Assembly (NCBI RefSeq): GCF_037414475.1
Contig: NZ_CP147913.1
Location: 1,426,001 to 1,490,000, forward strand
Length of the DNA stretch: 64,000 nucleotides
Direction: 5' to 3'
Source of the DNA: Myxococcus stipitatus
GTDB lineage: Bacteria; Myxococcota; Myxococcia; Myxococcales; Myxococcaceae
Made by a program: the position numbers and the translations under genes. The notes under the pieces were generated by a model. It ran no database searches. It was not told the DNA's origin and saw nothing but the letters and a program-made list of their open reading frames with translations. This document shows, piece by piece, positions 1 through 64,000 of this stretch. Position 1 is the first letter of the stretch. Each line of letters begins with the position of its first letter.

Positions 1-2138
1 CCACAGAAGCTGGCCGCCTGGAGCAGGAGCTAAATGAGAATTCACCGCCAAACCTCTCCATCGAAGAAGTGATGGGCCAACTTGTCGACGACACATACGA
101 CGGGAGTATCGAGGCTGGCGGCCACGAGCGAGCCCTACTGTTATCTACACTGAAAAGCCGTCTCCACGAAGCACTGTCGAATGGCGATGTGAAGTTTGCA
201 CATCAGTTCTGGACATCAGCAAAAACTTCCCGCTCTGCATTTTCATGGATATTGCTACTTGAAAGCCTCGTTCAAGAACGCATCTGGGAGCCAACACTTG
301 TCGATGAGTTGATCACGAAGAGGCCACTCTACCATCTATTTCCAGCACAGGAGATTCTTCACCGGGCAATCAGTTTGCGCTGGCAGTCCGCCCACATTGA
401 AGTGCGCGAGGACATTCTCAAGCGAATCTCGGAGATAGCCAAATCCCCTCTACTAAATGGACTTTATGCCGTTGCGCCAATTCTCACGGCAATTCCGCAA
501 GCATCTCAACCCGAGGCGCTTCGCGTTTACGACAAACTGTACCATCTGCGCGGATGGAATCCGCGGCCACAAAGAAAACAATCACACCATCCTGAATGGG
601 GCCTTGACTCTTCGGATATTATTGGGCTTGGCAAAGCTTCATGTACCGAGAAGGAATGGGAGGACATTCTCTCGCGCTCCGCTCTCAGCAGTGTGCATGG
701 GAGTGACGAAGCGGCATTCTCCCAATTTTTCGGCATTCTGCGACTGGCTATTTCACGGGGGCTCCCTTCTGCCGTCGAGACAAAGACGCATGTCGATATT
801 CTATCGATACTTCGGAGCGTGTTCGAGCGTATCGAAAGTCGTCGAAATGTCTCGCACTCAAGAGTGGTCACGGATTCGAAAGTTGCCAGCGTGCTGGCAC
901 CAACGGTGGATTTCGAACGCGAGGAAGTTGAGGCCATTGCAACCTGGGCGTTAGGGATTATGTGTTCGGTTGATGCTACGGCTCTCAATTCCGATCTAAA
1001 GCCTGTTCCAGTCGACGACACGCCAACAGCCACAACTCTTGAACCATGGAGGTCTGGATTATGGCTGATAGACGCAGCACTCGTTCATCCAGGGGCAATT
1101 GACAACTCTTGCTTGAGGGCTGCGCTTTTCGAAGAAGTACAACGGGTGACTGTTCAGCCATCCCCATCTGTTGCCTGGTACCTATTTTCAGCCTTGCGTC
1201 CATGGCACTGGCTTAGGCCTGACGACAGCAAGGCCTCCCTGGTCTGGGGGCTTTTGTCACAGAAGGTTACTGATCCCGGCGTTCTTCGTGTTGCGAGCAA
1301 GAATTTGATACCTCGCCTGTCTCCGGAACAGGGTGAGCAATTGGTGAGGCGGTGGCTGTCACTGGATAGAGATCCTGCCTCCCCCGACGCCGCAAAGTTT
1401 GTAGTGAGCCTCGGTGAGTTGATTGGAGCGTATTCTCTTCACCGCATCAATGGGGAACGCATGTTCTGGGCAGTTCTGCTTGAGGAGCTATTGGTCGCTT
1501 CACCTAGAACTGGAGTTCTTTCCGAACCCGAAACCTATGCTAAATATGTCTCGCAGTTGATGTTTGGCGCCAAGAGGTACTTCCTTGGGCAACCGCCTTC
1601 ATCAGCTCTTATTTCAGACTATGCGAATATGTTTGCAGCTTGTGCTCGCCAGTTCATGAAGGCTCTAGCCCGAGAACATATGGAGCACCTAATAATATGG
1701 GCCTTGGAGCCAGTGCTGCGCATGGCCAGTGAGGGGAAGAGTGAGTATCTGATGGAGTTCTGGAGTCAAATGAACCCAACCGTGTGCCGGATCATCCGGG
1801 ATGGACAATGGACAGACGCGCAATGGACAATCTTCAGGCTCCGCGACAGTCAACTGGCCGCCCGCTTGGGGGCTGACACCTTGATGGGAGTCGTGGAGGC
1901 CATTGCGGCCAAACATGTCGACCTGAGTACTCACTCAACTCATCTGCGCGAGAATGAAGAGATTGGACAGAGTTATCACTATGCAATGGAGTATGCTGTT
2001 GACCTGGCTGGGCAGTTGGGTACGCTCGGAACAACCACATCGCAAGTGAAGAATCGCCTCTTTGCGATACTGCAGTCCTGGGCAGGCTCCGGTCTGCACT
2101 CTGCGCTCGTTGCAGCCAGGAACATTCGAACGCGATAG
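1..2138 (+). CDS. Large protein of unknown function, 5' end outside the window
   Basis: The frame is open from base 3 to the TGA at 2136-2138 with no stop, so the real start probably lies left of the window; a GTG/ATG pair at 69-74 is only the first in-window start. About 712 codons are visible. The protein looks soluble and mostly helical, rich in Leu, Ala, Glu and Trp, with no signal peptide, membrane segment or NTPase motif in the visible part. It could be the helical C-terminal part of a larger protein such as a STAND-type or other NTPase, but that is inference from composition only. Base composition is clearly lower in GC than the rest of the window, with many A/T-ending codons, which suggests recent acquisition. 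It sits next to a transposase remnant. Function unknown. Confidence 0.8.
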   Translation, partial: TEAGRLEQELNENSPPNLSIEEVMGQLVDDTYDGSIEAGGHERALLLSTLKSRLHEALSNGDVKFAHQFWTSAKTSRSAFSWILLLESLVQERIWEPTLVDELITKRPLYHLFPAQEILHRAISLRWQSAHIEVREDILKRISEIAKSPLLNGLYAVAPILTAIPQASQPEALRVYDKLYHLRGWNPRPQRKQSHHPEWGLDSSDIIGLGKASCTEKEWEDILSRSALSSVHGSDEAAFSQFFGILRLAISRGLPSAVETKTHVDILSILRSVFERIESRRNVSHSRVVTDSKVASVLAPTVDFEREEVEAIATWALGIMCSVDATALNSDLKPVPVDDTPTATTLEPWRSGLWLIDAALVHPGAIDNSCLRAALFEEVQRVTVQPSPSVAWYLFSALRPWHWLRPDDSKASLVWGLLSQKVTDPGVLRVASKNLIPRLSPEQGEQLVRRWLSLDRDPASPDAAKFVVSLGELIGAYSLHRINGERMFWAVLLEELLVASPRTGVLSEPETYAKYVSQLMFGAKRYFLGQPPSSALISDYANMFAACARQFMKALAREHMEHLIIWALEPVLRMASEGKSEYLMEFWSQMNPTVCRIIRDGQWTDAQWTIFRLRDSQLAARLGADTLMGVVEAIAAKHVDLSTHSTHLRENEEIGQSYHYAMEYAVDLAGQLGTLGTTTSQVKNRLFAILQSWAGSGLHSALVAARNIRTR

Positions 2139-2319
2139 TGAACCAGCAACGCGGAGTCCCCACGACCCGCAGTACGCTGCCGGTCCTCTTCCGCCAGCCC
2201 GCGAAGGTGCTGCTCCCGTCGCGCTCTCACCTCTTGCAGTGCATGGCCTCGACCGGGGGGCGTGGGTCGAGGAGACACTGCTTTGGGGGCTTGGGCGTAA
2301 AGAACCGGTGATGTTGCCA

Positions 2320-2575
2320 GAGGGCCGCGCGCGTCGGCTGCTGACCTCGCCTCCGTCGGCGTTTCTTCGAGGCGATACCGACCGCACGCGAGACAATGGA
2401 CCTCATTCTCGAGACCTACCGCATCGAAGCCCAGGCGCGCGACGCCGGCGCTGTGGGGACAGATGCACACGGCAAGCTGCGCCAGGAGTCGAGCACGCCT
2501 ATGCTCGCGCGTCTGAGGGCGTGGTACCCAGCCCAGACACTGCGACATCCGCCGAAGAGCCATTGGGACATGCAC
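2320..2575 (+). pseudogene. IS66-family transposase remnant (C-terminal part)
   Basis: From about 2333 the plus-strand frame reads V-G-C-stop-P-R-L-R-R-R-F-F-E-A, then RETMDLILETYRIEAQARD and HGKLRQESSTPML...RLRAWY...LRHPPKS. This follows the IS66 transposase C-terminal domain, where the usual text is a GCWAH.RR.FFEA block, a LI..LY.IE.EAR block, LRQE.S.P, and .HPPKSP. The stop at 2342-2344 (TGA) sits where IS66 has Trp (TGG). The similarity ends after HPPKS, near 2560, and the usual ALNQWE..TRF block is missing, so only a fragment of about 80 codons remains. No terminal inverted repeats or tnpA/tnpB partners were seen. The rest of 2139-2600 holds nothing else I can support. Confidence 0.6.
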
Positions 2576-2600
2576 GCCGACTCACCGGTCTCCCTGATGG

Positions 2601-3068
2601 TCAGGCTTCTTCGTCGGGGAGAAGCATCCGTAGCAGCTCGTCGTCCGGTCCAAGTGGACGCCAGCCGATAGGCGGGGGATGGGCGAGAATGGCATTCCCT
2701 GCCCGGTCAACCCGATCCCTGTGGGTTAGCGGGGTGTAGGCGAACCAGGACCCGAGCCCCATTGCAGCTTCAACACGGGATGAATCCGCCAACACATCCG
2801 GCCAGCCACTAGGGAACCTCTCGGCCAGCTCGCGCACGAGGACGTCACGAATCAAGCGCGTGACCTGCTTGCGCTGCTCCGCCTCGAACATCAAGCCACT
2901 TAGAAGCTGTACAGCAGCAACGTCGTTGCCCAACTCGTCGGCCAGGACGAATAGCGGCACGGAAGGCCGCGCGTCGGCAAAGGCGGTCAGTGAGTCGTAG
3001 CCTCGCTCGCGAACCCGTTCGCACAGTCGAGCATTGATGTAACCCCGCCAAGCATCTCCGCCGCTCAT
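2601..3068 (-). CDS. Small conserved protein, paralogue of the next gene; candidate immunity protein
   Basis: 155 aa from ATG at 3068; a longer frame reaches 3125, but the start was set by alignment with the neighbour at 3160-3630. Both share WxGxxxARLxERVRERGYDSL near the N-terminus, a central KQVTRLIR/VRxxLVREL block, a GWPxVLxDxSR block, and end with GWRPLGPDDELLRMxLPDxE. No signal peptide or membrane segment, so probably cytoplasmic. It is a tandem duplicate lying downstream of a DUF2380 lipoprotein with a nuclease-like C-terminus; tandem small diverged paralogues behind a toxin-like gene are typical of immunity proteins, which is the basis for that suggestion. Biochemical function not recognised. 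Confidence 0.75.
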   Translation of the reverse strand: MSGGDAWRGYINARLCERVRERGYDSLTAFADARPSVPLFVLADELGNDVAAVQLLSGLMFEAEQRKQVTRLIRDVLVRELAERFPSGWPDVLADSSRVEAAMGLGSWFAYTPLTHRDRVDRAGNAILAHPPPIGWRPLGPDDELLRMLLPDEEA

Positions 3069-3159
3069 CGGCTGTTCTCCAGAATGACATCTAGATTGAC
3101 TAGTGGCGGCGCTACAATGTGGCACCCCGCCTCGCCTACGGACGGGGCGTCATCTCCTC

Positions 3160-3630
3160 TCAAGTTTCGCTGTCAGGGAGGAACATCCGGAGTAGCTCGT
3201 CGTCAGGACCGAGAGGACGCCAGCCGGGCGGGGGCGGATTGGCGAGGAGCGACGTCCTCAATTCGCGTGCGCGCCCCTTGTGCGAATCTGGGGCATACGC
3301 AATCCAGGGGCCAAGTGCCTTCGCGACGGCGAATCGACTCGTGTCGTCGAGCACTTTCGGCCACCCTTCAGGGAGGTTGTCCCATAGCTCGCGCACGAGT
3401 TGTCCACGAACCAAGCGGGTCACCTGCTTGCTCCGCACCGCCTCGACTACCAACCCATCGTACACCTGGACACCCGCAACATCGTCGGGTCCAAGCTCCT
3501 CAGCCAGTGCCTCCAATGATGCGGTGGGACGGGACTCGGCAAACGCGGTGAGCGAGTCGTAGCCACGTTCACGAACGCGCTCATACAAGCGGGCCTTCCA
3601 GTTGCCCTGCCACGAGCGTCCATCGGTCAT
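3160..3630 (-). CDS. Small conserved protein, paralogue of the preceding gene; candidate immunity protein
   Basis: 156 aa. The ATG at 3630 overlaps the TGA of the upstream lipoprotein gene (ATGA), so the two are translationally coupled. It shares the GYDSLTAFA, KQVTRLVRGQLVREL, GWPKVLDDTSR and GWRPLGPDDELLRMFLPD blocks with its downstream copy at 2601-3068, from which it is separated by 91 bp. No signal peptide, membrane segment or known catalytic motif. The overlap with a nuclease-like effector gene and the adjacent duplication suggest an immunity or accessory role (inference). An unrelated metabolic role cannot be excluded. Confidence 0.78.
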   Translation of the reverse strand: MTDGRSWQGNWKARLYERVRERGYDSLTAFAESRPTASLEALAEELGPDDVAGVQVYDGLVVEAVRSKQVTRLVRGQLVRELWDNLPEGWPKVLDDTSRFAVAKALGPWIAYAPDSHKGRARELRTSLLANPPPPGWRPLGPDDELLRMFLPDSET

Positions 3631-5162
3631 CGGCTGCTCCCTTTGGAGAACTTCATCGGGATGTCGTAGCTCCGCATGCGCCCCGCGACGATGTCCAGGA
3701 CCTGATTCCGCGTCAACATCCGGCCTGCCGTGATCTCAGCTTCGTGCAGGGCCTCCATGACCAGCCGATTCCACTCACCCGGCCAGATGCGCCCCAGCTT
3801 CCAGTTTCCCCCTCCGTGAATCGCCTCGTGGTGGGACCGCTCCAGTCGGACACAGAACTGGTCAATGTCCATGTCGCCCTTGAAGCCGCGCTGCTCGAAC
3901 CACTCCCTGTGCTCTTTCGGCATGACGTGGTGCTTCGGGGCCTCGGACATGCCCGCCCCTGTCTTCCCCGTCACATGCATGCCCCTCACCTCCGGACTGT
4001 CCCCCAGCGCGTCCTTCACGCCCTTGGGCAAGTCCTGATGGGCCTGCGCCATCAGCACCTGGCCACCGTGGATGCGAACGGCCGCGCTGACGGCGGGGAG
4101 GGAGATGACGCCCGCCTGTACGAGCCTGCGCATCATCTCCACCCATTCCGCGGAGACGACGATTCGTGAGCCCATCATGACGCCCCCCGAACTCATGACG
4201 AGCCCCACGCCGAGCGTCGCGGGAGCGGCCGGGGGCAGCCGTGGCAGCGACATCTTCAGCGTGGAAATCATGGTCAGCATCTCCACGAGTTGCGCCGCCG
4301 CGATGACCTTCTCTCCGAACTTCATGGTGGAGCGGGTGTCCGCATGCAGCTTGGCGAACTCCTGGGTCAGCTTCCCCATCAGCTCGGGCATCGCGGTCGC
4401 CGCCACCTCCACTCGCTCCGGGTCCATGGATTCAAGGTCCTTCAGAGTGGGCGCCATCAAGCCCTGAACCCGGTGCATGTCCGCGAACAGCTTCTCGGTG
4501 CTGCACATGGGGCAGTGGCGAAGCACGGCGTCCGAAAGCTGGAGGAAGTCAACCCAGGTGGCCAGCAGCAGAGTCCCGAACATCGCTGCTTGAATCTTGG
4601 GCCCTGTCAGTCGAAGCACCCCCAACTCCATGTCCGGGTCGCCCACTTCCGAGGCCACCTCCGTCAGCCCGGCCGCACTCCCGAGCGCACCACGGAGCCA
4701 CGTCACCTGATTGGAGCCGTGTTCGACGTAGCGCGTGAACACGCCTCCGGTGAGTCCCCAACCGCCAAGAGCGGGAGGCAGGTCCACCAGCTTCGTGAAT
4801 GCCCCTTCGACCCCATCCAGCGAACCCTTGACCTCCTCGATGGCGTCCAGGACTGCCTGTCGTGGAGGCGCGCCGCTCTGTGCTCCGCCTCCAACCGCTC
4901 CTGACGTGGTGCCAGATGCAGCCTTCGTCACGCCGTCGCGTGGCCCCAGGTGGCGCCAGAACGTTTGCCGCACCTTGGGTCCCGAGAAGGCGAGCGGCGG
5001 GGAGGCCATTGGCTCCGGCCGTTCGTCGGTCTGCCGCTCTCCCAACGCCGGGGGCGTCGTCTTGTGTGGAGCATAGAGGAACGCACCGCCACGGTCAGGC
5101 GCATGGGGAATCGAAACGCATCCCGAGGCAAGCAGCGCCACCAGCACAAGTTCAGCGCGCAT
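3627..5162 (-). CDS. DUF2380/TIGR02269-type lipoprotein with C-terminal HH-nuclease-like domain
   Basis: 511 aa. The start at 5162 was chosen because it gives a short lipoprotein signal (MRAELVLVALLASGC, lipobox LASGC); the open frame continues to 5330 without a plausible leader. The middle (about residues 80-350) is helical with several hydrophobic stretches. The last 100 residues hold a conserved block: KHHVMPKEHREWF at about 410, DMDIDQFC, then SHHEAIHGGGNW at about 443-454 and W..EWN. This fits the myxobacterial DUF2380/TIGR02269 lipoproteins, and the HH...H..H-G pattern resembles AHH/HNH-EndoVII nuclease domains used as toxins. The gene overlaps the outer-membrane gene upstream by 11 bp and the small paralogue downstream by 4 bp. 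Nuclease activity is inference. Confidence 0.78.
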   Translation of the reverse strand: MRAELVLVALLASGCVSIPHAPDRGGAFLYAPHKTTPPALGERQTDERPEPMASPPLAFSGPKVRQTFWRHLGPRDGVTKAASGTTSGAVGGGAQSGAPPRQAVLDAIEEVKGSLDGVEGAFTKLVDLPPALGGWGLTGGVFTRYVEHGSNQVTWLRGALGSAAGLTEVASEVGDPDMELGVLRLTGPKIQAAMFGTLLLATWVDFLQLSDAVLRHCPMCSTEKLFADMHRVQGLMAPTLKDLESMDPERVEVAATAMPELMGKLTQEFAKLHADTRSTMKFGEKVIAAAQLVEMLTMISTLKMSLPRLPPAAPATLGVGLVMSSGGVMMGSRIVVSAEWVEMMRRLVQAGVISLPAVSAAVRIHGGQVLMAQAHQDLPKGVKDALGDSPEVRGMHVTGKTGAGMSEAPKHHVMPKEHREWFEQRGFKGDMDIDQFCVRLERSHHEAIHGGGNWKLGRIWPGEWNRLVMEALHEAEITAGRMLTRNQVLDIVAGRMRSYDIPMKFSKGSSR

Positions 5163-6501
5163 GGTCCACCCCCAGGCCCACCGAGGCGAAGGCGCCAGGT
5201 CGCAAGGCCCCCTCGTTCGTCGGGAAGAGCAACGTGCCACCAGTCCCCATCGCGTAGAGCTTCCCGCCCAGGAACCTCCATCGGACTTCCGCTGCCCCCA
5301 GATAGCGAGCCCCGGGCCGTCCTGCTCCAACCGCGAGCCCCTTCAACGCGACTTCAACAGCCCGCTCCAGGAGCTGCACCGACACGCGACCATCCACATC
5401 GAAGCGGCCCCAGGTGAACGCTTCCGCGCCGAGTGACAGTATCAAGTGGCGCTGGAGCCCTCCGTAGCCGACGGCATCCCATGTCACCTCCGCTTCACCG
5501 AAGGCCGAGTAGCCATCCGGAAAGTGCGCCGCCGAGAGCTGCACAGGCTCGGGCCCCGCCGCCTGGAAGCGCGCCAACTCGTAGTCCGCGCCAACGAAGC
5601 CTTGACGGAATCCTCCACGCTGATGCCGTGCCTCCAGCCGCAGTCGGAGGTTGAGCTTCTCCGTGCGGGAATCCAGGCCAGCGCCCACGACAGCCCCCCA
5701 CGCGCCGCCCTCACTGGGGCGGCCACCCCATCCGGCAATCAGGTGGACCGCATACTCTGGCTCCATCACCACCCCTGCCGTCACATCCAGGTGCGCCAAC
5801 GTCACCGAGGGCGCGCGGCCTCCCGCCTTCCCCCAGTCATGCACGGCTGACAGGCCCAGCGTGTACCGACCTTGCGTCTCGGGCTGACCGAAGAGGATGT
5901 GCTCCAGGTCCAGGGAGAACTCCGCGCCCATGAGTCGCGCGCCCAACGCGTCCGACGTGAACGCCTCCACGTAGATGGGCCCCAGCGTGCCGGTGAGGAA
6001 TCCGCCAGCGGGGTGGTAGTTCGGATTGGTCCGGTTGGAGTAGCGGCGCACCAGATGCCCGGAGAGAAGCCTGTGTTCCTCCAGCGCGCCGAACCAGATT
6101 CCAAACGGCGCGGTGTTGGAACCGAACATGAGGCCGCGAATGAGCTGCCCCCAGTCCGAGAGTGAGTCCCAGTCCTCGCGACGCACCAGGGCACCACCAT
6201 CATTCCCGCCCCACAGGCGGAATCGAACCGGCGCCCCCAGGTTGACACCGAGTTCAGGGCCACCGTCGAGGATGAAGGTGGGGTCAACCTGGATGAAGCC
6301 TTCGTCATCGCCCACGCCAGCACGAGGCAGGAGCGACAGCGTCGTGGCCTCCAAGCGCATCAAGTAGTGCCACTCGCGAGCGGCTGGTTCGGGGGGAGGG
6401 ACTGACGGAGCTTCCTCGGGGCTGGGAGACTCCGAGGCCCACCCCAGCATGGGGAACAGCAACAGCAGTAATGCGGCAACTCCACTTCGCTTCCTGTGCA
6501 T
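5152..6501 (-). CDS. Outer-membrane beta-barrel-like protein of unknown function
   Basis: 449 aa from ATG at 6501 (an upstream extension to 6546 has no leader character). The N-terminus is a clear Sec signal (MHRKRSGVAALLLLLFPMLGWA, cleavage near residue 22), followed by a Pro/Glu-rich linker and then about 380 residues of alternating polar/hydrophobic strands rich in Gly, Tyr, Trp and Arg, as in outer-membrane barrels. No known porin signature was recognised. Its last codons overlap the start of the DUF2380 lipoprotein by 11 bp, so the two are probably co-transcribed and may act together at the envelope, for example as an export route (inference). Confidence 0.72.
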   Translation of the reverse strand: MHRKRSGVAALLLLLFPMLGWASESPSPEEAPSVPPPEPAAREWHYLMRLEATTLSLLPRAGVGDDEGFIQVDPTFILDGGPELGVNLGAPVRFRLWGGNDGGALVRREDWDSLSDWGQLIRGLMFGSNTAPFGIWFGALEEHRLLSGHLVRRYSNRTNPNYHPAGGFLTGTLGPIYVEAFTSDALGARLMGAEFSLDLEHILFGQPETQGRYTLGLSAVHDWGKAGGRAPSVTLAHLDVTAGVVMEPEYAVHLIAGWGGRPSEGGAWGAVVGAGLDSRTEKLNLRLRLEARHQRGGFRQGFVGADYELARFQAAGPEPVQLSAAHFPDGYSAFGEAEVTWDAVGYGGLQRHLILSLGAEAFTWGRFDVDGRVSVQLLERAVEVALKGLAVGAGRPGARYLGAAEVRWRFLGGKLYAMGTGGTLLFPTNEGALRPGAFASVGLGVDHAR

Positions 6502-6622
6502 ACACGTCTCCTGTACGCGCCCCGGAATGAGGCACGACGAACACACGTCTCCCGGTCGGCCTGGACGACTCGCGCCGCGCCGGTGGTGAATCAGCGGTAG
6601 TGAGAGGGGTTGGGGGCCGCCG

Positions 6623-7912
6623 CTACGCGGTCGGCTGCTTCGTCAACGTGCGACGGCGCGGGCCAGCACCGGGCTCCGTTGGCACTTCATCGGGAGCGCT
6701 CGACGACGGGCGCCGAGTGCCACGGGGCGAGGCCGAATCCGTTGTGGGCTCGGAGCGACTCCACATCTCGGTGACAGGGGGTGTGATGCCTCCTTCGTCG
6801 CTCGGCAACTCGAACTCCCAGAGCCCCTCACTGGCTTCTCCGAGCGCGTGCTGGGCCTCCTGCAACGCCTCCTCGCGCGTGTACCCGCCCAGCCGCGCCA
6901 ACTGCGCACGCAAGACAAGCTCCAACTCGGCCGCCGTCCCAATGCGCTCGGCGGGGTTGCGACACAGCAACGCGTGGAGGATGTCCCGGAGCGGCACTGA
7001 GAGCCCTTGCGCCGCACGCTCGACATCCTCGGAGCCGTAGGCCATGGCGCACCAGATTGCATCCTCCGCGAACGCGGGCAGCTCCGTCACCTCGGAGGCT
7101 ACTGTGGCCGTGAGCGCGCGTTCCCGTTCCTCCTTCGACAGCCGCGCCTCAACCTCTTCAATGCGGACATGTCCGGGGTCGTAGAGGTGTCGCCCCGTGG
7201 CGAACTCCAGCAGCGTCAGCCCGAGGGAAAACAGGTCCGCACGCGCGTCCACCACCTCGCCCAGCAACACCTCGGGGGGCGAGTAGAGGACTTCACCTTG
7301 GGGGCGCGGCAGGGACGTGGCCAATCGCCCTGAGAGACGGGAGAGCGCCACGCCAAAGTCCGTCAGTCGCACTTCTCCGTGCGGCCCCAGGCGGATGCGC
7401 GCGGGGTTCACGTCCCGGTTGACGATGCCGAGCGCGAAGCCCGCATCATCCGCGCGTGAGTGCGCATAGGCCAGGGCCGCCGCGACCTCCGCGCCCACGT
7501 AGAGAATGAACGCCTCGGAGAAGTAGCGCCCCCGAGTCTGGGCAACAGCCAGCAGCGTGTTGAGCGACAGCCCTTCGACGTTCTCCATCGCCACACACAG
7601 GCCCATCTCCGACTCGAAGAGGCCATGGACGCGCGCGATGCTCGGGTGGCGAAGGTACTGCGCCAACCGGACCTCCTCTTCCAGACGGGCCCGCGTGCGC
7701 TGGTTCTTCTCCGTCGCGTCCGCTGCGTTCGGCAGGGGCAGGCACTTGAGCACCACGCATTCCCCGAGGCCCTTGGGCGTGCGGGTCTGCGCGAGGAGGA
7801 TTCGCTCTCCAACACGGCCCTCCCCCAAGTCCCGGAAGAACTCGTAGGAGGTGTCTCCATAGGTGAACAGGACAACGCTCCCGGCAGGCCGAGAGTCAGA
7901 CGGATTGGACAT
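6623..7912 (-). CDS. Ser/Thr protein kinase-like protein with altered catalytic loop
   Basis: 429 aa. A protein-kinase fold covers about residues 20-330: glycine loop near 29-35 (DLGEGRVGE), Lys56 in VVLKCLP, activation-segment DFG at 185-187 and PPE in place of APE. The HRDxxxxN loop reads NRDVNPAR at 165-172: the His is Asn, Asp167 is kept, and the metal-binding Asn is Arg. Activity may therefore be weak or absent, making this a possible pseudokinase or scaffold. The C-terminal 100 residues are low complexity, Pro/Arg/Ser-rich, and no transmembrane segment is seen, unlike many myxobacterial kinases. It lies downstream of another kinase gene after a 179-bp AT-rich gap that may carry its own promoter. 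Confidence 0.85.
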   Translation of the reverse strand: MSNPSDSRPAGSVVLFTYGDTSYEFFRDLGEGRVGERILLAQTRTPKGLGECVVLKCLPLPNAADATEKNQRTRARLEEEVRLAQYLRHPSIARVHGLFESEMGLCVAMENVEGLSLNTLLAVAQTRGRYFSEAFILYVGAEVAAALAYAHSRADDAGFALGIVNRDVNPARIRLGPHGEVRLTDFGVALSRLSGRLATSLPRPQGEVLYSPPEVLLGEVVDARADLFSLGLTLLEFATGRHLYDPGHVRIEEVEARLSKEERERALTATVASEVTELPAFAEDAIWCAMAYGSEDVERAAQGLSVPLRDILHALLCRNPAERIGTAAELELVLRAQLARLGGYTREEALQEAQHALGEASEGLWEFELPSDEGGITPPVTEMWSRSEPTTDSASPRGTRRPSSSAPDEVPTEPGAGPRRRTLTKQPTA

Positions 7913-8028
7913 GGGCAGGAAGCTCCGAGTGCCCGCGCGAGAGGGATTCGCGCAAAGGCAGACTCAAGGTACTGCCAGCCCTTCCTGACTTGAACGACGT
8001 AATAGGTCCAACAAAGGTCGAATTATTA

Positions 8029-8043
8029 TTCACCCGGAGTGAA
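8029..8043. promoter_or_regulatory. 15-bp inverted repeat, possible operator
   Basis: TTCAC-CCGGA-GTGAA, a perfect 5-bp inverted repeat, lies in an unusually AT-rich stretch (about 8000-8060) between two kinase genes, upstream of the 6623-7912 gene on the minus strand. It could be an operator or part of a promoter. No clear -35/-10 pair was identified. Low-complexity chance occurrence is possible. Confidence 0.3.
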
Positions 8044-8091
8044 CACGAATGGGCCCATTTTGCTAAGTCACTTTACGTCCCCAGAGGGAAA

Positions 8092-9924
8092 CTAAGGCCA
8101 GCGCTCGACCAGATAGGCTGGAAGACTTCGCCCCACCACCGCCGCCCCGGGCTTGGAGTCCTCCCACTTCTCAACGTACCCCTCCTCTGCCAGCACGATG
8201 CAAACCGGGACAGTGCGACCATCAGGCAGGCGCGCCTCTGTGTAGCGTCCAACGAGGAACTCCCCGCCCGTCCACAAGTAGCCCGAGAGCCGCGCTCCCT
8301 CTGGGAGTCCCGGCAAGCTGCTGATGCGGACCACACCCGTGACAGGGCCGTCTGCGTAGGTGCCCGACTCCCCCATTGCTCCCGGTTGGCGAGCATCCAG
8401 GGTGAGCATGAACGATTGGCCCGGTCGCAAACGCAATCCGCGCTTGTTAGCCCTGTTGAACATGGCCTCTCTCGCCTCGGAGGGGCAGTCACCGGGCTCT
8501 GGCCGGACCTGGGCACCAGGGCACCCCATCGACAGCGCCGCGACGGCGGTCACACCTGCGCACGTCTTGAGGAACCCAGCCCACGGAGACGGAGGCCAGC
8601 TCGGGCGGGAGGCCAGAGCCTTCGGCTTCCTGGAGGTGGACTCGGCAGGAGGGGGCATCGGAACGGGAGCGCGCTTCACAGGAGAGCTTTCTTTCTCGAC
8701 AGGTGCAGGAGGGGGCAACGCTACCCCAGGGGACTCTGACAGGGGCGCTGGGGGCGCGGAATGAGGCTGTGAGGTAGCAAGACCAGCGTCCCCCACCATG
8801 GGGGCTGTAGCGGGCGCGCTGGGCCTCTCCGTGTTCGGGGAGGGGCGAAGGGCCTTGTATCCCGCGAGCGAGGCCACAACGAGCGCCAGGACGGCCACAG
8901 CACCCGCCACGCGCCGCCCTGGGGGTTGCTTCGACGCGGGGGTGGGGGCTTCTTCCAGAGGGAGGTCGTTGTGGGGTGCCTCGGAGGCAAGCGGAAGCTG
9001 GGGCCTCGGGGCATGAAGGGGCACCTTCCACGCCTCACCCTCTTCCGACAGCAACGCCTCCAGTTCGCGCCGCATGACTCCGGCCGTGGGGGCGCGCTTC
9101 TCGGGCTGGCGGTCGATGAAGTGCATGGCCGCCGCGCTCAGCGAGTCGGGCACGCGCGCGTTCAACGCATGGGGGGCGGGGGGAGGCCACTGGGCGCCCA
9201 CCATGGTTCGTGGCGCTGCGCTCTCGGGATGGGGATTCGTCAGCACGTCGTAGAGGCAGACGCCCAACGCGTACACATCGTCCGTTGCCTTGAAGTCGTA
9301 GCGAGCGTCGTGTTCGTCCCCATGTTCACGGAGGAAGCGCGCCGCCTCGGGAGAGCGATAGCGGCGAGTGCCGGGGGGCAAGGGCGTGTCCGTCAGCTCC
9401 GGCGCGAGCATGTAGTCCCCCGCGCTGAAGTCCAGGACGAAGGGTTCGCCATCCGCCGCGCGCACGAGGATGTTCCCCAGCTTCAAGTCACGGTGAAAGA
9501 CGCCGCGCGCATGAAGATGGGCCAAGGCTCCCGCGAGCTTGCCGAAGACCCGGACAACTTCTTGCGCGGTGGGGTGCGTCTTCTCGACCCACTCCCCCAG
9601 CGTGTAGCCCTCGACGTAGTCCACCGCGACGTAAAGCCAGCCCTCGGACGGGTGAGGCCAACGCCCATGAGCGTGAACCCGCACGACATTGGGATGCCCG
9701 CTCACCTGGGACAGACAGACCATCTCCCGCAACAGTCGCGCGTCGGTCTGCTCCGCGTCTCCACTACTGGCCCGGTGCATGGCCAGCTTCATCGCGAAGC
9801 GGTGGCCTTCCTTCTCCACGAGGTAGACGGCGCCAAAGCTCCCCGCCCCCAGCGGCTTCACGATGCGCCAGCCGTCCACCGTCTGCCCGGGTTGCAGGTG
9901 TGCCGGGCTCAGTCCAATCAACAT
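8092..9924 (-). CDS. Ser/Thr protein kinase with membrane segment and extra C-terminal domain
   Basis: 610 aa. Kinase domain about residues 18-295: glycine loop LGAGSFG at 25-31, Lys46, complete HRDLKLGN loop at 144-151, but the metal-binding DFG reads DFS at 165-167. A transmembrane segment follows at about 343-362 (VAVLALVVASLAGY), then a Pro/Ala-rich linker. The last 150 residues form a second unit starting with a hydrophobic stretch and a lipobox-like AALSMGC, followed by a probable beta-rich periplasmic domain. This looks like a kinase fused to what was once a separate lipoprotein (inference). It starts 11 bp after the DUF2381 gene, so the two are probably one operon. Confidence 0.88.
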   Translation of the reverse strand: MLIGLSPAHLQPGQTVDGWRIVKPLGAGSFGAVYLVEKEGHRFAMKLAMHRASSGDAEQTDARLLREMVCLSQVSGHPNVVRVHAHGRWPHPSEGWLYVAVDYVEGYTLGEWVEKTHPTAQEVVRVFGKLAGALAHLHARGVFHRDLKLGNILVRAADGEPFVLDFSAGDYMLAPELTDTPLPPGTRRYRSPEAARFLREHGDEHDARYDFKATDDVYALGVCLYDVLTNPHPESAAPRTMVGAQWPPPAPHALNARVPDSLSAAAMHFIDRQPEKRAPTAGVMRRELEALLSEEGEAWKVPLHAPRPQLPLASEAPHNDLPLEEAPTPASKQPPGRRVAGAVAVLALVVASLAGYKALRPSPNTERPSAPATAPMVGDAGLATSQPHSAPPAPLSESPGVALPPPAPVEKESSPVKRAPVPMPPPAESTSRKPKALASRPSWPPSPWAGFLKTCAGVTAVAALSMGCPGAQVRPEPGDCPSEAREAMFNRANKRGLRLRPGQSFMLTLDARQPGAMGESGTYADGPVTGVVRISSLPGLPEGARLSGYLWTGGEFLVGRYTEARLPDGRTVPVCIVLAEEGYVEKWEDSKPGAAVVGRSLPAYLVERWP

Positions 9925-9935
9925 GGAAAGCGGTT

Positions 9936-10874
9936 CTAGAATGCAAAGCGAGGGATGAGAAGGCGCCGCCCGCCCTCACTGTCGCGCAGCTCCAAGCGGA
10001 GGGACGCACCTTCCGGCCAGTTGGGTGCCCCAGTTTCCACCACCACGAGGGCAGTCTCGCCTGACGAAATCTGAGCCTCCCTTACGCGCACTGCGACCAC
10101 GTTGACGCGCTCTCCGCTAGCCACCACGAAGAGCCGGGCCTCCACGGGCGTCCAGGGTTTCGAGCCGGTGTTACGAACCCGAAGGGCAACAGCCCCCCAT
10201 CCACTCGCAACATACCTAACCGCTTCTTCGGGTATGAGTCCGTCACCAGACCCACGGACGATGGTTCTTCCAGCCCTGTAGCCCTCTTCTCGCAGAAGAC
10301 CCGTGAGGATCATCCCAGCCGGACCACTTGCGGCGCTACGGGTACGAAGCGTCTCCACCTCGGCATCCTTGGCTGAACAGGCCGCGCGCACCTCATCCAG
10401 TTCTGCCTGAATCGCTTCTGCAGTACGTGGCAGGCGCGACACCATCACCTGGGCATCCACCTCGGACGGGTGCGTGACGAGCGAGAACACGACGCGGGAG
10501 GGGGCAGCACCATCCGCGAAGGGAATGGTCAGCTCGACACCCCCTCCAGGTCCCAAGTCCAGCGCGGGCTTGAGCACGATGGTCCGTGACGTGGCCTCGA
10601 ACAACGCGAGTCGGCGCCCCGAGTCCCCAAGCACCACCGCGTCCCGGTCAACCGGGGAGTCAAACTCCAGAGTGGTGAGGTAGTCCGGAGCAACGTGCAG
10701 CTCCACGGGCTTGTCAGCGGTGGCGACCGAGAGCGACACCCGGCGCCGCTTCATCTCACGCGCGCGGGGGACCTCCTGGGGCTGCGCCGTGGCCGTGAAC
10801 CCCGTCAGCAGCACGAGGGGCAAGGCAAGTCGGGTAAGCGACTGGAGCGCGCGCAGGGGACTTCCGAAGGGCAT
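9936..10874 (-). CDS. DUF2381 (TIGR02268) family protein
   Basis: 312 aa from ATG at 10874, chosen because it gives a signal peptide (MPFGSPLRALQSLTRLALPL... ending near TATAQ); the open frame reaches 10931. After the signal the protein has an RRRVSLSVA / ELHVAPDYLTTLEFD start, a central coiled region around AELDEVRAACSAKDAEVETL, and a beta-rich end finishing RLLIPRF. This matches the Myxococcus paralogous family DUF2381/TIGR02268, whose biochemical role is unknown. It probably acts in the periplasm or envelope. Its 11-bp spacing from the kinase suggests a shared function, perhaps as a sensor or partner for the kinase's periplasmic domain (inference). Confidence 0.82.
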   Translation of the reverse strand: MPFGSPLRALQSLTRLALPLVLLTGFTATAQPQEVPRAREMKRRRVSLSVATADKPVELHVAPDYLTTLEFDSPVDRDAVVLGDSGRRLALFEATSRTIVLKPALDLGPGGGVELTIPFADGAAPSRVVFSLVTHPSEVDAQVMVSRLPRTAEAIQAELDEVRAACSAKDAEVETLRTRSAASGPAGMILTGLLREEGYRAGRTIVRGSGDGLIPEEAVRYVASGWGAVALRVRNTGSKPWTPVEARLFVVASGERVNVVAVRVREAQISSGETALVVVETGAPNWPEGASLRLELRDSEGGRRLLIPRFAF

Positions 10875-11156
10875 GGCGGAACCGTACCAGGAAGCCCACG
10901 ACTGCCAGACGTTCTCCGCTCGGCCAGGCACAAAGGGGCCGGGGTTTTCTATGCCTCGCGTCCCTCAAAACCACGGCGGATCGAAGCCCAGCCCCTTCAC
11001 AGTGTTCTCTTCAGGAAGTGCTCAAAAACACCCCCTCGCGCTGAACACATCGCCACTGGGGCCGCGCGTTTTTCCACTGAGTTTTCTCAGCGTGTACCAC
11101 CGCCAAGCAAGGTGTCGAGGGGCCACCCATCGGAAATCCGAACTGGGGGGCCACCC

Positions 11157-11414
11157 TGAACCACTCCCGGAATCCGCACCATCTATCAAGGGCTGGGCAC
11201 CATCAGCCGTGACCGGAAATGGCGTGGAAATGGTCGCGTGAACCATTCGCGGAAACCGCACCATCTATCAAGGGCTGGGCACCATCAGCCGTGACCGGAA
11301 ATGGCGTGGAAAATGGTCGCGTGAACCACTCGCAGAAACCGCACTCATTTACTTGGGGTCAGCGCACCGACAAACGCGGCCAAAGAAGCTCGGTTGAGCC
11401 AGTCGCAGAAAGCG
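11157..11414. repeat. Tandem 82-bp direct repeats with shorter degenerate copies
   Basis: Nearly identical units start with TGAACC at 11157, 11239 and 11322 (periods 82 and 83 bp); the third is only about 23 bp long, and a degenerate half-copy (TGAGCCAGTCGCAGAAAGCG) lies at 11395-11414. Each unit contains CACCATCTATCAAGGGCTGG and GTGACCGGAAATGGCGTGG. Within them a shorter motif of the form CGGAAWNCG recurs. They lie directly upstream of the winged-helix gene. They could be replication or regulatory repeats, or the multi-repeat end of a lost IS21-type element. The rest of the gene-free stretch 10875-11446 shows nothing else that I can support. Confidence 0.8.
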
Positions 11415-11446
11415 TCCCCATTAAGGGAGCTAGAGGAGACCAACGC

Positions 11447-11695
11447 ATGCTTGAACAGGTTGAGCAGTACCGCCCCCACGTCGTCGCCGCTCTCACCAAC
11501 TCCGCTCCCCAAGGGCTCACCGTGAAGGAGCTGTGCGGCGCGCTCGGAGCGGGAGAGCAGGCCATCCGCCGTTGCCTCGCGGCCCTCATGCTGGCTGGCG
11601 TGGTGCGCGAGTCAGCGAGGTACACGCCCGGCGCTCGTGGCGCGGTGCCCCGGGCCTACAGCCTTGCAGCGTCGCCCACCGGAGGAGCGTCGTGA
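11447..11695 (+). CDS. Small winged-helix DNA-binding protein
   Basis: 82 aa from ATG at 11447, preceded by a good ribosome site (GAGGAG, 8 bp upstream); the longer open frame starting at 11219 runs through repeats and is unlikely to be coding. The residues HVVAALTNSAPQGLTVKELCGALG, followed by EQAIRRCLAALMLAGVVRE and a basic wing, look like a winged helix-turn-helix of the type found in small phage and plasmid regulators. It lies between the 82-bp repeats and the octamer cluster and directly precedes the primase-polymerase, so it may control replication or copy number of the integrated element (inference). Specific family not recognised. Confidence 0.7.
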   Translation: MLEQVEQYRPHVVAALTNSAPQGLTVKELCGALGAGEQAIRRCLAALMLAGVVRESARYTPGARGAVPRAYSLAASPTGGAS

Positions 11696-11713
11696 TGGGG
11701 GCTTCGTTGGTCC

Positions 11714-12024
11714 TGCCCCGCCTGCCCCGCATCCAGAACACACCGGGGCGCAAAGCGGGGCACCCCGTGAGCCGGAAAAGCGCAGACATATCAACAGCTT
11801 GGACGCCCCCTTCGCCTCCCTGCCCCGCCTGCCCCGCCTATTTGAGAGAAGAGAGAGAGAAAGAGAAAGACATACCCCCCACAGGGCAATTGAAGACATC
11901 TAACCCCTCTCATTCCCCTTCTGTATCTCAGCGTGTGTTCCGGTGAAAAAGCGGGGCAGCGGGGCAGGTCGCCAGATTCCCTAGTGATTCTCGCAAGTTA
12001 ATCCTGCCCCGCTTTCTGCCCCGC
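11714..12024. other. Cluster of nine TGCCCCGC octamers, origin-like
   Basis: TGCCCCGC occurs on the plus strand at 11714, 11723, 11821, 11830, 12005 and 12017, and as GCGGGGCA at 11755, 11951 and 11959. Several copies form tight doublets 8-9 bp apart. Between them lies a purine-only tract (GAGAGAAGAGAGAGAGAAAG, about 11844-11870) and AT-richer DNA at 11870-11945. The cluster fills the 355-bp gap between the winged-helix gene and the primase-polymerase gene. Iteron-like repeats next to a replication protein suggest an origin or initiator-binding region. A short frame starting with ATG at 11695 crosses the region but reads only repeat-encoded PCPACPA, so it was not called. Confidence 0.55.
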
Positions 12025-12050
12025 CACCGAACCCGCCCCGGTCCACCCCT

Positions 12051-14846
12051 TTGAATCCCACCCGGCAGCCATCCAGCTCGCCGCGATACCCCTCTCTTGC
12101 CTTTGGATGTCCCTTGAAAGCTGCCGACTCGAACTCGACTCACATCCTGGAGGCCGCGCTGGATTACGCCGGGCGTGGCTGGCACGTCATCCCCTGCTTC
12201 GAGCCCACGCCAGCTCCCTCGGGGGCGCTCATCTGCACGTGCCCCGGTGGAGCGCAGTGCAGTAGCACAGGCAAACACCCCCGCACCCGCAATGGAGTGA
12301 AGGACGCCACGACTGACGAGGCCCAGCTTCGCACGTGGTGGCAGCAATGGCCTCATGCAAACGTCGCCATCGCCACGGGAGCCCTCTCCGGAATTGATGT
12401 GGTGGATGTCGACGCGAAGGCTGGTGGCGTCGCGGAAATGGAGAAGCAGAAGACCGAACACGGCGACCTTCCACCGACCATCGTGGCCCAAACCAGCGGC
12501 GGGGGTTACCACGCCTACTTCCGCTATACGGGACTGTTGTCGAGGTCGGCCACCCTCGCCCCTGGAGTCGACACGCGCGGGAATGGTGGCTACGTCATCG
12601 CGCCCCCGAGCCTCCATCGCACTGGCGAGCGGTATTCGTGGGTGGAAGGCTCGACCCCGGCCCAGGCTTCTCCAGCAGACGCCCCCGCATGGATTCGCGA
12701 GGCCGCCCGAGCCAAGCGCACCCGCTCCACGCCCGTTGAAGGGACGCCGGTAGAGAGTACCTGGCAGGCGCCCACCCGCGACGGGCTCACCGAGGACCAG
12801 CTCTGGAAGCGGTGGCAACGCACGGGCGACCTCAAGCGCGCGGAAGCCGTGAAGCGCATGAAGGAGGGCCAGCCCTTGTTCCCGTCTGGGGAGCACCACT
12901 ACAACATCTGGGCCCTCCTCTCGTACCTGCGATTCAAGACCCCGGAAGCGTCAGACGAAACGGTGTTGTGCCTGCTCGCCCCGTCCGTCACGGCGATGGC
13001 TTGCACGGACCATGACGCCGCGCACGTTGCGAACCGCCTTCGTAGCGTCAATGAGCAGTACGGCGAGGCCCAGGCCCAGTGGGAGAAGGATGCCGCCTTG
13101 TTCGGGAGCTTGGGCCGTTCGCGCTCGTCAACCGAGGCCACGCCCCCGATTGACGTTGACGCTTGGATGACGGCGCCGGGTTACGCCATCCATGACGGTC
13201 AGTCGCTCGGCATCTTCAAAGTCACCGACAAGGACAAGCTCGCCACGGTCGCCGCCGCCCCCATCAACATCACCGAGACGGGCGAGGATGAACACCGCAC
13301 CTGCTACGTGACGGTGCAGTGGATGTACGGGGGCGATGTCCGTACCGAGACGATGCCGCGCGCCAAGGTTTCAGGGGGCGAAATCCTGGAGCTGTCGGCC
13401 CGGGGCGCGCCGCTCACCAGCAGCAACAGCAAGAAGGTCCAGGACTTCCTCCAGGCGCAGGAGCAGCACAACCACGCGCGGCTGCCTCGGGTGCGCATCT
13501 TCACGCAAAGCGGTTGGTCTCAGGACATGCGGAGCTTCGTCGTCGGGCGTCAGGTCATTGGCGAACCCGGCCGCGTCATCATGCCCGGTGAAGCCGCCTT
13601 CCTCGACGCGCTCAAGTCGCGTGGCTCGGCGGATGAACACCTGCGGCTGACGCTCGCCGTGCGCGACAGAAGCCCCTCCGCGGAGATGGCTTGGGCGTCG
13701 GGCTTCGCGGCCCCTCTGTTGCGGCTGTTGGAGCTGCGAAGCATGTGCTTGTCCATCTGGGGCGCGTCCGGGACGGGGAAATCCGCCGTGCAGGCCACCA
13801 CCACCTCGTTGTGGGGGCGCCCCTCGGGCCTCAAGGTCAGCGGGGATGTTTCGTCCGCCGCGTTGCAGGGCGAGCTGTCCCGTCATCGCGACCTGCCCAC
13901 CTGGATTGACGACACCCAAGTCACTCGCGAGGGAATGACGAACCTCATGGCCTACATCGTGGGGACGGAAACGAGCGGCGCGCGAGCCACGCAAACCGGA
14001 GAGCTGCGCGCGCGGAAGACCTGGCGCTCGCTGGCCTTCATCTCGGGAGAGAAACCACTGTTGCAGATTGGTGGTGCGGCGGGAGCGAAGAACCGGACGC
14101 TGGAGGTGTGCGCTCAACCGCTGGGGGACGCGGGCCTCGCCACCCGGACGCACCAGGGGTTGGAGCGGCACCACGGACACGCGGGCCCCACCTTCATCCG
14201 CGCACTCATGGAGCACTACATCGCTCAAGAACGGCTCGAGGTTCTGCGCGAGTTGCACCGACAGCTTGCCAGCAAGATGGCGACGGAGACGACGGAGCAG
14301 GCCCGCTACGCCGCGCTCCTGGTGCTGGCTGACCGGCTCGCTCGTGTCCACATCTGCGGCGAGGACGAAGCACGCGCCCAGGTTGCAGCGCTCGACGCGG
14401 GCCAAGCTTTCTGCGCGGCTGTGTTGAAGGAGTCCCGCGAGACGAAGACGACCGCCGACGCGGCTTACGACTACATCATGAACTTCGTCGCATCCAACTG
14501 GCTGGGCTTTGAAAGCAAGGCCACCATCCACCGCCCCGGATTGGTAGTGGACGAGCAGGATGCCAGCGGACGGCGCGTCGTGGCCATCTTCCAGACGGCG
14601 ATGCAGGAAATCGCGCGGGAAGGTCGCTTCGACACCCGGCAGGTGATGACGGAGCTTGCGGCCAAGGAACTGGTGCTCAAGGAAGACGGGCACCTCACTC
14701 GCAAGGTGTCCGTCGATGGCAAGCGAGTGCGGGCCTACTGGCTGGTCCTCGACGAAGAGAAGGTGGAGGCGGGGAATTCTCGCGGCGGGGCCCCTCATAC
14801 GTCACCTGCGCCGCATCACGGACGGATGGGAGGCATGCACCGATGA
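12051..14846 (+). CDS. Bifunctional primase-polymerase / helicase-like replication protein
   Basis: Up to 931 aa; the first in-frame start is TTG at 12051 and the true start is uncertain because the Pro/Ser-rich first 30 residues may not be translated. The N-terminal domain (about 30-215) matches the Prim-Pol family: a cysteine/histidine cluster (CTCPGGAQC..GKHPR, 62-78), the metal-binding D-V-D at 119-121 and GYH at 152-154. The C-terminal half contains a Walker A motif GASGTGKSA (571-579) and a Walker B-like TWIDD at about 617, in a DUF927-like helicase arrangement. Such fusions start replication of plasmids, prophages and satellite elements. The gene overlaps the excisionase-like gene by ATGA and follows an origin-like repeat cluster. 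Confidence 0.85.
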   Translation: MNPTRQPSSSPRYPSLAFGCPLKAADSNSTHILEAALDYAGRGWHVIPCFEPTPAPSGALICTCPGGAQCSSTGKHPRTRNGVKDATTDEAQLRTWWQQWPHANVAIATGALSGIDVVDVDAKAGGVAEMEKQKTEHGDLPPTIVAQTSGGGYHAYFRYTGLLSRSATLAPGVDTRGNGGYVIAPPSLHRTGERYSWVEGSTPAQASPADAPAWIREAARAKRTRSTPVEGTPVESTWQAPTRDGLTEDQLWKRWQRTGDLKRAEAVKRMKEGQPLFPSGEHHYNIWALLSYLRFKTPEASDETVLCLLAPSVTAMACTDHDAAHVANRLRSVNEQYGEAQAQWEKDAALFGSLGRSRSSTEATPPIDVDAWMTAPGYAIHDGQSLGIFKVTDKDKLATVAAAPINITETGEDEHRTCYVTVQWMYGGDVRTETMPRAKVSGGEILELSARGAPLTSSNSKKVQDFLQAQEQHNHARLPRVRIFTQSGWSQDMRSFVVGRQVIGEPGRVIMPGEAAFLDALKSRGSADEHLRLTLAVRDRSPSAEMAWASGFAAPLLRLLELRSMCLSIWGASGTGKSAVQATTTSLWGRPSGLKVSGDVSSAALQGELSRHRDLPTWIDDTQVTREGMTNLMAYIVGTETSGARATQTGELRARKTWRSLAFISGEKPLLQIGGAAGAKNRTLEVCAQPLGDAGLATRTHQGLERHHGHAGPTFIRALMEHYIAQERLEVLRELHRQLASKMATETTEQARYAALLVLADRLARVHICGEDEARAQVAALDAGQAFCAAVLKESRETKTTADAAYDYIMNFVASNWLGFESKATIHRPGLVVDEQDASGRRVVAIFQTAMQEIAREGRFDTRQVMTELAAKELVLKEDGHLTRKVSVDGKRVRAYWLVLDEEKVEAGNSRGGAPHTSPAPHHGRMGGMHR

Positions 14847-15091
14847 GCCACGACACTTGTCACAAGGTCCCTGCGCTCGTGTCCGAGTCTCTCCCCAGGC
14901 TGGCTGACTTCCTCACCGTGGAAGAAGCCGCCGCGCTCCTGCGCGTGAACCGGAAGACGCTCTATGAGGCCATCCGGCTCGGGCAGGTGCCTGGAGTCAT
15001 GCGCCTCGGAAGAGTCCTCCGCATCCGCCGAGTCGCCCTGGTACAGTGGCAGTCGGGTAACAGCGGTCCTGCGCTCGGAGAGAACCGATGA
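14843..15091 (+). CDS. Excisionase-like MerR/HTH_17 DNA-binding protein
   Basis: 82 aa. The core FLTVEEAAALLRVNRKTLYEAIRLGQVPG, then a basic RLGRVLRIRR, is the standard helix-turn-helix of excisionase-family (HTH_17) proteins, which bend DNA at att sites and control the direction of recombination. Its ATG overlaps the primase stop (ATGA at 14843-14846) and its stop overlaps the integrase start (15088-15091), so all three proteins are probably made from one message in fixed proportion. A pure repressor role is possible, but position and size fit Xis. Confidence 0.82.
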   Translation: MSHDTCHKVPALVSESLPRLADFLTVEEAAALLRVNRKTLYEAIRLGQVPGVMRLGRVLRIRRVALVQWQSGNSGPALGENR

Positions 15092-16311
15092 GCGTCAGAC
15101 TGCGGAAGTGGAAGACGAAGGAGAACAAGGTGCAGGATGCGTGGTGGGTGGACGTGAAGTACCAGCACCCTGACGGGAGAGTGGAACGCATCCGCAAGGC
15201 GTCTCCGCTCAACACCCGTCGCGGCGCAGAAGAGTACGAGCGTCAGGTCCGCCACGCGCTTCTGACTGGCACCTTCGGAAAGGAGAAGGAGCCAGAGAAG
15301 AAGGGGGAGGAAGCGCCACTCACGTTGGCGAAGTTCGTCCCCCGCTTCGCGACGTACAGCGAAAACAACGACAAACACTCCACTGTCGTCACCAAAAAGC
15401 AGCATCTGGATGACCACATCACCCCGTTCTTCGGCGAGATGGTTCTGGACAGCATCGGCCCGGAACAAATCGAGGACTTCAAAGCTGCAATGAAGAAGAA
15501 GCCCTCGGCATCTCGCGCGCGCAAGGAGGCCCCCACAAAGGCGGCCATTCGCAAGCGCAAGGACGGAGAGCCCAGGACGTTGAGCAAGAAGTTCATCAAC
15601 AACGTCCTGTCAACGTTCAGCAAGCTCCTGGCCGTCGCTGTTGAGCAGAAGGTCATCCGCGCCGCGCCATACGTGAAGCCCTTTGGGAAGTTGCCCAAGC
15701 CCGGCTTCGACTTCCTCACCTTCGAGGAGGCCGAGCGGCTCATCGACGCGGCCGAGTCCGAATGGAGGACGTTGATTCTCGTCGCCATCAAGGCAGGGCT
15801 CCGGGAGGGAGAGCTTGTCGGGCTCCAATGGGGCGACCTGGATTTGCAGCGTCGCAAGCTCCAGGTTCGCCGAACCGCTTGGCGAGGCGTGGAGGACTTG
15901 CCCAAGGGCGGGCGTGAGCGAACCGTGGACCTGCCAGCTTCGGCAGTGGAAGCCCTCAAGGCCCACCGGCACCTGCGCGGTCGCTACGTCTTCTGCCAGG
16001 ACGACGGTGCGCCGCTCACGGAGGGCCTGATGAAGTGGCCGCTTCGTCGTGCCCTCCAACGGGCGGGGATTCTCCGCGAAGCAGGCCGCATCGGCTGGCA
16101 TGACCTACGGCACACCTACGCCAGCCACCTTGCGATGCGGGGCGTCCCGATGAAGGTCATCCAGGAGCTGATGGGCCATGCGGACCTCAGCACGACGATG
16201 CGGTACGCCCATCTCGCACCAGGAGCCCGGGAAAGCGCGGTCCAGCAGCTCGACCAGCCCGCGCCTCACCTCCACCTCGAACCGCCCCGAGACGCCGTAG
16301 GGGCACACTGA
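15088..16311 (+). CDS. Tyrosine recombinase / phage-type integrase
   Basis: 407 aa. An N-terminal arm-type domain (about 1-60, basic, WWVDVKYQHPDGRVERI) is followed by a SAM-like core-binding domain (about 75-200). The catalytic domain carries the first Arg in GLREGELVGLQW (about 238), HDLRHTYASHL (about 338-348), the GHADLSTTMRYAH block (about 362-374) and its Tyr nucleophile, so all catalytic residues appear present. Its 3' end is about 70 bp from the 3' end of ssrA, in convergent orientation, a usual arrangement for integrases that use the tmRNA gene as attB. Its start overlaps the excisionase-like gene by 4 bp. Confidence 0.93.
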   Translation: MSVRLRKWKTKENKVQDAWWVDVKYQHPDGRVERIRKASPLNTRRGAEEYERQVRHALLTGTFGKEKEPEKKGEEAPLTLAKFVPRFATYSENNDKHSTVVTKKQHLDDHITPFFGEMVLDSIGPEQIEDFKAAMKKKPSASRARKEAPTKAAIRKRKDGEPRTLSKKFINNVLSTFSKLLAVAVEQKVIRAAPYVKPFGKLPKPGFDFLTFEEAERLIDAAESEWRTLILVAIKAGLREGELVGLQWGDLDLQRRKLQVRRTAWRGVEDLPKGGRERTVDLPASAVEALKAHRHLRGRYVFCQDDGAPLTEGLMKWPLRRALQRAGILREAGRIGWHDLRHTYASHLAMRGVPMKVIQELMGHADLSTTMRYAHLAPGARESAVQQLDQPAPHLHLEPPRDAVGAH

Positions 16312-16332
16312 GGGCACATGAGGCCACGCGGG

Positions 16333-16372
16333 CAAACAAAAAGCCCAGCAACCCGTTGAGATTGCTGGGCTT
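16333..16372 (-). terminator. Intrinsic terminator of ssrA
   Basis: A perfect 11-bp stem (AAGCCCAGCAA 16341-16351 with TTGCTGGGCTT 16362-16372, 10-nt loop) is followed, on the minus strand, by TTTTTGTTTG. It lies just past the tmRNA 3' end and could also stop the convergent integrase message. Confidence 0.85.
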
Positions 16373-16420
16373 CACTCTGTGGAGGCGGCGGGAATCGAAC
16401 CCGCGTCCGAAAGCCTTCCG
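16373..16420. other. Candidate attachment site (attR) at the ssrA 3' end
   Basis: The T-arm and acceptor end of tmRNA (containing GGGAATCGAACCCGCGTCC on the plus strand) lies beside a tyrosine integrase gene, a common attB location. I did not find a second copy of this segment elsewhere in the window, so the partner site attL either lies left of position 1 or has decayed. The assignment is by position only. Confidence 0.35.
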
Positions 16421-16742
16421 TCCTTCGACCCTACGTGCGTAGTCCGCGCTTTGCTACGTCCCCAAGACTCCCACGGACGGGATTCCTAGAGCCGGTCCTG
16501 GAAAGATCTCACCGCCTCGGGTCCAGGCACCCTTGGCGGCCAGCCCGCATTCTGACGGTCGATCCCAACCCCACGGGCCGAGAGCTGGGGGACCGCGCAC
16601 TAAAAGCTGTTGTTAGGCAGCCAGCGCGAGCTCAACGTTGTCGTTGGCTTTTGTGTCTTTGCCCGGTGGGATTTACGAGCTACCTGACAAGCTCGGCACG
16701 CGTCTCGAACTTCCTTGCCCCCGTCGAAACCAGGTCGCCCCC
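16381..16742 (-). ncRNA. ssrA: Transfer-messenger RNA (tmRNA)
   Basis: The minus strand starts GGGGGCGACCTGGTTTCGAC (5' end at 16742), the standard tmRNA start, and ends with a T-arm GGTTCGATTCCCGCCGCCTCC, whose last bases pair with the 5' end. The tag reading frame is at 16613-16648: GCC AAC GAC AAC GTT GAG CTC GCG CTG GCT GCC TAA, giving ANDNVELALAA followed by stop. The RNA rescues stalled ribosomes and tags the nascent protein for ClpXP-type proteolysis. The genome does not appear to encode the terminal CCA at this 3' end (the plus strand reads TGTGGAGG). SmpB and a probable SspB adaptor are encoded at 54474-54965 and 53920-54441. The 221 bp upstream (16743-16963) must hold its promoter, but no convincing boxes were seen. 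Confidence 0.96.
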
Positions 16743-16963
16743 GGTAGGTTGACTGCTTGCTCCACTCGCGGCCACCGCTTCGACCGCGTCTTCCTCACAT
16801 TAACCGCTGAGGACGGCCCGTCAATCCTCCTGAGCGCCCACCCCCGCACCTTCTCGCACGGATGCGGACACTCGCCCTCGAAGTCGCTTCCCCTCCCGCC
16901 ACGCCAGCGTAGGGTCCCCCCCTCGCCCGAGGCCCCCACGCCCCGAGCCCCCGAGGACACCGA

Positions 16964-18328
16964 ATGAGACGACTGCTCCCACTCCTCCTGCTCCTGCTGG
17001 GCACCGCGCTCCCCGCGTTCGCTCAATCCACGAGCGCCCCCACCCAGGCCTTCCCCTACACCCTCAAGACGGACACGCTCCCCAACGGCCTCACCGTCGT
17101 CCGCGTGCCCTACCCCTCCCAGGGCATCGTCTCCTACGTCACCGTCGTCCGCGTCGGCTCGCGCAACGAAGTGGAGCCCGGCAAGACGGGCTTCGCCCAC
17201 TTCTTCGAACACATGATGTTCAAGGGGACCAAGCGCCACCCGGAAGGCGAGCGCGAGCGAATCCTCGGCGCCTTCGGCTTCGACGACAACGCCTTCACCA
17301 CCGACGACATCACCCTCTACTACTCCTACGGCCCCTCCGCCGGCCTCCCCCAGCTCATCGACATCGAGGCGGACCGCTTCCGCAACCTCGAGTACTCCGA
17401 GCCCTCCTTCCGCACCGAGGCCCTCGCCGTCCTCGGCGAGTACCACAAGAACGCCGCGGCCCCCTTCCTCAAGATGGAGGAGACCCTCAACGCCGCCGCA
17501 TTCACGAAGCACACCTATCGGCACACCACGCTCGGCTTCTACGAGGACATCAAGGCCATGCCGGAGGCCTACCAGTACAGCCGCGACTTCTTCCAGCGCT
17601 GGTACACCCCCGACAACACCCAGCTCTTCATCGTCGGCGACTTCGACGATGACCAGGTCATGAAGCTCGTCCGCGAGCACTACGGCCCCTGGGACCGCAA
17701 GACGTCCACCATCACCGTCCCCACCGAGCCCCCTCAAACCCAGCCGCGCAACGCCCACGTCGACTGGCCCCAGCCCACCCAGCCCCGCCAGGTGCTCGCG
17801 TGGCACACGCCCGCCGCGGCCGCCAACACCAACAGCTCCGCGCTCCAGACAGTGCTCGTCGCCTACCTCGTCGGCCCCACCAGCCCCGCCTACAAGCAGC
17901 TCGTCCTCGAGCAACAACTCGTCGAGTCCATCAGCAGCGACTACGTCGACCACCGCGACCCTCACCTGTTCACCCTCACCGCCACCCTCAAGGACGAGCG
18001 CCACCGGGACCGCGTGCGCCTGGCCCTGCTCCGAGAGGTCAGCAAGGTCGCCGCCGGCAAGGTCGACGCAGCCCGCGTCAAGGCCATCCAGGACAACGCC
18101 CGCTACGGCGCCCTCATGGCCCTCCAGACGCCACGCGACGTCGGCATCCAGCTCGGCTGGTACGCCGGAATCCTCGGCACGCCCGATGGACTCCAGCGCC
18201 ACCTCGCCCACCTCGCCAAGGTGACACCCGCGCAGCTCTCCGAGTTCACCAAGCGCTACCTCCAGGCCTCCAAGCTCACCCAACTCAGCCTCACCCCCAA
18301 GGTCGACTCCGCCGGAGGGACGAAGTGA
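16964..18328 (+). CDS. M16-family zinc metallopeptidase, catalytic subunit
   Basis: 454 aa with a Sec signal (MRRLLPLLLLLLGTALPAFA). The inverted zinc motif HFFEH is at 79-83 and the downstream zinc ligand Glu is probably E159 in LGEYHKN, so the protein should be an active M16 (pitrilysin/insulinase-like) peptidase acting in the periplasm or outside the cell. A typical M16 N-domain is followed by an inactive C-domain. Its TGA overlaps the ATG of the next gene (TGATG), and that gene encodes a second M16 protein without the zinc motif; such pairs usually form heterodimers. The substrate is not evident. Confidence 0.92.
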   Translation: MRRLLPLLLLLLGTALPAFAQSTSAPTQAFPYTLKTDTLPNGLTVVRVPYPSQGIVSYVTVVRVGSRNEVEPGKTGFAHFFEHMMFKGTKRHPEGERERILGAFGFDDNAFTTDDITLYYSYGPSAGLPQLIDIEADRFRNLEYSEPSFRTEALAVLGEYHKNAAAPFLKMEETLNAAAFTKHTYRHTTLGFYEDIKAMPEAYQYSRDFFQRWYTPDNTQLFIVGDFDDDQVMKLVREHYGPWDRKTSTITVPTEPPQTQPRNAHVDWPQPTQPRQVLAWHTPAAAANTNSSALQTVLVAYLVGPTSPAYKQLVLEQQLVESISSDYVDHRDPHLFTLTATLKDERHRDRVRLALLREVSKVAAGKVDAARVKAIQDNARYGALMALQTPRDVGIQLGWYAGILGTPDGLQRHLAHLAKVTPAQLSEFTKRYLQASKLTQLSLTPKVDSAGGTK

Positions 18329-19935
18329 TGAAGACCCAAACCCTCGTGTCCCTCACCGCGCTGCTCTCCCTCGCCGGCTGCGCCTCCCATCCGAAGCCCG
18401 CGCCCGAGACGACTCCGCCGCCCGCCCAGCAGGCCACCGCGACGCCGTCCCCGGAGGCCCCTCCCGCGCCGCCCTCGGAGGTCCCGGCCATTCCGCTCCA
18501 TCAGCCCAAGCCGATGGAGCTCGTGGTCCTCGCCCGCCCGGACACGCCCATCGTCACCTTCCGGCTCGTCTTCCACTCGGGCTCCATCGACGACCCCAAG
18601 GGCAAGGAAGGCCTCACCGCGCTCACCGCCACGCTGATGGCCGAGGGCGGCACCCAGAAGCTCTCCTCCGCGCAACTGCTCGACGCGCTCTTCCCCATGG
18701 CCGCCGAGCTGGACACCTTCGTCGACAAGGAGTTCACCACCTTCTCCGGCCGCGTCCACCGCGACTTCCTGCCGCGCTACCTCGACATCTTCACCGACAT
18801 CCTGCTCGCGCCTCGCATGGACCCGGCCGAGCTGGAGCGCCTTCGCACCAACGCCATCAGCGACGTGGAGAATGGTCTGCGCAGCGCCAATGACGAGGGG
18901 CTCGGCAAGGCCGCTCTCGACGCGCTCATCTACGCGGGCCACCCCTATGCGCACTACACCGGCGGCACCGTGCAGGGCCTCAAGTCCATCACCCTGGACG
19001 ACGTGAAAGCCCACGCCCAGCGCGTCTTCACGCAGGACCGGCTCGTCGTGGGGCTCGCGGGCGCCGTGGACGACGCGTTGAAGCAGTCGCTGCTCGCGCG
19101 CGTGGGGACTCTGCCCGCCACGGGGGCGCCTCGCGTGACGCTGCCCACCGTCACCGCCACCGCGGGCCGCGCCGTCATCATCCAGAAGCAGGCGCTCTCC
19201 ACCGCCGTCAGCATGGGCTACGTCAACCCCGTGCGCCGAGGCGACCCGGACTTCTTCCCCCTCGCCTTCGCGCTCACGCACCTGGGCGAGCACCGGCAGT
19301 CCATCGGCCTGCTCTTCAATGAACTGCGCGAGCAGCGCGGCCTCAACTACGGCGACTACGCCTACGCCGAGCACTTCATCGAGGACCCCGGCACCACGTA
19401 CAACCGCACCAACATCGCGCGCACGCAGCAGGACCTCACCGTGTGGCTTCGTCCGGTGGAGCCCTCCAACGCCATGTTCGCCACGCGCGGCGCGCTGTAC
19501 TTCCTCGACCGGCTCGTGAAGGAGCCCATTCCCCAGGAGCGCTTCGACCTGATGCGCGGCTTCCTCCAGGGCTACTCGCGGCTGTGGGAACAGACGGACC
19601 CGCGCCGGCTGGGCTACGCCATCGACTCGCTCTTCTACGGGACGCCGGACTACCTGGAGCAGTACCGCCAGGCCCTCACGAAGATGACGCCTCAGTCCGT
19701 GCAGGACGTGCTGCGCCGGCGCCTCCACCCGTCGGCCCTCAACTTCGCGTTCGTCACGCAAGACGCCGAGACACTCGCCAACGCGTTGCGCTCGGGTCAG
19801 CCGTCGCCCATCACCTACGCGTCCGACAAGTCCCAGGCGCTGTTGGATGTCGACAAGTCCATCATTCCCTTCCTGGTCCCCGTGCGCGCGGACGCCATCA
19901 CCATCACTCCCGCGCAGACGTTCATGGAGAAGTAG
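18328..19935 (+). CDS. M16-family peptidase-like lipoprotein, non-catalytic partner
   Basis: 535 aa from ATG at 18328, which overlaps the stop of the catalytic M16 gene. The N-terminus is a lipoprotein signal (TALLSLAGC) followed by a Pro/Ala-rich linker of about 50 residues. In the M16 fold the zinc motif position reads KEGLTALTATLMAEGG in place of HxxEH, so zinc binding is lost. The C-domain block NELREQRGLNYGDYAY keeps the Arg/Tyr pair that helps bind substrate. This is the usual division of labour in M16B heterodimers: one subunit cuts, the other holds substrate. Lipidation would anchor the complex to a membrane. Confidence 0.9.
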   Translation: MKTQTLVSLTALLSLAGCASHPKPAPETTPPPAQQATATPSPEAPPAPPSEVPAIPLHQPKPMELVVLARPDTPIVTFRLVFHSGSIDDPKGKEGLTALTATLMAEGGTQKLSSAQLLDALFPMAAELDTFVDKEFTTFSGRVHRDFLPRYLDIFTDILLAPRMDPAELERLRTNAISDVENGLRSANDEGLGKAALDALIYAGHPYAHYTGGTVQGLKSITLDDVKAHAQRVFTQDRLVVGLAGAVDDALKQSLLARVGTLPATGAPRVTLPTVTATAGRAVIIQKQALSTAVSMGYVNPVRRGDPDFFPLAFALTHLGEHRQSIGLLFNELREQRGLNYGDYAYAEHFIEDPGTTYNRTNIARTQQDLTVWLRPVEPSNAMFATRGALYFLDRLVKEPIPQERFDLMRGFLQGYSRLWEQTDPRRLGYAIDSLFYGTPDYLEQYRQALTKMTPQSVQDVLRRRLHPSALNFAFVTQDAETLANALRSGQPSPITYASDKSQALLDVDKSIIPFLVPVRADAITITPAQTFMEK

Positions 19936-20011
19936 CGCACGGCTGTATTTCGACCCGGGGGGTGGGTCATTTGTTTCCGCCCCCTGGGAGCGAATGGTAT
20001 GAGCTGGCGTC

Positions 20012-22003
20012 ATGCGAGGAACCAGCTCCGGCCATCTTCCACGGTGGCGGCCCCTGAGCGGCTCCGTCATTCGTCTTGCCGTGCTGAGCCTGCTGCTGGC
20101 CTCGGCGGCGGTGAGCGCGGAGCCAGACCCCTTCGCGCGCGGCTTCGACGCCGTGCCCGTCAAACCCACGCCCGCGCAGAACAGCGGCATCGCGCTGGAA
20201 GGAACCACCAGCGGCGAGCCCGTCGGCAGTTTCCGAGGCGCGCTGCTCCTCGACTTCAACTGGCGCATCCTCGCGCTCAAGCTTGGAGACGAGAAGCTGG
20301 GCGACCTGCTGCCGTACCGGCTCGATGCGCACCTGCTCTTCGCCTACCAGCTCCATGAGCGCCTGGAGCTGGGTGTGGACATGCCCGTCACGGTGCTCCA
20401 GGGCGACAATTTCCATCTCCTCCGCGATGCGATGAACGCCCCCAACTTCCCGGGGGCCGCGGGCGTGAGCCGGACGACGCTCGGCGACCTTCGCGTGGTG
20501 CCTCGGCTCCACATCCTGGACCGGGAGCAGTTCCCCGTGGGTGTGTCGCTCATCCCCGAGGTCCGCTTGCCCACCGGAAGCGCGGACAGCTTCACCGGTG
20601 AGCGCGGCGTGCTCTTCGCTCCGCGCATCGCGGTGGAGCAGCGCTTCGGCTCTCTGCCAGTTCCCATCCGTGTGCTCGGCAACGTGGGCATGCGGCTGCG
20701 CAAGGATGCGCAGTACCTCAACCTGCGCGTGGGGGATGAGCTGACGCTCGGCGCTGGCGCCATTGGCGAGCTGCCCAACATGGGCCGGTTCACCGACGTG
20801 CAGGCCACGGCGGAGATGCACCTGGGCACGCCGCTGGTGCGCCCGTTCAACTTCGACCAGTCCGATTCACTCAAGACGCCGTGGGAAGTGCTCGTGGGCG
20901 CCCGCGCGAAAATCTGGGGCAACTGGGGGCTCGAGCTGAACGTGGGCCGCGGCATCAACCTGTCCAGTGGCTACGGACGCGAGGCCCTGCGAGTCATGTT
21001 CGGGCTGCGCTACGACGAGCGCTTCGCCGACTCGGATGGCGACAACGTTCCCGACCACCGGGACCGCTGCCCCAACGAGGCCGAGGACAAGGACGGGTTC
21101 ATGGACAGCGATGGCTGCCCCGACCCGGACAACGACGATGACGGCGTGGTCGACGGCGAGGACAGCTGCCCCAACGTGAAGGGCCCCAAGGAGCGCAAGG
21201 GCTGCCCCGAGGTGGACACCGACGGCGACGGCATCACCGACGAGTTCGACAAGTGCCCGGACAAGCCCGGCCCCAAGGACTACGACGGGTGCCCCGACAC
21301 GGACGGCGACGAGGTCCCCGACAACGAGGACGACTGCCCCGAGCAGTTCGGTCCGCCGGAGAACAACGGCTGCCCGTTCGACTCGCCGCCCTACGTGTTC
21401 GTCGAGTCGGACCGCATCCGCATCAAGGGCAACGTGCTCTTCGAGACGGGTTCGGCCGTCATCCAGAAGCGCTCGTATCCGCTGCTGGACGAGGTGGCCA
21501 CGGTGCTGCGGAAGAACCCCACGTTGGGCCCGGTGCTCATCGAGGGACATACGGACAACCGCGGCTCGCGGCAGCTCAACATGGGTCTGTCGGACCGGCG
21601 CGCGCGCTCCGTGCTCGACTACCTGGTGTCGAAGGGAATCGAGCGCAAGCGCTTGAGCTCTGCGGGCTTCGGCTTCGACCGGCCTATCGCCACGAATGAC
21701 ACGGCACTGGGGCGCGCGAAGAACCGCCGCGTCGACTTCAAGCTCGTGCGCTCCGAGGTGGAGACCGAGGGCAAGGAGACCGTCGTCCCGGCGGGACAGC
21801 AGCCTCCCGCGCCGAAACCCTCCACGGGCACGACGGCTCCCGCGCCGGGCACGGCCCCCGCGTCGAAACCGGCCACGGGCACCACGCCTCCGGCGCCCTC
21901 ACCGAACACCGCTCCCGCGCCGGGCTCGCCGCCTGCCTCGAAGCCGCCAGCCTCCGACAACAAGGCTTCGAGCACACCCACCCCGCCAACGCCCGGGAAG
22001 TAG
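20012..22003 (+). CDS. OmpA-family outer-membrane protein with thrombospondin type-3 repeats
   Basis: 663 aa. A signal sequence around residues 18-36 (VIRLAVLSLLLASAAVSA) is followed by a beta-rich region to about 330, probably the barrel. Then come Asp-rich, calcium-binding TSP3-type repeats (DSDGDNVPDHRDRCP and similar, about 340-455), and an OmpA peptidoglycan-binding domain (about 470-575, with ETGSAVIQKRSYPLLDEVA, IEGHTDNRGS and RRARSVLDYL). A 90-residue tail of Pro/Ala/Thr repeats ends the protein. It should link the outer membrane to the cell wall. The first ATG lies in a slightly long leader and a later start is possible. It is followed by a hairpin that could be a terminator. Confidence 0.9.
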   Translation: MRGTSSGHLPRWRPLSGSVIRLAVLSLLLASAAVSAEPDPFARGFDAVPVKPTPAQNSGIALEGTTSGEPVGSFRGALLLDFNWRILALKLGDEKLGDLLPYRLDAHLLFAYQLHERLELGVDMPVTVLQGDNFHLLRDAMNAPNFPGAAGVSRTTLGDLRVVPRLHILDREQFPVGVSLIPEVRLPTGSADSFTGERGVLFAPRIAVEQRFGSLPVPIRVLGNVGMRLRKDAQYLNLRVGDELTLGAGAIGELPNMGRFTDVQATAEMHLGTPLVRPFNFDQSDSLKTPWEVLVGARAKIWGNWGLELNVGRGINLSSGYGREALRVMFGLRYDERFADSDGDNVPDHRDRCPNEAEDKDGFMDSDGCPDPDNDDDGVVDGEDSCPNVKGPKERKGCPEVDTDGDGITDEFDKCPDKPGPKDYDGCPDTDGDEVPDNEDDCPEQFGPPENNGCPFDSPPYVFVESDRIRIKGNVLFETGSAVIQKRSYPLLDEVATVLRKNPTLGPVLIEGHTDNRGSRQLNMGLSDRRARSVLDYLVSKGIERKRLSSAGFGFDRPIATNDTALGRAKNRRVDFKLVRSEVETEGKETVVPAGQQPPAPKPSTGTTAPAPGTAPASKPATGTTPPAPSPNTAPAPGSPPASKPPASDNKASSTPTPPTPGK

Positions 22004-22045
22004 CCCAAGAGCCAACGCGAAGCGGAGGATGCCCCCAAGGCCGCG

Positions 22046-22076
22046 GCCACCCATGCAGCTCGACTGCACGGGTGGC
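22046..22076. terminator. Hairpin between convergent genes, possible bidirectional terminator
   Basis: GCCACCC (22046-22052) pairs with GGGTGGC (22070-22076), and an inner TGCAG (22054-22058) with CTGCA (22064-22068), with one mismatch between them and a 5-nt loop. It lies between the convergent OmpA-family and TlpA-like genes. There is no T tract, so strength is uncertain. Nothing else was seen in 22004-22193. Confidence 0.4.
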
Positions 22077-22193
22077 TCGGCGCACTGGACACGTCGCGCA
22101 TCGGAGCCTCCCAGTCAGGAGGCCCCACGACAGACGCTCACGATGCGCGGGACTCAACGGCGGCGCCCTCGACCCGGGCGCCCCGCGAACGAC

Positions 22194-22772
22194 CTACTGC
22201 TGCTTCAGCGCCCGCTCGATGCGGCGGCGGATGGCGTCCTCGGACATGGCGCCTCGCTGGGCGTCCGTCACCTTGCCCTCACGGTCCAGGAAGTAGAGCG
22301 TGGGCAGCGCGCTGACCTGGAAGGCCCGCGCCATGTCATCCCCGGCATACGCCACATAGGGCTTCAGCTCCGGCAGGTGGCTTCGAATGAAGCTCTCCAC
22401 CAGCTTGGGCGCCGAAGGCCCATCGTCGCGGCTCGCCGCCACGAACACGAGCCCCTGCGACTCGTACTCCTTGGCCAGCTTCACCAACGCCGGCATCTCC
22501 TCGCGACACGGCGGACACCACGTCGCCCAGAAGTCCAGCATCACCACCTGGCCCCGGAAGTCCTCCAGCTTCAGCTCTCCGCCTTCATGCTTCTGAAGCA
22601 CGAACGACGGCGTGGACGCACCATCCGGCACGAGCTGCGAGCGCCGAGCCTCCAGCACTCCCAGGTACACCACCCCCACCAACCCCAACGCCGCCAACAC
22701 TCCCAAGAGCAGCTTGGTCCCCCCACCCGCCGGCTTCGCGGGCGGCGGCGCGCCGATTCCTTCCTGCGTCAC
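22194..22772 (-). CDS. TlpA-like membrane-anchored thioredoxin
   Basis: 192 aa. It starts with GTG at 22772, overlapping the upstream TGA (GTGA). One N-terminal membrane anchor (about 20-39) is followed by a thioredoxin fold with the WCPPC active site (Cys86, Cys89) in FWATWCPPCREEMPAL, and the cis-Pro motif ALPTLYF. It belongs to the TlpA/ResA/DsbE group of periplasm-facing thiol-disulfide reductases, which reduce cysteines in proteins such as apocytochromes. Translational coupling to a CFI-box protein with several cysteines hints at a shared task, but this is only context. Confidence 0.93.
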   Translation of the reverse strand: MTQEGIGAPPPAKPAGGGTKLLLGVLAALGLVGVVYLGVLEARRSQLVPDGASTPSFVLQKHEGGELKLEDFRGQVVMLDFWATWCPPCREEMPALVKLAKEYESQGLVFVAASRDDGPSAPKLVESFIRSHLPELKPYVAYAGDDMARAFQVSALPTLYFLDREGKVTDAQRGAMSEDAIRRRIERALKQQ

Positions 22773-23845
22773 GAGAATCCACTCCTGGTCAGGCGGTCAT
22801 GCACCTGCCTCAGCATCCAGCGCACTCCGCTCCGGGCCACCGGCCTGCGCGACACCCACCGTGCCACGTCCGGGCCCAAGCGATAGTAGCCACGGATGAA
22901 CGCTCGACCGAGCTGACTCTTCCGCAGGACTTCATCCCGATACGCACGGAACGCCACCAGCTCCGGCGCCCCTTCGCCAAACGCCACCGTCGCCACGAAG
23001 CACGAGGACGCCGGACTCACCCACATGAGCCGCTGGTTGGTGAGGTTCACCACCACCTTCAGCTCCCGCGCCTCCGTGTACAGGAACGCCAGCAGGTCTC
23101 TGCGCGCCGCGGGGAACTCCTGCCCCCCCGCCTCCTCGAACTCGATGCGTGCCGCGTTGTTCGCCCCGACCTCGTCCACGGTGAAGAAGTAGCGCTTCGA
23201 GCTGCGCCCCACCTCCACCTCCAACGCGCGCAGCTCCCCGAAGTACGCCAGGAACCCCGTGCCGCAGACCGGACACACGAAGCGGTTGTAGGCGTGGTTC
23301 GTCAGGAACGCGTAGTCCCCCACCCGCTTGCAGCCCGTGTTCGGGCACACCAGCTTCACGCTCGCCTGCGGCGCGGCCCGAGGGTCATACCGCGAATGCC
23401 CCGACACCTTGTCGAACACCGGAGGGGGAAGCGGCGGCGCCGTCACCAGGTGCCGCGTCGGATGCGCGGCCCGCTCCAGTTCCTGCGCGCGGCGCCACGC
23501 AATCTCCGCCGCCTCCAAGCGTCCGCCGGCCGTGTGGCACAGCGCCTCGCCATGCGCGAGCAACGCGGCGACAATCTTCTCGAGCGCCGGCGCATTCGAC
23601 GGGTCCCTCCCCGCCGCGAGCGCCTCCGCGAGCACCTTCTCCACCTCCGGCAGCAGCGCCGCCGCGGCCTTGCGGGAAGGGTCCTCGGCGCGGCGGTACA
23701 CCGGCGGCTCTGGAATGCGGCTGAACAACGCGGACGTGGCGGCCCGGACACGCTCCACCACCGCGTCTCCACGACCCACGTCCATCTGCGCCGCCCTCGT
23801 CCGGGCGGCCTGGAAGAGTTCTTCGGGCTGCAAGCGCGCCGACAT
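22769..23845 (-). CDS. CFI-box-CTERM domain protein with zinc-ribbon-like region
   Basis: 358 aa from ATG at 23845 (MSARLQPEELF); the open frame runs further to 23902 but lacks a better start. The N-terminal 150 residues are helical and Ala/Glu-rich. A cysteine block CPNTGC...CPVCG at about 185-215 looks like a zinc ribbon. Near the C-terminus SSCFVATVAFG, then FRAYRDEVL, and GRAFIRGYYRLGPDVARW match the CFI-box-CTERM domain (usual form CFIATAAYG...L..FRD..L...G..F...YY..SP), whose role is not known. It shares a 4-bp overlap with the TlpA-like gene. Confidence 0.8.
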   Translation of the reverse strand: MSARLQPEELFQAARTRAAQMDVGRGDAVVERVRAATSALFSRIPEPPVYRRAEDPSRKAAAALLPEVEKVLAEALAAGRDPSNAPALEKIVAALLAHGEALCHTAGGRLEAAEIAWRRAQELERAAHPTRHLVTAPPLPPPVFDKVSGHSRYDPRAAPQASVKLVCPNTGCKRVGDYAFLTNHAYNRFVCPVCGTGFLAYFGELRALEVEVGRSSKRYFFTVDEVGANNAARIEFEEAGGQEFPAARRDLLAFLYTEARELKVVVNLTNQRLMWVSPASSCFVATVAFGEGAPELVAFRAYRDEVLRKSQLGRAFIRGYYRLGPDVARWVSRRPVARSGVRWMLRQVHDRLTRSGFS

Positions 23846-23943
23846 TAAGTGCCACGCCCCGCGCTGTCGCGCTTTACCTCCACTCCGCCGGAAACTGGCC
23901 AACCCCTCCCGCTCGATGTAAGAAGACGTAGGAGGCTGTGAGC

Positions 23944-24225
23944 ATGGGAGCTTTGAAGTTCATCGTCTGGACGGCCTGCGCGGTGGGGCTCGGCATCTTC
24001 CTGTCGTCGGGCAACGTGGATGGCCGCACGCCGCTGCAGCACATGGAGCGGGCCTGGAAGCGCGCCGTGAAGCCCGACACCATGGACCGGATGAAGGATG
24101 GGCTGGAGGACGCGTACGAGGACGCCAAGGGCGCCGTCTCCCGTTCGACGGATGCCGCGCCTCGCGAGCGCATCACCGCGGAGGACCGTGCGGCGGTCAA
24201 CCGCATCATCGCGCAGAAGAAGTAG
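23944..24225 (+). CDS. Small membrane-anchored protein of unknown function
   Basis: 93 aa. The ATG at 23944 is preferred over the GTG at 23938 because GGAGG at 23931-23935 is then 8 bp away instead of 2. One hydrophobic N-terminal segment (LKFIVWTACAVGLGIFLSSG) could be a membrane anchor or uncleaved signal. The remainder is a charged helix (EDAYEDAKGAVSR) ending in IIAQKK. Similar small, single-helix proteins are seen in myxobacteria, but I recognise no family. It stands alone, 84 bp before the HtrA-type protease gene. Confidence 0.72.
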   Translation: MGALKFIVWTACAVGLGIFLSSGNVDGRTPLQHMERAWKRAVKPDTMDRMKDGLEDAYEDAKGAVSRSTDAAPRERITAEDRAAVNRIIAQKK

Positions 24226-24309
24226 CCTGGCAGACAGGTCCGCTTCCGCACCACGTTCCCCCTCCCTAGCTTGCATGGGGTGGGCGACCGGTTGGGGCGG
24301 AGGCGGGGC

Positions 24310-25557
24310 ATGCACAAGGCTCCATTCAAGAATGTCGTCATCCTCACCGCGCTGATGTGCGCGTTCTGTGTGTCCGGACAAGCCTCCGGGCGCGAGCGGG
24401 GACGACTGTGGCTCGAGGCCCAGAACCGTTCGCTGGAGAACCAGCGCGCCACACTGAGCCAGGTGGCTCGCGAGGCGATGCCCTCGGTGGTCTCCATCAC
24501 CACGCGGCAGCCCTCCGACGACGCTTCCGCGTCCGGTGATGAACCGCAGAAGGGCATCGGCTCCGGCTTCATCATCCACCCTTCCGGCTACATCCTCACC
24601 AGCGCCCACGTCGTGGAGGGAGCGACCGAAGTCGTCGTCTCGGTGATGCATCCACGGGGCTACCCGGAGGAGTACGTCGCCGAGGTCGTCGGTGAGGACA
24701 GCCGCACCGACTGCGCGCTGCTGAAAATCAACGCCCCACGCAGGCTCCCGGTGCTCAAGCTCGCGTCGTCCGCCCACGTGCGCTCGGCGGACTGGATTGT
24801 CGTCATCGGCAACCCGTTCGGCCTGTCCCAATCCGTGACGGTGGGCGTGGTCAGCTACATGGGCCGCACGGACGTGACGCCCAACGGACGCGACGGTGAC
24901 TTCGACTACATGCAGATGGACGCGTCCATCAACCCGGGCAACTCGGGCGGCCCCGTGCTGGACCTGCACGGCGACGTCGTGGCGGTGGCCAACGCCGTCA
25001 ACGTGGCGGGACAAGGCATCGGGTTCGCCATCCCCATCGACATCGCGAAGACCGTGATTCCGCAGCTCCGAGCGCATGGCCGCGTGCGCCGCGGCTGGCT
25101 GGGCATCAGCGTGCAGGACTTCTCGCCCGAGGTCGCCGAGGCGTTCAACCTGAGACACGGCCCGGGCGTGGTGGTGACGGAGGTGGTGGAGGGCGGGCCG
25201 GGTGAACGCTCGGGGCTGCTCAGCGGCGATGTCATCGTCGGGCTCGACGCGCGGCGCGTGCAGCGGGCGCACACCTTGCGGTGGCAGGTGGCCGCCCGAG
25301 GAGTGGGCCGGAACGTGAAGCTGCGCATCCACCGGCTGGGCAAGCCCATGATCCTCAAGGTGCGGCTCGAGGAGATGCCCAGCGAGGGGCCCGTCGCCGC
25401 CCCCCTGGCCTCCCACCGGCAGGGGAGGAGGCCCACCCGCGCCCAGTCCGTCCTGGAGGACCTGCTGTCCCCCGTCCCCCGCTCCAAATCCCTCCCGCCC
25501 ACCCCACCCTCCGAGGCGGCGGACCCGGATTCCAAGGAGGGCGAACAGGCGCCCTGA
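24310..25557 (+). CDS. HtrA/DegP-type serine protease with PDZ domain
   Basis: 415 aa from ATG at 24310, chosen because AGGCGGGG lies just upstream and a signal-like segment (FKNVVILTALMCAFCVSGQASG) follows. The catalytic triad is visible: His100 in LTSAHVVEG, Asp134 in SRTDCALL and Ser212 in NPGNSGGP. One PDZ domain (about 250-345, WLGISVQDFSPEVAEAF..., GPGVVVTEVVEGGPGERSGL) follows, then a Pro/Ser-rich tail of about 60 residues. Such proteases degrade misfolded proteins in the periplasm and also act in stress signalling. Only one PDZ domain is present, so it is closer to DegS/HhoB-type than to DegP. Confidence 0.93.
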   Translation: MHKAPFKNVVILTALMCAFCVSGQASGRERGRLWLEAQNRSLENQRATLSQVAREAMPSVVSITTRQPSDDASASGDEPQKGIGSGFIIHPSGYILTSAHVVEGATEVVVSVMHPRGYPEEYVAEVVGEDSRTDCALLKINAPRRLPVLKLASSAHVRSADWIVVIGNPFGLSQSVTVGVVSYMGRTDVTPNGRDGDFDYMQMDASINPGNSGGPVLDLHGDVVAVANAVNVAGQGIGFAIPIDIAKTVIPQLRAHGRVRRGWLGISVQDFSPEVAEAFNLRHGPGVVVTEVVEGGPGERSGLLSGDVIVGLDARRVQRAHTLRWQVAARGVGRNVKLRIHRLGKPMILKVRLEEMPSEGPVAAPLASHRQGRRPTRAQSVLEDLLSPVPRSKSLPPTPPSEAADPDSKEGEQAP

Positions 25558-25701
25558 CCTCTGGGCCCACACAGGTCTTCCGGCGTGTCCTTGCGTTCGG
25601 GTGGCATGGGCGCTAGACAGTGCGCCTTTTTTCGTACCCGGCGGATGGTCCACTCCAAGTGGCGCCGCGGTTCTCGTATCGATTCGCAGGAGAGTTCCAC
25701 A

Positions 25702-25974
25702 ATGGCCGAGGCCACCCCGACGACCCAGAAGAAGCTCACCAAATGGCCGCGCACCGCCAAGGGCGGTGGCAAGAAGGCTTGCTCCGTGGAGGGCTGCAAG
25801 CGCCCCTACCGCGCCAAGAGCTACTGCTTCTTCCACTACAAGACGTGGCGCCAGGGCGACCTGCCCCACTCGCGCTACCGCACCTGCTCCAAGCCGGAGT
25901 GCCGCACGAAGGTCCTCAAGGCTGGTCTGTGCGAGAAGCACCACGCCGAGACGTACAAGAAGGACGCGGCGTAA
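25702..25974 (+). CDS. Small cysteine-rich, probably zinc-binding protein
   Basis: 90 aa from ATG at 25702; AGGAG lies about 9 bp upstream. It holds two similar metal-site-like blocks, CSVEGCKRPYRAKSYCFFHY and CSKPECRTKVLKAGLCEKHH, that is C-x4-C-x8-C-x2-H repeated. The rest is Lys/Thr-rich. Small proteins with this pattern occur in myxobacteria and are sometimes annotated as vegetative proteins, from memory and unchecked. The fold suggests nucleic-acid or protein binding; role unknown. It stands alone in the plus orientation. Confidence 0.8.
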   Translation: MAEATPTTQKKLTKWPRTAKGGGKKACSVEGCKRPYRAKSYCFFHYKTWRQGDLPHSRYRTCSKPECRTKVLKAGLCEKHHAETYKKDAA

Positions 25975-26289
25975 GTCTTCGCCGTCGTGCTCGCAGCGGC
26001 GCCGGGGGCTTTTCCCTACCGAGTGATTCCTCAGCTCAGGGAGAAGTGCCCCGCGCCACCGCGTGCCCCCACTGCTTGAAGGCCGTGAGCCACCGCTCCG
26101 CCTCGCCCTGGGCCCGCTTCACTCAACCCCACCTCTGCTCCAGCGCCTCCCGCCGAGTTCCGGGCGCCACCGTTGCACCCTCGCGGGCACCGATGGGCGC
26201 CAGGCCTGACGGTGACAGCGCTACAACAGTACCTCCGAGGACCGAACCCGGTTCATGAACGACTGGACCTCCGAGGTCGGGTGACGAGC

Positions 26290-26675
26290 ACGTCCCCACT
26301 GCGCGCCAGCACTTCGTCGGCCAGTTCACGCTGGGCGCCGCCGAGCCCCCGTGACAGGGACGCTCGAACACCTTCCCCCCGCCGACCTGCGCACCGCGTC
26401 CTCGAACGAAACGCCGCGCGCGCCTCGAACCCGGGTACGAGACGGGGTGCGAACCGCGCACACGCGGTCCTTCAGGGCCTCGCTCGGTTCGTTCGCGCCA
26501 GCCCGCCGCTCCAACAGGGCGTCTCCGATGAGGGCGAGGTGCTCGGCCCGGCGGGACGAAGGTGTAACCGGGTCGGAAAGGACCAGTCACGAAAGCCAAG
26601 GTCGCCCGCGGCCTCAAGAATGTCCGACAAGCGCGTTTGATGCAGGACACAGGTGAGATGCGCCTCTCGACGCAT
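26290..26675 (-). pseudogene. Probable decayed gene, frameshifted, function unknown
   Basis: Protein-like text on the minus strand jumps between frames: it starts at ATG 26675 (MRREAHLTCVLHQTRLSDIL, EAAGDLGFRDW), continues in another frame as EHLALIGDALLERRAGANEP and SEALKDRV, then SFEDAVRRSAGG, and in a third frame as LGGAQRELADEVLARSGDVL before a stop. Two frameshifts would be needed to join them. No family recognised. The rest of the 754-bp gap 25975-26728 (25975-26289) shows nothing that I can support. Chance reading is possible, but the second segment is convincingly protein-like. Confidence 0.35.
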
Positions 26676-26713
26676 GGCACCGAGTTTAGCTGGTTGATCC
26701 TGAAGCAGATCGG

Positions 26714-26719
26714 TATATT
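26714..26719 (+). promoter_or_regulatory. Candidate -10 box for the lipoprotein gene
   Basis: TATATT at 26714-26719 is a strong -10 match in GC-rich DNA; the -35 region is TGGTTG, 17 bp upstream (a weak match). The ATG at 26729 would then be only a few bases after the transcript start, with no ribosome site between, so the mRNA may be nearly leaderless. Confidence 0.4.
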
Positions 26720-26728
26720 CCCACCTGT

Positions 26729-27319
26729 ATGCGTCGCGTGCTTCCTGGCTTGCTCCTGTCGCTCGTCGCCGTGCTCACCGCTTGTGGTGGCGCGGGCACG
26801 CCCGTGCGCGCGACCATGAGTGCTCGTCAGGCGCTCGCACACCCGCCCGAGTTCCTCGAGTTCGAGTCCCCCGCCACGCGCCTGGAGATGTTCCGCGAAG
26901 TGGCGCGTCAGTCGGACGTGGAAGCGGGCCAGGCGGCGCAGGCGTTGGTGCTCTTCCCCATCAGCCAGAATGGCGAACTCCTGGCGGCCCCGGGATTCGA
27001 CGCGCGCATGGACCTGTTCCAGGCGCCGGATGCGGGCAAGGGGTTGCAGCTCGTGCTGGAGGCCCGCGCGGGTGAGCGTTGGCCCGAAGACCGCCGGGAG
27101 AGCCTGCAGGGCTTGTCCGAGCGGGAAGCGGCCGAGCTGGTGGCCCGCACGCTGCTTGCGCACTGGGGCATCCAGCCCGAGAGCGCGGTGCAGGTCGACC
27201 GAGCGTCGAGCGCGCCCTACGCGGTCGCTTACGTGGACGGTATCCTGCGCATCAATCCAGCTTTCCTCTATCTGGCTGCTGCCTACGGTCCTGCTTCCAT
27301 GCCGGCTGCGCTCCAGTAG
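26729..27319 (+). CDS. Lipoprotein of unknown function
   Basis: 196 aa with a clear lipoprotein signal (MRRVLPGLLLSLVAVLTACG, lipobox LTAC, lipidated Cys19). The mature part starts with a Thr/Pro linker and then FLEFESPATRLEMFREVARQ, and continues as a mixed alpha/beta protein with many Glu and Ala. No catalytic motif or known domain was recognised. It is 72 bp before purC in the same direction, but the gap and the different character suggest it is not functionally linked. It probably sits in the inner or outer membrane facing the periplasm. Confidence 0.78.
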   Translation: MRRVLPGLLLSLVAVLTACGGAGTPVRATMSARQALAHPPEFLEFESPATRLEMFREVARQSDVEAGQAAQALVLFPISQNGELLAAPGFDARMDLFQAPDAGKGLQLVLEARAGERWPEDRRESLQGLSEREAAELVARTLLAHWGIQPESAVQVDRASSAPYAVAYVDGILRINPAFLYLAAAYGPASMPAALQ

Positions 27320-27391
27320 AGTCCCGCGCCCGAAGCAGTCCCCCCTCCCCGCTGTACTTCACCTTCCCGAGGGGCGGGCCGCGAGGCGCCA

Positions 27392-28351
27392 GTGAATACC
27401 TCCGCACTTCACGCTCAGCTTCCCCTCACGCTCCGCCAGGTGGACCTGCCGGCGCTCGGCCAGCACTACCGTGGCAAGGTCCGCGACACGTATCGCCAGG
27501 GCGACTCGCTCGTCCTCGTGACAACGGACCGGCTCTCCGCGTTCGACCACGTCCTCACCACCATCCCCTTCAAGGGCGAGGTGCTCAACCGTCTCGCGGC
27601 CTTCTGGTTCGAGCGGACAAAGCACATCTGCCCCAACCATGTGCTGGACGTGCCGGACCCCAACGTCACCGTGGCGCGTGCCTGTCAGCCCTTCACGGTG
27701 GAGGTGGTGATTCGCGGCTACCTCACCGGCAGCCTGTGGCGTGACTACGAGAAGGGCACGCACACCGCCTACGGCCTGCCCTTCCCCTCGGGGATGCGCA
27801 AGGACGAGGCGTTTGCTCAGCCCATCATCACCCCGTCCACGAAGGCGGAGTACGGGCAGCACGACGAGCCCATCTCCGAGAAGGAGATTCTCGCGCGGGG
27901 CCTGGCCAGTCCACGCGACTGGGCCCGCATCACCGAGGCGGCGCGGGGCCTGTTCGAGGAAGGCCAGAAGTGGGCACGCACGCGGGGCCTCATCCTCGTG
28001 GATACGAAGTACGAGTTCGGCAAGGTGGGCGACGACATCTACGTCATCGACGAGATGCACACCCCGGACTCCAGCCGCTACTGGGTGGCGGACGAGTACG
28101 AGGCGCGCTTCGCCCGAGGCGAGGACCAGCGCATGCTGGACAAGGAGAACATCCGCCAGTGGCTCATCCGCGAGCGGGGCTTCTCCGGCCATGGCACGCC
28201 GCCAGCCATCCCCGATGACGTCCGCGTGGAGCTGGCCACCAAGTACGTGGCGGCCTTCGAGCAGATCACCGGCACCTCGCTCACGCTCGAGCCCGGCGAC
28301 GTGCACGCGCGCATCGAGCGGAACCTGCGCCAGAAGGGCTACCTGAAGTAG
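27392..28351 (+). CDS. purC: Phosphoribosylaminoimidazole-succinocarboxamide synthase (SAICAR synthetase)
   Basis: 319 aa, GTG start. It joins CAIR and aspartate with ATP to form SAICAR in purine synthesis, in the cytoplasm. The typical PurC blocks are present: GKVRDTY near the start, LVTTDRLSAFDHVL, VEVVIRGYLTGSLWRDY and LILVDTKYEFGK...DEMHTPDSSRYW. The length fits the long bacterial/fungal-type PurC (about 300 aa). It faces purB, which acts on the next step, with only 30 bp between the stops. Confidence 0.96.
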   Translation: MNTSALHAQLPLTLRQVDLPALGQHYRGKVRDTYRQGDSLVLVTTDRLSAFDHVLTTIPFKGEVLNRLAAFWFERTKHICPNHVLDVPDPNVTVARACQPFTVEVVIRGYLTGSLWRDYEKGTHTAYGLPFPSGMRKDEAFAQPIITPSTKAEYGQHDEPISEKEILARGLASPRDWARITEAARGLFEEGQKWARTRGLILVDTKYEFGKVGDDIYVIDEMHTPDSSRYWVADEYEARFARGEDQRMLDKENIRQWLIRERGFSGHGTPPAIPDDVRVELATKYVAAFEQITGTSLTLEPGDVHARIERNLRQKGYLK

Positions 28352-28381
28352 CCCTCATGGCTCGGGCCGAGACGGCCGGGG

Positions 28382-29695
28382 CTACTCGCTCCGGCCGAAG
28401 ACGCGGCGGAAGATGTCGTCCATGTGCCGCGTGTGGTAGCCCGGGGAGAAGCAGTCGTTGATCTCCTCGGGCGTCATCATCTTGAGCAGGTCCGCGTCGG
28501 CGAGCAGGGCCCGCCGGAAGTCCACGCCCTCCTCGTAGAGCTTCATCGCGTTGCGCTGGACGATGACGTAGGCGGCCTGACGGTCCATGCCCTTGCGCGC
28601 CAGCTCCAAGAGGAGCCGCTGCGAGTTCACCACGCCGCCCAGCAGGTCCAGGTTCTTCTTCATCTGCTCGGGGTAGACGCGCAGGTCCTCCATCAGCCGG
28701 GCGAAGCGCACCAGCATGAAGTCCGCGAGGATGGTGGCATCCGGACCGATGACGCGCTCCACGGACGAGTGGGAGATGTCCCGCTCGTGCCACAGCGCCA
28801 CGTCCTCCATGGCGCTCACCGCGTAGCCGCGCAGCAGTCGCGCGAGGCCCGTGAGGTTCTCCGAGAGGATGGGGTTGCGCTTGTGCGGCATCGCGCTGGA
28901 CCCCTTCTGGCCGGCGGTGAAGGGCTCCTCCGCCTCGCGCACCTCGGAGCGCTGCAGGTGACGAATCTCCACCGCGAACTTCTCGATGCTCGCGCCGAGC
29001 AGCGCCAGCGCGGTGAAGTACTCGGCGTGCCTGTCACGCTGCACCACCTGGCTAGAGGCCGGCGCGGGCTTCAACCCCAGCTTCTTGCAGACGAACTCCT
29101 CCACGGCTGGAGGCAGGTGCGCGAAGGTGCCGACGGCGCCGGAAATCATGCCCGTGGCGATGGTCTCCCGCGCCGCGACCAGCCGCGTGCGAGCGCGGCG
29201 GAGCTCGTCGTACCAGATGGCCAGCTTGTGGCCGAACGTCACGGGCTCCGCGTGGATGCCGTGGCTGCGCCCCATCTGCAGCGTGTGCTTGTGCTCGAAG
29301 GCGCGCTTCTCCACCGCGGCCATCACCCGCTCCAGGTCCTGGAGGATGAGGTCCATGGCGTCGCGCAGCGTCATCCCCAGCGACGTGTCCAGCACGTCCG
29401 AGGACGTCATGCCCAGGTGCAGCCAGCGCGCGCTGGGCCCCACGCGCTCCTCCATGAACGTGAGGAACGCAATGACGTCGTGCTTGGTGGTGCGCTCGAT
29501 CTCCTCGATGCGCGCGGCGTCGGCGGGAGTGAAGTCTCCCGCGCGCTGGATGCAGTCCTCCAGCGCCTCGCGAGGGGCCAGCCCCGCCACCACCATGCCC
29601 TCCAGCGCGGCGAGCTCCACGTCGCGCCAGCGGCGCAAACGGGCCACGTCGGACCAGAGGTTGGACATCTCCTGTCGGCTGTATCGCGGAATCAC
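28382..29695 (-). CDS. purB: Adenylosuccinate lyase
   Basis: 437 aa. It splits SAICAR to AICAR and adenylosuccinate to AMP, each with release of fumarate. The fumarase/aspartase signature is present as KGSSAMPHKRNPILSENL, with TSSDVLDTS and HLGMTSSD earlier. The GTG start at 29695 gives the family-typical MIPRYSR opening and overlaps the stop of the upstream substrate-binding protein gene (GTGA). It is convergent with purC, so the two purine enzymes are neighbours but not one transcript. Confidence 0.96.
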   Translation of the reverse strand: MIPRYSRQEMSNLWSDVARLRRWRDVELAALEGMVVAGLAPREALEDCIQRAGDFTPADAARIEEIERTTKHDVIAFLTFMEERVGPSARWLHLGMTSSDVLDTSLGMTLRDAMDLILQDLERVMAAVEKRAFEHKHTLQMGRSHGIHAEPVTFGHKLAIWYDELRRARTRLVAARETIATGMISGAVGTFAHLPPAVEEFVCKKLGLKPAPASSQVVQRDRHAEYFTALALLGASIEKFAVEIRHLQRSEVREAEEPFTAGQKGSSAMPHKRNPILSENLTGLARLLRGYAVSAMEDVALWHERDISHSSVERVIGPDATILADFMLVRFARLMEDLRVYPEQMKKNLDLLGGVVNSQRLLLELARKGMDRQAAYVIVQRNAMKLYEEGVDFRRALLADADLLKMMTPEEINDCFSPGYHTRHMDDIFRRVFGRSE

Positions 29696-30636
29696 TCGTA
29701 GACCTTCACGGCAAAGTCCCGCCGCGCCGCGAACCGGAGGAGCTCCAGCACGGGCTCGGAGGACGGACCCAACTTCTTGGCGGTGGTGAGGTTGATGGAC
29801 AGGTCCAACCCTTCCGGCTGCGCCACCGCCAGCGCCCCCGGGTCGACCTTCTCGTGGATGATGCGATTGGCCAGCCGCCCTGCCTGCAGGCCAATGGCCA
29901 GGGGACTGGGTGACAGCGCCAGCGCCGCGCCCTCCTTCACCTGGCTGGGCGTGAGCGCGATGAGCGGCAGCCGCTTCGACTGCGCGAAGGCGATGAGCTC
30001 CTGGACGACGGAGGCATTGCCCACCGTCTTGTCCGCGACCATGAGCAACGCGTCCACGCGGCCCGAAGCCCCCTCGAGCACCTTCTCCACCTTCGCCGGA
30101 GAGTCCACCTCCAGCGCGAGGATGGACAGGTTCCTCGACGCGGCGGCGGTCTGCGCCTGCGTCACCGTGCTCGAGGAGAAACGCGGGTCATGCACCATGC
30201 CCACCCGGCGGACCTTGGGGGACACGGCGACGAGCGCCTCCAGCTCCGGCCCCAGGTCGCTGGTGAGTGAGATGCCCGTGACGTTGGGGCCTTCGAGTCC
30301 GTACTTCTCGTAGTACGGCACCATGGCGAAGAGGACGGGCACGTCCTCGCCCAGCGAGCGCCTCGCCGCGTTGGCCGCCAGCGGGCCCAGGGCCAACACG
30401 AGCGCGGGCTTCTGCGCCGCCAGCTTCTTGAAGACGCGCGCGGCGGCCCCCGGGCTCTCGTCGAGCATCATCTCCTGAACCTCCGCGCGAGCCTCCGCGG
30501 AGAAACCGGCGATGACGGAGGCATAGGGCGCGAGGTTGGCGGACTTCACCGCCACCACCCGTGGGCGAGCACTCCCCTGGGCCATCGCGGCCGCTGGCAA
30601 CAGGGAGAGCCAGAGCACGAGCGCCAGCCGGCTCAT
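29692..30636 (-). CDS. ABC transporter substrate-binding protein-like lipid-free periplasmic protein
   Basis: 314 aa from ATG at 30636, which overlaps the stop of the upstream kinase gene (ATGA); earlier in-frame codons to 31017 lie inside that kinase and are shadows. A Sec signal (LALVLWLSLLPAAAMAQ) precedes a two-lobed domain of the ABC substrate-binding type PF04392 (family of TrpX-like proteins): KPALVLALGPLAANAARRS, VPVLFAMVPYYEKYGLEGPN, VTGISLT, and the RLANRIIHEK region. No permease or ATPase genes lie nearby, so it may serve as a ligand sensor and not as a transporter part. It sits between a kinase and purB, with overlaps on both sides. Confidence 0.82.
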   Translation of the reverse strand: MSRLALVLWLSLLPAAAMAQGSARPRVVAVKSANLAPYASVIAGFSAEARAEVQEMMLDESPGAAARVFKKLAAQKPALVLALGPLAANAARRSLGEDVPVLFAMVPYYEKYGLEGPNVTGISLTSDLGPELEALVAVSPKVRRVGMVHDPRFSSSTVTQAQTAAASRNLSILALEVDSPAKVEKVLEGASGRVDALLMVADKTVGNASVVQELIAFAQSKRLPLIALTPSQVKEGAALALSPSPLAIGLQAGRLANRIIHEKVDPGALAVAQPEGLDLSINLTTAKKLGPSSEPVLELLRFAARRDFAVKVYE

Positions 30637-33600
30637 GGCTGAGCGCTCGAGCAACAACGGAAGCCCACCGACGCGGACGCCGTCTCCGGGTCGCTGTACT
30701 TCACCGCGCTGCAGCGGGAGTCGGCATATGGCTCGTTGAAGGCTCCACCCTTCTGGATGGTGCCTCGGCGCTCGATGCGGGTCTCCGTCCACTCCGCCAC
30801 GTTGCCGGAGAGGTCGGCCACGCCGTAGCCCGGCGAGACGCACTGACTGAACGTCCCGGACGCCGCGATGGCAGGCACGATGCCATGCTGGGGAATCTTC
30901 GTATTGCACGTGCTCTGAAGGTAATCGTTCCCGTACGCGAAGCGCGCGTTGCCCGGTCCCTTGCATGCCTTCTCCCACTCGTCCTCTGTGCAGAGCCGCT
31001 TCTTCTCCGCCCCGCACAGCTCACGTGCCTGCGCCAAGGTGACGCCCACTCGAGGGTTCGCTCCCTTTTGATTGGGGAACTCGAACTCGTCGACACAGAA
31101 GGAGTTCACCATCACGTTCTCGCTGGGACGCTCGTCCACCTTGGCGAGCTCGTCGTCGCGAACCTTGCCTCGCTTGAAGGAACCCCCGCTCACCAACCGC
31201 ATGCCGTCCGGGCACTTCTCCGACAGGGCCACGACGAGCGGAAGTGGCGCTTCCTTGGCACCCTGCCGCGCCATCGCGCCCGAGGACGGCACCGCCGGCT
31301 TCGCCGCGCTTCGGGACTTCCAGTAGTTCAAGAACAGATAGCCGCCACCCGCGCCCAACGCGAGGCCACCCACGGTCAGAACCGCTATCCAGACGAACGC
31401 GGAACGGCGGCGCGCGGCCGAAGACTTCTGGGAGCGACTGCCCCGCTGCTTCGGCGCGATGCGAGCCCCTGAACGTGCCCCCGACATGCTTGGGTCGAAG
31501 TCGAGCGCACGAGGAGCGGTGCGCGCCCCCGACATCGTCGGCACGGTCTCAAGGGTGCGTGCCGTGCGGATGCTCGGCACGACGGGGGCCTCCAGCGTCC
31601 GCGACAGAGGGCGCGCACCCGACGTCGAAGGCGAGGACTCCAGTCCGCGCGCCGACCGTGCACCGGAGACAGAGGGAGCCGACTCGCTCGCCGCCGGGTC
31701 CTGGCCGCGCGACGACCCGCGCGACTGAGCGGAGGGCATTGGCCCGGAGGCCCGGGGCGCGGGTCCCCCACCGCGAGCAGCGGACTCCGTGCCAGAGCGT
31801 CCACTGAGGGATGGCTCGTCTCCGGACCGTGACGACGCACCACCCGCGCGGCCGCTGAGCGAAGACTCGTCTCCGGACCGCGACGACGCACCACCCGCTC
31901 TGCCGCTAAGCGAAGGCTCATCTCCGGACCGTGACGACGCACCACCCGCTCTGCCGCTAGGCCAAGGCTCGTCTCCAGACCGTGACGACGCACCACTCGC
32001 GCGGCCATTGAGTGAAGGCTCGTCTCCAGACCGTGACGACGCACCACCCGCTCTGCCGCTAAGCGAAGGCTCATCTCCGGACCGTGACGACCCACCACCC
32101 GCTCTGCCGCTGAGCGAAGGCTCATCTCCGGACCGTGACGACCCACCACCCGCTCTGCCGCTGAGCGAAGGCTCGTCTCCGGACCGTGACGACGCACCAC
32201 TCGCGCGGCCACTGAGTGAAGGCTCGTCTCCAGACCGTGACGACACACCACCCGCGCGGCCGCTGAGCGACGGCTCGTCGCCCGTGCGCGACGACGCACC
32301 ACTCGCGCGGCCACCGTACGGCGATTCCGATGCCGACCTCGCGCCCTCGGAACCCGAGCGCCCGGAGGGGGCTGACTCCCTCGCGGACTCTTGCGCGGAG
32401 CGACCACCGTACGGCGACTCGGCACCAGCGCCGCGACCACTGGGTCCTGATTCCGACGAAGCGCGCCCACCTTGCGCTGCTTCCGTGGCGGCACGAATCG
32501 CCCCTCCGGTGATGAAGGGCATCGCCTGCTCGGTGAGGCGCTGATGGGACGCGTTGGGATTCGCACCGATGATGGCCGCGAGCGTCGCCGCATCCAGCGG
32601 CTGGGTCGCATCCGGCGGAGGTGGCTCCTCCTCGACGTGCGGCGCTGCCACCGGTGGCGGCGCCTTGGGCGCGGCGGCATTCACGATGCCGGTGGGAATC
32701 GGCAACATGTCCGTGGGCACCGGCGGAGGAGGCCGCGCGGACATCCTCACCGCGGCGGCCTGCGCCGACCCTGGAGGCGGCGGCACACTGCGCACCCGCG
32801 TGGTCACCGCCGCGGGCGACCGCGCAATGATGTTGGCGAACTCCGCGTGCAGCTCCCCCGCCGACTTCGGCCGGGCCAGCGGATTGATGTTGAGCGCGCG
32901 TCGATAAAGCGCCTCGAAGGACGTGGGCAGGTCCGAATGCAGGGACGAGAGCCCCGGCACCACGCCATCCGTCGGCACCAACCCGGTGATGAGCTCTCCC
33001 ATCACCACGCCAAGCGAGTACACATCCATCCGCGTGTCGAGTTCGCCCCCCGCCACATACTCGGGCGCGACGTAGACATCCGCGCGGTGCCCCTTCTGGG
33101 CCTGCACGAAGGGCAACTGCGGAACGGCGAGCCCCAGCCCGTAGTCCGTCACCTTCAGCAGGTCCGGCAGGACGATGACGTTCTCCGGCTTGAGGTCGGA
33201 GTGCGGACCGAAGCGGTGCGCGGCGTCCAGTGCCGCGGCCATCTGCGCGAGCAGCGGCTCCACGTCCTTCAGCGAGAAGAGCTGCCCTCGCGAGGCGCGC
33301 TGCTCCATCATCCGCCGCAGCGTCATGCCCTCCAGCAACTGCATGGTGAAGAAGGGCCGCTCGCCGTCGAGCCCCTCCTCGTAGACGCGCAGCAGATTGG
33401 GGTGGTTGAGCTTCTTGCCCACCCGCATCGAGAAGGAGAACTGCGTGCGCTCCTCGGGCTGCTGGACGAGCCTCGGGTGCACGGTCTTCAGCGCGACCTC
33501 GACGTCGATCTCCTCGTCCTGGGCGCGGAAGACGAAGCCCATGGGACCCGAGCCCACGACTTCCTTGATGGCGTAGCGCCCGGCGATGACGTCCCCTGGT

Positions 33601-33737
33601 TTGTAGGGGGCGCCGTCCAGGCCACGCTTGCGGGCGACGCCGGCCGCCTGTCGAGCAGCCGCGTCGTACTTCATCCCGCACGTGGGGCAGGTGTCATTCG
33701 TCTCGGGGACGTGGCTTCCGCAGCGGTAGCAAAGCAA
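30633..33737 (-). CDS. Ser/Thr protein kinase fused to a formylglycine-generating-enzyme-like domain
   Basis: 1034 aa, TTG start. N-terminal zinc ribbon (CYRCG 3-7, CPTCG 17-21); kinase domain about 50-310 with VGSGPMGF glycine loop, Lys84, and catalytic loop HSDLKPEN at 179-186 (Arg of HRD is Ser), then TDYG in place of DFG (198-200). Pro-rich linker, then about ten copies of a 17-residue unit (like GGASSRSGDEPSLSGRA, residues 469-646), a membrane segment at about 777-806 and a C-terminal FGE-sulfatase/SUMF1-type domain (about 836-1034: MRLVSGGSFKRG, LCTEDEWEKAC, YGVADLSGNVAEWTE, VGFRCC). The C-terminal domain would face the periplasm, perhaps sensing. The catalytic cysteine pair of true FGEs was not verified. 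Confidence 0.9.
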   Translation of the reverse strand: MLCYRCGSHVPETNDTCPTCGMKYDAAARQAAGVARKRGLDGAPYKPGDVIAGRYAIKEVVGSGPMGFVFRAQDEEIDVEVALKTVHPRLVQQPEERTQFSFSMRVGKKLNHPNLLRVYEEGLDGERPFFTMQLLEGMTLRRMMEQRASRGQLFSLKDVEPLLAQMAAALDAAHRFGPHSDLKPENVIVLPDLLKVTDYGLGLAVPQLPFVQAQKGHRADVYVAPEYVAGGELDTRMDVYSLGVVMGELITGLVPTDGVVPGLSSLHSDLPTSFEALYRRALNINPLARPKSAGELHAEFANIIARSPAAVTTRVRSVPPPPGSAQAAAVRMSARPPPPVPTDMLPIPTGIVNAAAPKAPPPVAAPHVEEEPPPPDATQPLDAATLAAIIGANPNASHQRLTEQAMPFITGGAIRAATEAAQGGRASSESGPSGRGAGAESPYGGRSAQESARESAPSGRSGSEGARSASESPYGGRASGASSRTGDEPSLSGRAGGVSSRSGDEPSLSGRASGASSRSGDEPSLSGRAGGGSSRSGDEPSLSGRAGGGSSRSGDEPSLSGRAGGASSRSGDEPSLNGRASGASSRSGDEPWPSGRAGGASSRSGDEPSLSGRAGGASSRSGDESSLSGRAGGASSRSGDEPSLSGRSGTESAARGGGPAPRASGPMPSAQSRGSSRGQDPAASESAPSVSGARSARGLESSPSTSGARPLSRTLEAPVVPSIRTARTLETVPTMSGARTAPRALDFDPSMSGARSGARIAPKQRGSRSQKSSAARRRSAFVWIAVLTVGGLALGAGGGYLFLNYWKSRSAAKPAVPSSGAMARQGAKEAPLPLVVALSEKCPDGMRLVSGGSFKRGKVRDDELAKVDERPSENVMVNSFCVDEFEFPNQKGANPRVGVTLAQARELCGAEKKRLCTEDEWEKACKGPGNARFAYGNDYLQSTCNTKIPQHGIVPAIAASGTFSQCVSPGYGVADLSGNVAEWTETRIERRGTIQKGGAFNEPYADSRCSAVKYSDPETASASVGFRCCSSAQP
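31800..32330 (-). repeat. 51-bp tandem coding repeats inside the kinase gene
   Basis: About ten units with a regular 51-bp period (for instance TCTCCGG at 31819, 31870, 31921) encode the 17-residue Ser/Gly/Arg/Asp repeats of the kinase gene. Copies differ mostly by synonymous or conservative changes, so copy number probably varies between strains. Confidence 0.9.
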
Positions 33738-33850
33738 AGCAGTCGGACTCCAGGGGCCAGTCGAGGAAGGACCACGAGCGGGGACGCGGTCCGGGCCTCA
33801 TATTCTGCACACTCCCCTGTCATCAAGGAACGATGCCATCCACGTCGGCC

Positions 33851-34306
33851 TTATCGGCCCGTGGACCCGAACCCGTTCCCCCCCCGCGCCGTCGCATCGA
33901 GGACCTCCACCTCGGTCAGCGTCGCGGAGGTCACGGGCGCCACCACCAGTTGGGCCACCCGGTCGCCCCGACGCAGGGTGAAGGGCTCGTTGGAGAGGTT
34001 GACCAGGATGACCTGCACCTCCCCACGGTAGTCCGCATCCACCGTCCCGGGTGAGTTGAGCAGGGTGATGCCATGTCGGAGCGCCAACCCCGAGCGAGGC
34101 CGCACCTGGCCCTCGTAACCGGGTGGCAATCCCAGCGCGAGCCCCGTGGGAACCGCCATCCGAGCCAGGGGTTGGAGGACACGCTCTCCCTCGATATCCG
34201 CCCGCAAATCCAGCCCAGCGGCGAGCTCCGTCTCGTAGCGGGGCAACGGCAAGGGCTCCGGGTGCGCGCGGACACGGCGCACCTGCACGGTCAAGGACGA
34301 GGCCAT
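33851..34306 (-). CDS. dut: Deoxyuridine 5'-triphosphate nucleotidohydrolase (dUTPase)
   Basis: 151 aa, the usual length for trimeric dUTPase. The enzyme hydrolyses dUTP to dUMP and pyrophosphate, which keeps uracil out of DNA and supplies dTMP synthesis. Start at 34306 was chosen by family length; the frame continues to 34381. All five motifs are visible: AGLDLRAD (1), [12 protein letters not shown] (2), [10 protein letters not shown] (3), [10 protein letters not shown] (4) and the glycine-rich C-terminal [11 protein letters not shown] (5). The kinase gene upstream and the peptidase gene downstream are unrelated. Confidence 0.96.
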
Positions 34307-34442
34307 GGCGCGGATGTACCACAGCCTCGCCCCGTCTCCAGTTCCCATGCCAACGTCACGGGTTGTCCACGCAAGCAACAACCGCCGCGAGAAACCTCCT
34401 GCCCAGGCGCCTCCCCATTCCGTCCAAGGAACTCGCGTGCCC

Positions 34443-35453
34443 TCAGAAAGGAGTGTCCTGAGACACGGTCCTAACAGAAGCGCGGAACTTGAGAGGGTCC
34501 ATGGGCCGAGAGGCCAGCTCGAGCTGATAGTGCAGATGAGGTCCGGTGGAGCGTCCGGTGTTGCCGGAACGGGCGATGAGTTGTCCCCGCGTCACCTGCT
34601 CGCCCACCCGCACCAGCAACTCCGAGTTGTGGCAGTACGCCGTCGTCACGCCCCGGCCATGGTCCAGAACGAGGACCCGGCCATTCACCGAGTCCTCGCT
34701 CGCGCGCCGCACGACACCCTCCGCCACGGCCGCCACCACCGTGCCCGTGGGAACGCCCAGGTCCACGCCCGTGTGCATCTTCCGAGTGCCCAGCACGGGG
34801 TGGTAGCGCTCACCAAACGGGCTCGTCACCCGAGCACTCTCGGACACGGGCCATGCGAGGCCAAACGCGGTGGACAACGCGAGCGCCTGCGCGGCGCCGA
34901 CCGACGCTGACTCGAAGCCAGGGGGAAGTTGCCGGCTCAACGCCTCGAGCGTCAGCGCGCCTCCTTCCGCCTGCGCTCGCTCCAGCGCGTATCGCGCGGG
35001 AACACGTCCGACGAAGACAGCGGTGATTCGAGCCTCCTCGCGAGGAAAGTCATCCGCCAGTCCCGTGAGAAGCTTGCGCGCGGCAACGGGCCCCTCCACC
35101 GGGTCCACGAGCGTCGCCATGGAGATGCCGTGCTCTTGTGCCAGCGCCATCGCCGGAGCTCTTGCGCGCGAATCCAAGCCCTTCAGCGCCAGGTGAGTCC
35201 CCCACGCCAGTGCCTCCGCGCTCGTCAGCGCGCGCACGAGTGACACCTCCGGAGCCACCATGGGCGCGGCCAGCGTGGTGCCCGTCATGCCGTCGTAGAA
35301 CGCCAACAATGGCCGAGCGGTGCTCTGCGTGGAGAAGGCCCACGCGCTGGCCTTGCGAACCAGCGCCCCCGCGGGCGTGTGGTGATACGCCGTCCACACG
35401 CATAGCACCGCCATGCAGAAGTCCAGCAGCCCTCGGGCTCGGCTCGTGAACAT
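34443..35453 (-). CDS. M23-family peptidase (cell-wall endopeptidase)
   Basis: 336 aa from ATG at 35453. A hydrophobic N-terminal segment ([15 protein letters not shown]) anchors or exports it. The first 200 residues are helical, without a recognised domain. The C-terminal LytM/M23 domain (about 215-325) has the zinc motifs HTGVDLG and HLHYQLEL, and the typical [10 protein letters not shown] and [15 protein letters not shown] context. It should cut peptidoglycan cross-links or regulate amidases in the periplasm. It starts 11 bp after the stop of a membrane-protein gene, so the two are probably an operon. Confidence 0.9.
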
Positions 35454-35464
35454 GGTTGGGCGCC

Positions 35465-36265
35465 TCAGCGAAGGAATGACAACAGAGGAGACGCATCGAG
35501 CGCGGCGGCCACGGCGAGCGGCACCACCACCCCACATCCCAGGAGGCCGCGCGTGAAGGCCCTGCGTCCCGACTCGCGCGCACAGGCCGCGTCCGCGTGC
35601 TGAAGGTTCCGCAGCACCGCGCGCCACCCCAGCGTGGACAGCACCCCCACCAGCGCACCGAGCGCCAGTCCCCTCGCGCCCCAGTCCGCGACTCGCTCCC
35701 CCATCAGCTCGCGCCAGGACAGGTACACCGTGCCCTGAAGAAGCCGCGCCACCGCACACGCTCCAGCCACCACCACCGCGCCCGTGGCGAGCGGCCGCAA
35801 CCAACGCATCGGCGTGGGCTGGCGCACGCACCGAAGCCACAGCGCACGCCACGAAGGCTTCTCCTCCCGCCCCTCCAGTGCCACGCGCCAGGCCTCCGCC
35901 GGACGAGCAGCGGAAGCCTCGCGATAGCCCAGCGCCGGCAGCGCGAGCACCAGGTCCGCGGCCAGCTCCCAGGTCAGCGCCAGGATGCGGGCGATGCGCG
36001 TGCGCAACTCGAGCGACACCCACTCCACCATGGGCGCCGTCAGCTCGTAGCTGCCCGCCCAGCCATCAAAGGCCGCGTCAGCGCGGTCCACCCACGACAA
36101 CAACCGGTCATCCAACGTGTCCGCCGCCGCGTGCACCCCCACGGCCACCAGCGCCAACAACCCCAGGGGCATGAAGGCCCACCGGAAGGCGCCCAGCGCA
36201 CGGGAGATGAAGGGGACGAAGCCTGGAGAGCCAGGTGGTGCGGCGGACGATGGACGAGGCGGCAA
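35465..36265 (-). CDS. Integral membrane protein of unknown function
   Basis: 266 aa. About five hydrophobic segments are seen: [20 protein letters not shown] (near 30-48), a stretch around [20 protein letters not shown] (about 92-112), [13 protein letters not shown] (about 163-178), [15 protein letters not shown] (about 200-215) and [20 protein letters not shown] (about 245-262). No transporter or enzyme motif was recognised. It lies directly upstream of the M23 peptidase with 11 bp between, so a role in the cell envelope is likely (context only). A second start further in is possible. Confidence 0.68.
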
Positions 36266-36345
36266 CGGTGCCTCCGGGCAAGCGGGGCTCGCACCTCCAA
36301 CGCACGGCCCCGAATCCCAGGTCTAAGCCAATCCCACCCCCAACG

Positions 36346-36415
36346 AAAACACCCCCTCCCGCGGACTGCGGAAGGGGGCGTCGCGTGCCACGGCGGACCT
36401 CCGTGAGAGGTCCGC
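36346..36415 (-). terminator. Two hairpins downstream of pnp, probable terminator
   Basis: GCGGACCT (36393-36400) pairs with AGGTCCGC (36408-36415). A second stem, with one mismatch, uses CCCCCTCC and GGAAGGGGG between 36352 and 36379, followed on the minus strand by TGTTTTCG. Together these should end the pnp message. Confidence 0.55.
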
Positions 36416-36428
36416 GCGTCAGCGTGAA

Positions 36429-38597
36429 TCAGGCCTTGGCGTTCGGCTGGGTGGCCTCGGGGGCCGGCTGCGCCGCGACGGTGTCCGCCGCGCCCTGCTG
36501 CTGCGCCGCGCGCTCCGCCATCGCCTCTTTGCGCGACAGACGAATCTTGCCCGTCTTGTCGATGCTGACGACCTTCACCAGCACCTCGTCGCCCTCCTTC
36601 AGCACGTCGGAGACGCTCTTGACGCGCTTGTCGGACAGCTCGGAGATGTGGATGAGGCCGTCGGTGCCCGGGAACAGCTCCACGAAGGCGCCGAACTCGG
36701 CGATCTTCCGCACGGTGCCCGTGTAGATCTTCCCGATCTCCGCCTCGCGGGTCAGCGCCTGAATCATCGCGATGGCGGCCTTCACGGCCTCGCCGTTCGC
36801 GCTGGCGATGTCCACCCGGCCGGAGTCCTCGATGTTAATCGCCGCGCCGGTGCGCGCGATGATGTCCTTGATGACCTTGCCGCCCGGCCCGATGACGTTC
36901 TTGATGAACTCGGGACGAATCTGGATGGTGGTGATGCGCGGCGCGTACTGGCTGATCTCCTTGCGGGGCTGCGCCAGCGTCTTGAGCATCTCGCCCAGGA
37001 TGTGGATGCGGCCCTGACGCGCCTGCTCCAGCGCGCGGCTCATGATCTCCGTGGTGAGGCCGGTGATCTTGATGTCCATCTGGATGGACGTGATGCCCTT
37101 GGTGGTGCCGCACACCTTGAAGTCCATGTCGCCCAGGTGGTCCTCGTCACCGAGGATGTCCGACAGGATGGCGACCTTGTCGCCCTCCTTCACCAGGCCC
37201 ATGGCGATGCCCGCCACCGGCGACTTGATGGGAACACCCGCGTCCATCAGCGCCAGCGTGCCACCACACACCGAGGCCATGGACGAGGAGCCGTTGGACT
37301 CCAGGATGTCGGACACGAGGCGCACCGTGTACGGGAACGACTCGCTCTTCGGAACCATGTTGCGCAGCGCGCGCTCCGCCAGCGCACCGTGGCCGATTTC
37401 ACGGCGGCCCGGACCACGCAGCGGCTTGGTCTCGTTCACGCTGAACGGCGGGAAGTTGTAGTGCAGCATGAAGCGCTTGAACGTCATGCCGCCGAGCATC
37501 TCCAGCCGCTGCTCGTCCTCGCTGGTGCCCAGCGTGGTGACGACCAGCGCCTGCGTCTCGCCACGGGTGAACAGCGCGCTGCCGTGCGTGCGCGGCAGGA
37601 CGCCGACCTCGCAGGTGATGGCGCGGACCACGTCGTGCCCACGCCCACCGATGCGGCCACCGTTGACCGTCATCTCGCGCATGTGCTCGTACTTCAGGTC
37701 TTCCACCACCTGCTTGGCGTGCTTCTCCGTCAGCGGCGTGAAGGCCTCGCCCATCTGCTCCTTGAGCTTGGCGACCGCCTCCTTCTTCGCCTTGGAGAGC
37801 GCGTCGTAGCGGGCGCCCTTCTCCTTGATTTCATAGCCGGCCTTGATGCCCGCCATGGCCAGGTCGCGAACCTTGGCGCGCAGCGCCTCGTCCACGGAGG
37901 GCGCCTTGTCGAACGCGCGCACCTGCTTGTTCAGCTCGCGGCGCAGCTCGTCCTGCAGGTCCAGCGCGGGCTGCGCGGACTTGAAGCCGAACTCCAGCGC
38001 CGCCACCATGTCCGCCTCGGACACCTCTTCCGCGCCGCCCTCCACCATGACGATGGCCTCGCGGCTGACCGCCATGACCAGGTCCAGGTCGCTCTGCTCA
38101 CGCTGCTTCGCGGTGGGGTTGGCCACCAGCTGGCCGCCCACGCGGCCCACGCGGATGCCGGCGATGGGGCCGTTGAACGGGATGTCCGACACCCACAGCG
38201 CCGCGGAGGCGCCCGTGATGCCGTGAACGTCGCCCTCGTTCTCCGGGTCCGCGGAGATGACGCTGGCGATGATCTGCGTCTCGTACGCGTAGCCTTCCGG
38301 GAACAGCGGACGCGCGGAGCGGTCCACCAGACGGCTGGCCAGCGTCTCCTTCTCGGTGAGGCGGCCCTCGCGCTTGAAGTAGCTGCCGGGGATGCGGCCG
38401 GCCGAATACAGCTTCTCCTGGTACTCCACCGTCAGCGGAAGGAAGTCGACGTCCTTCTTCTCGCGCGCGCTGACCGCGGTCACCAGCAGCATGGTGTCGC
38501 CATAGCGGACCACCACGGAGCCATCGGCCTGCTTGGCCATGCGGCCCACTTCGATGCTCAGCTCGCTCTCACCAATCTTGACGCTCTTCTTCAACAT
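36429..38597 (-). CDS. pnp: Polyribonucleotide nucleotidyltransferase (PNPase)
   Basis: 722 aa from ATG at 38597 (family start MLKKSVKIG); the frame reaches 38807 but only intergenic-type sequence precedes. It is a phosphate-dependent 3'-5' RNA exonuclease of the degradosome. Two RNase PH-like cores are seen ([52 protein letters not shown]), with the alpha-helical linker between. They are followed by a KH domain ([20 protein letters not shown]) and an S1 domain ([26 protein letters not shown]), then an acidic tail rich in Pro and Ala. It follows rpsO with 378 bp between. Confidence 0.97.
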
Positions 38598-38975
38598 GTC
38601 CTTGCCTCGATATGCTTCGGGCGAGGACCCCACCGCACGCACCTGGCCCGCAAACGCGGTCAGGCACCCCGGGAGGGCCCTCGGGGTGTTTGAGCGGTCG
38701 CCAAGGCCTGGGACAGGCGCATGACAGGCAACCGCCAGCCTGTACTGCGGAAGGGCGCTTGCGGCGCGCCGGAGGGATGTCTCGGAACTTTTGATCCCTG
38801 ATCGCACCGGCCGACCTCAAGTCAGCCGGTCCGAACGGAAACCAAAACCTCCGTCGGCACCACTCCCTCGCCCGCCACCACCCACCGCTTCTCACTGCTT
38901 CACGACCACCGACTTCCGACGTCTGAAATGCGCGGGGCGCTGGTGGAACCAGCGCCCCGAGTCCTGCCGAGGTGC
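38598..38975 (-). other. rpsO-pnp intergenic region (long leader)
   Basis: 378 bp without a gene. It contains the rpsO terminator hairpin (38933-38959), a Cys/His-free GC-rich stretch, and other short inverted repeats near pnp. In many bacteria pnp controls its own mRNA through this interval by RNase III cleavage, so the length is consistent with regulation, although no specific structure could be confirmed. Confidence 0.4.
38933..38959 (-). terminator. Hairpin after rpsO
   Basis: A perfect 12-bp stem, CGGGGCGCTGGT with ACCAGCGCCCCG, with a GGA loop, 17 bp past the rpsO stop. The minus strand then reads CGCATTTCAG, a weak T tract. It probably terminates or stabilises the rpsO message, with some read-through to pnp possible. 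Confidence 0.65.
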
Positions 38976-39245
38976 CTACTTGCGGATGCCGAGGCCCTCA
39001 ATGAGCTTCTTGTAGCGGGTGACGTCCTTCGACTTCAGGTAGTCCAGAAGCCGACGACGCTGACCGACCAGCTTCAGCAGACCGCGCCGCGAGTGGTGGT
39101 CCTTCTTGTGCGTCTTGAAGTGCTCGGTGAGCATGTTGATGCGCTCGGACAGCAGCGCCACCTGCACCTCGGGGGACCCGGTGTCCGACTCGTGGGTCCT
39201 GAACTTCGTCACCAGCTCCGACTTGCGCTCCTGATGCAGCGACAT
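38976..39245 (-). CDS. rpsO: 30S ribosomal protein S15
   Basis: 89 aa, full length. S15 binds 16S rRNA helices 20-22 early in 30S assembly. Family blocks are present: [39 protein letters not shown] and [14 protein letters not shown] good promoter lies about 100 bp upstream (39350-39378). In other bacteria S15 represses its own translation by binding its leader, and the roughly 98-nt leader here could serve that purpose. Confidence 0.98.
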
Positions 39246-39349
39246 GTGATTCTCGTCCTTCGAGTCCCGCTCCGGTGTGGTTACCGCTTGAGTCGCCCGG
39301 GTCCGCGGAGGGGTACAGACCGGGTCTCATGCCTCTAACGAGCGGGGGG

Positions 39350-39378
39350 CTTATAAGCTTCACCCTACCCAGGGTCAA
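39350..39378 (-). promoter_or_regulatory. Sigma-70-type promoter for rpsO
   Basis: On the minus strand TTGACC (39373-39378), a 17-bp spacer and TATAAG (39350-39355) form an almost consensus promoter. The expected start is near 39343, which gives rpsO a leader of about 98 nt. It lies in the truB-rpsO gap and would let rpsO and pnp be made apart from the infB operon. Confidence 0.75.
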
Positions 39379-39448
39379 CCTTGGACGCCTGCCCGTGCGC
39401 CCCGCGAGAGTTGGAGCGTGAGAAGACGCACAGCCCCAGAGCCTGCTG

Positions 39449-40321
39449 CTAGACGAGCACCCGCAGGTAGCGCAGCCGCCCACCCGCGCCCTCGGCCACG
39501 GCCAGCAGCGTCCCGTCTGGTCCCATCACTCGCACCCGGCCCGGGCGCGACGAAGCGGGGACCTCCACGGGAACACCGTGGGACACCCGACGGGCGTCCT
39601 CTGCGCCAACCTTCACCTCGGGCATGTCAACCAAGGCGTCGGACAGTGACACCAGCCGAGAGGCCAGCGTGCCCTCCTTCGCCTGCGACGCCACGTCCGC
39701 CAGGGGCAGCGCCCGAGCCAGCGTGAACGGCCCGCTCGAGGTGCGCCGCAGTGCTTCCAAATGGGCTCCACAGCCCAACGCCCGCCCCAGGTCGAACGCC
39801 AGGGTGCGCACGAAGAAGCCCTTGGAGCAGCGCACGGAGAGGTGCAGCCGGTCCGCGGAGAAGTCGCGCAGGATGAGCTCGTACACCGTCACCTGCCGGG
39901 CGGCGCGCTCCACTTCCTCGCCTGCCCGGGCCAGTTCGTACAGGCGCTTGCCGGCCACCTTCACCGCCGAATACATGGGCGGCACTTGGTCGAAGGTGCC
40001 TCGGAAGCGCGCGAGCGCGGCCTCCAGCAGCGCGGGCGTCAGCGCCGGGACAGGCCCCGTCGCCGTCACCTGCCCCTCCGCGTCCTGGGTGTCCGTCTCG
40101 GAGCCCAGGCGCACGGTGGCGTCGTAGGCCTTGTCGCCCTCGGTGATGAAGCCAGCCACCTTGGTGGCCTCTCCCAGACACAAGGGCAACACGCCGGTGG
40201 CCATGGGGTCCAACGTCCCCGTGTGCCCCACCTTCTTGAGCTTCAACAGCGAGCGCACCTGTCGCACCACGTCGAAGGACGTGGGACCGGTGGGCTTGTC
40301 GATGACGAGGACGCCGTCCAT
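39449..40321 (-). CDS. truB: tRNA pseudouridine(55) synthase
   Basis: 290 aa, GTG or ATG near 40321 giving MDGVLVIDKPTGPTSFDVV. It isomerises U55 in the T loop of tRNAs. The catalytic Asp38 lies in the signature GHTGTLDPMATGVL, and the later block SAVKVAGKRLYELAR and the C-terminal PUA-like part (VMGPDGTLLAVAE) complete it. It follows rbfA with 32 bp between, the usual order in the nusA-infB operon. Confidence 0.96.
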   Translation of the reverse strand: MDGVLVIDKPTGPTSFDVVRQVRSLLKLKKVGHTGTLDPMATGVLPLCLGEATKVAGFITEGDKAYDATVRLGSETDTQDAEGQVTATGPVPALTPALLEAALARFRGTFDQVPPMYSAVKVAGKRLYELARAGEEVERAARQVTVYELILRDFSADRLHLSVRCSKGFFVRTLAFDLGRALGCGAHLEALRRTSSGPFTLARALPLADVASQAKEGTLASRLVSLSDALVDMPEVKVGAEDARRVSHGVPVEVPASSRPGRVRVMGPDGTLLAVAEGAGGRLRYLRVLV

Positions 40322-40353
40322 GTCAGGCCAATATTGTGGGTCCCGCGCCCGAA

Positions 40354-40713
40354 CTACCAGCCTTCCTTGCTGCGGACCTCCCGCAGAAGACGGTCGATCT
40401 TGTCACCCTCGCCGATGGACTCGTCGAAGGAGAAGAAGATTTCGGGCGAGACGCGCAGGTTGACGGCCGCCGTCACGGCGCGGCGCACAAAGCCCTTGGC
40501 CGCCTCCAGCCCCTTCTGCGTCTCGGACCGCTCTTCGGCCGTGCCCAGCATCGAATAGAAGACACGGGCCACCCGCAGGTCCGGAGAGACCTTCACTCCG
40601 GTAATCGTGATGTAGCCGATGCGGGGGTCTCTCAGCTCGCCTCGGGCCAGCAGGTCTCCGAGAGCCGCCTGGATTTCCTGCCCCACTCGCTCGGGTCGGG
40701 AATGCGTCGTCAT
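40354..40713 (-). CDS. rbfA: Ribosome-binding factor A
   Basis: 119 aa, family length. RbfA is a KH-like protein needed for late 16S rRNA 5'-end processing and 30S maturation, notably in the cold. Family text is seen as [41 protein letters not shown] and [22 protein letters not shown]. Its ATG overlaps the stop of the DUF503 gene (ATGA), so they are coupled. Confidence 0.96.
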
Positions 40714-41312
40714 TTCTTCTCCCAGTCTCGCGGGTTGCGCAGGGAGCGGGCTCTCGCCCGCGCCTCGTCCAGCGTCATCCGTCCACCGCCCGACGGAGAC
40801 GGGCGACCCGTACCGGGGCCGCCGTCGTTGTCGCCGTCATGACGGCGCTCCCAGTTTCCCAACCCCTCCGCCTCGGCCAGCGAGGCCCGCTCGCCCTGCA
40901 GGAACCGAGCGATGGCCGCCTCCGAGTGGGCCGCCGCCGCCTCGGGCGACAGCAGGTCCTCTTCATCGTCCAGGGGCTGCGCCGCCCGTGCGTTCGCCGC
41001 GGAGCCTCCCGCGAAGAGCTGGTCTCCAAAGCCCAATATCTCCGTCTCCCGCGCCATCAGCGGGGCGACGTACATCTCCTCGATGAAGTGGATGACCTTC
41101 TCGAGTTGCTCGTCCACATGGCGGCGGTCATTGCCCACCACCGAGAGAGCGAGCGTGGCCTTCTGCCAGAGGTCTTGGTCCTCCACCTCGGCCATGGCCA
41201 CGTTGAAGCGAGCCTTCACCCGTTCCATCACCCGGCGAAGCACCTGCCGCTTGGCCTTGAGTGAACCGCTCTCCGGAATCTGGAGGGTGAGACGTGCGAC
41301 ACCTACGAACAT
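40710..41312 (-). CDS. DUF503 family protein
   Basis: 200 aa from ATG at 41312 ([19 protein letters not shown]); the frame runs to 41408 but its extra part lies in the infB terminator region. Residues 1-95 are the DUF503 domain ([20 protein letters not shown] and [20 protein letters not shown]), a small fold always found between infB and rbfA in many Gram-positive and delta-type bacteria; role not known. Residues 95-200 form an unusual low-complexity tail, which makes the protein about twice the usual 95 aa. Confidence 0.87.
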
Positions 41313-41360
41313 GCCAATCCCCCGGCCCGCAGGGGCGCGCGAACCCGCGAGCCCCTGGGG

Positions 41361-41397
41361 TGAAACCTCCCTGGGAAGGTGGGGCCTTCCCAGGGGG
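41361..41397 (-). terminator. Hairpin after infB
   Basis: CCCTGGGAAGG (41369-41379) pairs perfectly with CCTTCCCAGGG (41385-41395), with a 5-nt loop. It lies in the 101-bp gap between infB and the DUF503 gene; on the minus strand it is followed by GGTTTCA. It may attenuate, not fully stop, the operon message. Confidence 0.55.
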
Positions 41398-41413
41398 AGA
41401 CGAGGCACAAGGC

Positions 41414-44400
41414 CTACGTCAGGCTCGGCCGGGTCTCTTCAATCTCATAGGCCTCGATGATGTCTCCGGCCTTGAGGTCGTTGAAGTCCGCGATGCCGAT
41501 ACCGCATTCGAAGCCCTGCGCGACCTCCTTGACGTCGTCCTTGAAGCGACGCAGCGACGCCATCTTGCCGGAGAACAGCTGCTTGTTCTCGCGCATGAGG
41601 CGAACGAACGCGCCGCGCTTCATCACACCATCCAGCACCGCCGCGCCGGCGATGGTGCCCAGGCGAGGAACGTTGAAGGTGTTGCGGACCTCCGCGCGGC
41701 CCAGCTTCTTCTCCGTGCGGATGGGCTCCAGCAGTCCCTCCATCTCCGTGCGCACCCCGTCGATGAGCTCGTAGATGATGGAGTAGCTCTGCAGGGTGAC
41801 TTCCTGCGCCTTGGCCGCGGCCTCCGCGCCGGACTCCGGGTTGACGTTGAAGCCGAGCACCACGCCCTTGGAGGCGGCCGCCCGCATCACGTCGCCCTCG
41901 GTGATGGCGCCCACACCCGTGTGGACGACCTCCACCTTGACCTTGTGCGTGGAGAGCTTCTGGACCGCCTGCTTGACGGCCTCGGCCGAGCCCTGCACGT
42001 CCGCCTTGATGACGACGCGCAGCTCCTTGGGACCGCCGCCCGCCTTGGTCTTGGCGAACAGCTGCTCCAGGGACTCACGGCTGACCTTGCTGAGTTCGGT
42101 CTGCCGCTCCTTCATGTTGCGGTGCTCGGCGATCTGCTTGGCCGACTTCTCGTCCGCCACCACGTTGATGGCGTCGCCCGCGCTGGGGACACCGGACAGG
42201 CCGACGACCTCGGCGCAGTAGCCCGGCTTGACTTCCTTCACCTGCTCGCCGCGGCTGTTGTTCATCGCGCGGACACGGCCGTAGTGCGAACCGGTGACGA
42301 TGGCGTCGCCCAGCTTCAGCGTGCCCTCCTGCACCAGCACCGTGGCCACCGGGCCCCGGCCGCGGTCCAGCTTCGCCTCGATGATGGCGCCGACGGACGG
42401 ACGGTTCGGGTTGGACGTCAGCTCGAGCACCTCGGCCTGCAGCGCCAGGTTCTCCAGGAGCAGGTCCAGGTTCTGCTTCGTCTTGGCGGAGACGGGCACC
42501 ATGATGGTGTCGCCGCCCCACTCCTCGGGGACGAGCTCGTGGCTGGCCAGGTCCTTCTTCACGCGGTCCGGGTTGGCGCCGGGCACGTCCATCTTGTTGA
42601 TGGCGACGACGATGGGCACCTCCGCCGCCTTCGCATGCTTGATGGCCTCCACCGTCTGCGGCATCACGCCGTCGTCGGCGGCCACCACCAGCACCACGAT
42701 GTCCGTCACGTTGGCGCCGCGGGCGCGCATGGACGTGAAGGCCTCGTGACCCGGGGTATCCAGGAAGGTGACGTCACCCCGCGCCGTGGAGATGCTGTAG
42801 GCGCCGATGTGCTGGGTGATGCCGCCCGCCTCGCCCGCCGCGACGTTCGCGCTGCGGATGGCGTCCAGGAGGCTCGTCTTGCCGTGGTCGACGTGGCCCA
42901 TGATGGTGACGACCGGCGGACGCGGACGCTCGTCCTCGGGACGCGCCTCCACCTCGGGCAGGTAGTCCTCCACCTCGAAGCCCACGCGGTCGATCTTCCA
43001 GCCGTAGTCGCCGGCAATCATCTCCGCGGTGTCCGCGTCCACCATCTGGTTGGCCGTGGCCATCTTCCCCAGGCCCATCAGCTTCTTGATGATGTCCGCG
43101 CTGCGCACACCCATGCGCTGGCCCAGGTCGGACACGGTGATGCCCTCCTGCAGCTTGATGACCTTCTTCTCCTCGGCCATCTGGGTGATTTGCGTCTTGG
43201 CGCCCTTCTTCGTGGGCTTCTTCTTCTTGCCACGCACCGGGATGGTGACGCGGCCCCAGACCATGTCCGTCAGTTCCTGCTTGGACACGCTCTGCGTATC
43301 GCCGCTGGTGCGCTTGCGCTGGCCACGCTCCTTGTTCTTGGAGACGTCCACCAGTTCGCGACCCCGGCCCAGGTGGTCCGGAACCACCTTGTACTCACGC
43401 CGCTCGGGGATGCCCGCGCGGCCCGGTGCCATGGGGTACTGCTTCGCCTGACCGGCCGTCGGAGTGACGCGGCGGACCTGGATGAGCGGGCGCGAGATGA
43501 CGACGGCCTGCGTGGCCGTGGGACGCGCCTGTCCGCCCGTCGGAGACACCTGGGCGTGGGGGATGCCGCCCACCATGATGGTGGGACCCTGCGGCGCCGC
43601 GGGAGCATTGCCCCCGGAGGCCTGTGCCGAACCTGGCGCCGAGCTGGGACGCACCGCGCCCTGGCCCGGACGCGCGCCCTGGCCCTGATAGGACGAGTAG
43701 CTGGGACGGCCACCCTGCCCCGGACGGCCACCCGGGCCACCCGGACCGCCCGGACGACCACCGGGGCCACCCGGCCCACCCGGACGTCCACCCGCGCCTC
43801 CCGGACCACCGGGACGGCCACCAGGTCCCCCCGGACCACCGGGGCGTCCACCCGAAGGAGCGCCTCGCTGCCCGTAGCCCGGCGCGGGGCCCCGGGACAC
43901 GACGGTCGCGGACGAAGACGGAGAAGAAGGCGTCCGGACAGTCGGCGGGACCGGCGAGCGCGGAGGGGGTTGCGGCAAGTGGGTGCTCTCCTGAGCGGGG
44001 GAACGAGGCTGCGCGGCGGCAGCGGGGGGTGAAACCGGGGCGCGAGGCGCCTCGACCGGGGCCCTGGGGGCCTCGGCGACAACAGGGGGTTGAGCGGCGA
44101 CCGGAGGAGCAGCCGGAGGCTCGGCCGCGGGGGGCGGCGCGACAGGCGCGGCGGTCACGGGAGGCGGCTCCACCGCGGCGGGAGCCGGAGGCGGCTCCAC
44201 AGGGGGCGCGGCCTCCACGGCGCGTGGGGCCTCTTCCTGCGGCGGCGGTGGCGGGGCTGCCTCCACGACTACGGGAGGCGGGGCCATCTCGACGGCCTGG
44301 GGAGCGGAGACGGAGCCCGGATGGTCCGCGTACCCCGCGTCCTGCATATCCGAACCGGATTCCGCAGATGAACCGGCGGCCGGGCCCACCTTGCGGCGAA

Positions 44401-44623
44401 CCACGAACCCCTTCGCCGTCACCGGCGGGGCGGCCTGCTTTGGCTTGCGCTTGTCCAGAATCTTCTGAACGGCGGCGGTCGCCTGGTCGTCATCGAGGGA
44501 GGACGAGTGGCTCTTGACGTCGTATCCGAGCGCGGACAGCTCGTTTACGACCTCCTTGTTGTCGAGCTCAATGCCGTGGCCCTTGAGCTCCTTGGCGATT
44601 TCGTGGACGCGCTTCTTCGACAT
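41414..44623 (-). CDS. infB: Translation initiation factor IF-2
   Basis: 1069 aa from ATG at 44623 ([13 protein letters not shown]). It recruits initiator tRNA to the 30S subunit and hydrolyses GTP on 50S joining. Residues 1-60 are the IF2 N-terminal domain; then a very long Pro/Ala/Gly-rich linker to about 480, including Gly-Arg-Pro-Gly repeats near 270-310. The G domain follows with [17 protein letters not shown] and NKMDVP motifs, and then domains II, III and C-terminal IF2 domains. The linker is longer than in E. coli IF-2 (890 aa), as is usual in myxobacteria. 137 bp separate it from ylxR. Confidence 0.97.
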
Positions 44624-44760
44624 ATTGCCCTTGTTGGCCTGCCGCACCCGGCGACTCCGGGGCGCAGCACCCTAGCTCAAACCCGAAAATGTGTGCGAGT
44701 GGTCCTTAACACCCACTCCCCCCCAACACCCCTCCGCCCTCATGGCGCAGGCTCCTATGC

Positions 44761-45042
44761 CTACCCGAGCTGCGACGGGTCTACCAACCCCGCCTTTCCG
44801 CGAAAGGCACGACTGAACGCCTTCCGCTTCAGCGCTGCCGTCATACAACCGACACCGCACAGGTAGGCGCCCCGTCCGGGCAGCCGCCGCTCCCTGTCCA
44901 CCACGATGACACCCTCGGGCCCTATCACGAACCGGGTGAGCTCCGCTTGAAGTCGCTTGGATCCGCACCCGACGCACATCCGGACCGGACCTGACCTGGC
45001 GATTGGCTCTTCTGGCACAGAGTGGCCAGTCGGGCGCCCCAC
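44761..45042 (-). CDS. ylxR: YlxR family RNA-binding protein (RnpM-like)
   Basis: 93 aa. The motif PVRMCVGCGSKRLQAELTRFV and the GRGAYLC...C..AA.KRKAFSRAF block define DUF448/YlxR, a small protein found between nusA and infB that binds nucleic acid; in Bacillus the family member acts on RNase P (known for the family). The cysteines suggest metal binding. It lies 20 bp after nusA in the expected position. Confidence 0.93.
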   Translation of the reverse strand: MGRPTGHSVPEEPIARSGPVRMCVGCGSKRLQAELTRFVIGPEGVIVVDRERRLPGRGAYLCGVGCMTAALKRKAFSRAFRGKAGLVDPSQLG

Positions 45043-45062
45043 GTCCTGCCTCCTCTTCTAGC

Positions 45063-46763
<1,701 letters not shown>

Positions 46764-46824
46764 GGTCTTCTCCTGAATGGGTCCACGGGCTCCCCGCGCG
46801 GCAGGGTGCCCTGTATGTCGACGT

Positions 46825-47310
46825 CTAGAACTCGAACTCCAGGTTCGCCTTGGCGATGTCCTTGAAGAGGATGTGGAAGGTTCCGGCGCCCTCCACCTCC
46901 ACCGAGATACCGTCTCCCGCCACCCCGGTCAGCGTGCCGGTGAAGTTCTTGCGCGGTGGGTCCCCCACCGGGCCAAACGTCTTCACCTTCACCTTCTGGC
47001 CCTTGACGCGCTCGAAGTGCGCCGGCTTCTTCAACGGCCGGTCCACTCCAGGGCTGGAGACCTCCAGGCTGTACTCGTGGGGGATGATGTCCTCCACGTC
47101 CAGCACCGGGTCCACCGCGCGGGAGACCTGACTGCACTCGTCCAGTCCCACCCGTCCACCTGGCTTGTCAATGAAGAGCCTCAGCACCCACCCCTCGCGT
47201 TCCCGGACGAACTCCAGGTCCACGAGCTCCAGGCCCTCGCCGGCGATGATGGGGTCGAGCACTGCCCCCGCCCGCTCCTCCACCGTCTGCTTGAGGTTCT
47301 TCTCCGACAT
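46825..47310 (-). CDS. rimP: Ribosome maturation factor RimP
   Basis: 161 aa from ATG at 47310; the open frame upstream to 47406 lacks a ribosome site. RimP assists 30S assembly. Family text is present: GLELVDLEFVREREGWVLRLFID, the VDPVLDVEDIIPHEYSLEVSSPGVDRPLKK block and the C-terminal SH3-like region ending ILFKDIAKANLEFEF. It is the first gene of the operon with nusA, ylxR and infB. A hairpin-forming stretch lies in the 209-bp upstream gap shared with the divergent nitrilase gene. Confidence 0.95.
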   Translation of the reverse strand: MSEKNLKQTVEERAGAVLDPIIAGEGLELVDLEFVREREGWVLRLFIDKPGGRVGLDECSQVSRAVDPVLDVEDIIPHEYSLEVSSPGVDRPLKKPAHFERVKGQKVKVKTFGPVGDPPRKNFTGTLTGVAGDGISVEVEGAGTFHILFKDIAKANLEFEF

Positions 47311-47507
47311 AACCAGGAAACCAGACTCCAAAAACGCGAAAAGCGGGCACGGCGGCCCACTTTTCGAGGTGCACATCGAAAAATGTCGGGCGCGTCCGTA
47401 ACACACCCCCCCGAAGGGTGTAAAGGAAGGACGCTCCCTCTAGGGTCCCGTGAAACCTGGCCAACAGGGCGAGGAATTCCCAGGGGTTCCGCGAACCAGG
47501 CGGGCGT

Positions 47508-47520
47508 TATAACGGGGCCA
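47508..47520 (+). promoter_or_regulatory. Candidate -10 box directly before the nitrilase start
   Basis: TATAAC at 47508-47513 is a good -10 match and lies seven bases before the ATG at 47520, so transcription could begin at the start codon and give a leaderless message. The -35 region (GGTTCC) is weak. Confidence 0.3.
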
Positions 47521-48323
47521 TGCACCTCATCGCCGCCGCCCAGATGGTGTCCACCGCGGACAAGGGCCACAACGTGGAAGTCGCCACCCGCCTCGTCCGG
47601 CGCGCCAGTGAGCTGGGCGCCCGGCTGGTCGGACTGCCCGAGAACTTCGCCTGGATGGGACCGGAGCCGGAGCGGCAGGGCGCGGCGGAAGGTCTGGACG
47701 GCCCGACCCTCTCCCGGATGGCGGAGCTGGCGCGGGAGCAGAAGGTGACGCTGCTGGCCGGCAGCGTGCTGGAGACGGGGGCCCCTGGCGGTCGGCTCTA
47801 CAACACCAGCGTCCTCTTCGGCCCCGACGGAGAGCGGCTGGCCGTCTACCGGAAGATGCACTTGTTCGACGTCGAGGTGGGTGATGGTGCGACCTACCAG
47901 GAGTCCGCGGCGGTGGCGCCCGGGACGGAGGTCGTGGCGGCGGACACGGTGGTGGGGCGACTGGGGATGTCGGTCTGCTACGACCTGAGGTTCCCGGAGC
48001 TGTACCGGCGGCTGTCGAAGGACGGCGCGACGGTGCTGGCGGTGCCGGCGGCGTTCACGATGATGACGGGCAAGGACCACTGGGAGGTGCTGCTGCGCGC
48101 CCGCGCCATCGAGAACCAGGCGTACGTGCTGGCACCCGCACAGGGGGGAAAGCACTCGGCCCAGCGCCAGACGTATGGCCACGCGATGGTGGTGGACCCG
48201 TGGGGGCTGGTGACGGCGCGTGCCTCCGAGGGCGAGGGGCTGGCCGTGGCGCCCGTGGACCCGGAGCTCCAGGCGCGCATTCGCCGTGACCTGCCCTGCC
48301 TGAGACACCGCCGATTGGATTAG
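47520..48323 (+). CDS. Carbon-nitrogen hydrolase (nitrilase superfamily, Nit-like)
   Basis: 267 aa. The catalytic triad of the family is complete: Glu41 in LPENFAWMG, Lys112 in YRKMHLFDVEVGD and Cys153 in SVCYDLRFPELYR. This text is closest to Nit1/NitFhit-type proteins that hydrolyse deaminated glutathione, a repair of a transaminase by-product; omega-amidase activity is an alternative. The start is probably ATG at 47520. It is the first gene of the plus-strand run that continues with the FecR-like lipoprotein, 36 bp later. Confidence 0.92.
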   Translation: MHLIAAAQMVSTADKGHNVEVATRLVRRASELGARLVGLPENFAWMGPEPERQGAAEGLDGPTLSRMAELAREQKVTLLAGSVLETGAPGGRLYNTSVLFGPDGERLAVYRKMHLFDVEVGDGATYQESAAVAPGTEVVAADTVVGRLGMSVCYDLRFPELYRRLSKDGATVLAVPAAFTMMTGKDHWEVLLRARAIENQAYVLAPAQGGKHSAQRQTYGHAMVVDPWGLVTARASEGEGLAVAPVDPELQARIRRDLPCLRHRRLD

Positions 48324-48359
48324 CCTGGGGCCCTTGGACCTCCAGGCGGACCCTCTCTC

Positions 48360-48833
48360 GTGAATCGTCGACGCTGGCTCCCCATGCTGCTCGTGCTCGC
48401 GCTCTCGGCTTCGCCACTCGGCTGCACCGCCGAGGACGCCCCCACCGTGACCACGACGTCGACCACGCCGCCGCCCACGCCTCGCGCGCACCTGCGGGGC
48501 TTGAAGGGGAACGTGCAAATCAAGCGCGCCACCGCCGACGAGTGGAGCACCGCCAGCGACGGCGTGCCCCTGTTCGAGAACGACAAGGTGCGCACCGTGG
48601 CGGGCGCCGGCGCGGACCTCGTCTTCAGCGGAAACGGCAGCACCGTCCACCTGGGCGGTGACTCCCTCATCGGCATCGCGGAGACCCGGGCCAGACCCGG
48701 CCGGCAGCGCACGGACCTGACGGTGCTGCGTGGCCAGATTGACGCGGAGCTGGAGCAGCCCTCGACCCAATCACTCTCGGTCACCACTCCTGCGGCCACC
48801 ATCCAGGCGGGAAGGGAGATTGTCTTCCAATGA
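48360..48833 (+). CDS. FecR-like lipoprotein
   Basis: 157 aa, GTG start at 48360. A lipoprotein signal (LVLALSASPLGC) is followed by a Thr/Pro linker and a FecR-type domain: LRGLKGNVQIKRATADEWST, LFENDKVRTVAGAGADLVF and TVLRGQIDAEL. FecR-type domains act as periplasmic sensors or as anchors. The stop overlaps the next gene by 4 bp (ATGA), and the pair is repeated in myxobacterial envelope operons. No sigma factor or TonB receptor is nearby, so a classical iron-signalling role is unlikely. Confidence 0.82.
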   Translation: MNRRRWLPMLLVLALSASPLGCTAEDAPTVTTTSTTPPPTPRAHLRGLKGNVQIKRATADEWSTASDGVPLFENDKVRTVAGAGADLVFSGNGSTVHLGGDSLIGIAETRARPGRQRTDLTVLRGQIDAELEQPSTQSLSVTTPAATIQAGREIVFQ

Positions 48834-49732
48834 GGACACCCTGGCTCCTGCTCGCATGGCTCAGCGCCGCGCCTCCCGCCACCACCACGGTGGTGGGCCC
48901 CCAGGAGTCCCTGCGGGACGTGGCGGTGCGCGTGCTGGGTGACGCCAATGCCACCGCGGAGCTGCGCGCGCTCAATGCGCTGCCATCGGACACGGTGACA
49001 CCCGGCACCCGGCTCAAGGTCCCCGGGCAGGAACGGGCACTGGCCCTCAAGGCGCTCGAGACGGCGCGCACCCTCGTGTCCCAGGCCAAGGACACGAGAG
49101 GCCCCACGGAGGCGGAGACGCGGCTGAGAGAAGCCGAGGTCCACTTCCGCACCGCTCGCTATGCCCTCGCGTCCGAGTCCGCCAACGCGGCGGGCGCGCT
49201 GGTGACCGCTGGACGCCCACCCTCGCCTTCCGCGTTCAGCGTGCGGGTGGAGCCGGATGCGGGCACCACCACCGTCACCGTCGTCCGAGGGCCTCCCGTG
49301 CGCGTGGAGGCAGAGGGCGTCATCCACCCCGTGGAGCCTGGGGAGACGGTGGTCGTCGAGAAGGGCCGCCCCCCCATCCATCCCCCTCCAGCACTCACAC
49401 CGCCCCAGCTCGAACTTCCCGAGGAGGGCGCGGTGCTCAAGCGGCGCACGGACGCCAAGGGACTGCTCGGGCCGGTGAAGCTCTCCTGGGCGGCGCAGCC
49501 TGGAGCGGACCGTTATGAAGTCGAGGTCGTGAGGGACGTACAGGGCGCGGCCGTGCATACCCAGACGGCCACCTCCGCGGAATTGCAGCTGCCCGTCTTG
49601 CCCGCGGGGCGCTACAGGTGGACGGTGAGGGCGGTGGGGCCCACGGGCCGGTCGGAGCCGTCGGGGGTCCGCTGGTTCGAGTTGGCCCCTGAGCGACTCA
49701 AACTCGAAGTACAGAAGGGCCAGTGGCAGTAG
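48830..49732 (+). CDS. LysM-like periplasmic protein paired with the FecR-like lipoprotein
   Basis: 300 aa. A short signal (MRTPWLLLAWLSAAPPA) is followed by a LysM-like repeat: VVGPQESLRDVAVRVLG...ELRALNALPSDTVTPGTRLKVP. A helical part (about 70-115) and a Pro-rich linker lead to a fibronectin type-III-like end (about 205-285: GPVKLSWAAQPGADRYEVEV and GRYRWTVRAVGP). The overall shape suggests peptidoglycan binding. It overlaps the FecR-like gene (ATGA) and is followed by the HD-GYP gene after 19 bp. Confidence 0.78.
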   Translation: MRTPWLLLAWLSAAPPATTTVVGPQESLRDVAVRVLGDANATAELRALNALPSDTVTPGTRLKVPGQERALALKALETARTLVSQAKDTRGPTEAETRLREAEVHFRTARYALASESANAAGALVTAGRPPSPSAFSVRVEPDAGTTTVTVVRGPPVRVEAEGVIHPVEPGETVVVEKGRPPIHPPPALTPPQLELPEEGAVLKRRTDAKGLLGPVKLSWAAQPGADRYEVEVVRDVQGAAVHTQTATSAELQLPVLPAGRYRWTVRAVGPTGRSEPSGVRWFELAPERLKLEVQKGQWQ

Positions 49733-49751
49733 TCCCTGGAGGAGCCGCCCC

Positions 49752-51458
49752 GTGCGCCTGTTCAAAGCCATCCTCCTGTTGATGCTCGTGGTCAGCATCA
49801 TCCCCACGCTGATGGTGGGGTGGCTGTCCGTCTCCCACACTCGAGAGCTCCTGGTGCGCGACGCGCAGGAGCTGGCCCAGGAGCGCGTGAAGCAGCTGCG
49901 GCTCAAGGCCGAAATCTTCCTGGGCGAGCCGACCGAGGCCGTCATGGGACTGGCCCGCGTCCCCGACTTCTTCACCCTGCCCCTGCCCGCGCAGCAGACC
50001 CACCTGGCAGCGGTGCTGTCCCAGCGGCGCGAGGTGCTGGCCATCACCGTCTTCGGACCCGACGCCAAGCGGCTGCCCGGGCTCCAGGCCTTCTCTCGCC
50101 ACGATGTGTCCCCCACCGACCTTGCCTCGCACGAGGAGCGCAGCCGTGTGCTGCTCGAGGGCGGCATGGACGGGCCTCGCTATTCGGACGCGGTGCCGGT
50201 GCGCGGCGGCGGTCCCGTGGTGACGCTGGCCTTCCCCGTGGGCGAGCCCATCAAGGGCTTCATCGCCGCGGACCTGTCGCTCGCGGGCCTGCGGCACATG
50301 CTCGAGCAGGAGCGCGTGGGCAGCACGGGCTTCGCGTACCTGGCGGACCCACGAGGACACCTGATTGTGGGCGGGGGCGGTGTGGCCCCGCTGGGCGGCG
50401 ATGTGTCGCAGCGCAGTCCCGTGGCGCACCTGCTGCGGCAGTTGGCCTCCACGCCCAACGCGGAGCTGTTCCACGTGGGCAACTTCGGCGAGGGCCGCGA
50501 CGCGGTGGTCGCCGCGTACACGGTGCTGCCCGAAACGGGCTGGGCCATCCTCTCCGAGCAGCCGGTGGAGCACGCCTACCGGCAAGTGGAGACGATGGAG
50601 CAGCGAATCCTCCTGGGCCTGGGCGCGGCCATCCTCGTCGCGCTGGTGATGGCCGCCCTCTTCTCCCGCAATCTCACCCGCCCGCTCAAGGTCTTCACCG
50701 ATGGCGCGCTGGAGCTGGCACGCGGCAAGTTCGGCGTGGAAGTGAAAATCCCGCAGCGCAACGAACTGGGCGAGCTGGCCCAGACGTTCAATTACATGAG
50801 CAAGCAGCTGCTCGCGTACGACATGGAGAACCGCGGCCTCTACGAGAGCCTGGAGAAGGGCTACCTGGAGACCATCGTCGCGCTGGCGAACTCCATCGAC
50901 TCGAAGGACGCATACACACGTGGCCACAGCCAGCGGGTGGGTGACGTGGCGGTGGAGATTGGCCGCGAGCTGAACCTCACCGAGCGCGAGCTGCGGCAGC
51001 TCCAGTACGGCGGCATCCTCCACGACATCGGCAAGATTGGCATCGTCGAGTCCATCCTCTGCAAGCAGTCGAAGCTGACGGACCAGGAGATGGCCATCAT
51101 GCGCGAGCACCCCGCCATCGGCGACGCCATCATCGGCCCCGTCAGCTTCCTGGGCGCGGTGCGCGCGTGCGTGCGCCATCACCACGAGCGCTGGGATGGA
51201 ACGGGCTATCCGGACCGGCTGCGCGGCGAGGACATTCCGTTGCTCGCCCGCATCGTCGCCTGCGCGGACACGTTCGATGCCTGTACCTCCACGCGGCCGT
51301 ACCAGAAGGCCATGCCGCTGGAGAAGGCCATGGAGATTCTCGACGCCCTCACCGGCGCGCAGTTGGACCCGCAGGTGGTGGCGGCCCTCCGGCGCGTGCT
51401 GGCCAAGAAGGGCGTGCGCCTGGAGGGCCACCGGCTGCCCGTCAAGCTGGCTTCGTGA
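49752..51458 (+). CDS. Membrane-bound HD-GYP cyclic-di-GMP phosphodiesterase
   Basis: 568 aa, GTG start at 49752. Two membrane segments (near 5-22 and about 295-318) flank a periplasmic Cache-like sensor of about 270 residues. HAMP (about 318-370) leads into the HD-GYP domain (about 370-565). The metal-binding HD is in GILHDIGKIGI (about 423) and the signature GYP in HHHERWDGTGYPDRLRGEDI (about 475), so it should hydrolyse c-di-GMP in response to a periplasmic signal. It is near the FecR-like and LysM-like genes, which suggests an envelope input. Confidence 0.93.
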   Translation: MRLFKAILLLMLVVSIIPTLMVGWLSVSHTRELLVRDAQELAQERVKQLRLKAEIFLGEPTEAVMGLARVPDFFTLPLPAQQTHLAAVLSQRREVLAITVFGPDAKRLPGLQAFSRHDVSPTDLASHEERSRVLLEGGMDGPRYSDAVPVRGGGPVVTLAFPVGEPIKGFIAADLSLAGLRHMLEQERVGSTGFAYLADPRGHLIVGGGGVAPLGGDVSQRSPVAHLLRQLASTPNAELFHVGNFGEGRDAVVAAYTVLPETGWAILSEQPVEHAYRQVETMEQRILLGLGAAILVALVMAALFSRNLTRPLKVFTDGALELARGKFGVEVKIPQRNELGELAQTFNYMSKQLLAYDMENRGLYESLEKGYLETIVALANSIDSKDAYTRGHSQRVGDVAVEIGRELNLTERELRQLQYGGILHDIGKIGIVESILCKQSKLTDQEMAIMREHPAIGDAIIGPVSFLGAVRACVRHHHERWDGTGYPDRLRGEDIPLLARIVACADTFDACTSTRPYQKAMPLEKAMEILDALTGAQLDPQVVAALRRVLAKKGVRLEGHRLPVKLAS

Positions 51459-51528
51459 TGCCCGCGCCGGCGAGCATGAAGAGTGTTAGGGAAGGCGCCT
51501 CGCTGTTGAGACTCGGAAAGGTGCAACG

Positions 51529-51867
51529 TTGAGCTTCTGGGACCGCATCAAGCCCTCGACCCCCACCCCCACCGCGACGGACGCGCGCCTGTCGTCGGAT
51601 GGCACCCGTCTGGAGCTGACCTGGGATGACGGCGCGAAGACGACCGCCATCGCGCAGGCACTTCGCCAACACTGCCCCTGCGCTGGCTGCGTGGACGAGT
51701 GGACCAACCAGCGTACGCTGGACACCACCAAGGTCCCCGCGGACCTGACGGTGAAGCAGCTGCACCCGGTGGGCAACTACGCCCTGACGTTCGCCTTCAG
51801 CGACGGCCACACCACCGGCATCTACCCCTGGAAGCTGCTGCGCGAAATCACCCAGCCTCTCACCTGA
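51529..51867 (+). CDS. DUF971 (GBBH-like N-terminal) domain protein
   Basis: 112 aa, TTG start at 51529; no ATG or GTG gives the family start. The small fold is recognised by LELTWDDGAKTTAIAQALRQ, a CPCAGCVDEWT cysteine block and LTFAFSDGHTTGIYPWKLLR. The family is related to the N-terminal domain of gamma-butyrobetaine hydroxylase and often sits near iron-sulfur or Mrp-type genes, with unclear function. CxxC may bind zinc. It is between the HD-GYP gene and the PEGA kinase. Confidence 0.85.
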   Translation: MSFWDRIKPSTPTPTATDARLSSDGTRLELTWDDGAKTTAIAQALRQHCPCAGCVDEWTNQRTLDTTKVPADLTVKQLHPVGNYALTFAFSDGHTTGIYPWKLLREITQPLT

Positions 51868-51889
51868 AGCATCTGCCCGGAGCTTCGCC

Positions 51890-53791
51890 GTGAATGAACG
51901 CTATCGGCTCATCAGGCCCCTGGCTTCTGGAGGCATGGCGGAGCTCTTCCTTGGGGTGGCTCGCGGCGCGGAAGGCTTCGAGCGCACCGTCGCCATCAAG
52001 CGCATCCTGCCGCACCTGGCGAAGGAACCCGAAATCGCCCGGATGTTCCTGGCCGAGGCGCGGCTCGCCACACAGCTTCAGCACCAGAACATCGCCACGG
52101 TGTTCGACGTGGGCGAAGCCCCCTCGGGTCTCTTCCTGGTGATGGAGCTGGTGGACGGATGGGATCTGGGCGTGCTGTTGCGGCTCGCCGCCAGACATGG
52201 GCGGCGCTTCCCACCCCATCTCGCGGCGTTCATCACGCTCCAGACACTCGCGGGGCTGCACCACGCCTATCGCAAGACGCACGAGGGCCGGCCGGTGATG
52301 GTCGCCCATCGGGACGTCTCCCCGTCCAACATCCTCGTGTCCCGAGAGGGCGAGGTGAAGGTGACGGACTTCGGCATCGCCCGCCTGAGCGGCGCGTCCT
52401 TCACCGAGCCTGGGCTCTTCAAGGGCAAGGAGGCCTACAGCGCTCCCGAGGTCCTTCAAGGTTCTCCCGCCACGGAGGTGAGCGACCAGTTCTCCCTGGG
52501 CCTCGTCTTCCATGAGCTGCTCACAGGGACCCATCCGTTCGCCACCAGCCTGACGTCGGGCTCGGTCGTATACGCCCTCATCTCGCGCGACATACCGCCC
52601 TTGCCGCCAACGGTTCCCGCGCCGCTCGCCGACGTCGTCCGCAGGATGCTGGCACGCGCCCCCGAGGCCCGGTTCCCTTCGGCACATGCCGTGGCGGAAG
52701 TGCTCGCGCGCTGGCTTTCACAGTCGGGCGAACCCGCGAGCGCCCACGCCCTCACCGCTTTCCTGTCGACCCTCGCCCCGCCCCCCACGCTGAAGGAGCA
52801 AGGTGAGCCGGCGAGCGCCGAGGCCCCTCGCGACCCGGTTCCCGTCGAGTCCGGGTACTCATTCAGCAACGAAGTGGACATGACGGACGAGGAGCCCGCG
52901 GAGGTCGCGGGCATCGAGATGAGCGCCAGTGGGCGGCTCATCCACCGCTGCGTGAACTGCTCCACCCCACTGTCGGCCCCCCGCGCGCCGTGTGTCGTCT
53001 GCCACCCAGAGCTTGCCCCTGCTGCCCACGCGCTACCCTCCTCGGGATTCCCGACGGAGGACGACGCCGGACTCGGTGGAGTGCGCGGTACGCCTTCGTC
53101 TCGCGATGCGCAGAAGGCACCGGGTCTTGGTGCTGCGCGGCCCACGTCGAGCGCGGGCGTTCGTTCCGGAGTCTCGAGTCCTGGTGACGGCGCCTCTGTG
53201 GGCGGGATGCCACCCAGTGCCAGTGCTCGCGCGGGTGCCGCTGCTCGTCGCGCGGACCCTGTGTCGCCCTCGCTGGGGCCGTCGTCCGCCACGATGTCAC
53301 TCGCGGACAGCGTCGAGTCCACGCATCACCGTCCCTCCGCGCCCAGTGTGCTTCGCGCGGGCCCGGAGGCGCTGGAGCTCGAGGAACGTGCGCCTCGACC
53401 AGAGAGCAACTGGGACCCGTTGCCCGTGCCCGACTCGTCGCCGCGAAAATGGGGACGACGCATCGGCCGCATCGTCATCGCACTCGTGGGTATCGCTGTC
53501 GCCGTGGGCGGCAGCATGTGGCTGTGGCCTCAGCGCGCCAGACTCTCGGGGCGGCTCATGGCCAGCATGAACAAGCCCATGGCGCCCCCCGTGCTCATGC
53601 TCATGAGCGAGCCGTCGGGAGCGACCGTGCTGGTCGATGACACGCCGGTGGGGACGACGCCGCTCGCGCTCGACAACCTCTACCCCGACGGCCCCATCGG
53701 TGTGCAGGTGCGCCTCAAGGGCTACCGGACCTGGAAGGGCACCTTCCCCGGAGGCGAAGCCGCGCAGCTCGAGGTGAAGCTCCAGCGCTGA
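51890..53791 (+). CDS. Ser/Thr protein kinase with zinc ribbon and PEGA domain
   Basis: 633 aa, GTG start. An intact kinase domain (about 5-275): glycine loop LASGGMAEL, Lys37 in VAIKRIL, HRDVSPSN at 140-147 and DFG at 160-162, so it should be active. The linker holds a zinc-ribbon-like CVNC...CVVC (about 354-370). A membrane segment (about 527-547) follows a Pro/Ser-rich part. The C-terminal domain is PEGA (about 565-632: SEPSGATVLVDDTPVGTTPL), a periplasmic or extracellular binding domain common in myxobacterial kinases. It follows the DUF971 gene by 22 bp. Confidence 0.93.
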   Translation: MNERYRLIRPLASGGMAELFLGVARGAEGFERTVAIKRILPHLAKEPEIARMFLAEARLATQLQHQNIATVFDVGEAPSGLFLVMELVDGWDLGVLLRLAARHGRRFPPHLAAFITLQTLAGLHHAYRKTHEGRPVMVAHRDVSPSNILVSREGEVKVTDFGIARLSGASFTEPGLFKGKEAYSAPEVLQGSPATEVSDQFSLGLVFHELLTGTHPFATSLTSGSVVYALISRDIPPLPPTVPAPLADVVRRMLARAPEARFPSAHAVAEVLARWLSQSGEPASAHALTAFLSTLAPPPTLKEQGEPASAEAPRDPVPVESGYSFSNEVDMTDEEPAEVAGIEMSASGRLIHRCVNCSTPLSAPRAPCVVCHPELAPAAHALPSSGFPTEDDAGLGGVRGTPSSRDAQKAPGLGAARPTSSAGVRSGVSSPGDGASVGGMPPSASARAGAAARRADPVSPSLGPSSATMSLADSVESTHHRPSAPSVLRAGPEALELEERAPRPESNWDPLPVPDSSPRKWGRRIGRIVIALVGIAVAVGGSMWLWPQRARLSGRLMASMNKPMAPPVLMLMSEPSGATVLVDDTPVGTTPLALDNLYPDGPIGVQVRLKGYRTWKGTFPGGEAAQLEVKLQR

Positions 53792-53919
53792 CGAAGACCT
53801 GGCAGACACCGCCGGCCACGTCACCGAATGGCTCGGCACGCCAAGCCGCGAGGCTCCGCATCAGAGGTTCTGCGCGATGAAGGCAGGGCACACCACCGGC
53901 GCCCTGCCTCTTCGGAGAC

Positions 53920-54441
53920 TCACTTCACGAGCCGCAGATGTCCTCGACGGGGCGGCGGTGAATCATCCTTGGGCCCTTCCGGCGCGACTTCGGCGGCGGC
54001 CGCGGGAGGCGGCAGCTCATCCACCGGCTCCGGGGGGACCTCTCGCAAGAAGGTGCGCGGACGCTCCGCGGAGGCGGGCATCGGCTGCGGCGAAGGACGC
54101 GGCGCCACCGGCTGCTGAAGCAGCTCCGGGGGCATGTCCTCCATGTACATCCACGACTCCTTCGTCACGTGGCTGGCAATGGCGAACAACGCGGACCAAG
54201 GCACCGCCACCTTGAAGCGTGAACCCGAGAAACTCAGCGTGCACCGCACGCCCCACTCCCCCACCGTCAGGTCCGGCGGGTCAAAGCGGTACGACAGGTT
54301 GAGGCGCAGATGAGCCTCTCCCCGCAGCGAAACTGGAACGAGCACACCCGGCCGACGCGCATCCAGGTGGATCATCACCATCCCCTGGTCCAACGCGGCC
54401 AACAGCCGTTCCTTCTTGTCCAAATCCTTCGAGTCGTCCAT
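53920..54441 (-). CDS. sspB: SspB-like ClpXP adaptor protein
   Basis: 173 aa from ATG at 54441; the frame continues to 54654 without a ribosome site. The N-terminal two-thirds match the SspB fold: LAALDQGMVMIHLDARRPGV, LVPVSLRGEAHLRLNLSYRF and FKVAVPWSALFAIASHV. A Pro/Ala/Glu-rich linker ends in a short basic RRGHLRLVK, the form of the C-terminal tail that SspB uses to dock on ClpX. SspB hands ssrA-tagged proteins to ClpXP. It lies 32 bp after smpB, a context that supports the call. Confidence 0.83.
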   Translation of the reverse strand: MDDSKDLDKKERLLAALDQGMVMIHLDARRPGVLVPVSLRGEAHLRLNLSYRFDPPDLTVGEWGVRCTLSFSGSRFKVAVPWSALFAIASHVTKESWMYMEDMPPELLQQPVAPRPSPQPMPASAERPRTFLREVPPEPVDELPPPAAAAEVAPEGPKDDSPPPRRGHLRLVK

Positions 54442-54473
54442 CCGGTGTACGTCGGGAGAAATTCGGGAGCGCC

Positions 54474-54965
54474 TCAACGGCGGCGCACGGCCCGGTCCAT
54501 CTCCCGCTTCGTCTCCCGTTCCTTGATGTCTTGGCGCCGGTCCTCGTGTGTCTTGCCCCGACAGAGCCCCAGCTCCACCTTGGCGCGCCCTTTCTTGAAA
54601 TACAGCACAAGCGGGATGATGGAATAACCACGCTCCCGCACCTTGGTGACCCAACGGTCGATCTCCGCCCGGTGCATCAGCAGCTTCCGGCCGCGCGTGG
54701 GCAGATGGTCGAACACGCTGGCGGACTTGTAGGAGCCAATGTGGGCATTGAGCAAGAACAGCTCGCTGCCCTTGGGAAGCGCGTAGGCGTCCGAGAGGTT
54801 GGCCACCCCTTCTCGCAACGACTTCACCTCGCTTCCCGTCAGTTCCAGGCCCGCCTCCACTTTCTCATCGACGGTGTAGTCGAAGCGCGCACGCCGATTC
54901 TCGGCGACGACCTTGATTGCCTGCTCGCCGCCCGCCGGCCCCTTCGACTTTCCACCCGATGCCAT
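54474..54965 (-). CDS. smpB: SsrA-binding protein SmpB
   Basis: 163 aa from ATG at 54965. SmpB brings tmRNA to stalled ribosomes. Family text: NRRARFDYTVDEKVEAGLELTG, SEVKSLREGVANLSDAYALP, LLNAHI..YKSASVFDHLPTRGRKLLMH and RGYSIIPLVLYFKKGRAKVEL, with the basic tail (ERETKREMDRAVRRR) that enters the mRNA channel. It lies 16 bp after panC and before sspB. The tmRNA gene is elsewhere in the window (16381-16742). Confidence 0.97.
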   Translation of the reverse strand: MASGGKSKGPAGGEQAIKVVAENRRARFDYTVDEKVEAGLELTGSEVKSLREGVANLSDAYALPKGSELFLLNAHIGSYKSASVFDHLPTRGRKLLMHRAEIDRWVTKVRERGYSIIPLVLYFKKGRAKVELGLCRGKTHEDRRQDIKERETKREMDRAVRRR

Positions 54966-54981
54966 ACGTGTCTGGGGTCTC

Positions 54982-55836
54982 CTAACCGCCCAAAGCCATG
55001 TTGTCGATGAGCCGTGTCGTGCCGCTGAAAGCCGCCACAAGCAAGCGGGCGGCCTGTCCCGGAGCCACGGAGTCGAGCGGCGTGAGGCGCTCGGCGTCCA
55101 CCAGCTCCACGTAGTCCTCGCGCAGCCCGGCCGCCGCCAGCTCGTGCCGGACAGCGCCCATCAGCGCCGCCGCGTCCCGAGTCTCTCCTTGCAGCAACGT
55201 GAGCGCCGCCCTCAGCCCCCGCGACAGAGACAGCGCGCGCTGCCTCTCTTCTGGAGACAAGTAGGCATTTCGGCTGCTCATCGCCAGCCCGTCGGGCTCG
55301 CGAATCGTCGGCATCCCGACGATGTCCGCCCCCAGGTGCAGGTCGCGGTTGAGCGCGCGGATGACCTGGAGCTGCTGGTAGTCCTTCTCCCCGAAGAGCG
55401 CGGTCTCCGGGCGGAAGAGCGTGAGCAACTGGGTGACGATGGTGGCCACGCCCCGGAAGTGCCCCGGACGTCGGGCACCACACAGCCCCTGGCTGACATC
55501 CGTCACCTCGACGTACGTCTGGTAGCCGGGGGGATACATGCCCTCGGGCCCGGGCGCGAAGACGACATCCGCGCCCGCCGCGCCACACTTCGCCAGGTCT
55601 CCATCGAAGTCTCGCGGGTAGCGCGAGAGGTCCTCCCGGGGCCCGAACTGGGTCGGATTGACGAAGATGGAGACAGCCACCACGTCGGCGCGACGGCGCC
55701 CCTCGCGGATGAGCGAGAGGTGCCCTTCATGCAGGTAGCCCATGGTGGGCACCAGCGCGAGCCGGCGCCCCTCACGGCGCAAGCCCGCCGCCCACGTCTT
55801 CACTTCTTCCACGGTGCGCAGGACGGCGGGCGTCAT
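54982..55836 (-). CDS. panC: Pantothenate synthetase (pantoate-beta-alanine ligase)
   Basis: 284 aa. It makes pantothenate from pantoate, beta-alanine and ATP. The nucleotide-binding HIGH-type motif reads PTMGYLHEGHLSLI, and FGEKDYQQLQVI, the IREPDGLAMSSRN block and AYLSPEERQ follow, so all family motifs are present. The stop-to-start gap from panB is 2 bp, so the two pantothenate enzymes are co-translated. Confidence 0.96.
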   Translation of the reverse strand: MTPAVLRTVEEVKTWAAGLRREGRRLALVPTMGYLHEGHLSLIREGRRRADVVAVSIFVNPTQFGPREDLSRYPRDFDGDLAKCGAAGADVVFAPGPEGMYPPGYQTYVEVTDVSQGLCGARRPGHFRGVATIVTQLLTLFRPETALFGEKDYQQLQVIRALNRDLHLGADIVGMPTIREPDGLAMSSRNAYLSPEERQRALSLSRGLRAALTLLQGETRDAAALMGAVRHELAAAGLREDYVELVDAERLTPLDSVAPGQAARLLVAAFSGTTRLIDNMALGG

Positions 55837-55838
55837 GG

Positions 55839-56771
55839 CTACACCGGGATTCCGTAGACGGGGCCGACCTTCTCTTCACCACCCTCGGCGGTGACCTGCG
55901 TCTCCCCCTGGGGAGGCGCACCCGCGGTCATCGCCGGAGTGGCGGACACCGCGCGCAGGCCCTTGGAGGCCTTGAACGAGTGCTCGTCGTCCGGGAACAC
56001 GCCTTCGCGAATCTCGGAGAAGAAGGCACCCGCCGCGTCGGTGATGGCGCCGTGCAGGTTGGCGTAGTGCTTGACGAACTTGGGCTTGAAGTCCGGGTTC
56101 ATCCCCAAGAGGTCGTAGCAGACCAGCACCTGTCCATCGCAGTACTTGCCCGCGCCAATGCCGATGACGGGGATGGAGAGCCGCTGCGTAATCGTTCGCG
56201 CCAGGTCGAGAGGCACACCCTCCAGGACGAGCGAATAGGCACCCGCGGCCTCAAGGGCCAGCGCGTCCTCCAGAATCTTGCGGCCCTGCTCCTCGTCGCG
56301 TCCCTGGACGACATAGCCGCCCATCTTGTGGACCGACTGCGGCGTCAGCCCCAGGTGCCCCATCACCGGGATGCTGGCCCGGACGATGGCGCGCACCGTG
56401 TCGGCGAACTCGGCGCCACCCTCCAGCTTCACGCTGCCCACTCCGCCCTCCGTCACCAGCCGCCCCGCGTTGCGGACCGCGTCCTGGGCGGACACCTGGT
56501 AGCTCATGAAGGGCATGTCCCCCACCACGTGCGCGCGCCGCGTGCTCCGGGTGACCGCCGCCGAGTGGTAGACCATCTGGTCCATCGTCACCGGCAGCGT
56601 GGACTCATGTCCCTGGACCACCATGCCCAGGGAGTCACCTACGAGCAGGACGTCCGCTCCCGACTGGTCGAAGATGCGGGCGAACGTGGCGTCGTATGCG
56701 GTGACCATGCAGATCTTCTGGCCGATCTGCTTCAGGCGCTTCAGCGTATGGATGGTGACCTTGTCCTTCAC
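55839..56771 (-). CDS. panB: 3-methyl-2-oxobutanoate hydroxymethyltransferase
   Basis: 310 aa. It forms ketopantoate from 2-ketoisovalerate and a methylene-tetrahydrofolate carbon. Family motifs: [60 protein letters not shown] and [20 protein letters not shown]. The C-terminal 45 residues (after about 265) are an extension beyond the usual 265-aa enzyme, Ala/Thr/Gly-rich, without a motif. First gene of the panB-panC-smpB-sspB run. Confidence 0.96.
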
Positions 56772-56936
56772 GGTTCACCTCCTATGGGGTGAGAGTGGGT
56801 ACGGCATGTGCCGACCCCGCTCCCCTCGCCGTCCCTGGTGGGCTCGCCGGAGGCATCGAAGTCGACGCCCGCAGTGTAACGCCCCCGAGCGCGCCGTGGG
56901 GCGCCTTCGAGCGTGCAACCCGCCGGGAGCCCGAAA

Positions 56937-57581
56937 TCAGGCCCGCCGGGACGCCTTGGGCAGATAGTGCTGGGTGCCCGTCTTCGCCTTCTCGATGACT
57001 GAGAGCAGATCTTCCCGGTCCAGCTCGTTATTCACGAAGTCGATGTCCGAGGTGTCCACCACGAGCAGCGGCGTCTCCGTGTAGTGCGAGAAGAAGTTGT
57101 TGTAGGAGTGGACGAGCCCCTCCAGGTACGCGGCGTCGAACTTGCGCTCGAACTCGCGGCCGCGCTTCTTGATGCGTTGCAGCAGCACGTCGAGCCGGGC
57201 CTGGAGGTAGACGACGAGGTCGGGCTTGGTGACGCGAGGCCCGAGCGCCTCGAAGACGCGCTCGTAGAGGGCGAGCTCGTGGGTGTCCAGGTTGAGGTGC
57301 GCGAAGATGCGGTCCTTGGCGAACAGGTAGTCGCTGACCGTGACGGAGCGGAACAGGTCCTGTTGAAACAGCTCCTGCTGCTGCCGGAAGCGCGACAGGA
57401 GGAAGAAAATCTGGGTCTGGAACCCGAACTTCTGCCGGTCCGTATAGAAGTTCGAGAGGAAGGGGTTCTCCTCCACGACCTCCAGGACGCGACGCGCGCT
57501 CAAGCGCTCCGAAAGGATGTTGGAGAGGCTCGTCTTGCCGACGCCAATAGGCCCCTCGACCACGATGTACCGGTAGTCCAT
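56937..57581 (-). CDS. Deoxynucleoside kinase
   Basis: 214 aa from ATG at 57581; the frame opens to 57761 but the extra part is intergenic-like. It phosphorylates deoxyribonucleosides for salvage. The P-loop GPIGVGKTSLSNIL is at about residues 9-22, then VEENPFLSNFYTD, the DRIFAHLNLDTHELALY region and the lid KRGREFE. This is typical of deoxyadenosine/deoxycytidine/deoxyguanosine kinases in bacteria. Substrate choice cannot be read from sequence. It is divergent from the small protein gene at 57815. Confidence 0.92.
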   Translation of the reverse strand: MDYRYIVVEGPIGVGKTSLSNILSERLSARRVLEVVEENPFLSNFYTDRQKFGFQTQIFFLLSRFRQQQELFQQDLFRSVTVSDYLFAKDRIFAHLNLDTHELALYERVFEALGPRVTKPDLVVYLQARLDVLLQRIKKRGREFERKFDAAYLEGLVHSYNNFFSHYTETPLLVVDTSDIDFVNNELDREDLLSVIEKAKTGTQHYLPKASRRA

Positions 57582-57814
57582 CCGCCCAAGGCCTCCCGAC
57601 CCGGAATGCACGGAAGCGGCCCGAGGTGCCCTCGTGAAACGAGGACGCGGGGCCACGCGTGGGGGCGCGGATAACACAACCTGGCCGCCGTCTTCCCACA
57701 ATTTTCCAAGGCCGGGGCCGTGCCAACGGCACCAGGGCTCGCTTGACGCTGTGGGTGGCATTCCCCTACGGTCGCCGCCGATTCCATGGTGTGTGCGCGG
57801 GGTGCCCTTCGGTC

Positions 57815-58093
57815 ATGAGTGGGAGGCAGCGGGCGAAGACGGTGGTGCATCTGGAGGAGGCCCGCCAGAGCACGCCGCCCAAGGCTTCGACTCCACCTCC
57901 CGTGGAGACGGACCCGCTCTATGGCGTGGTGCTTCTGAAGACCGCCCTGGAGCTCAAGCGGCGCAAGGACGGCACGGTGGAGGACATCCTCCGCGACGTC
58001 CTGGCCCGCATGCGCATCCCCGAGCATGAGTTCCGCGCGTTCCTCGAGCAGCAAGGCGGACTGGGCCAGCTGCTCGGCATGCGCGGCCCCTAG
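57815..58093 (+). CDS. Small conserved-looking protein of unknown function
   Basis: 92 aa from ATG at 57815; the frame extends back to 57659 without a good start. After a Thr/Pro-rich N-terminus (TPPKASTPPPVETD) it holds a helical segment LYGVVLLKTALELKRRKDGT, then VEDILRDVLARMRIPEHEFR and FLEQQGGLGQLLGM. Codon use is typical for the genome, with GC at third positions. No family recognised. It is convergent with rsmA (30 bp). Confidence 0.65.
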   Translation: MSGRQRAKTVVHLEEARQSTPPKASTPPPVETDPLYGVVLLKTALELKRRKDGTVEDILRDVLARMRIPEHEFRAFLEQQGGLGQLLGMRGP

Positions 58094-58123
58094 CCCCTGA
58101 ACCTCCGGCGAGGGGGCGGGCCG

Positions 58124-59026
58124 CTACTCTGCCGACTCCGACTCCACCGAGGACAGGGCCACCGGAGGCGTCACGGTGCCCGGAGCCACGGGGCCCAGCG
58201 CGCGCTCCAGCGCGGCGAACTCCTCGGGCGCGAGTGTCTCCGCGCGGCGCTGGGAGTCGATTCCCGCCGTCGCCAACGCGGCGACCCACGCGTCGTGCGA
58301 GGCCAGCGACTTGTCGGACTTGAGCGAGTTGATCAACGTCTTGCGGCGCTGCGCGAAGGCGGCCTTCACCACGCGGGTGAAGCGGGCCTCGTCGACGATG
58401 GGCGCTCGGGGCGCCGCGCGGCGCGTGAGCGACAACACCGCGGAGTCCACCTTCGGGGGCGGGTGGAAGCGCCAGGCCTCCAGCGTGAGGACATTCTCCG
58501 CGTCGAAGTGCAGGCCCAGGAGCACGGTGAGCAGGCCGTAGTCCCGTGAGCCCGGCTCCGCGGCGAGCCGCTCCACCACTTCCTTCTGGAGGGTGAAGAC
58601 GGCGCGAGAGACGTGCGCGCGCTGCTCCAGCACTCGGAACAGGATGGGGCTGGTGAGGTGATACGGCAGGTTGCCCGCGACGGCGACATCGGGCGCGCCG
58701 GCCACCTCGGCGAAGTTCACCGTGGCGGCGTTGCCGGCCACCACGCGCACCCCAGGGATGGCCTCCTTCTCCAGCACCGTCACCATGTCCCGGTCGCGCT
58801 CCACGGCCGTGACTTTCGCACCGGTGGCGGCGAGGAAGCGCGTGAGGTGGCCCAAGCCTGGGCCCAGCTCGACGACGGGCTCACCCGCGCGCAGATGAAG
58901 CGCGTCGGCGATGGTGCTCAGGGCGTCCTCGTCTCCGAGGAAGTTCTGGCCCCAGCTGTACTTCGCGCGCAGGCCGTGGCGCTTGAGGATGTCTCGCGGC
59001 GATTCCACCCGGGGGTCCCTCGTCAC
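58124..59026 (-). CDS. rsmA: 16S rRNA (adenine(1518)-N(6)/adenine(1519)-N(6))-dimethyltransferase
   Basis: 300 aa, GTG start overlapping the tsaD stop (GTGA). It dimethylates two adenines in 16S helix 45. AdoMet motifs: YSWGQNFLGDED, VVELGPGLGHLTRFLA (motif I), VERDRDM and the catalytic NLPYHLTSPI; the C-terminal domain ends RAETLAPEEFAALERAL. The family symbol is also ksgA. It is the last gene of the tsaD run. Confidence 0.96.
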   Translation of the reverse strand: MTRDPRVESPRDILKRHGLRAKYSWGQNFLGDEDALSTIADALHLRAGEPVVELGPGLGHLTRFLAATGAKVTAVERDRDMVTVLEKEAIPGVRVVAGNAATVNFAEVAGAPDVAVAGNLPYHLTSPILFRVLEQRAHVSRAVFTLQKEVVERLAAEPGSRDYGLLTVLLGLHFDAENVLTLEAWRFHPPPKVDSAVLSLTRRAAPRAPIVDEARFTRVVKAAFAQRRKTLINSLKSDKSLASHDAWVAALATAGIDSQRRAETLAPEEFAALERALGPVAPGTVTPPVALSSVESESAE

Positions 59027-60018
59027 ATGCGCCAGGCGGGGTCAGCCGCCAGGCGGAAATCTCCGCGCAGGCCGCGGCGCCACGCCTCATACCCCGCGAC
59101 GGCGATCATCGCACCATTGTCGGTGCACAACCGCACCGGGGGCAGGAACATGCGCAGCCCCCGCTCCTCGGCGCGCTGCTGACACAGCGCCCGAAGCCGC
59201 GAGTTGGCGGCCACGCCTCCACACAACACGAGCTGCTTGTGGCCCAGCCTGCGCGCGGCGGCCACCAGCTTCTTCGACAACACGTCCGCCACCGCCTCCT
59301 GGAAGGACGCGCAGAGGTCCGAGAGCGCCTGCCCCTGCGGGACGCCGTGCTTCTGCACGTGGTGGAGCACCGCCGTCTTCAGCCCGGAGAAGGAGACATC
59401 GAAGTTGTCCCCCGGCAGCGCGCGCGGGAAGCGGATGGCCTCCGGGTTCCCCTTCTGCGCGAGCTGGTCGATGGGCAGCCCTCCCGGGTACGGCAACCCC
59501 AGGATGCGCGCCGTCTTGTCGTACGCCTCACCCGCGGCGTCATCGCGCGTGCTGCCCACCAGCCGGTAGTGGCCGAAGTCCTTCACCTCATAGAGGCTGG
59601 TGTGCCCGCCCGAGACGACCAGCCCGAGGAACGGCGGCTCCGGCGCATCCTCGAGCAGCCGGATGGCGAGCAGGTGACCCTCCAGATGGTTGGCGCCGAC
59701 GAAGGGCTTTCCAGTGGCGAGGCTCAACCCCTTGGCCACCTGGAGCCCCACCAGCAGCGCGCCAATCAGCCCCGGGCCCGAGGTGACGGCGATGAGGTCC
59801 ACGTCATCGAGCGTCTTCTCCGCGCGGGTGAGCGCCTCGTGCACCACCGGCATCACCTGGACGATGTGGTTGCGCGATGCCAGCTCCGGCACCACGCCTC
59901 CCCAGCGGCGGTGGATGTCCACCTGGGTGGAGACGACGTCCGACAACACTCGCCGGCCGTCCTCCACGACGGCGGCGGCGGTCTCATCACAGGAGGTTTC
60001 CAGTCCGAGGACGAGCAA
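59023..60018 (-). CDS. tsaD: tRNA N6-adenosine threonylcarbamoyltransferase
   Basis: 331 aa, TTG start at 60018. With TsaBCE partners it adds threonylcarbamoyl to A37 of ANN-decoding tRNAs. The metal-binding His111 and His115 lie in ANHLEGHLLAIRL, and GLETSCDETAAAVVEDG, LVVSGGHTSLYEV, AYDKTARILGLPYPGG and LVLCGGVAANSRLR complete the family. It overlaps rsmA by 4 bp and lies 54 bp after the DUF4388 protein gene. Confidence 0.96.
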   Translation of the reverse strand: MLVLGLETSCDETAAAVVEDGRRVLSDVVSTQVDIHRRWGGVVPELASRNHIVQVMPVVHEALTRAEKTLDDVDLIAVTSGPGLIGALLVGLQVAKGLSLATGKPFVGANHLEGHLLAIRLLEDAPEPPFLGLVVSGGHTSLYEVKDFGHYRLVGSTRDDAAGEAYDKTARILGLPYPGGLPIDQLAQKGNPEAIRFPRALPGDNFDVSFSGLKTAVLHHVQKHGVPQGQALSDLCASFQEAVADVLSKKLVAAARRLGHKQLVLCGGVAANSRLRALCQQRAEERGLRMFLPPVRLCTDNGAMIAVAGYEAWRRGLRGDFRLAADPAWRM

Positions 60019-60072
60019 GGCGACTCACTTCACTTCCAGCAGGCCGAGGACACCCGGAGGTCCGCCGCCCGC

Positions 60073-62817
60073 TCAGTTGCCAAGCGTCTTGAGCATGGTG
60101 CGGACCTCGTTGGCGGATGACCCCGAGGGTTCCAGCATCAAATACTTCTTGTAGGCCTCGGCCGCCTGGGAATTCTTGCCGATGGACTGGTAGGCCATGC
60201 CCAGCGACAGCCAGGCACGGGAGTTCTTCTCGTCGTCGCGGACGACATCCACCAGCAGCTTGGTGGCCTCGCGGAAGGCGGCCTCGGACTCGAAGCCGTT
60301 GACCAGGGCGATACCCAGCCCCGCCTTCGCCTCGGTGGAAGCGGGCTTGAGCGCCAGGGCCTTGCGGAACTGAGCCGCCGCGGACTTGAAGCGCTGGCTG
60401 ACGATGGCGGCCCGGGCCTGCTTGACGTACCCGGCGTACTCCGCCTCCGGGTCCTGTGACACCTGCGTGGGAGGCGTTCCGGCGTCCTCCGCGACGGGAG
60501 GTGCCTCCACGACCGCCGTTCCCGAATCGGCCTGCGTCTCCACGAGGGCCTGGCCCCCGGCCGTTCCCGCATCCTCCGTGGCCACGGCGGGCGGGGCCTC
60601 CACGACGGAGGTGCCCGAGTCGCTCCGCGCCTCCACCGGCGCGGGCGGGACGACTTCCGAGTTCCCGGGCGAAGGCTTCTTCTCCTCGGGCTGGACTGTC
60701 TCCACCTTCGGCGGCTCTGGAGGCGGCGTGTCTCGCCCTCCCATCACCACCACCGCGGCCACGGCCCCCAGGAGGAAGAGCGCTCCGGCGACATAGAGCC
60801 CCGTGCGCTTGGAGCGGACGGCCGCCACGTCCTCGGCGTGCGGAGCAACGGGAGCGGGCGTCGCCGCCACCGTGGGCGCGGGCGTCACCGAGGGAGTCGG
60901 CGTCACGGGCGTCACCGTGGGCGCGGGCGTCACCGAGGGAGTCGGCGTCACGGGCGTCACCGTGGGCGCGGGCGTCACCGGCGTGACGAGCGTGGGCGGA
61001 GGCGCGACGGGTGTCGGCGGCTCCTCCGGAATGACGGGCGCGGGGGCTCGCTCGGGGGCGCCATGGCCCGGGTACGGAGGCAGCGCGAGCTGCGGCTGGG
61101 GCTGCGCGGGGACCTCTTCCACCTCCGCGATGGTGTCGACATCGACGGGGGCGGCGTCATTGCCGCTCACCAGCGTCACCTCGGACGAAGGCGGCGCGGG
61201 CGTCGGCGGAGGCACGGGCGGGAACGGATTCGGCCCCACGGCCGCGCCACCGAAGATGGGCGCGCGAGGAAGCTGCGCGGGTTCGGCCGCGGGAGTATTC
61301 GACGCGATGGCCGGCGCCGCTCCCGAGCCCCCCTGGGCCGCATAGGACCGAGGGCCCGGAGCCCACACGGAGGACGGCCCCCACGTCGTGGGCGCGCTGA
61401 TGCCCTCGGTGTCCACGCGGCTCCAGTCGAGCAACAGACTCCGATGCGCGTGCTCCACGGCCCGGTGCGCGGGTGGTGGATCCACGAGGAAGGACGAGCC
61501 TTCCGCCACGGCGGGCGGCAGCGTGGGTGCCTCGCCGTCCACGTCGGGTCCGTCACTCGCCGGCCCCAGACGCTTGGGCTTCGCGTGGAAGACCACCACG
61601 TTGGCCGGCACCGTGGGCGCGGGCGCCGAGTGCTCCTCGGGCGGAGCCGTGACGGGCTCCTCCTCCACGCCCGCGGGGGGCGCGAGCACGCTGGGCGGCA
61701 TCGCGCGCGGAGTGGACACCTCCACGGGCGGCGCGGCGATGGCCACGGGCGGAGGCTCGGGCACAGCGACGGGCACCGGGGGCGCGGGCTCGATGGCGGG
61801 AGTGCTTGGAGGCGGGGCGGCGTTGAGCCACTGCTCGATGCCGGGCTTGCTGCTCTGCACCGGCTCCAGCGGCGCGTTGCCCAGCTCCCGGATGAGCCCC
61901 TCGAAGTACAGCTTGCTGATGATGCCCAGCGCGGCCAGGTCCTCGAAGTCCGAGTCCTCCACCACGCGGCTCAGCGCGCGCTTGCCGTCGAACAAGCGCA
62001 ACAGCCCGTTCACCTCGTCCGGAATCTCCGACAGCCGGTCGGCGAGCTGGTGGTAGTCAATCTCGAACACCGTCTCCAGCGGCGGGAGCTGCTCGAGCAT
62101 GCGCCCCCACTCATCGAGGCGACGCATGCCCTCCATCAACAGGCCCTGCGTGGAGATTTCAATGCGCTCGGGCCGGTCCAGCGAGGTGAACTGGACGTCG
62201 AACTGCCCCTCGAAGGTGTTGAGCAGCCGGTAGAAGGCGTTCTCGCCCTTGAGCCGGCCCAGCTCCGCGTCGATGACGCGACCTTCCTTGAAGTACACGG
62301 TGCCGGTGCGCTCGCCCTGGATGGAGATGACGCCCGTCTTGCGGCCAATCTCGAACGTCTGGACCAGGTCCACCACGCCCATGTCCGCGAGGCTGCCGCC
62401 GAAGCCGCCCTTCGTCGTCTCGCGCTTTTCGATCCTCTCCTTCTCCGCCTTCTGGAGGATCATCTTCACGCGGGTGACGATTTCTTTGATGTAGATGGGC
62501 TTGGTCAGGTAGTCGTCACCGCCAAGCTCCAACCCGCGCACCTTGAACTCGACCGACTTCTGGCTCGTCAGGAAGACGAACGGAATGGACTTGAAGCGCT
62601 CGTCGGACTTGAGCGTCTTGCACAGCTCGAAGCCGTCCATCTCCGGCATCTTGGTGTCCGCGAGCACCAGATCCGGCGGGCTGATCTGCACCTTCTCGAT
62701 TGCATCCTTGCCGTGGATGGCCGTCGTCACGGAGAAGCCCGCCTTCTTCAGGCTGACCTCCATCACGCGGAGACTCTTCGCGTCTCCATCCACCAGGAGC
62801 AGGTGCTGCTTGGCCAC
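60073..62817 (-). CDS. Receiver-DUF4388 (PATAN)-TPR signalling protein
   Basis: 914 aa. A receiver domain (about 1-122: phosphoacceptor Asp54 in [12 protein letters not shown], Lys106) is followed by DUF4388/PATAN (about 135-310, [37 protein letters not shown]). A Pro/Val/Ala-rich linker holds 15-residue repeats ([15 protein letters not shown], about 610-655). A membrane segment lies at about 671-691, and the last 115 residues have TPR-like helices ([31 protein letters not shown]). The protein is probably phosphorylated by a histidine kinase not in this window. It sits between the J-domain gene and tsaD. Confidence 0.9.
60866..60985 (-). repeat. 45-bp tandem repeats in the linker of the receiver-DUF4388 gene
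   Basis: About 2.5 near-perfect copies with a 45-bp period (GTCACCGTGGG at 60911 and 60956) encode [15 protein letters not shown]. They lie inside the coding region and probably vary in number between strains. Confidence 0.85.
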
Positions 62818-62951
62818 GTTAACTGCCTTTCATCACGGAGGAGGAGTCGCGGAAGGACCCGGCGCGGGGAGCATCCTGCCCGCTTTCCAGGCATGTCAAT
62901 GGGTTGGAGAGGTGGGGCGCCGCCGGGGTGGCCCGAGAGCGAGCGGCGGGG

Positions 62952-64000
62952 TCAGCGGAAGAAGCCCCCCTTCTTGGGTGGGTTCTTCTTCCGCATGTCG
63001 ATCAGCCGCAGCTCCTGGTTGGCCTCCAGGTGCTTGGAGTTGGCGCGCACCGCTTCACGGAAGTGGCGCTCCGCCCGGTCCATGTCGCCCTCGACCCGGG
63101 CGATGACTCCCAGCTGATAGTGGGCCCGGTCGCAGTTCGGGTCCGCGCGGACCGCGTCCAACATCATCTGCTTGGCCTTGGGCATGTCCACCTTGCGCGC
63201 GGGGTCCATGTAGATGGCCCAGGCTCGCGCGGCCAGGTAGGTCGACTTGGGGTCCAGCGCGTGGGCTCGCTCGTAGTGGTCCGACGCGGTGGTGAAGTCG
63301 CGCTTGCGGAAGTAGACCTCGCCCATCTTGTAGAGGTCGTCCGCGCTGCTCTCCGGGCGGCCCGGCGCGGGACGGGCCGAGGAGGCTGACGCGCCAGGCG
63401 CGGCGGCCTTCGGCATGGCCTGCTGGGTCTGGAGCGATTGGAGGTAGGCCTTGCGCCGGGCGTCGTCGTAGAGGACTTCGTAGGCCTCGCGGATGCCCTC
63501 GAAGACGGAGGTGATCTTCTGCGCGAGGTGCGGCAGCGTCGGCGGGAGGCGGTCGGGGTGGAAGACCTTGGCCAGGCTGAGGAAGGCCGCCTTCACCTGG
63601 TCCCGGGTGGCGTCCTGGGAGACGCCCAGGACGTAGAAGTGGTCGCGGCGGGCCTGGATGTCGGCGTAGCGCTGCTCGATCTGCTGGGCGTGGCGGGCTT
63701 CGTCCGGCTTGGGCGGCTCCGTCGGGGCGGAGGCAGCGGCGGGAGCGGCATCGGTGACGGGCACGCCGGCGGGAGCCGTCGGCGTCCCGCGTCCCCCAAG
63801 CACGCCCATGTTCTCCATGGCACGGCGAAGCAGACGCTGGCGCCTGAGCTTCGCTGCCTCGTCGGGGTTGGAGGGGTCTGCCGCCACGTCGTCCTCGTCG
63901 AAGTCCCAGTCGTCGAGATCCCCCGACGGCTCGGTCCAATCAGTGTCGCCAGTTAGGCCGGTGTTGTCACCGGGGAAGGTCTCGAAGCCGGATTCGATGG
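62952..64000 (-). CDS. J-domain and TPR-containing protein, 5' end outside the window
   Basis: The frame stays open from the stop at 62952 to the right edge; the GTG at 63887 is not a convincing start, because 37 further codons read as protein-like acidic text (GFETFPGDNTGL, TEPSGDLDDWDFDEDD). At least 348 residues. In the visible part a DnaJ-type domain (YVLGVSQDATRDQVKAAFLS, with the HPD motif in LAKVFHPDRLPP) lies about 70-140 residues past the GTG, and two or more TPR-like repeats follow (DLYKMGEVYFRKRDFTTASD, HYERAHALDPKSTYL). It could be a DnaK partner; the missing N-terminal part may hold further domains. It precedes the receiver-DUF4388 gene by 134 bp. Confidence 0.85.
   Translation of the reverse strand, partial: IESGFETFPGDNTGLTGDTDWTEPSGDLDDWDFDEDDVAADPSNPDEAAKLRRQRLLRRAMENMGVLGGRGTPTAPAGVPVTDAAPAAASAPTEPPKPDEARHAQQIEQRYADIQARRDHFYVLGVSQDATRDQVKAAFLSLAKVFHPDRLPPTLPHLAQKITSVFEGIREAYEVLYDDARRKAYLQSLQTQQAMPKAAAPGASASSARPAPGRPESSADDLYKMGEVYFRKRDFTTASDHYERAHALDPKSTYLAARAWAIYMDPARKVDMPKAKQMMLDAVRADPNCDRAHYQLGVIARVEGDMDRAERHFREAVRANSKHLEANQELRLIDMRKKNPPKKGGFFR

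Follow-up and report, generated by a model that had tools for sequence, protein, structure and literature searches.

A putative iteron origin of replication exchanged together with its primase-helicase initiator among myxobacterial islands

An octamer cluster in an island at ssrA

The window, a stretch of 64,000 nucleotides of Myxococcus stipitatus contig NZ_CP147913.1, contains nine exact copies of the octamer TGCCCCGC within 311 bp (11714-12024). The cluster sits in an approximately 20-kb tyrosine-integrase island in ssrA, the tmRNA gene (Table 1). The integrase gene lies beside the intact target gene, and a displaced 3′ fragment of the target was found at the far end, as is characteristic of tRNA/tmRNA islands. 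This fragment (attL, G000:C1:1422242-1422315), which carries a 24-bp core identical to that of attR, lies 3.7 kb to the left of the window and 20.1 kb to the left of attR, next to a chromosomal gene that also borders this hot spot in two relatives. An attL inside the window was considered and rejected, as no stretch of at least 13 bp from the ssrA 3′ end was found repeated there in the same orientation.

Table 1. Features of the octamer cluster and its surroundings (window positions)
Feature	Position	Strand	Remarks
Winged-helix-like protein (wHTH), 82 aa	11447..11695	+	PHROG 1368 transcriptional regulator, E 8.7e-5
Exchangeable replication cassette	11672..14903	none	similarity to type B ends at 11671 and restarts at 14904
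Outer direct doublet, TGCCCCGCcTGCCCCGC	11714..11730	+	first octamer poorly conserved
Arm B, inverted, CGGGGCGCAAAGCGGGGCA	11744..11762	-	octamer 11755-11762 invariant in 8 elements
Inner left doublet C, TGCCCCGCcTGCCCCGC	11821..11837	+	both octamers invariant in 7 elements
Spacer between the inverted inner doublets	11838..11950	none	AT 0.54, top 0.8% of 113-bp windows
27-nt all-purine tract, GAGAGAAGAGAGAGAGAAAGAGAAAGA	11844..11870	+	conserved in type A; pyrimidine tract at this place in type B
Inner right doublet D, inverted, GCGGGGCAGCGGGGCA	11951..11966	-	
Outer right doublet E, TGCCCCGCtttcTGCCCCGC	12005..12024	+	38 bp from D in 8/8 elements
Initiator, Prim-Pol + DUF927 + C-terminal HTH_56	12114..14846	+	Pfam PF09250 2.6e-44, PF06048 1.2e-33, PF18662 2.5e-16
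AlpA/excisionase-like HTH_17 protein	14843..15091	+	Pfam 2.6e-13, TIGR01764
Tyrosine integrase	15088..16311	+	PF00589 5.7e-33
attR, 24-bp core at the ssrA 3′ end	16377..16400	none	repeated at attL
ssrA (tmRNA), integration target	16379..16742	-	ARAGORN

Six octamers lie on the plus strand at 11714, 11723, 11821, 11830, 12005 and 12017, and three on the minus strand at 11755, 11951 and 11959. An earlier note on this DNA had counted the nine exact copies correctly, although its statement that five of the six plus-strand doublet members were exact was slightly off, because all six are. It had also described copies flanking a purine-only tract, and a position between a gene for a small DNA-binding protein and a primase-polymerase gene; the tract proved to be real, no other purine or pyrimidine run in the window being as long, and both neighbours were found as described.

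The genome of 10,311,252 bp contains 1,046 copies of TGCCCCGC (517 + 529). At this density 0.032 copies are expected per 311 bp (Poisson P for nine or more, approximately 8e-20), and the genome-wide count suggested in the earlier note thus showed the octamer to be concentrated here (9 versus 0.03 expected). The full 64-kb window was not enriched (13 copies versus 9.0 from shuffles), and 9 of its 13 copies fell within the 311 bp. Apart from a frame-shifted variant of TGCCCCGC, no other 8-mer in the window had at least 8 copies per 311 bp, and the next-ranking 8-mer clusters were tandem arrays. The exact spaced doublet TGCCCCGC-N-TGCCCCGC occurs at only two places in the genome, both of them in the cluster.

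Tandem repeats were observed elsewhere in the window at 31797-32312 (51-bp unit, 10 copies) and 60868-60984 (45-bp unit, 2.5 copies). Upstream of the winged-helix gene, 11157-11344 holds 2.3 copies of an 82-bp tandem repeat, with four occurrences of the related 23-bp motif TGAACCACTCGCGGAAACCGCAC; this repeat, a possible promoter or operator, is also present in the islands of genome G113. Rfam, promoter and terminator scans gave nothing useful.

The gene downstream of the cluster encodes an archaeo-eukaryotic primase (Prim-Pol) fused to a helicase of the Cch/SaPI-Rep type (DUF927), and its helicase half matched the solved structures of SCC Cch (PDB 5dgk) and SaPI Rep (PDB 8tch). The protein combines the DUF927 AAA+ core with the C-terminal HTH of Cch, as is typical of Cch-type helicases, but scored only 35.9 bits against the 700-bit cut-off of the stand-alone Cch equivalog NF047345. 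Judged from these matches, the initiator is a distant relative of stand-alone Cch, fused to Prim-Pol. Its orthologues in the family are 70-77% identical. In an alignment of five orthologues, the helicase motifs Walker A (GxSGxGKS) and Walker B (IDD) were invariant, and primase and helicase retained intact catalytic motifs. By comparison with these orthologues, TTG at 12114 is a more likely start than 12051. The orthologues begin with GTG or TTG at the site matching 12114, which leaves the octamers outside coding sequence; the locus thus groups several short repeats in non-coding DNA beside an initiator gene, as expected of an iteron origin. The winged-helix protein on the other side had only sub-threshold Pfam winged-helix matches.

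Conservation in related islands and exchange of the replication cassette

The earlier note had proposed searching related elements for the same repeats, and these were indeed found upstream of the same primase gene. Octamers precede the initiator gene in seven islands, and an eighth copy of the cluster is an orphan. The orthologous islands of six other genomes kept the five core octamer sites and their fixed geometry. Across seven elements, pairwise identity was 96.5% in octamer columns versus 72.8% in the other columns, and in a circular-shift control 1 of 305 shifts was as good. The two left pairs (B-C) are spaced by a fixed 58 bp (56 bp in the orphan) and the spacing of the two right pairs (D-E) is likewise fixed; the AT/purine-rich middle spacer, at 107-113 bp, is the sole spacing that varies. 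TGCCCCGC is rich in GC and abundant across the genome, as a functionless repeat produced by chance or by GC/codon bias would be, but such a repeat is refuted by the Poisson value together with the conservation of position, orientation and spacing in eight genomes, and we regard this explanation as practically excluded.

The origin pattern was present in 8 of 195 genomes of the phylum and HTH_56 in 8 of 147 genomes of the class, with both together in six genomes (Fisher 6e-8). The exceptions were G061, where the contig ends, G106, with a decayed primase, G073, in which the primase is disrupted by an IS, and G114, with the orphan origin. In the latter copy (L103, 11294-11587) the octamers are decayed and the initiator gene is absent. 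Prim-Pol/DUF927 homologues outside the clade had no comparable upstream octamer cluster, and viral, plasmid and phage collections yielded nothing closely related to the origin or to the fused gene.

The winged-helix gene has a wider distribution than the TGCCCCGC octamers. We distinguished islands of type A, with the Prim-Pol/DUF927 initiator of the window and TGCCCCGC, from islands of type B, with another initiator and the repeat TGACGGA. In 17 related islands of type B (for example L153, G113:C1:2972500-2981000), the winged-helix gene is followed by a gene for a 371-aa primase-like protein with only a weak PHROG match and, where the contig extends far enough, by a DUF5906 helicase gene. TGACGGA occurs there in 4-9 copies, as inverted pairs around a pyrimidine tract, in the same place as the TGCCCCGC cluster; TGCCCCGC itself was absent from the DNA between the winged-helix and primase-like genes in all 17. 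Conversely, the seven type A islands have 4-9 copies of TGCCCCGC within 420 bp and lack TGACGGA. The repeats are therefore specific to the cognate initiator by comparison, iteron type matching initiator type in 24 of 24 islands (Fisher 2.9e-6, a value that overstates independence, since the 24 elements are related and represent only about 3-4 independent exchanges).

DNA similarity to the window stopped and resumed at the type B borders given in Table 1 in the islands G113 a, b and c and in G102, and at 11666 and 14843 in G107 and G118. The integrase tree required four changes of type, of which at least three were forced by well-supported branches. As judged from these comparisons, the putative origin and the initiator gene move together, and the winged-helix, alpA and integrase genes stay. 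The winged-helix gene forms the upstream border of the replication cassette, and its homologues adjoin both cassette types.

The octamers might instead be an operator of the adjoining winged-helix protein, which is small, DNA-binding and encoded next to them, or of AlpA. However, the winged-helix proteins of some type B islands are 89-97% identical and have a different iteron and no TGCCCCGC nearby, whereas type A homologues that are only 63-65% identical (G109, G073a) adjoin TGCCCCGC; AlpA is common to both cassette types. The exchange comparison thus largely refuted the winged-helix protein as the cognate binder, and an operator of either protein seems highly improbable. Since iteron type follows the initiator across exchanges and near-identical winged-helix genes adjoin different iterons, we assigned TGCCCCGC to the primase-helicase, which should be its cognate protein.

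These results slightly favour a family of myxobacterial islands with plug-in cassettes, in which an origin and its cognate initiator are swapped as a unit while integrase and cargo stay, with borders that coincide or almost coincide in the islands compared (where the winged-helix gene ends and within the 5′ part of alpA). Such exchange could permit several islands per cell by escape from iteron-based incompatibility. G061 and G073 each contain both cassette types. Although their initiators belong to different families, both cassettes have inverted iteron pairs around a purine-pyrimidine tract, and this suggests a common role of the tract as a site for melting, priming or a host factor.

Proposed origin function and known systems

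The sequences themselves show the cluster, how it is conserved, the fixed spacing of its arms and its joint exchange with the initiator. The iteron-origin reading put forward in the earlier note gained support from the enrichment in the genome, the repeats in relatives and the exchange comparison. With a probability of roughly 0.83, 11714-12024 is the replication origin of the island, with TGCCCCGC the iteron of the downstream Prim-Pol/DUF927/HTH_56 initiator. On sequence grounds it is best read as an iteron origin working like those of SaPI/PICI/P4, placed 5′ of the initiator gene rather than 3′.

After excision of the island by integrase and AlpA, the C-terminal HTH of the initiator would bind the inverted octamer pairs; SaPI kin of the initiator bind iterons through their C-terminal domain (PMC7581432). 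One helicase assembly would form on arms B and C and a second, facing it, on arms D and E, and the two would melt the intervening purine/AT-rich spacer. Primers would be made by the Prim-Pol domain and extended in both directions by the host polymerase. An AT-rich region adjoining iterons is expected of such an origin, and the spacer, with its AT content standing against an element mean of 0.37, is probably the melting region. Because the iterons lie 5′ of its gene, the initiator may also repress its own expression.

Several points count against the origin reading: the location on the 5′ side of the initiator gene, in contrast to the 3′ position of SaPI/PICI origins; the GC-rich octamer and the moderate AT enrichment of the spacer (0.54); the lack of a comparable octamer cluster upstream of homologous Prim-Pol genes outside the clade; and the small number of independent exchanges. 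The octamers lie directly upstream of the initiator gene and might serve solely as an operator for autoregulation by the initiator, with the origin elsewhere in the island; the linkage to initiator type would hold equally for an operator. However, nine sites in 311 bp with inverted pairs, a conserved purine/AT-rich spacer and fixed arms exceed what an operator needs, the layout matches known satellite origins (PMC6092414), and the part of the island within the window has no other 8-mer repeat cluster. An operator role alone is therefore unlikely, and an operator role is in any case compatible with that of an origin.

Among the closest known systems, the SaPI/PICI origins (SaPIbov1, EcCICFT073) serve integrative islands whose initiator helicase recognises short repeats, and SaPIbov1 Rep is a relative of the DUF927 helicase domain (PMC7581432). 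In the published PICI layout two sets of iterons flank an AT-rich region (PMC6092414); the same is seen in the window, where the proposed origin would follow this plan with its arms mirrored. It differs in not lying immediately 3′ of rep, in the fusion of Prim-Pol to the helicase, in its GC-rich octamer and in gene order. The helicase and HTH_56 half resembles SCC Cch, and the putative SCC origin is likewise an iteron cluster beside the gene; in contrast, Cch is a stand-alone protein that lacks Prim-Pol, the tests of the SCC origin concerned Cch2, which belongs to a different helicase family, and the SCC iterons (AAGTG) are downstream. Phage P4 alpha is also a single primase-helicase-winged-helix initiator that binds repeats (PMC4234260, review), but it combines a Toprim primase with an SF3 helicase and is unrelated in sequence and layout.

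In the archaeal Prim-Pol plasmid pRN1, a small DNA-binding gene similarly precedes a Prim-Pol/helicase/winged-helix initiator (ORF904), but this protein has an SF3 helicase, and the origin is a downstream stem-loop without iterons (PMC4234260). A structured RNA or single-stranded DNA element with hairpins, in place of duplex iterons, was considered for the window as well, where the single strand folds better than shuffles (z -4.4). Against it, the stable pairs are merely the identical inverted octamers, only chance matches and no Rfam family were found, the middle spacer varies in length, and the type B cassette keeps pairs of a different iteron rather than a common fold. We consider this alternative very improbable compared with duplex iterons.

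In the literature searched, no origin was found that serves a fusion of Prim-Pol with a Cch-type helicase. In line with the earlier note, which knew no published iteron with this octamer, the string was found in no paper, a weak negative. The islands offer a natural exchange series, with two initiator-origin pairs on one island backbone, for dissecting origin recognition by self-loading primase-helicases.

Island cargo and the ssrA locus

The cargo comprises two kinases, a DUF2381 protein, a lipoprotein weakly similar to SitA6, two small genes and a large STAND-like NTPase. The lipoprotein (2601-5330, minus strand) matched TIGR02269 at 7.7e-4, below the cut-off, and the two related small genes may be its immunity genes. 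SitA-like lipoproteins are toxins of the kind that sets kin recognition in social bacteria, and the cluster is a candidate origin for a mobile island with such cargo. The 1,644-aa STAND-type NTPase (L096, 3204-8138, running into window 1-2138) is weakly similar to Avs4 and is a possible defence gene. Among the part of the island's ORFs that was scanned there were no phage structural genes, and neither a capsid, a terminase nor a link to a helper phage was seen in the island; the element might be unable to move.

The pair of Ser/Thr kinase and DUF2381 genes (8092-10931, minus strand) enters different tRNA/tmRNA sites with islands; as these genes recur in islands of relatives beside other tRNA genes, they travel with the island. 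Displaced ssrA 3′ fragments were numerous at the ssrA locus in the 27 genomes of the genus that were compared, and in G102 up to about 80 kb of islands has accumulated there.
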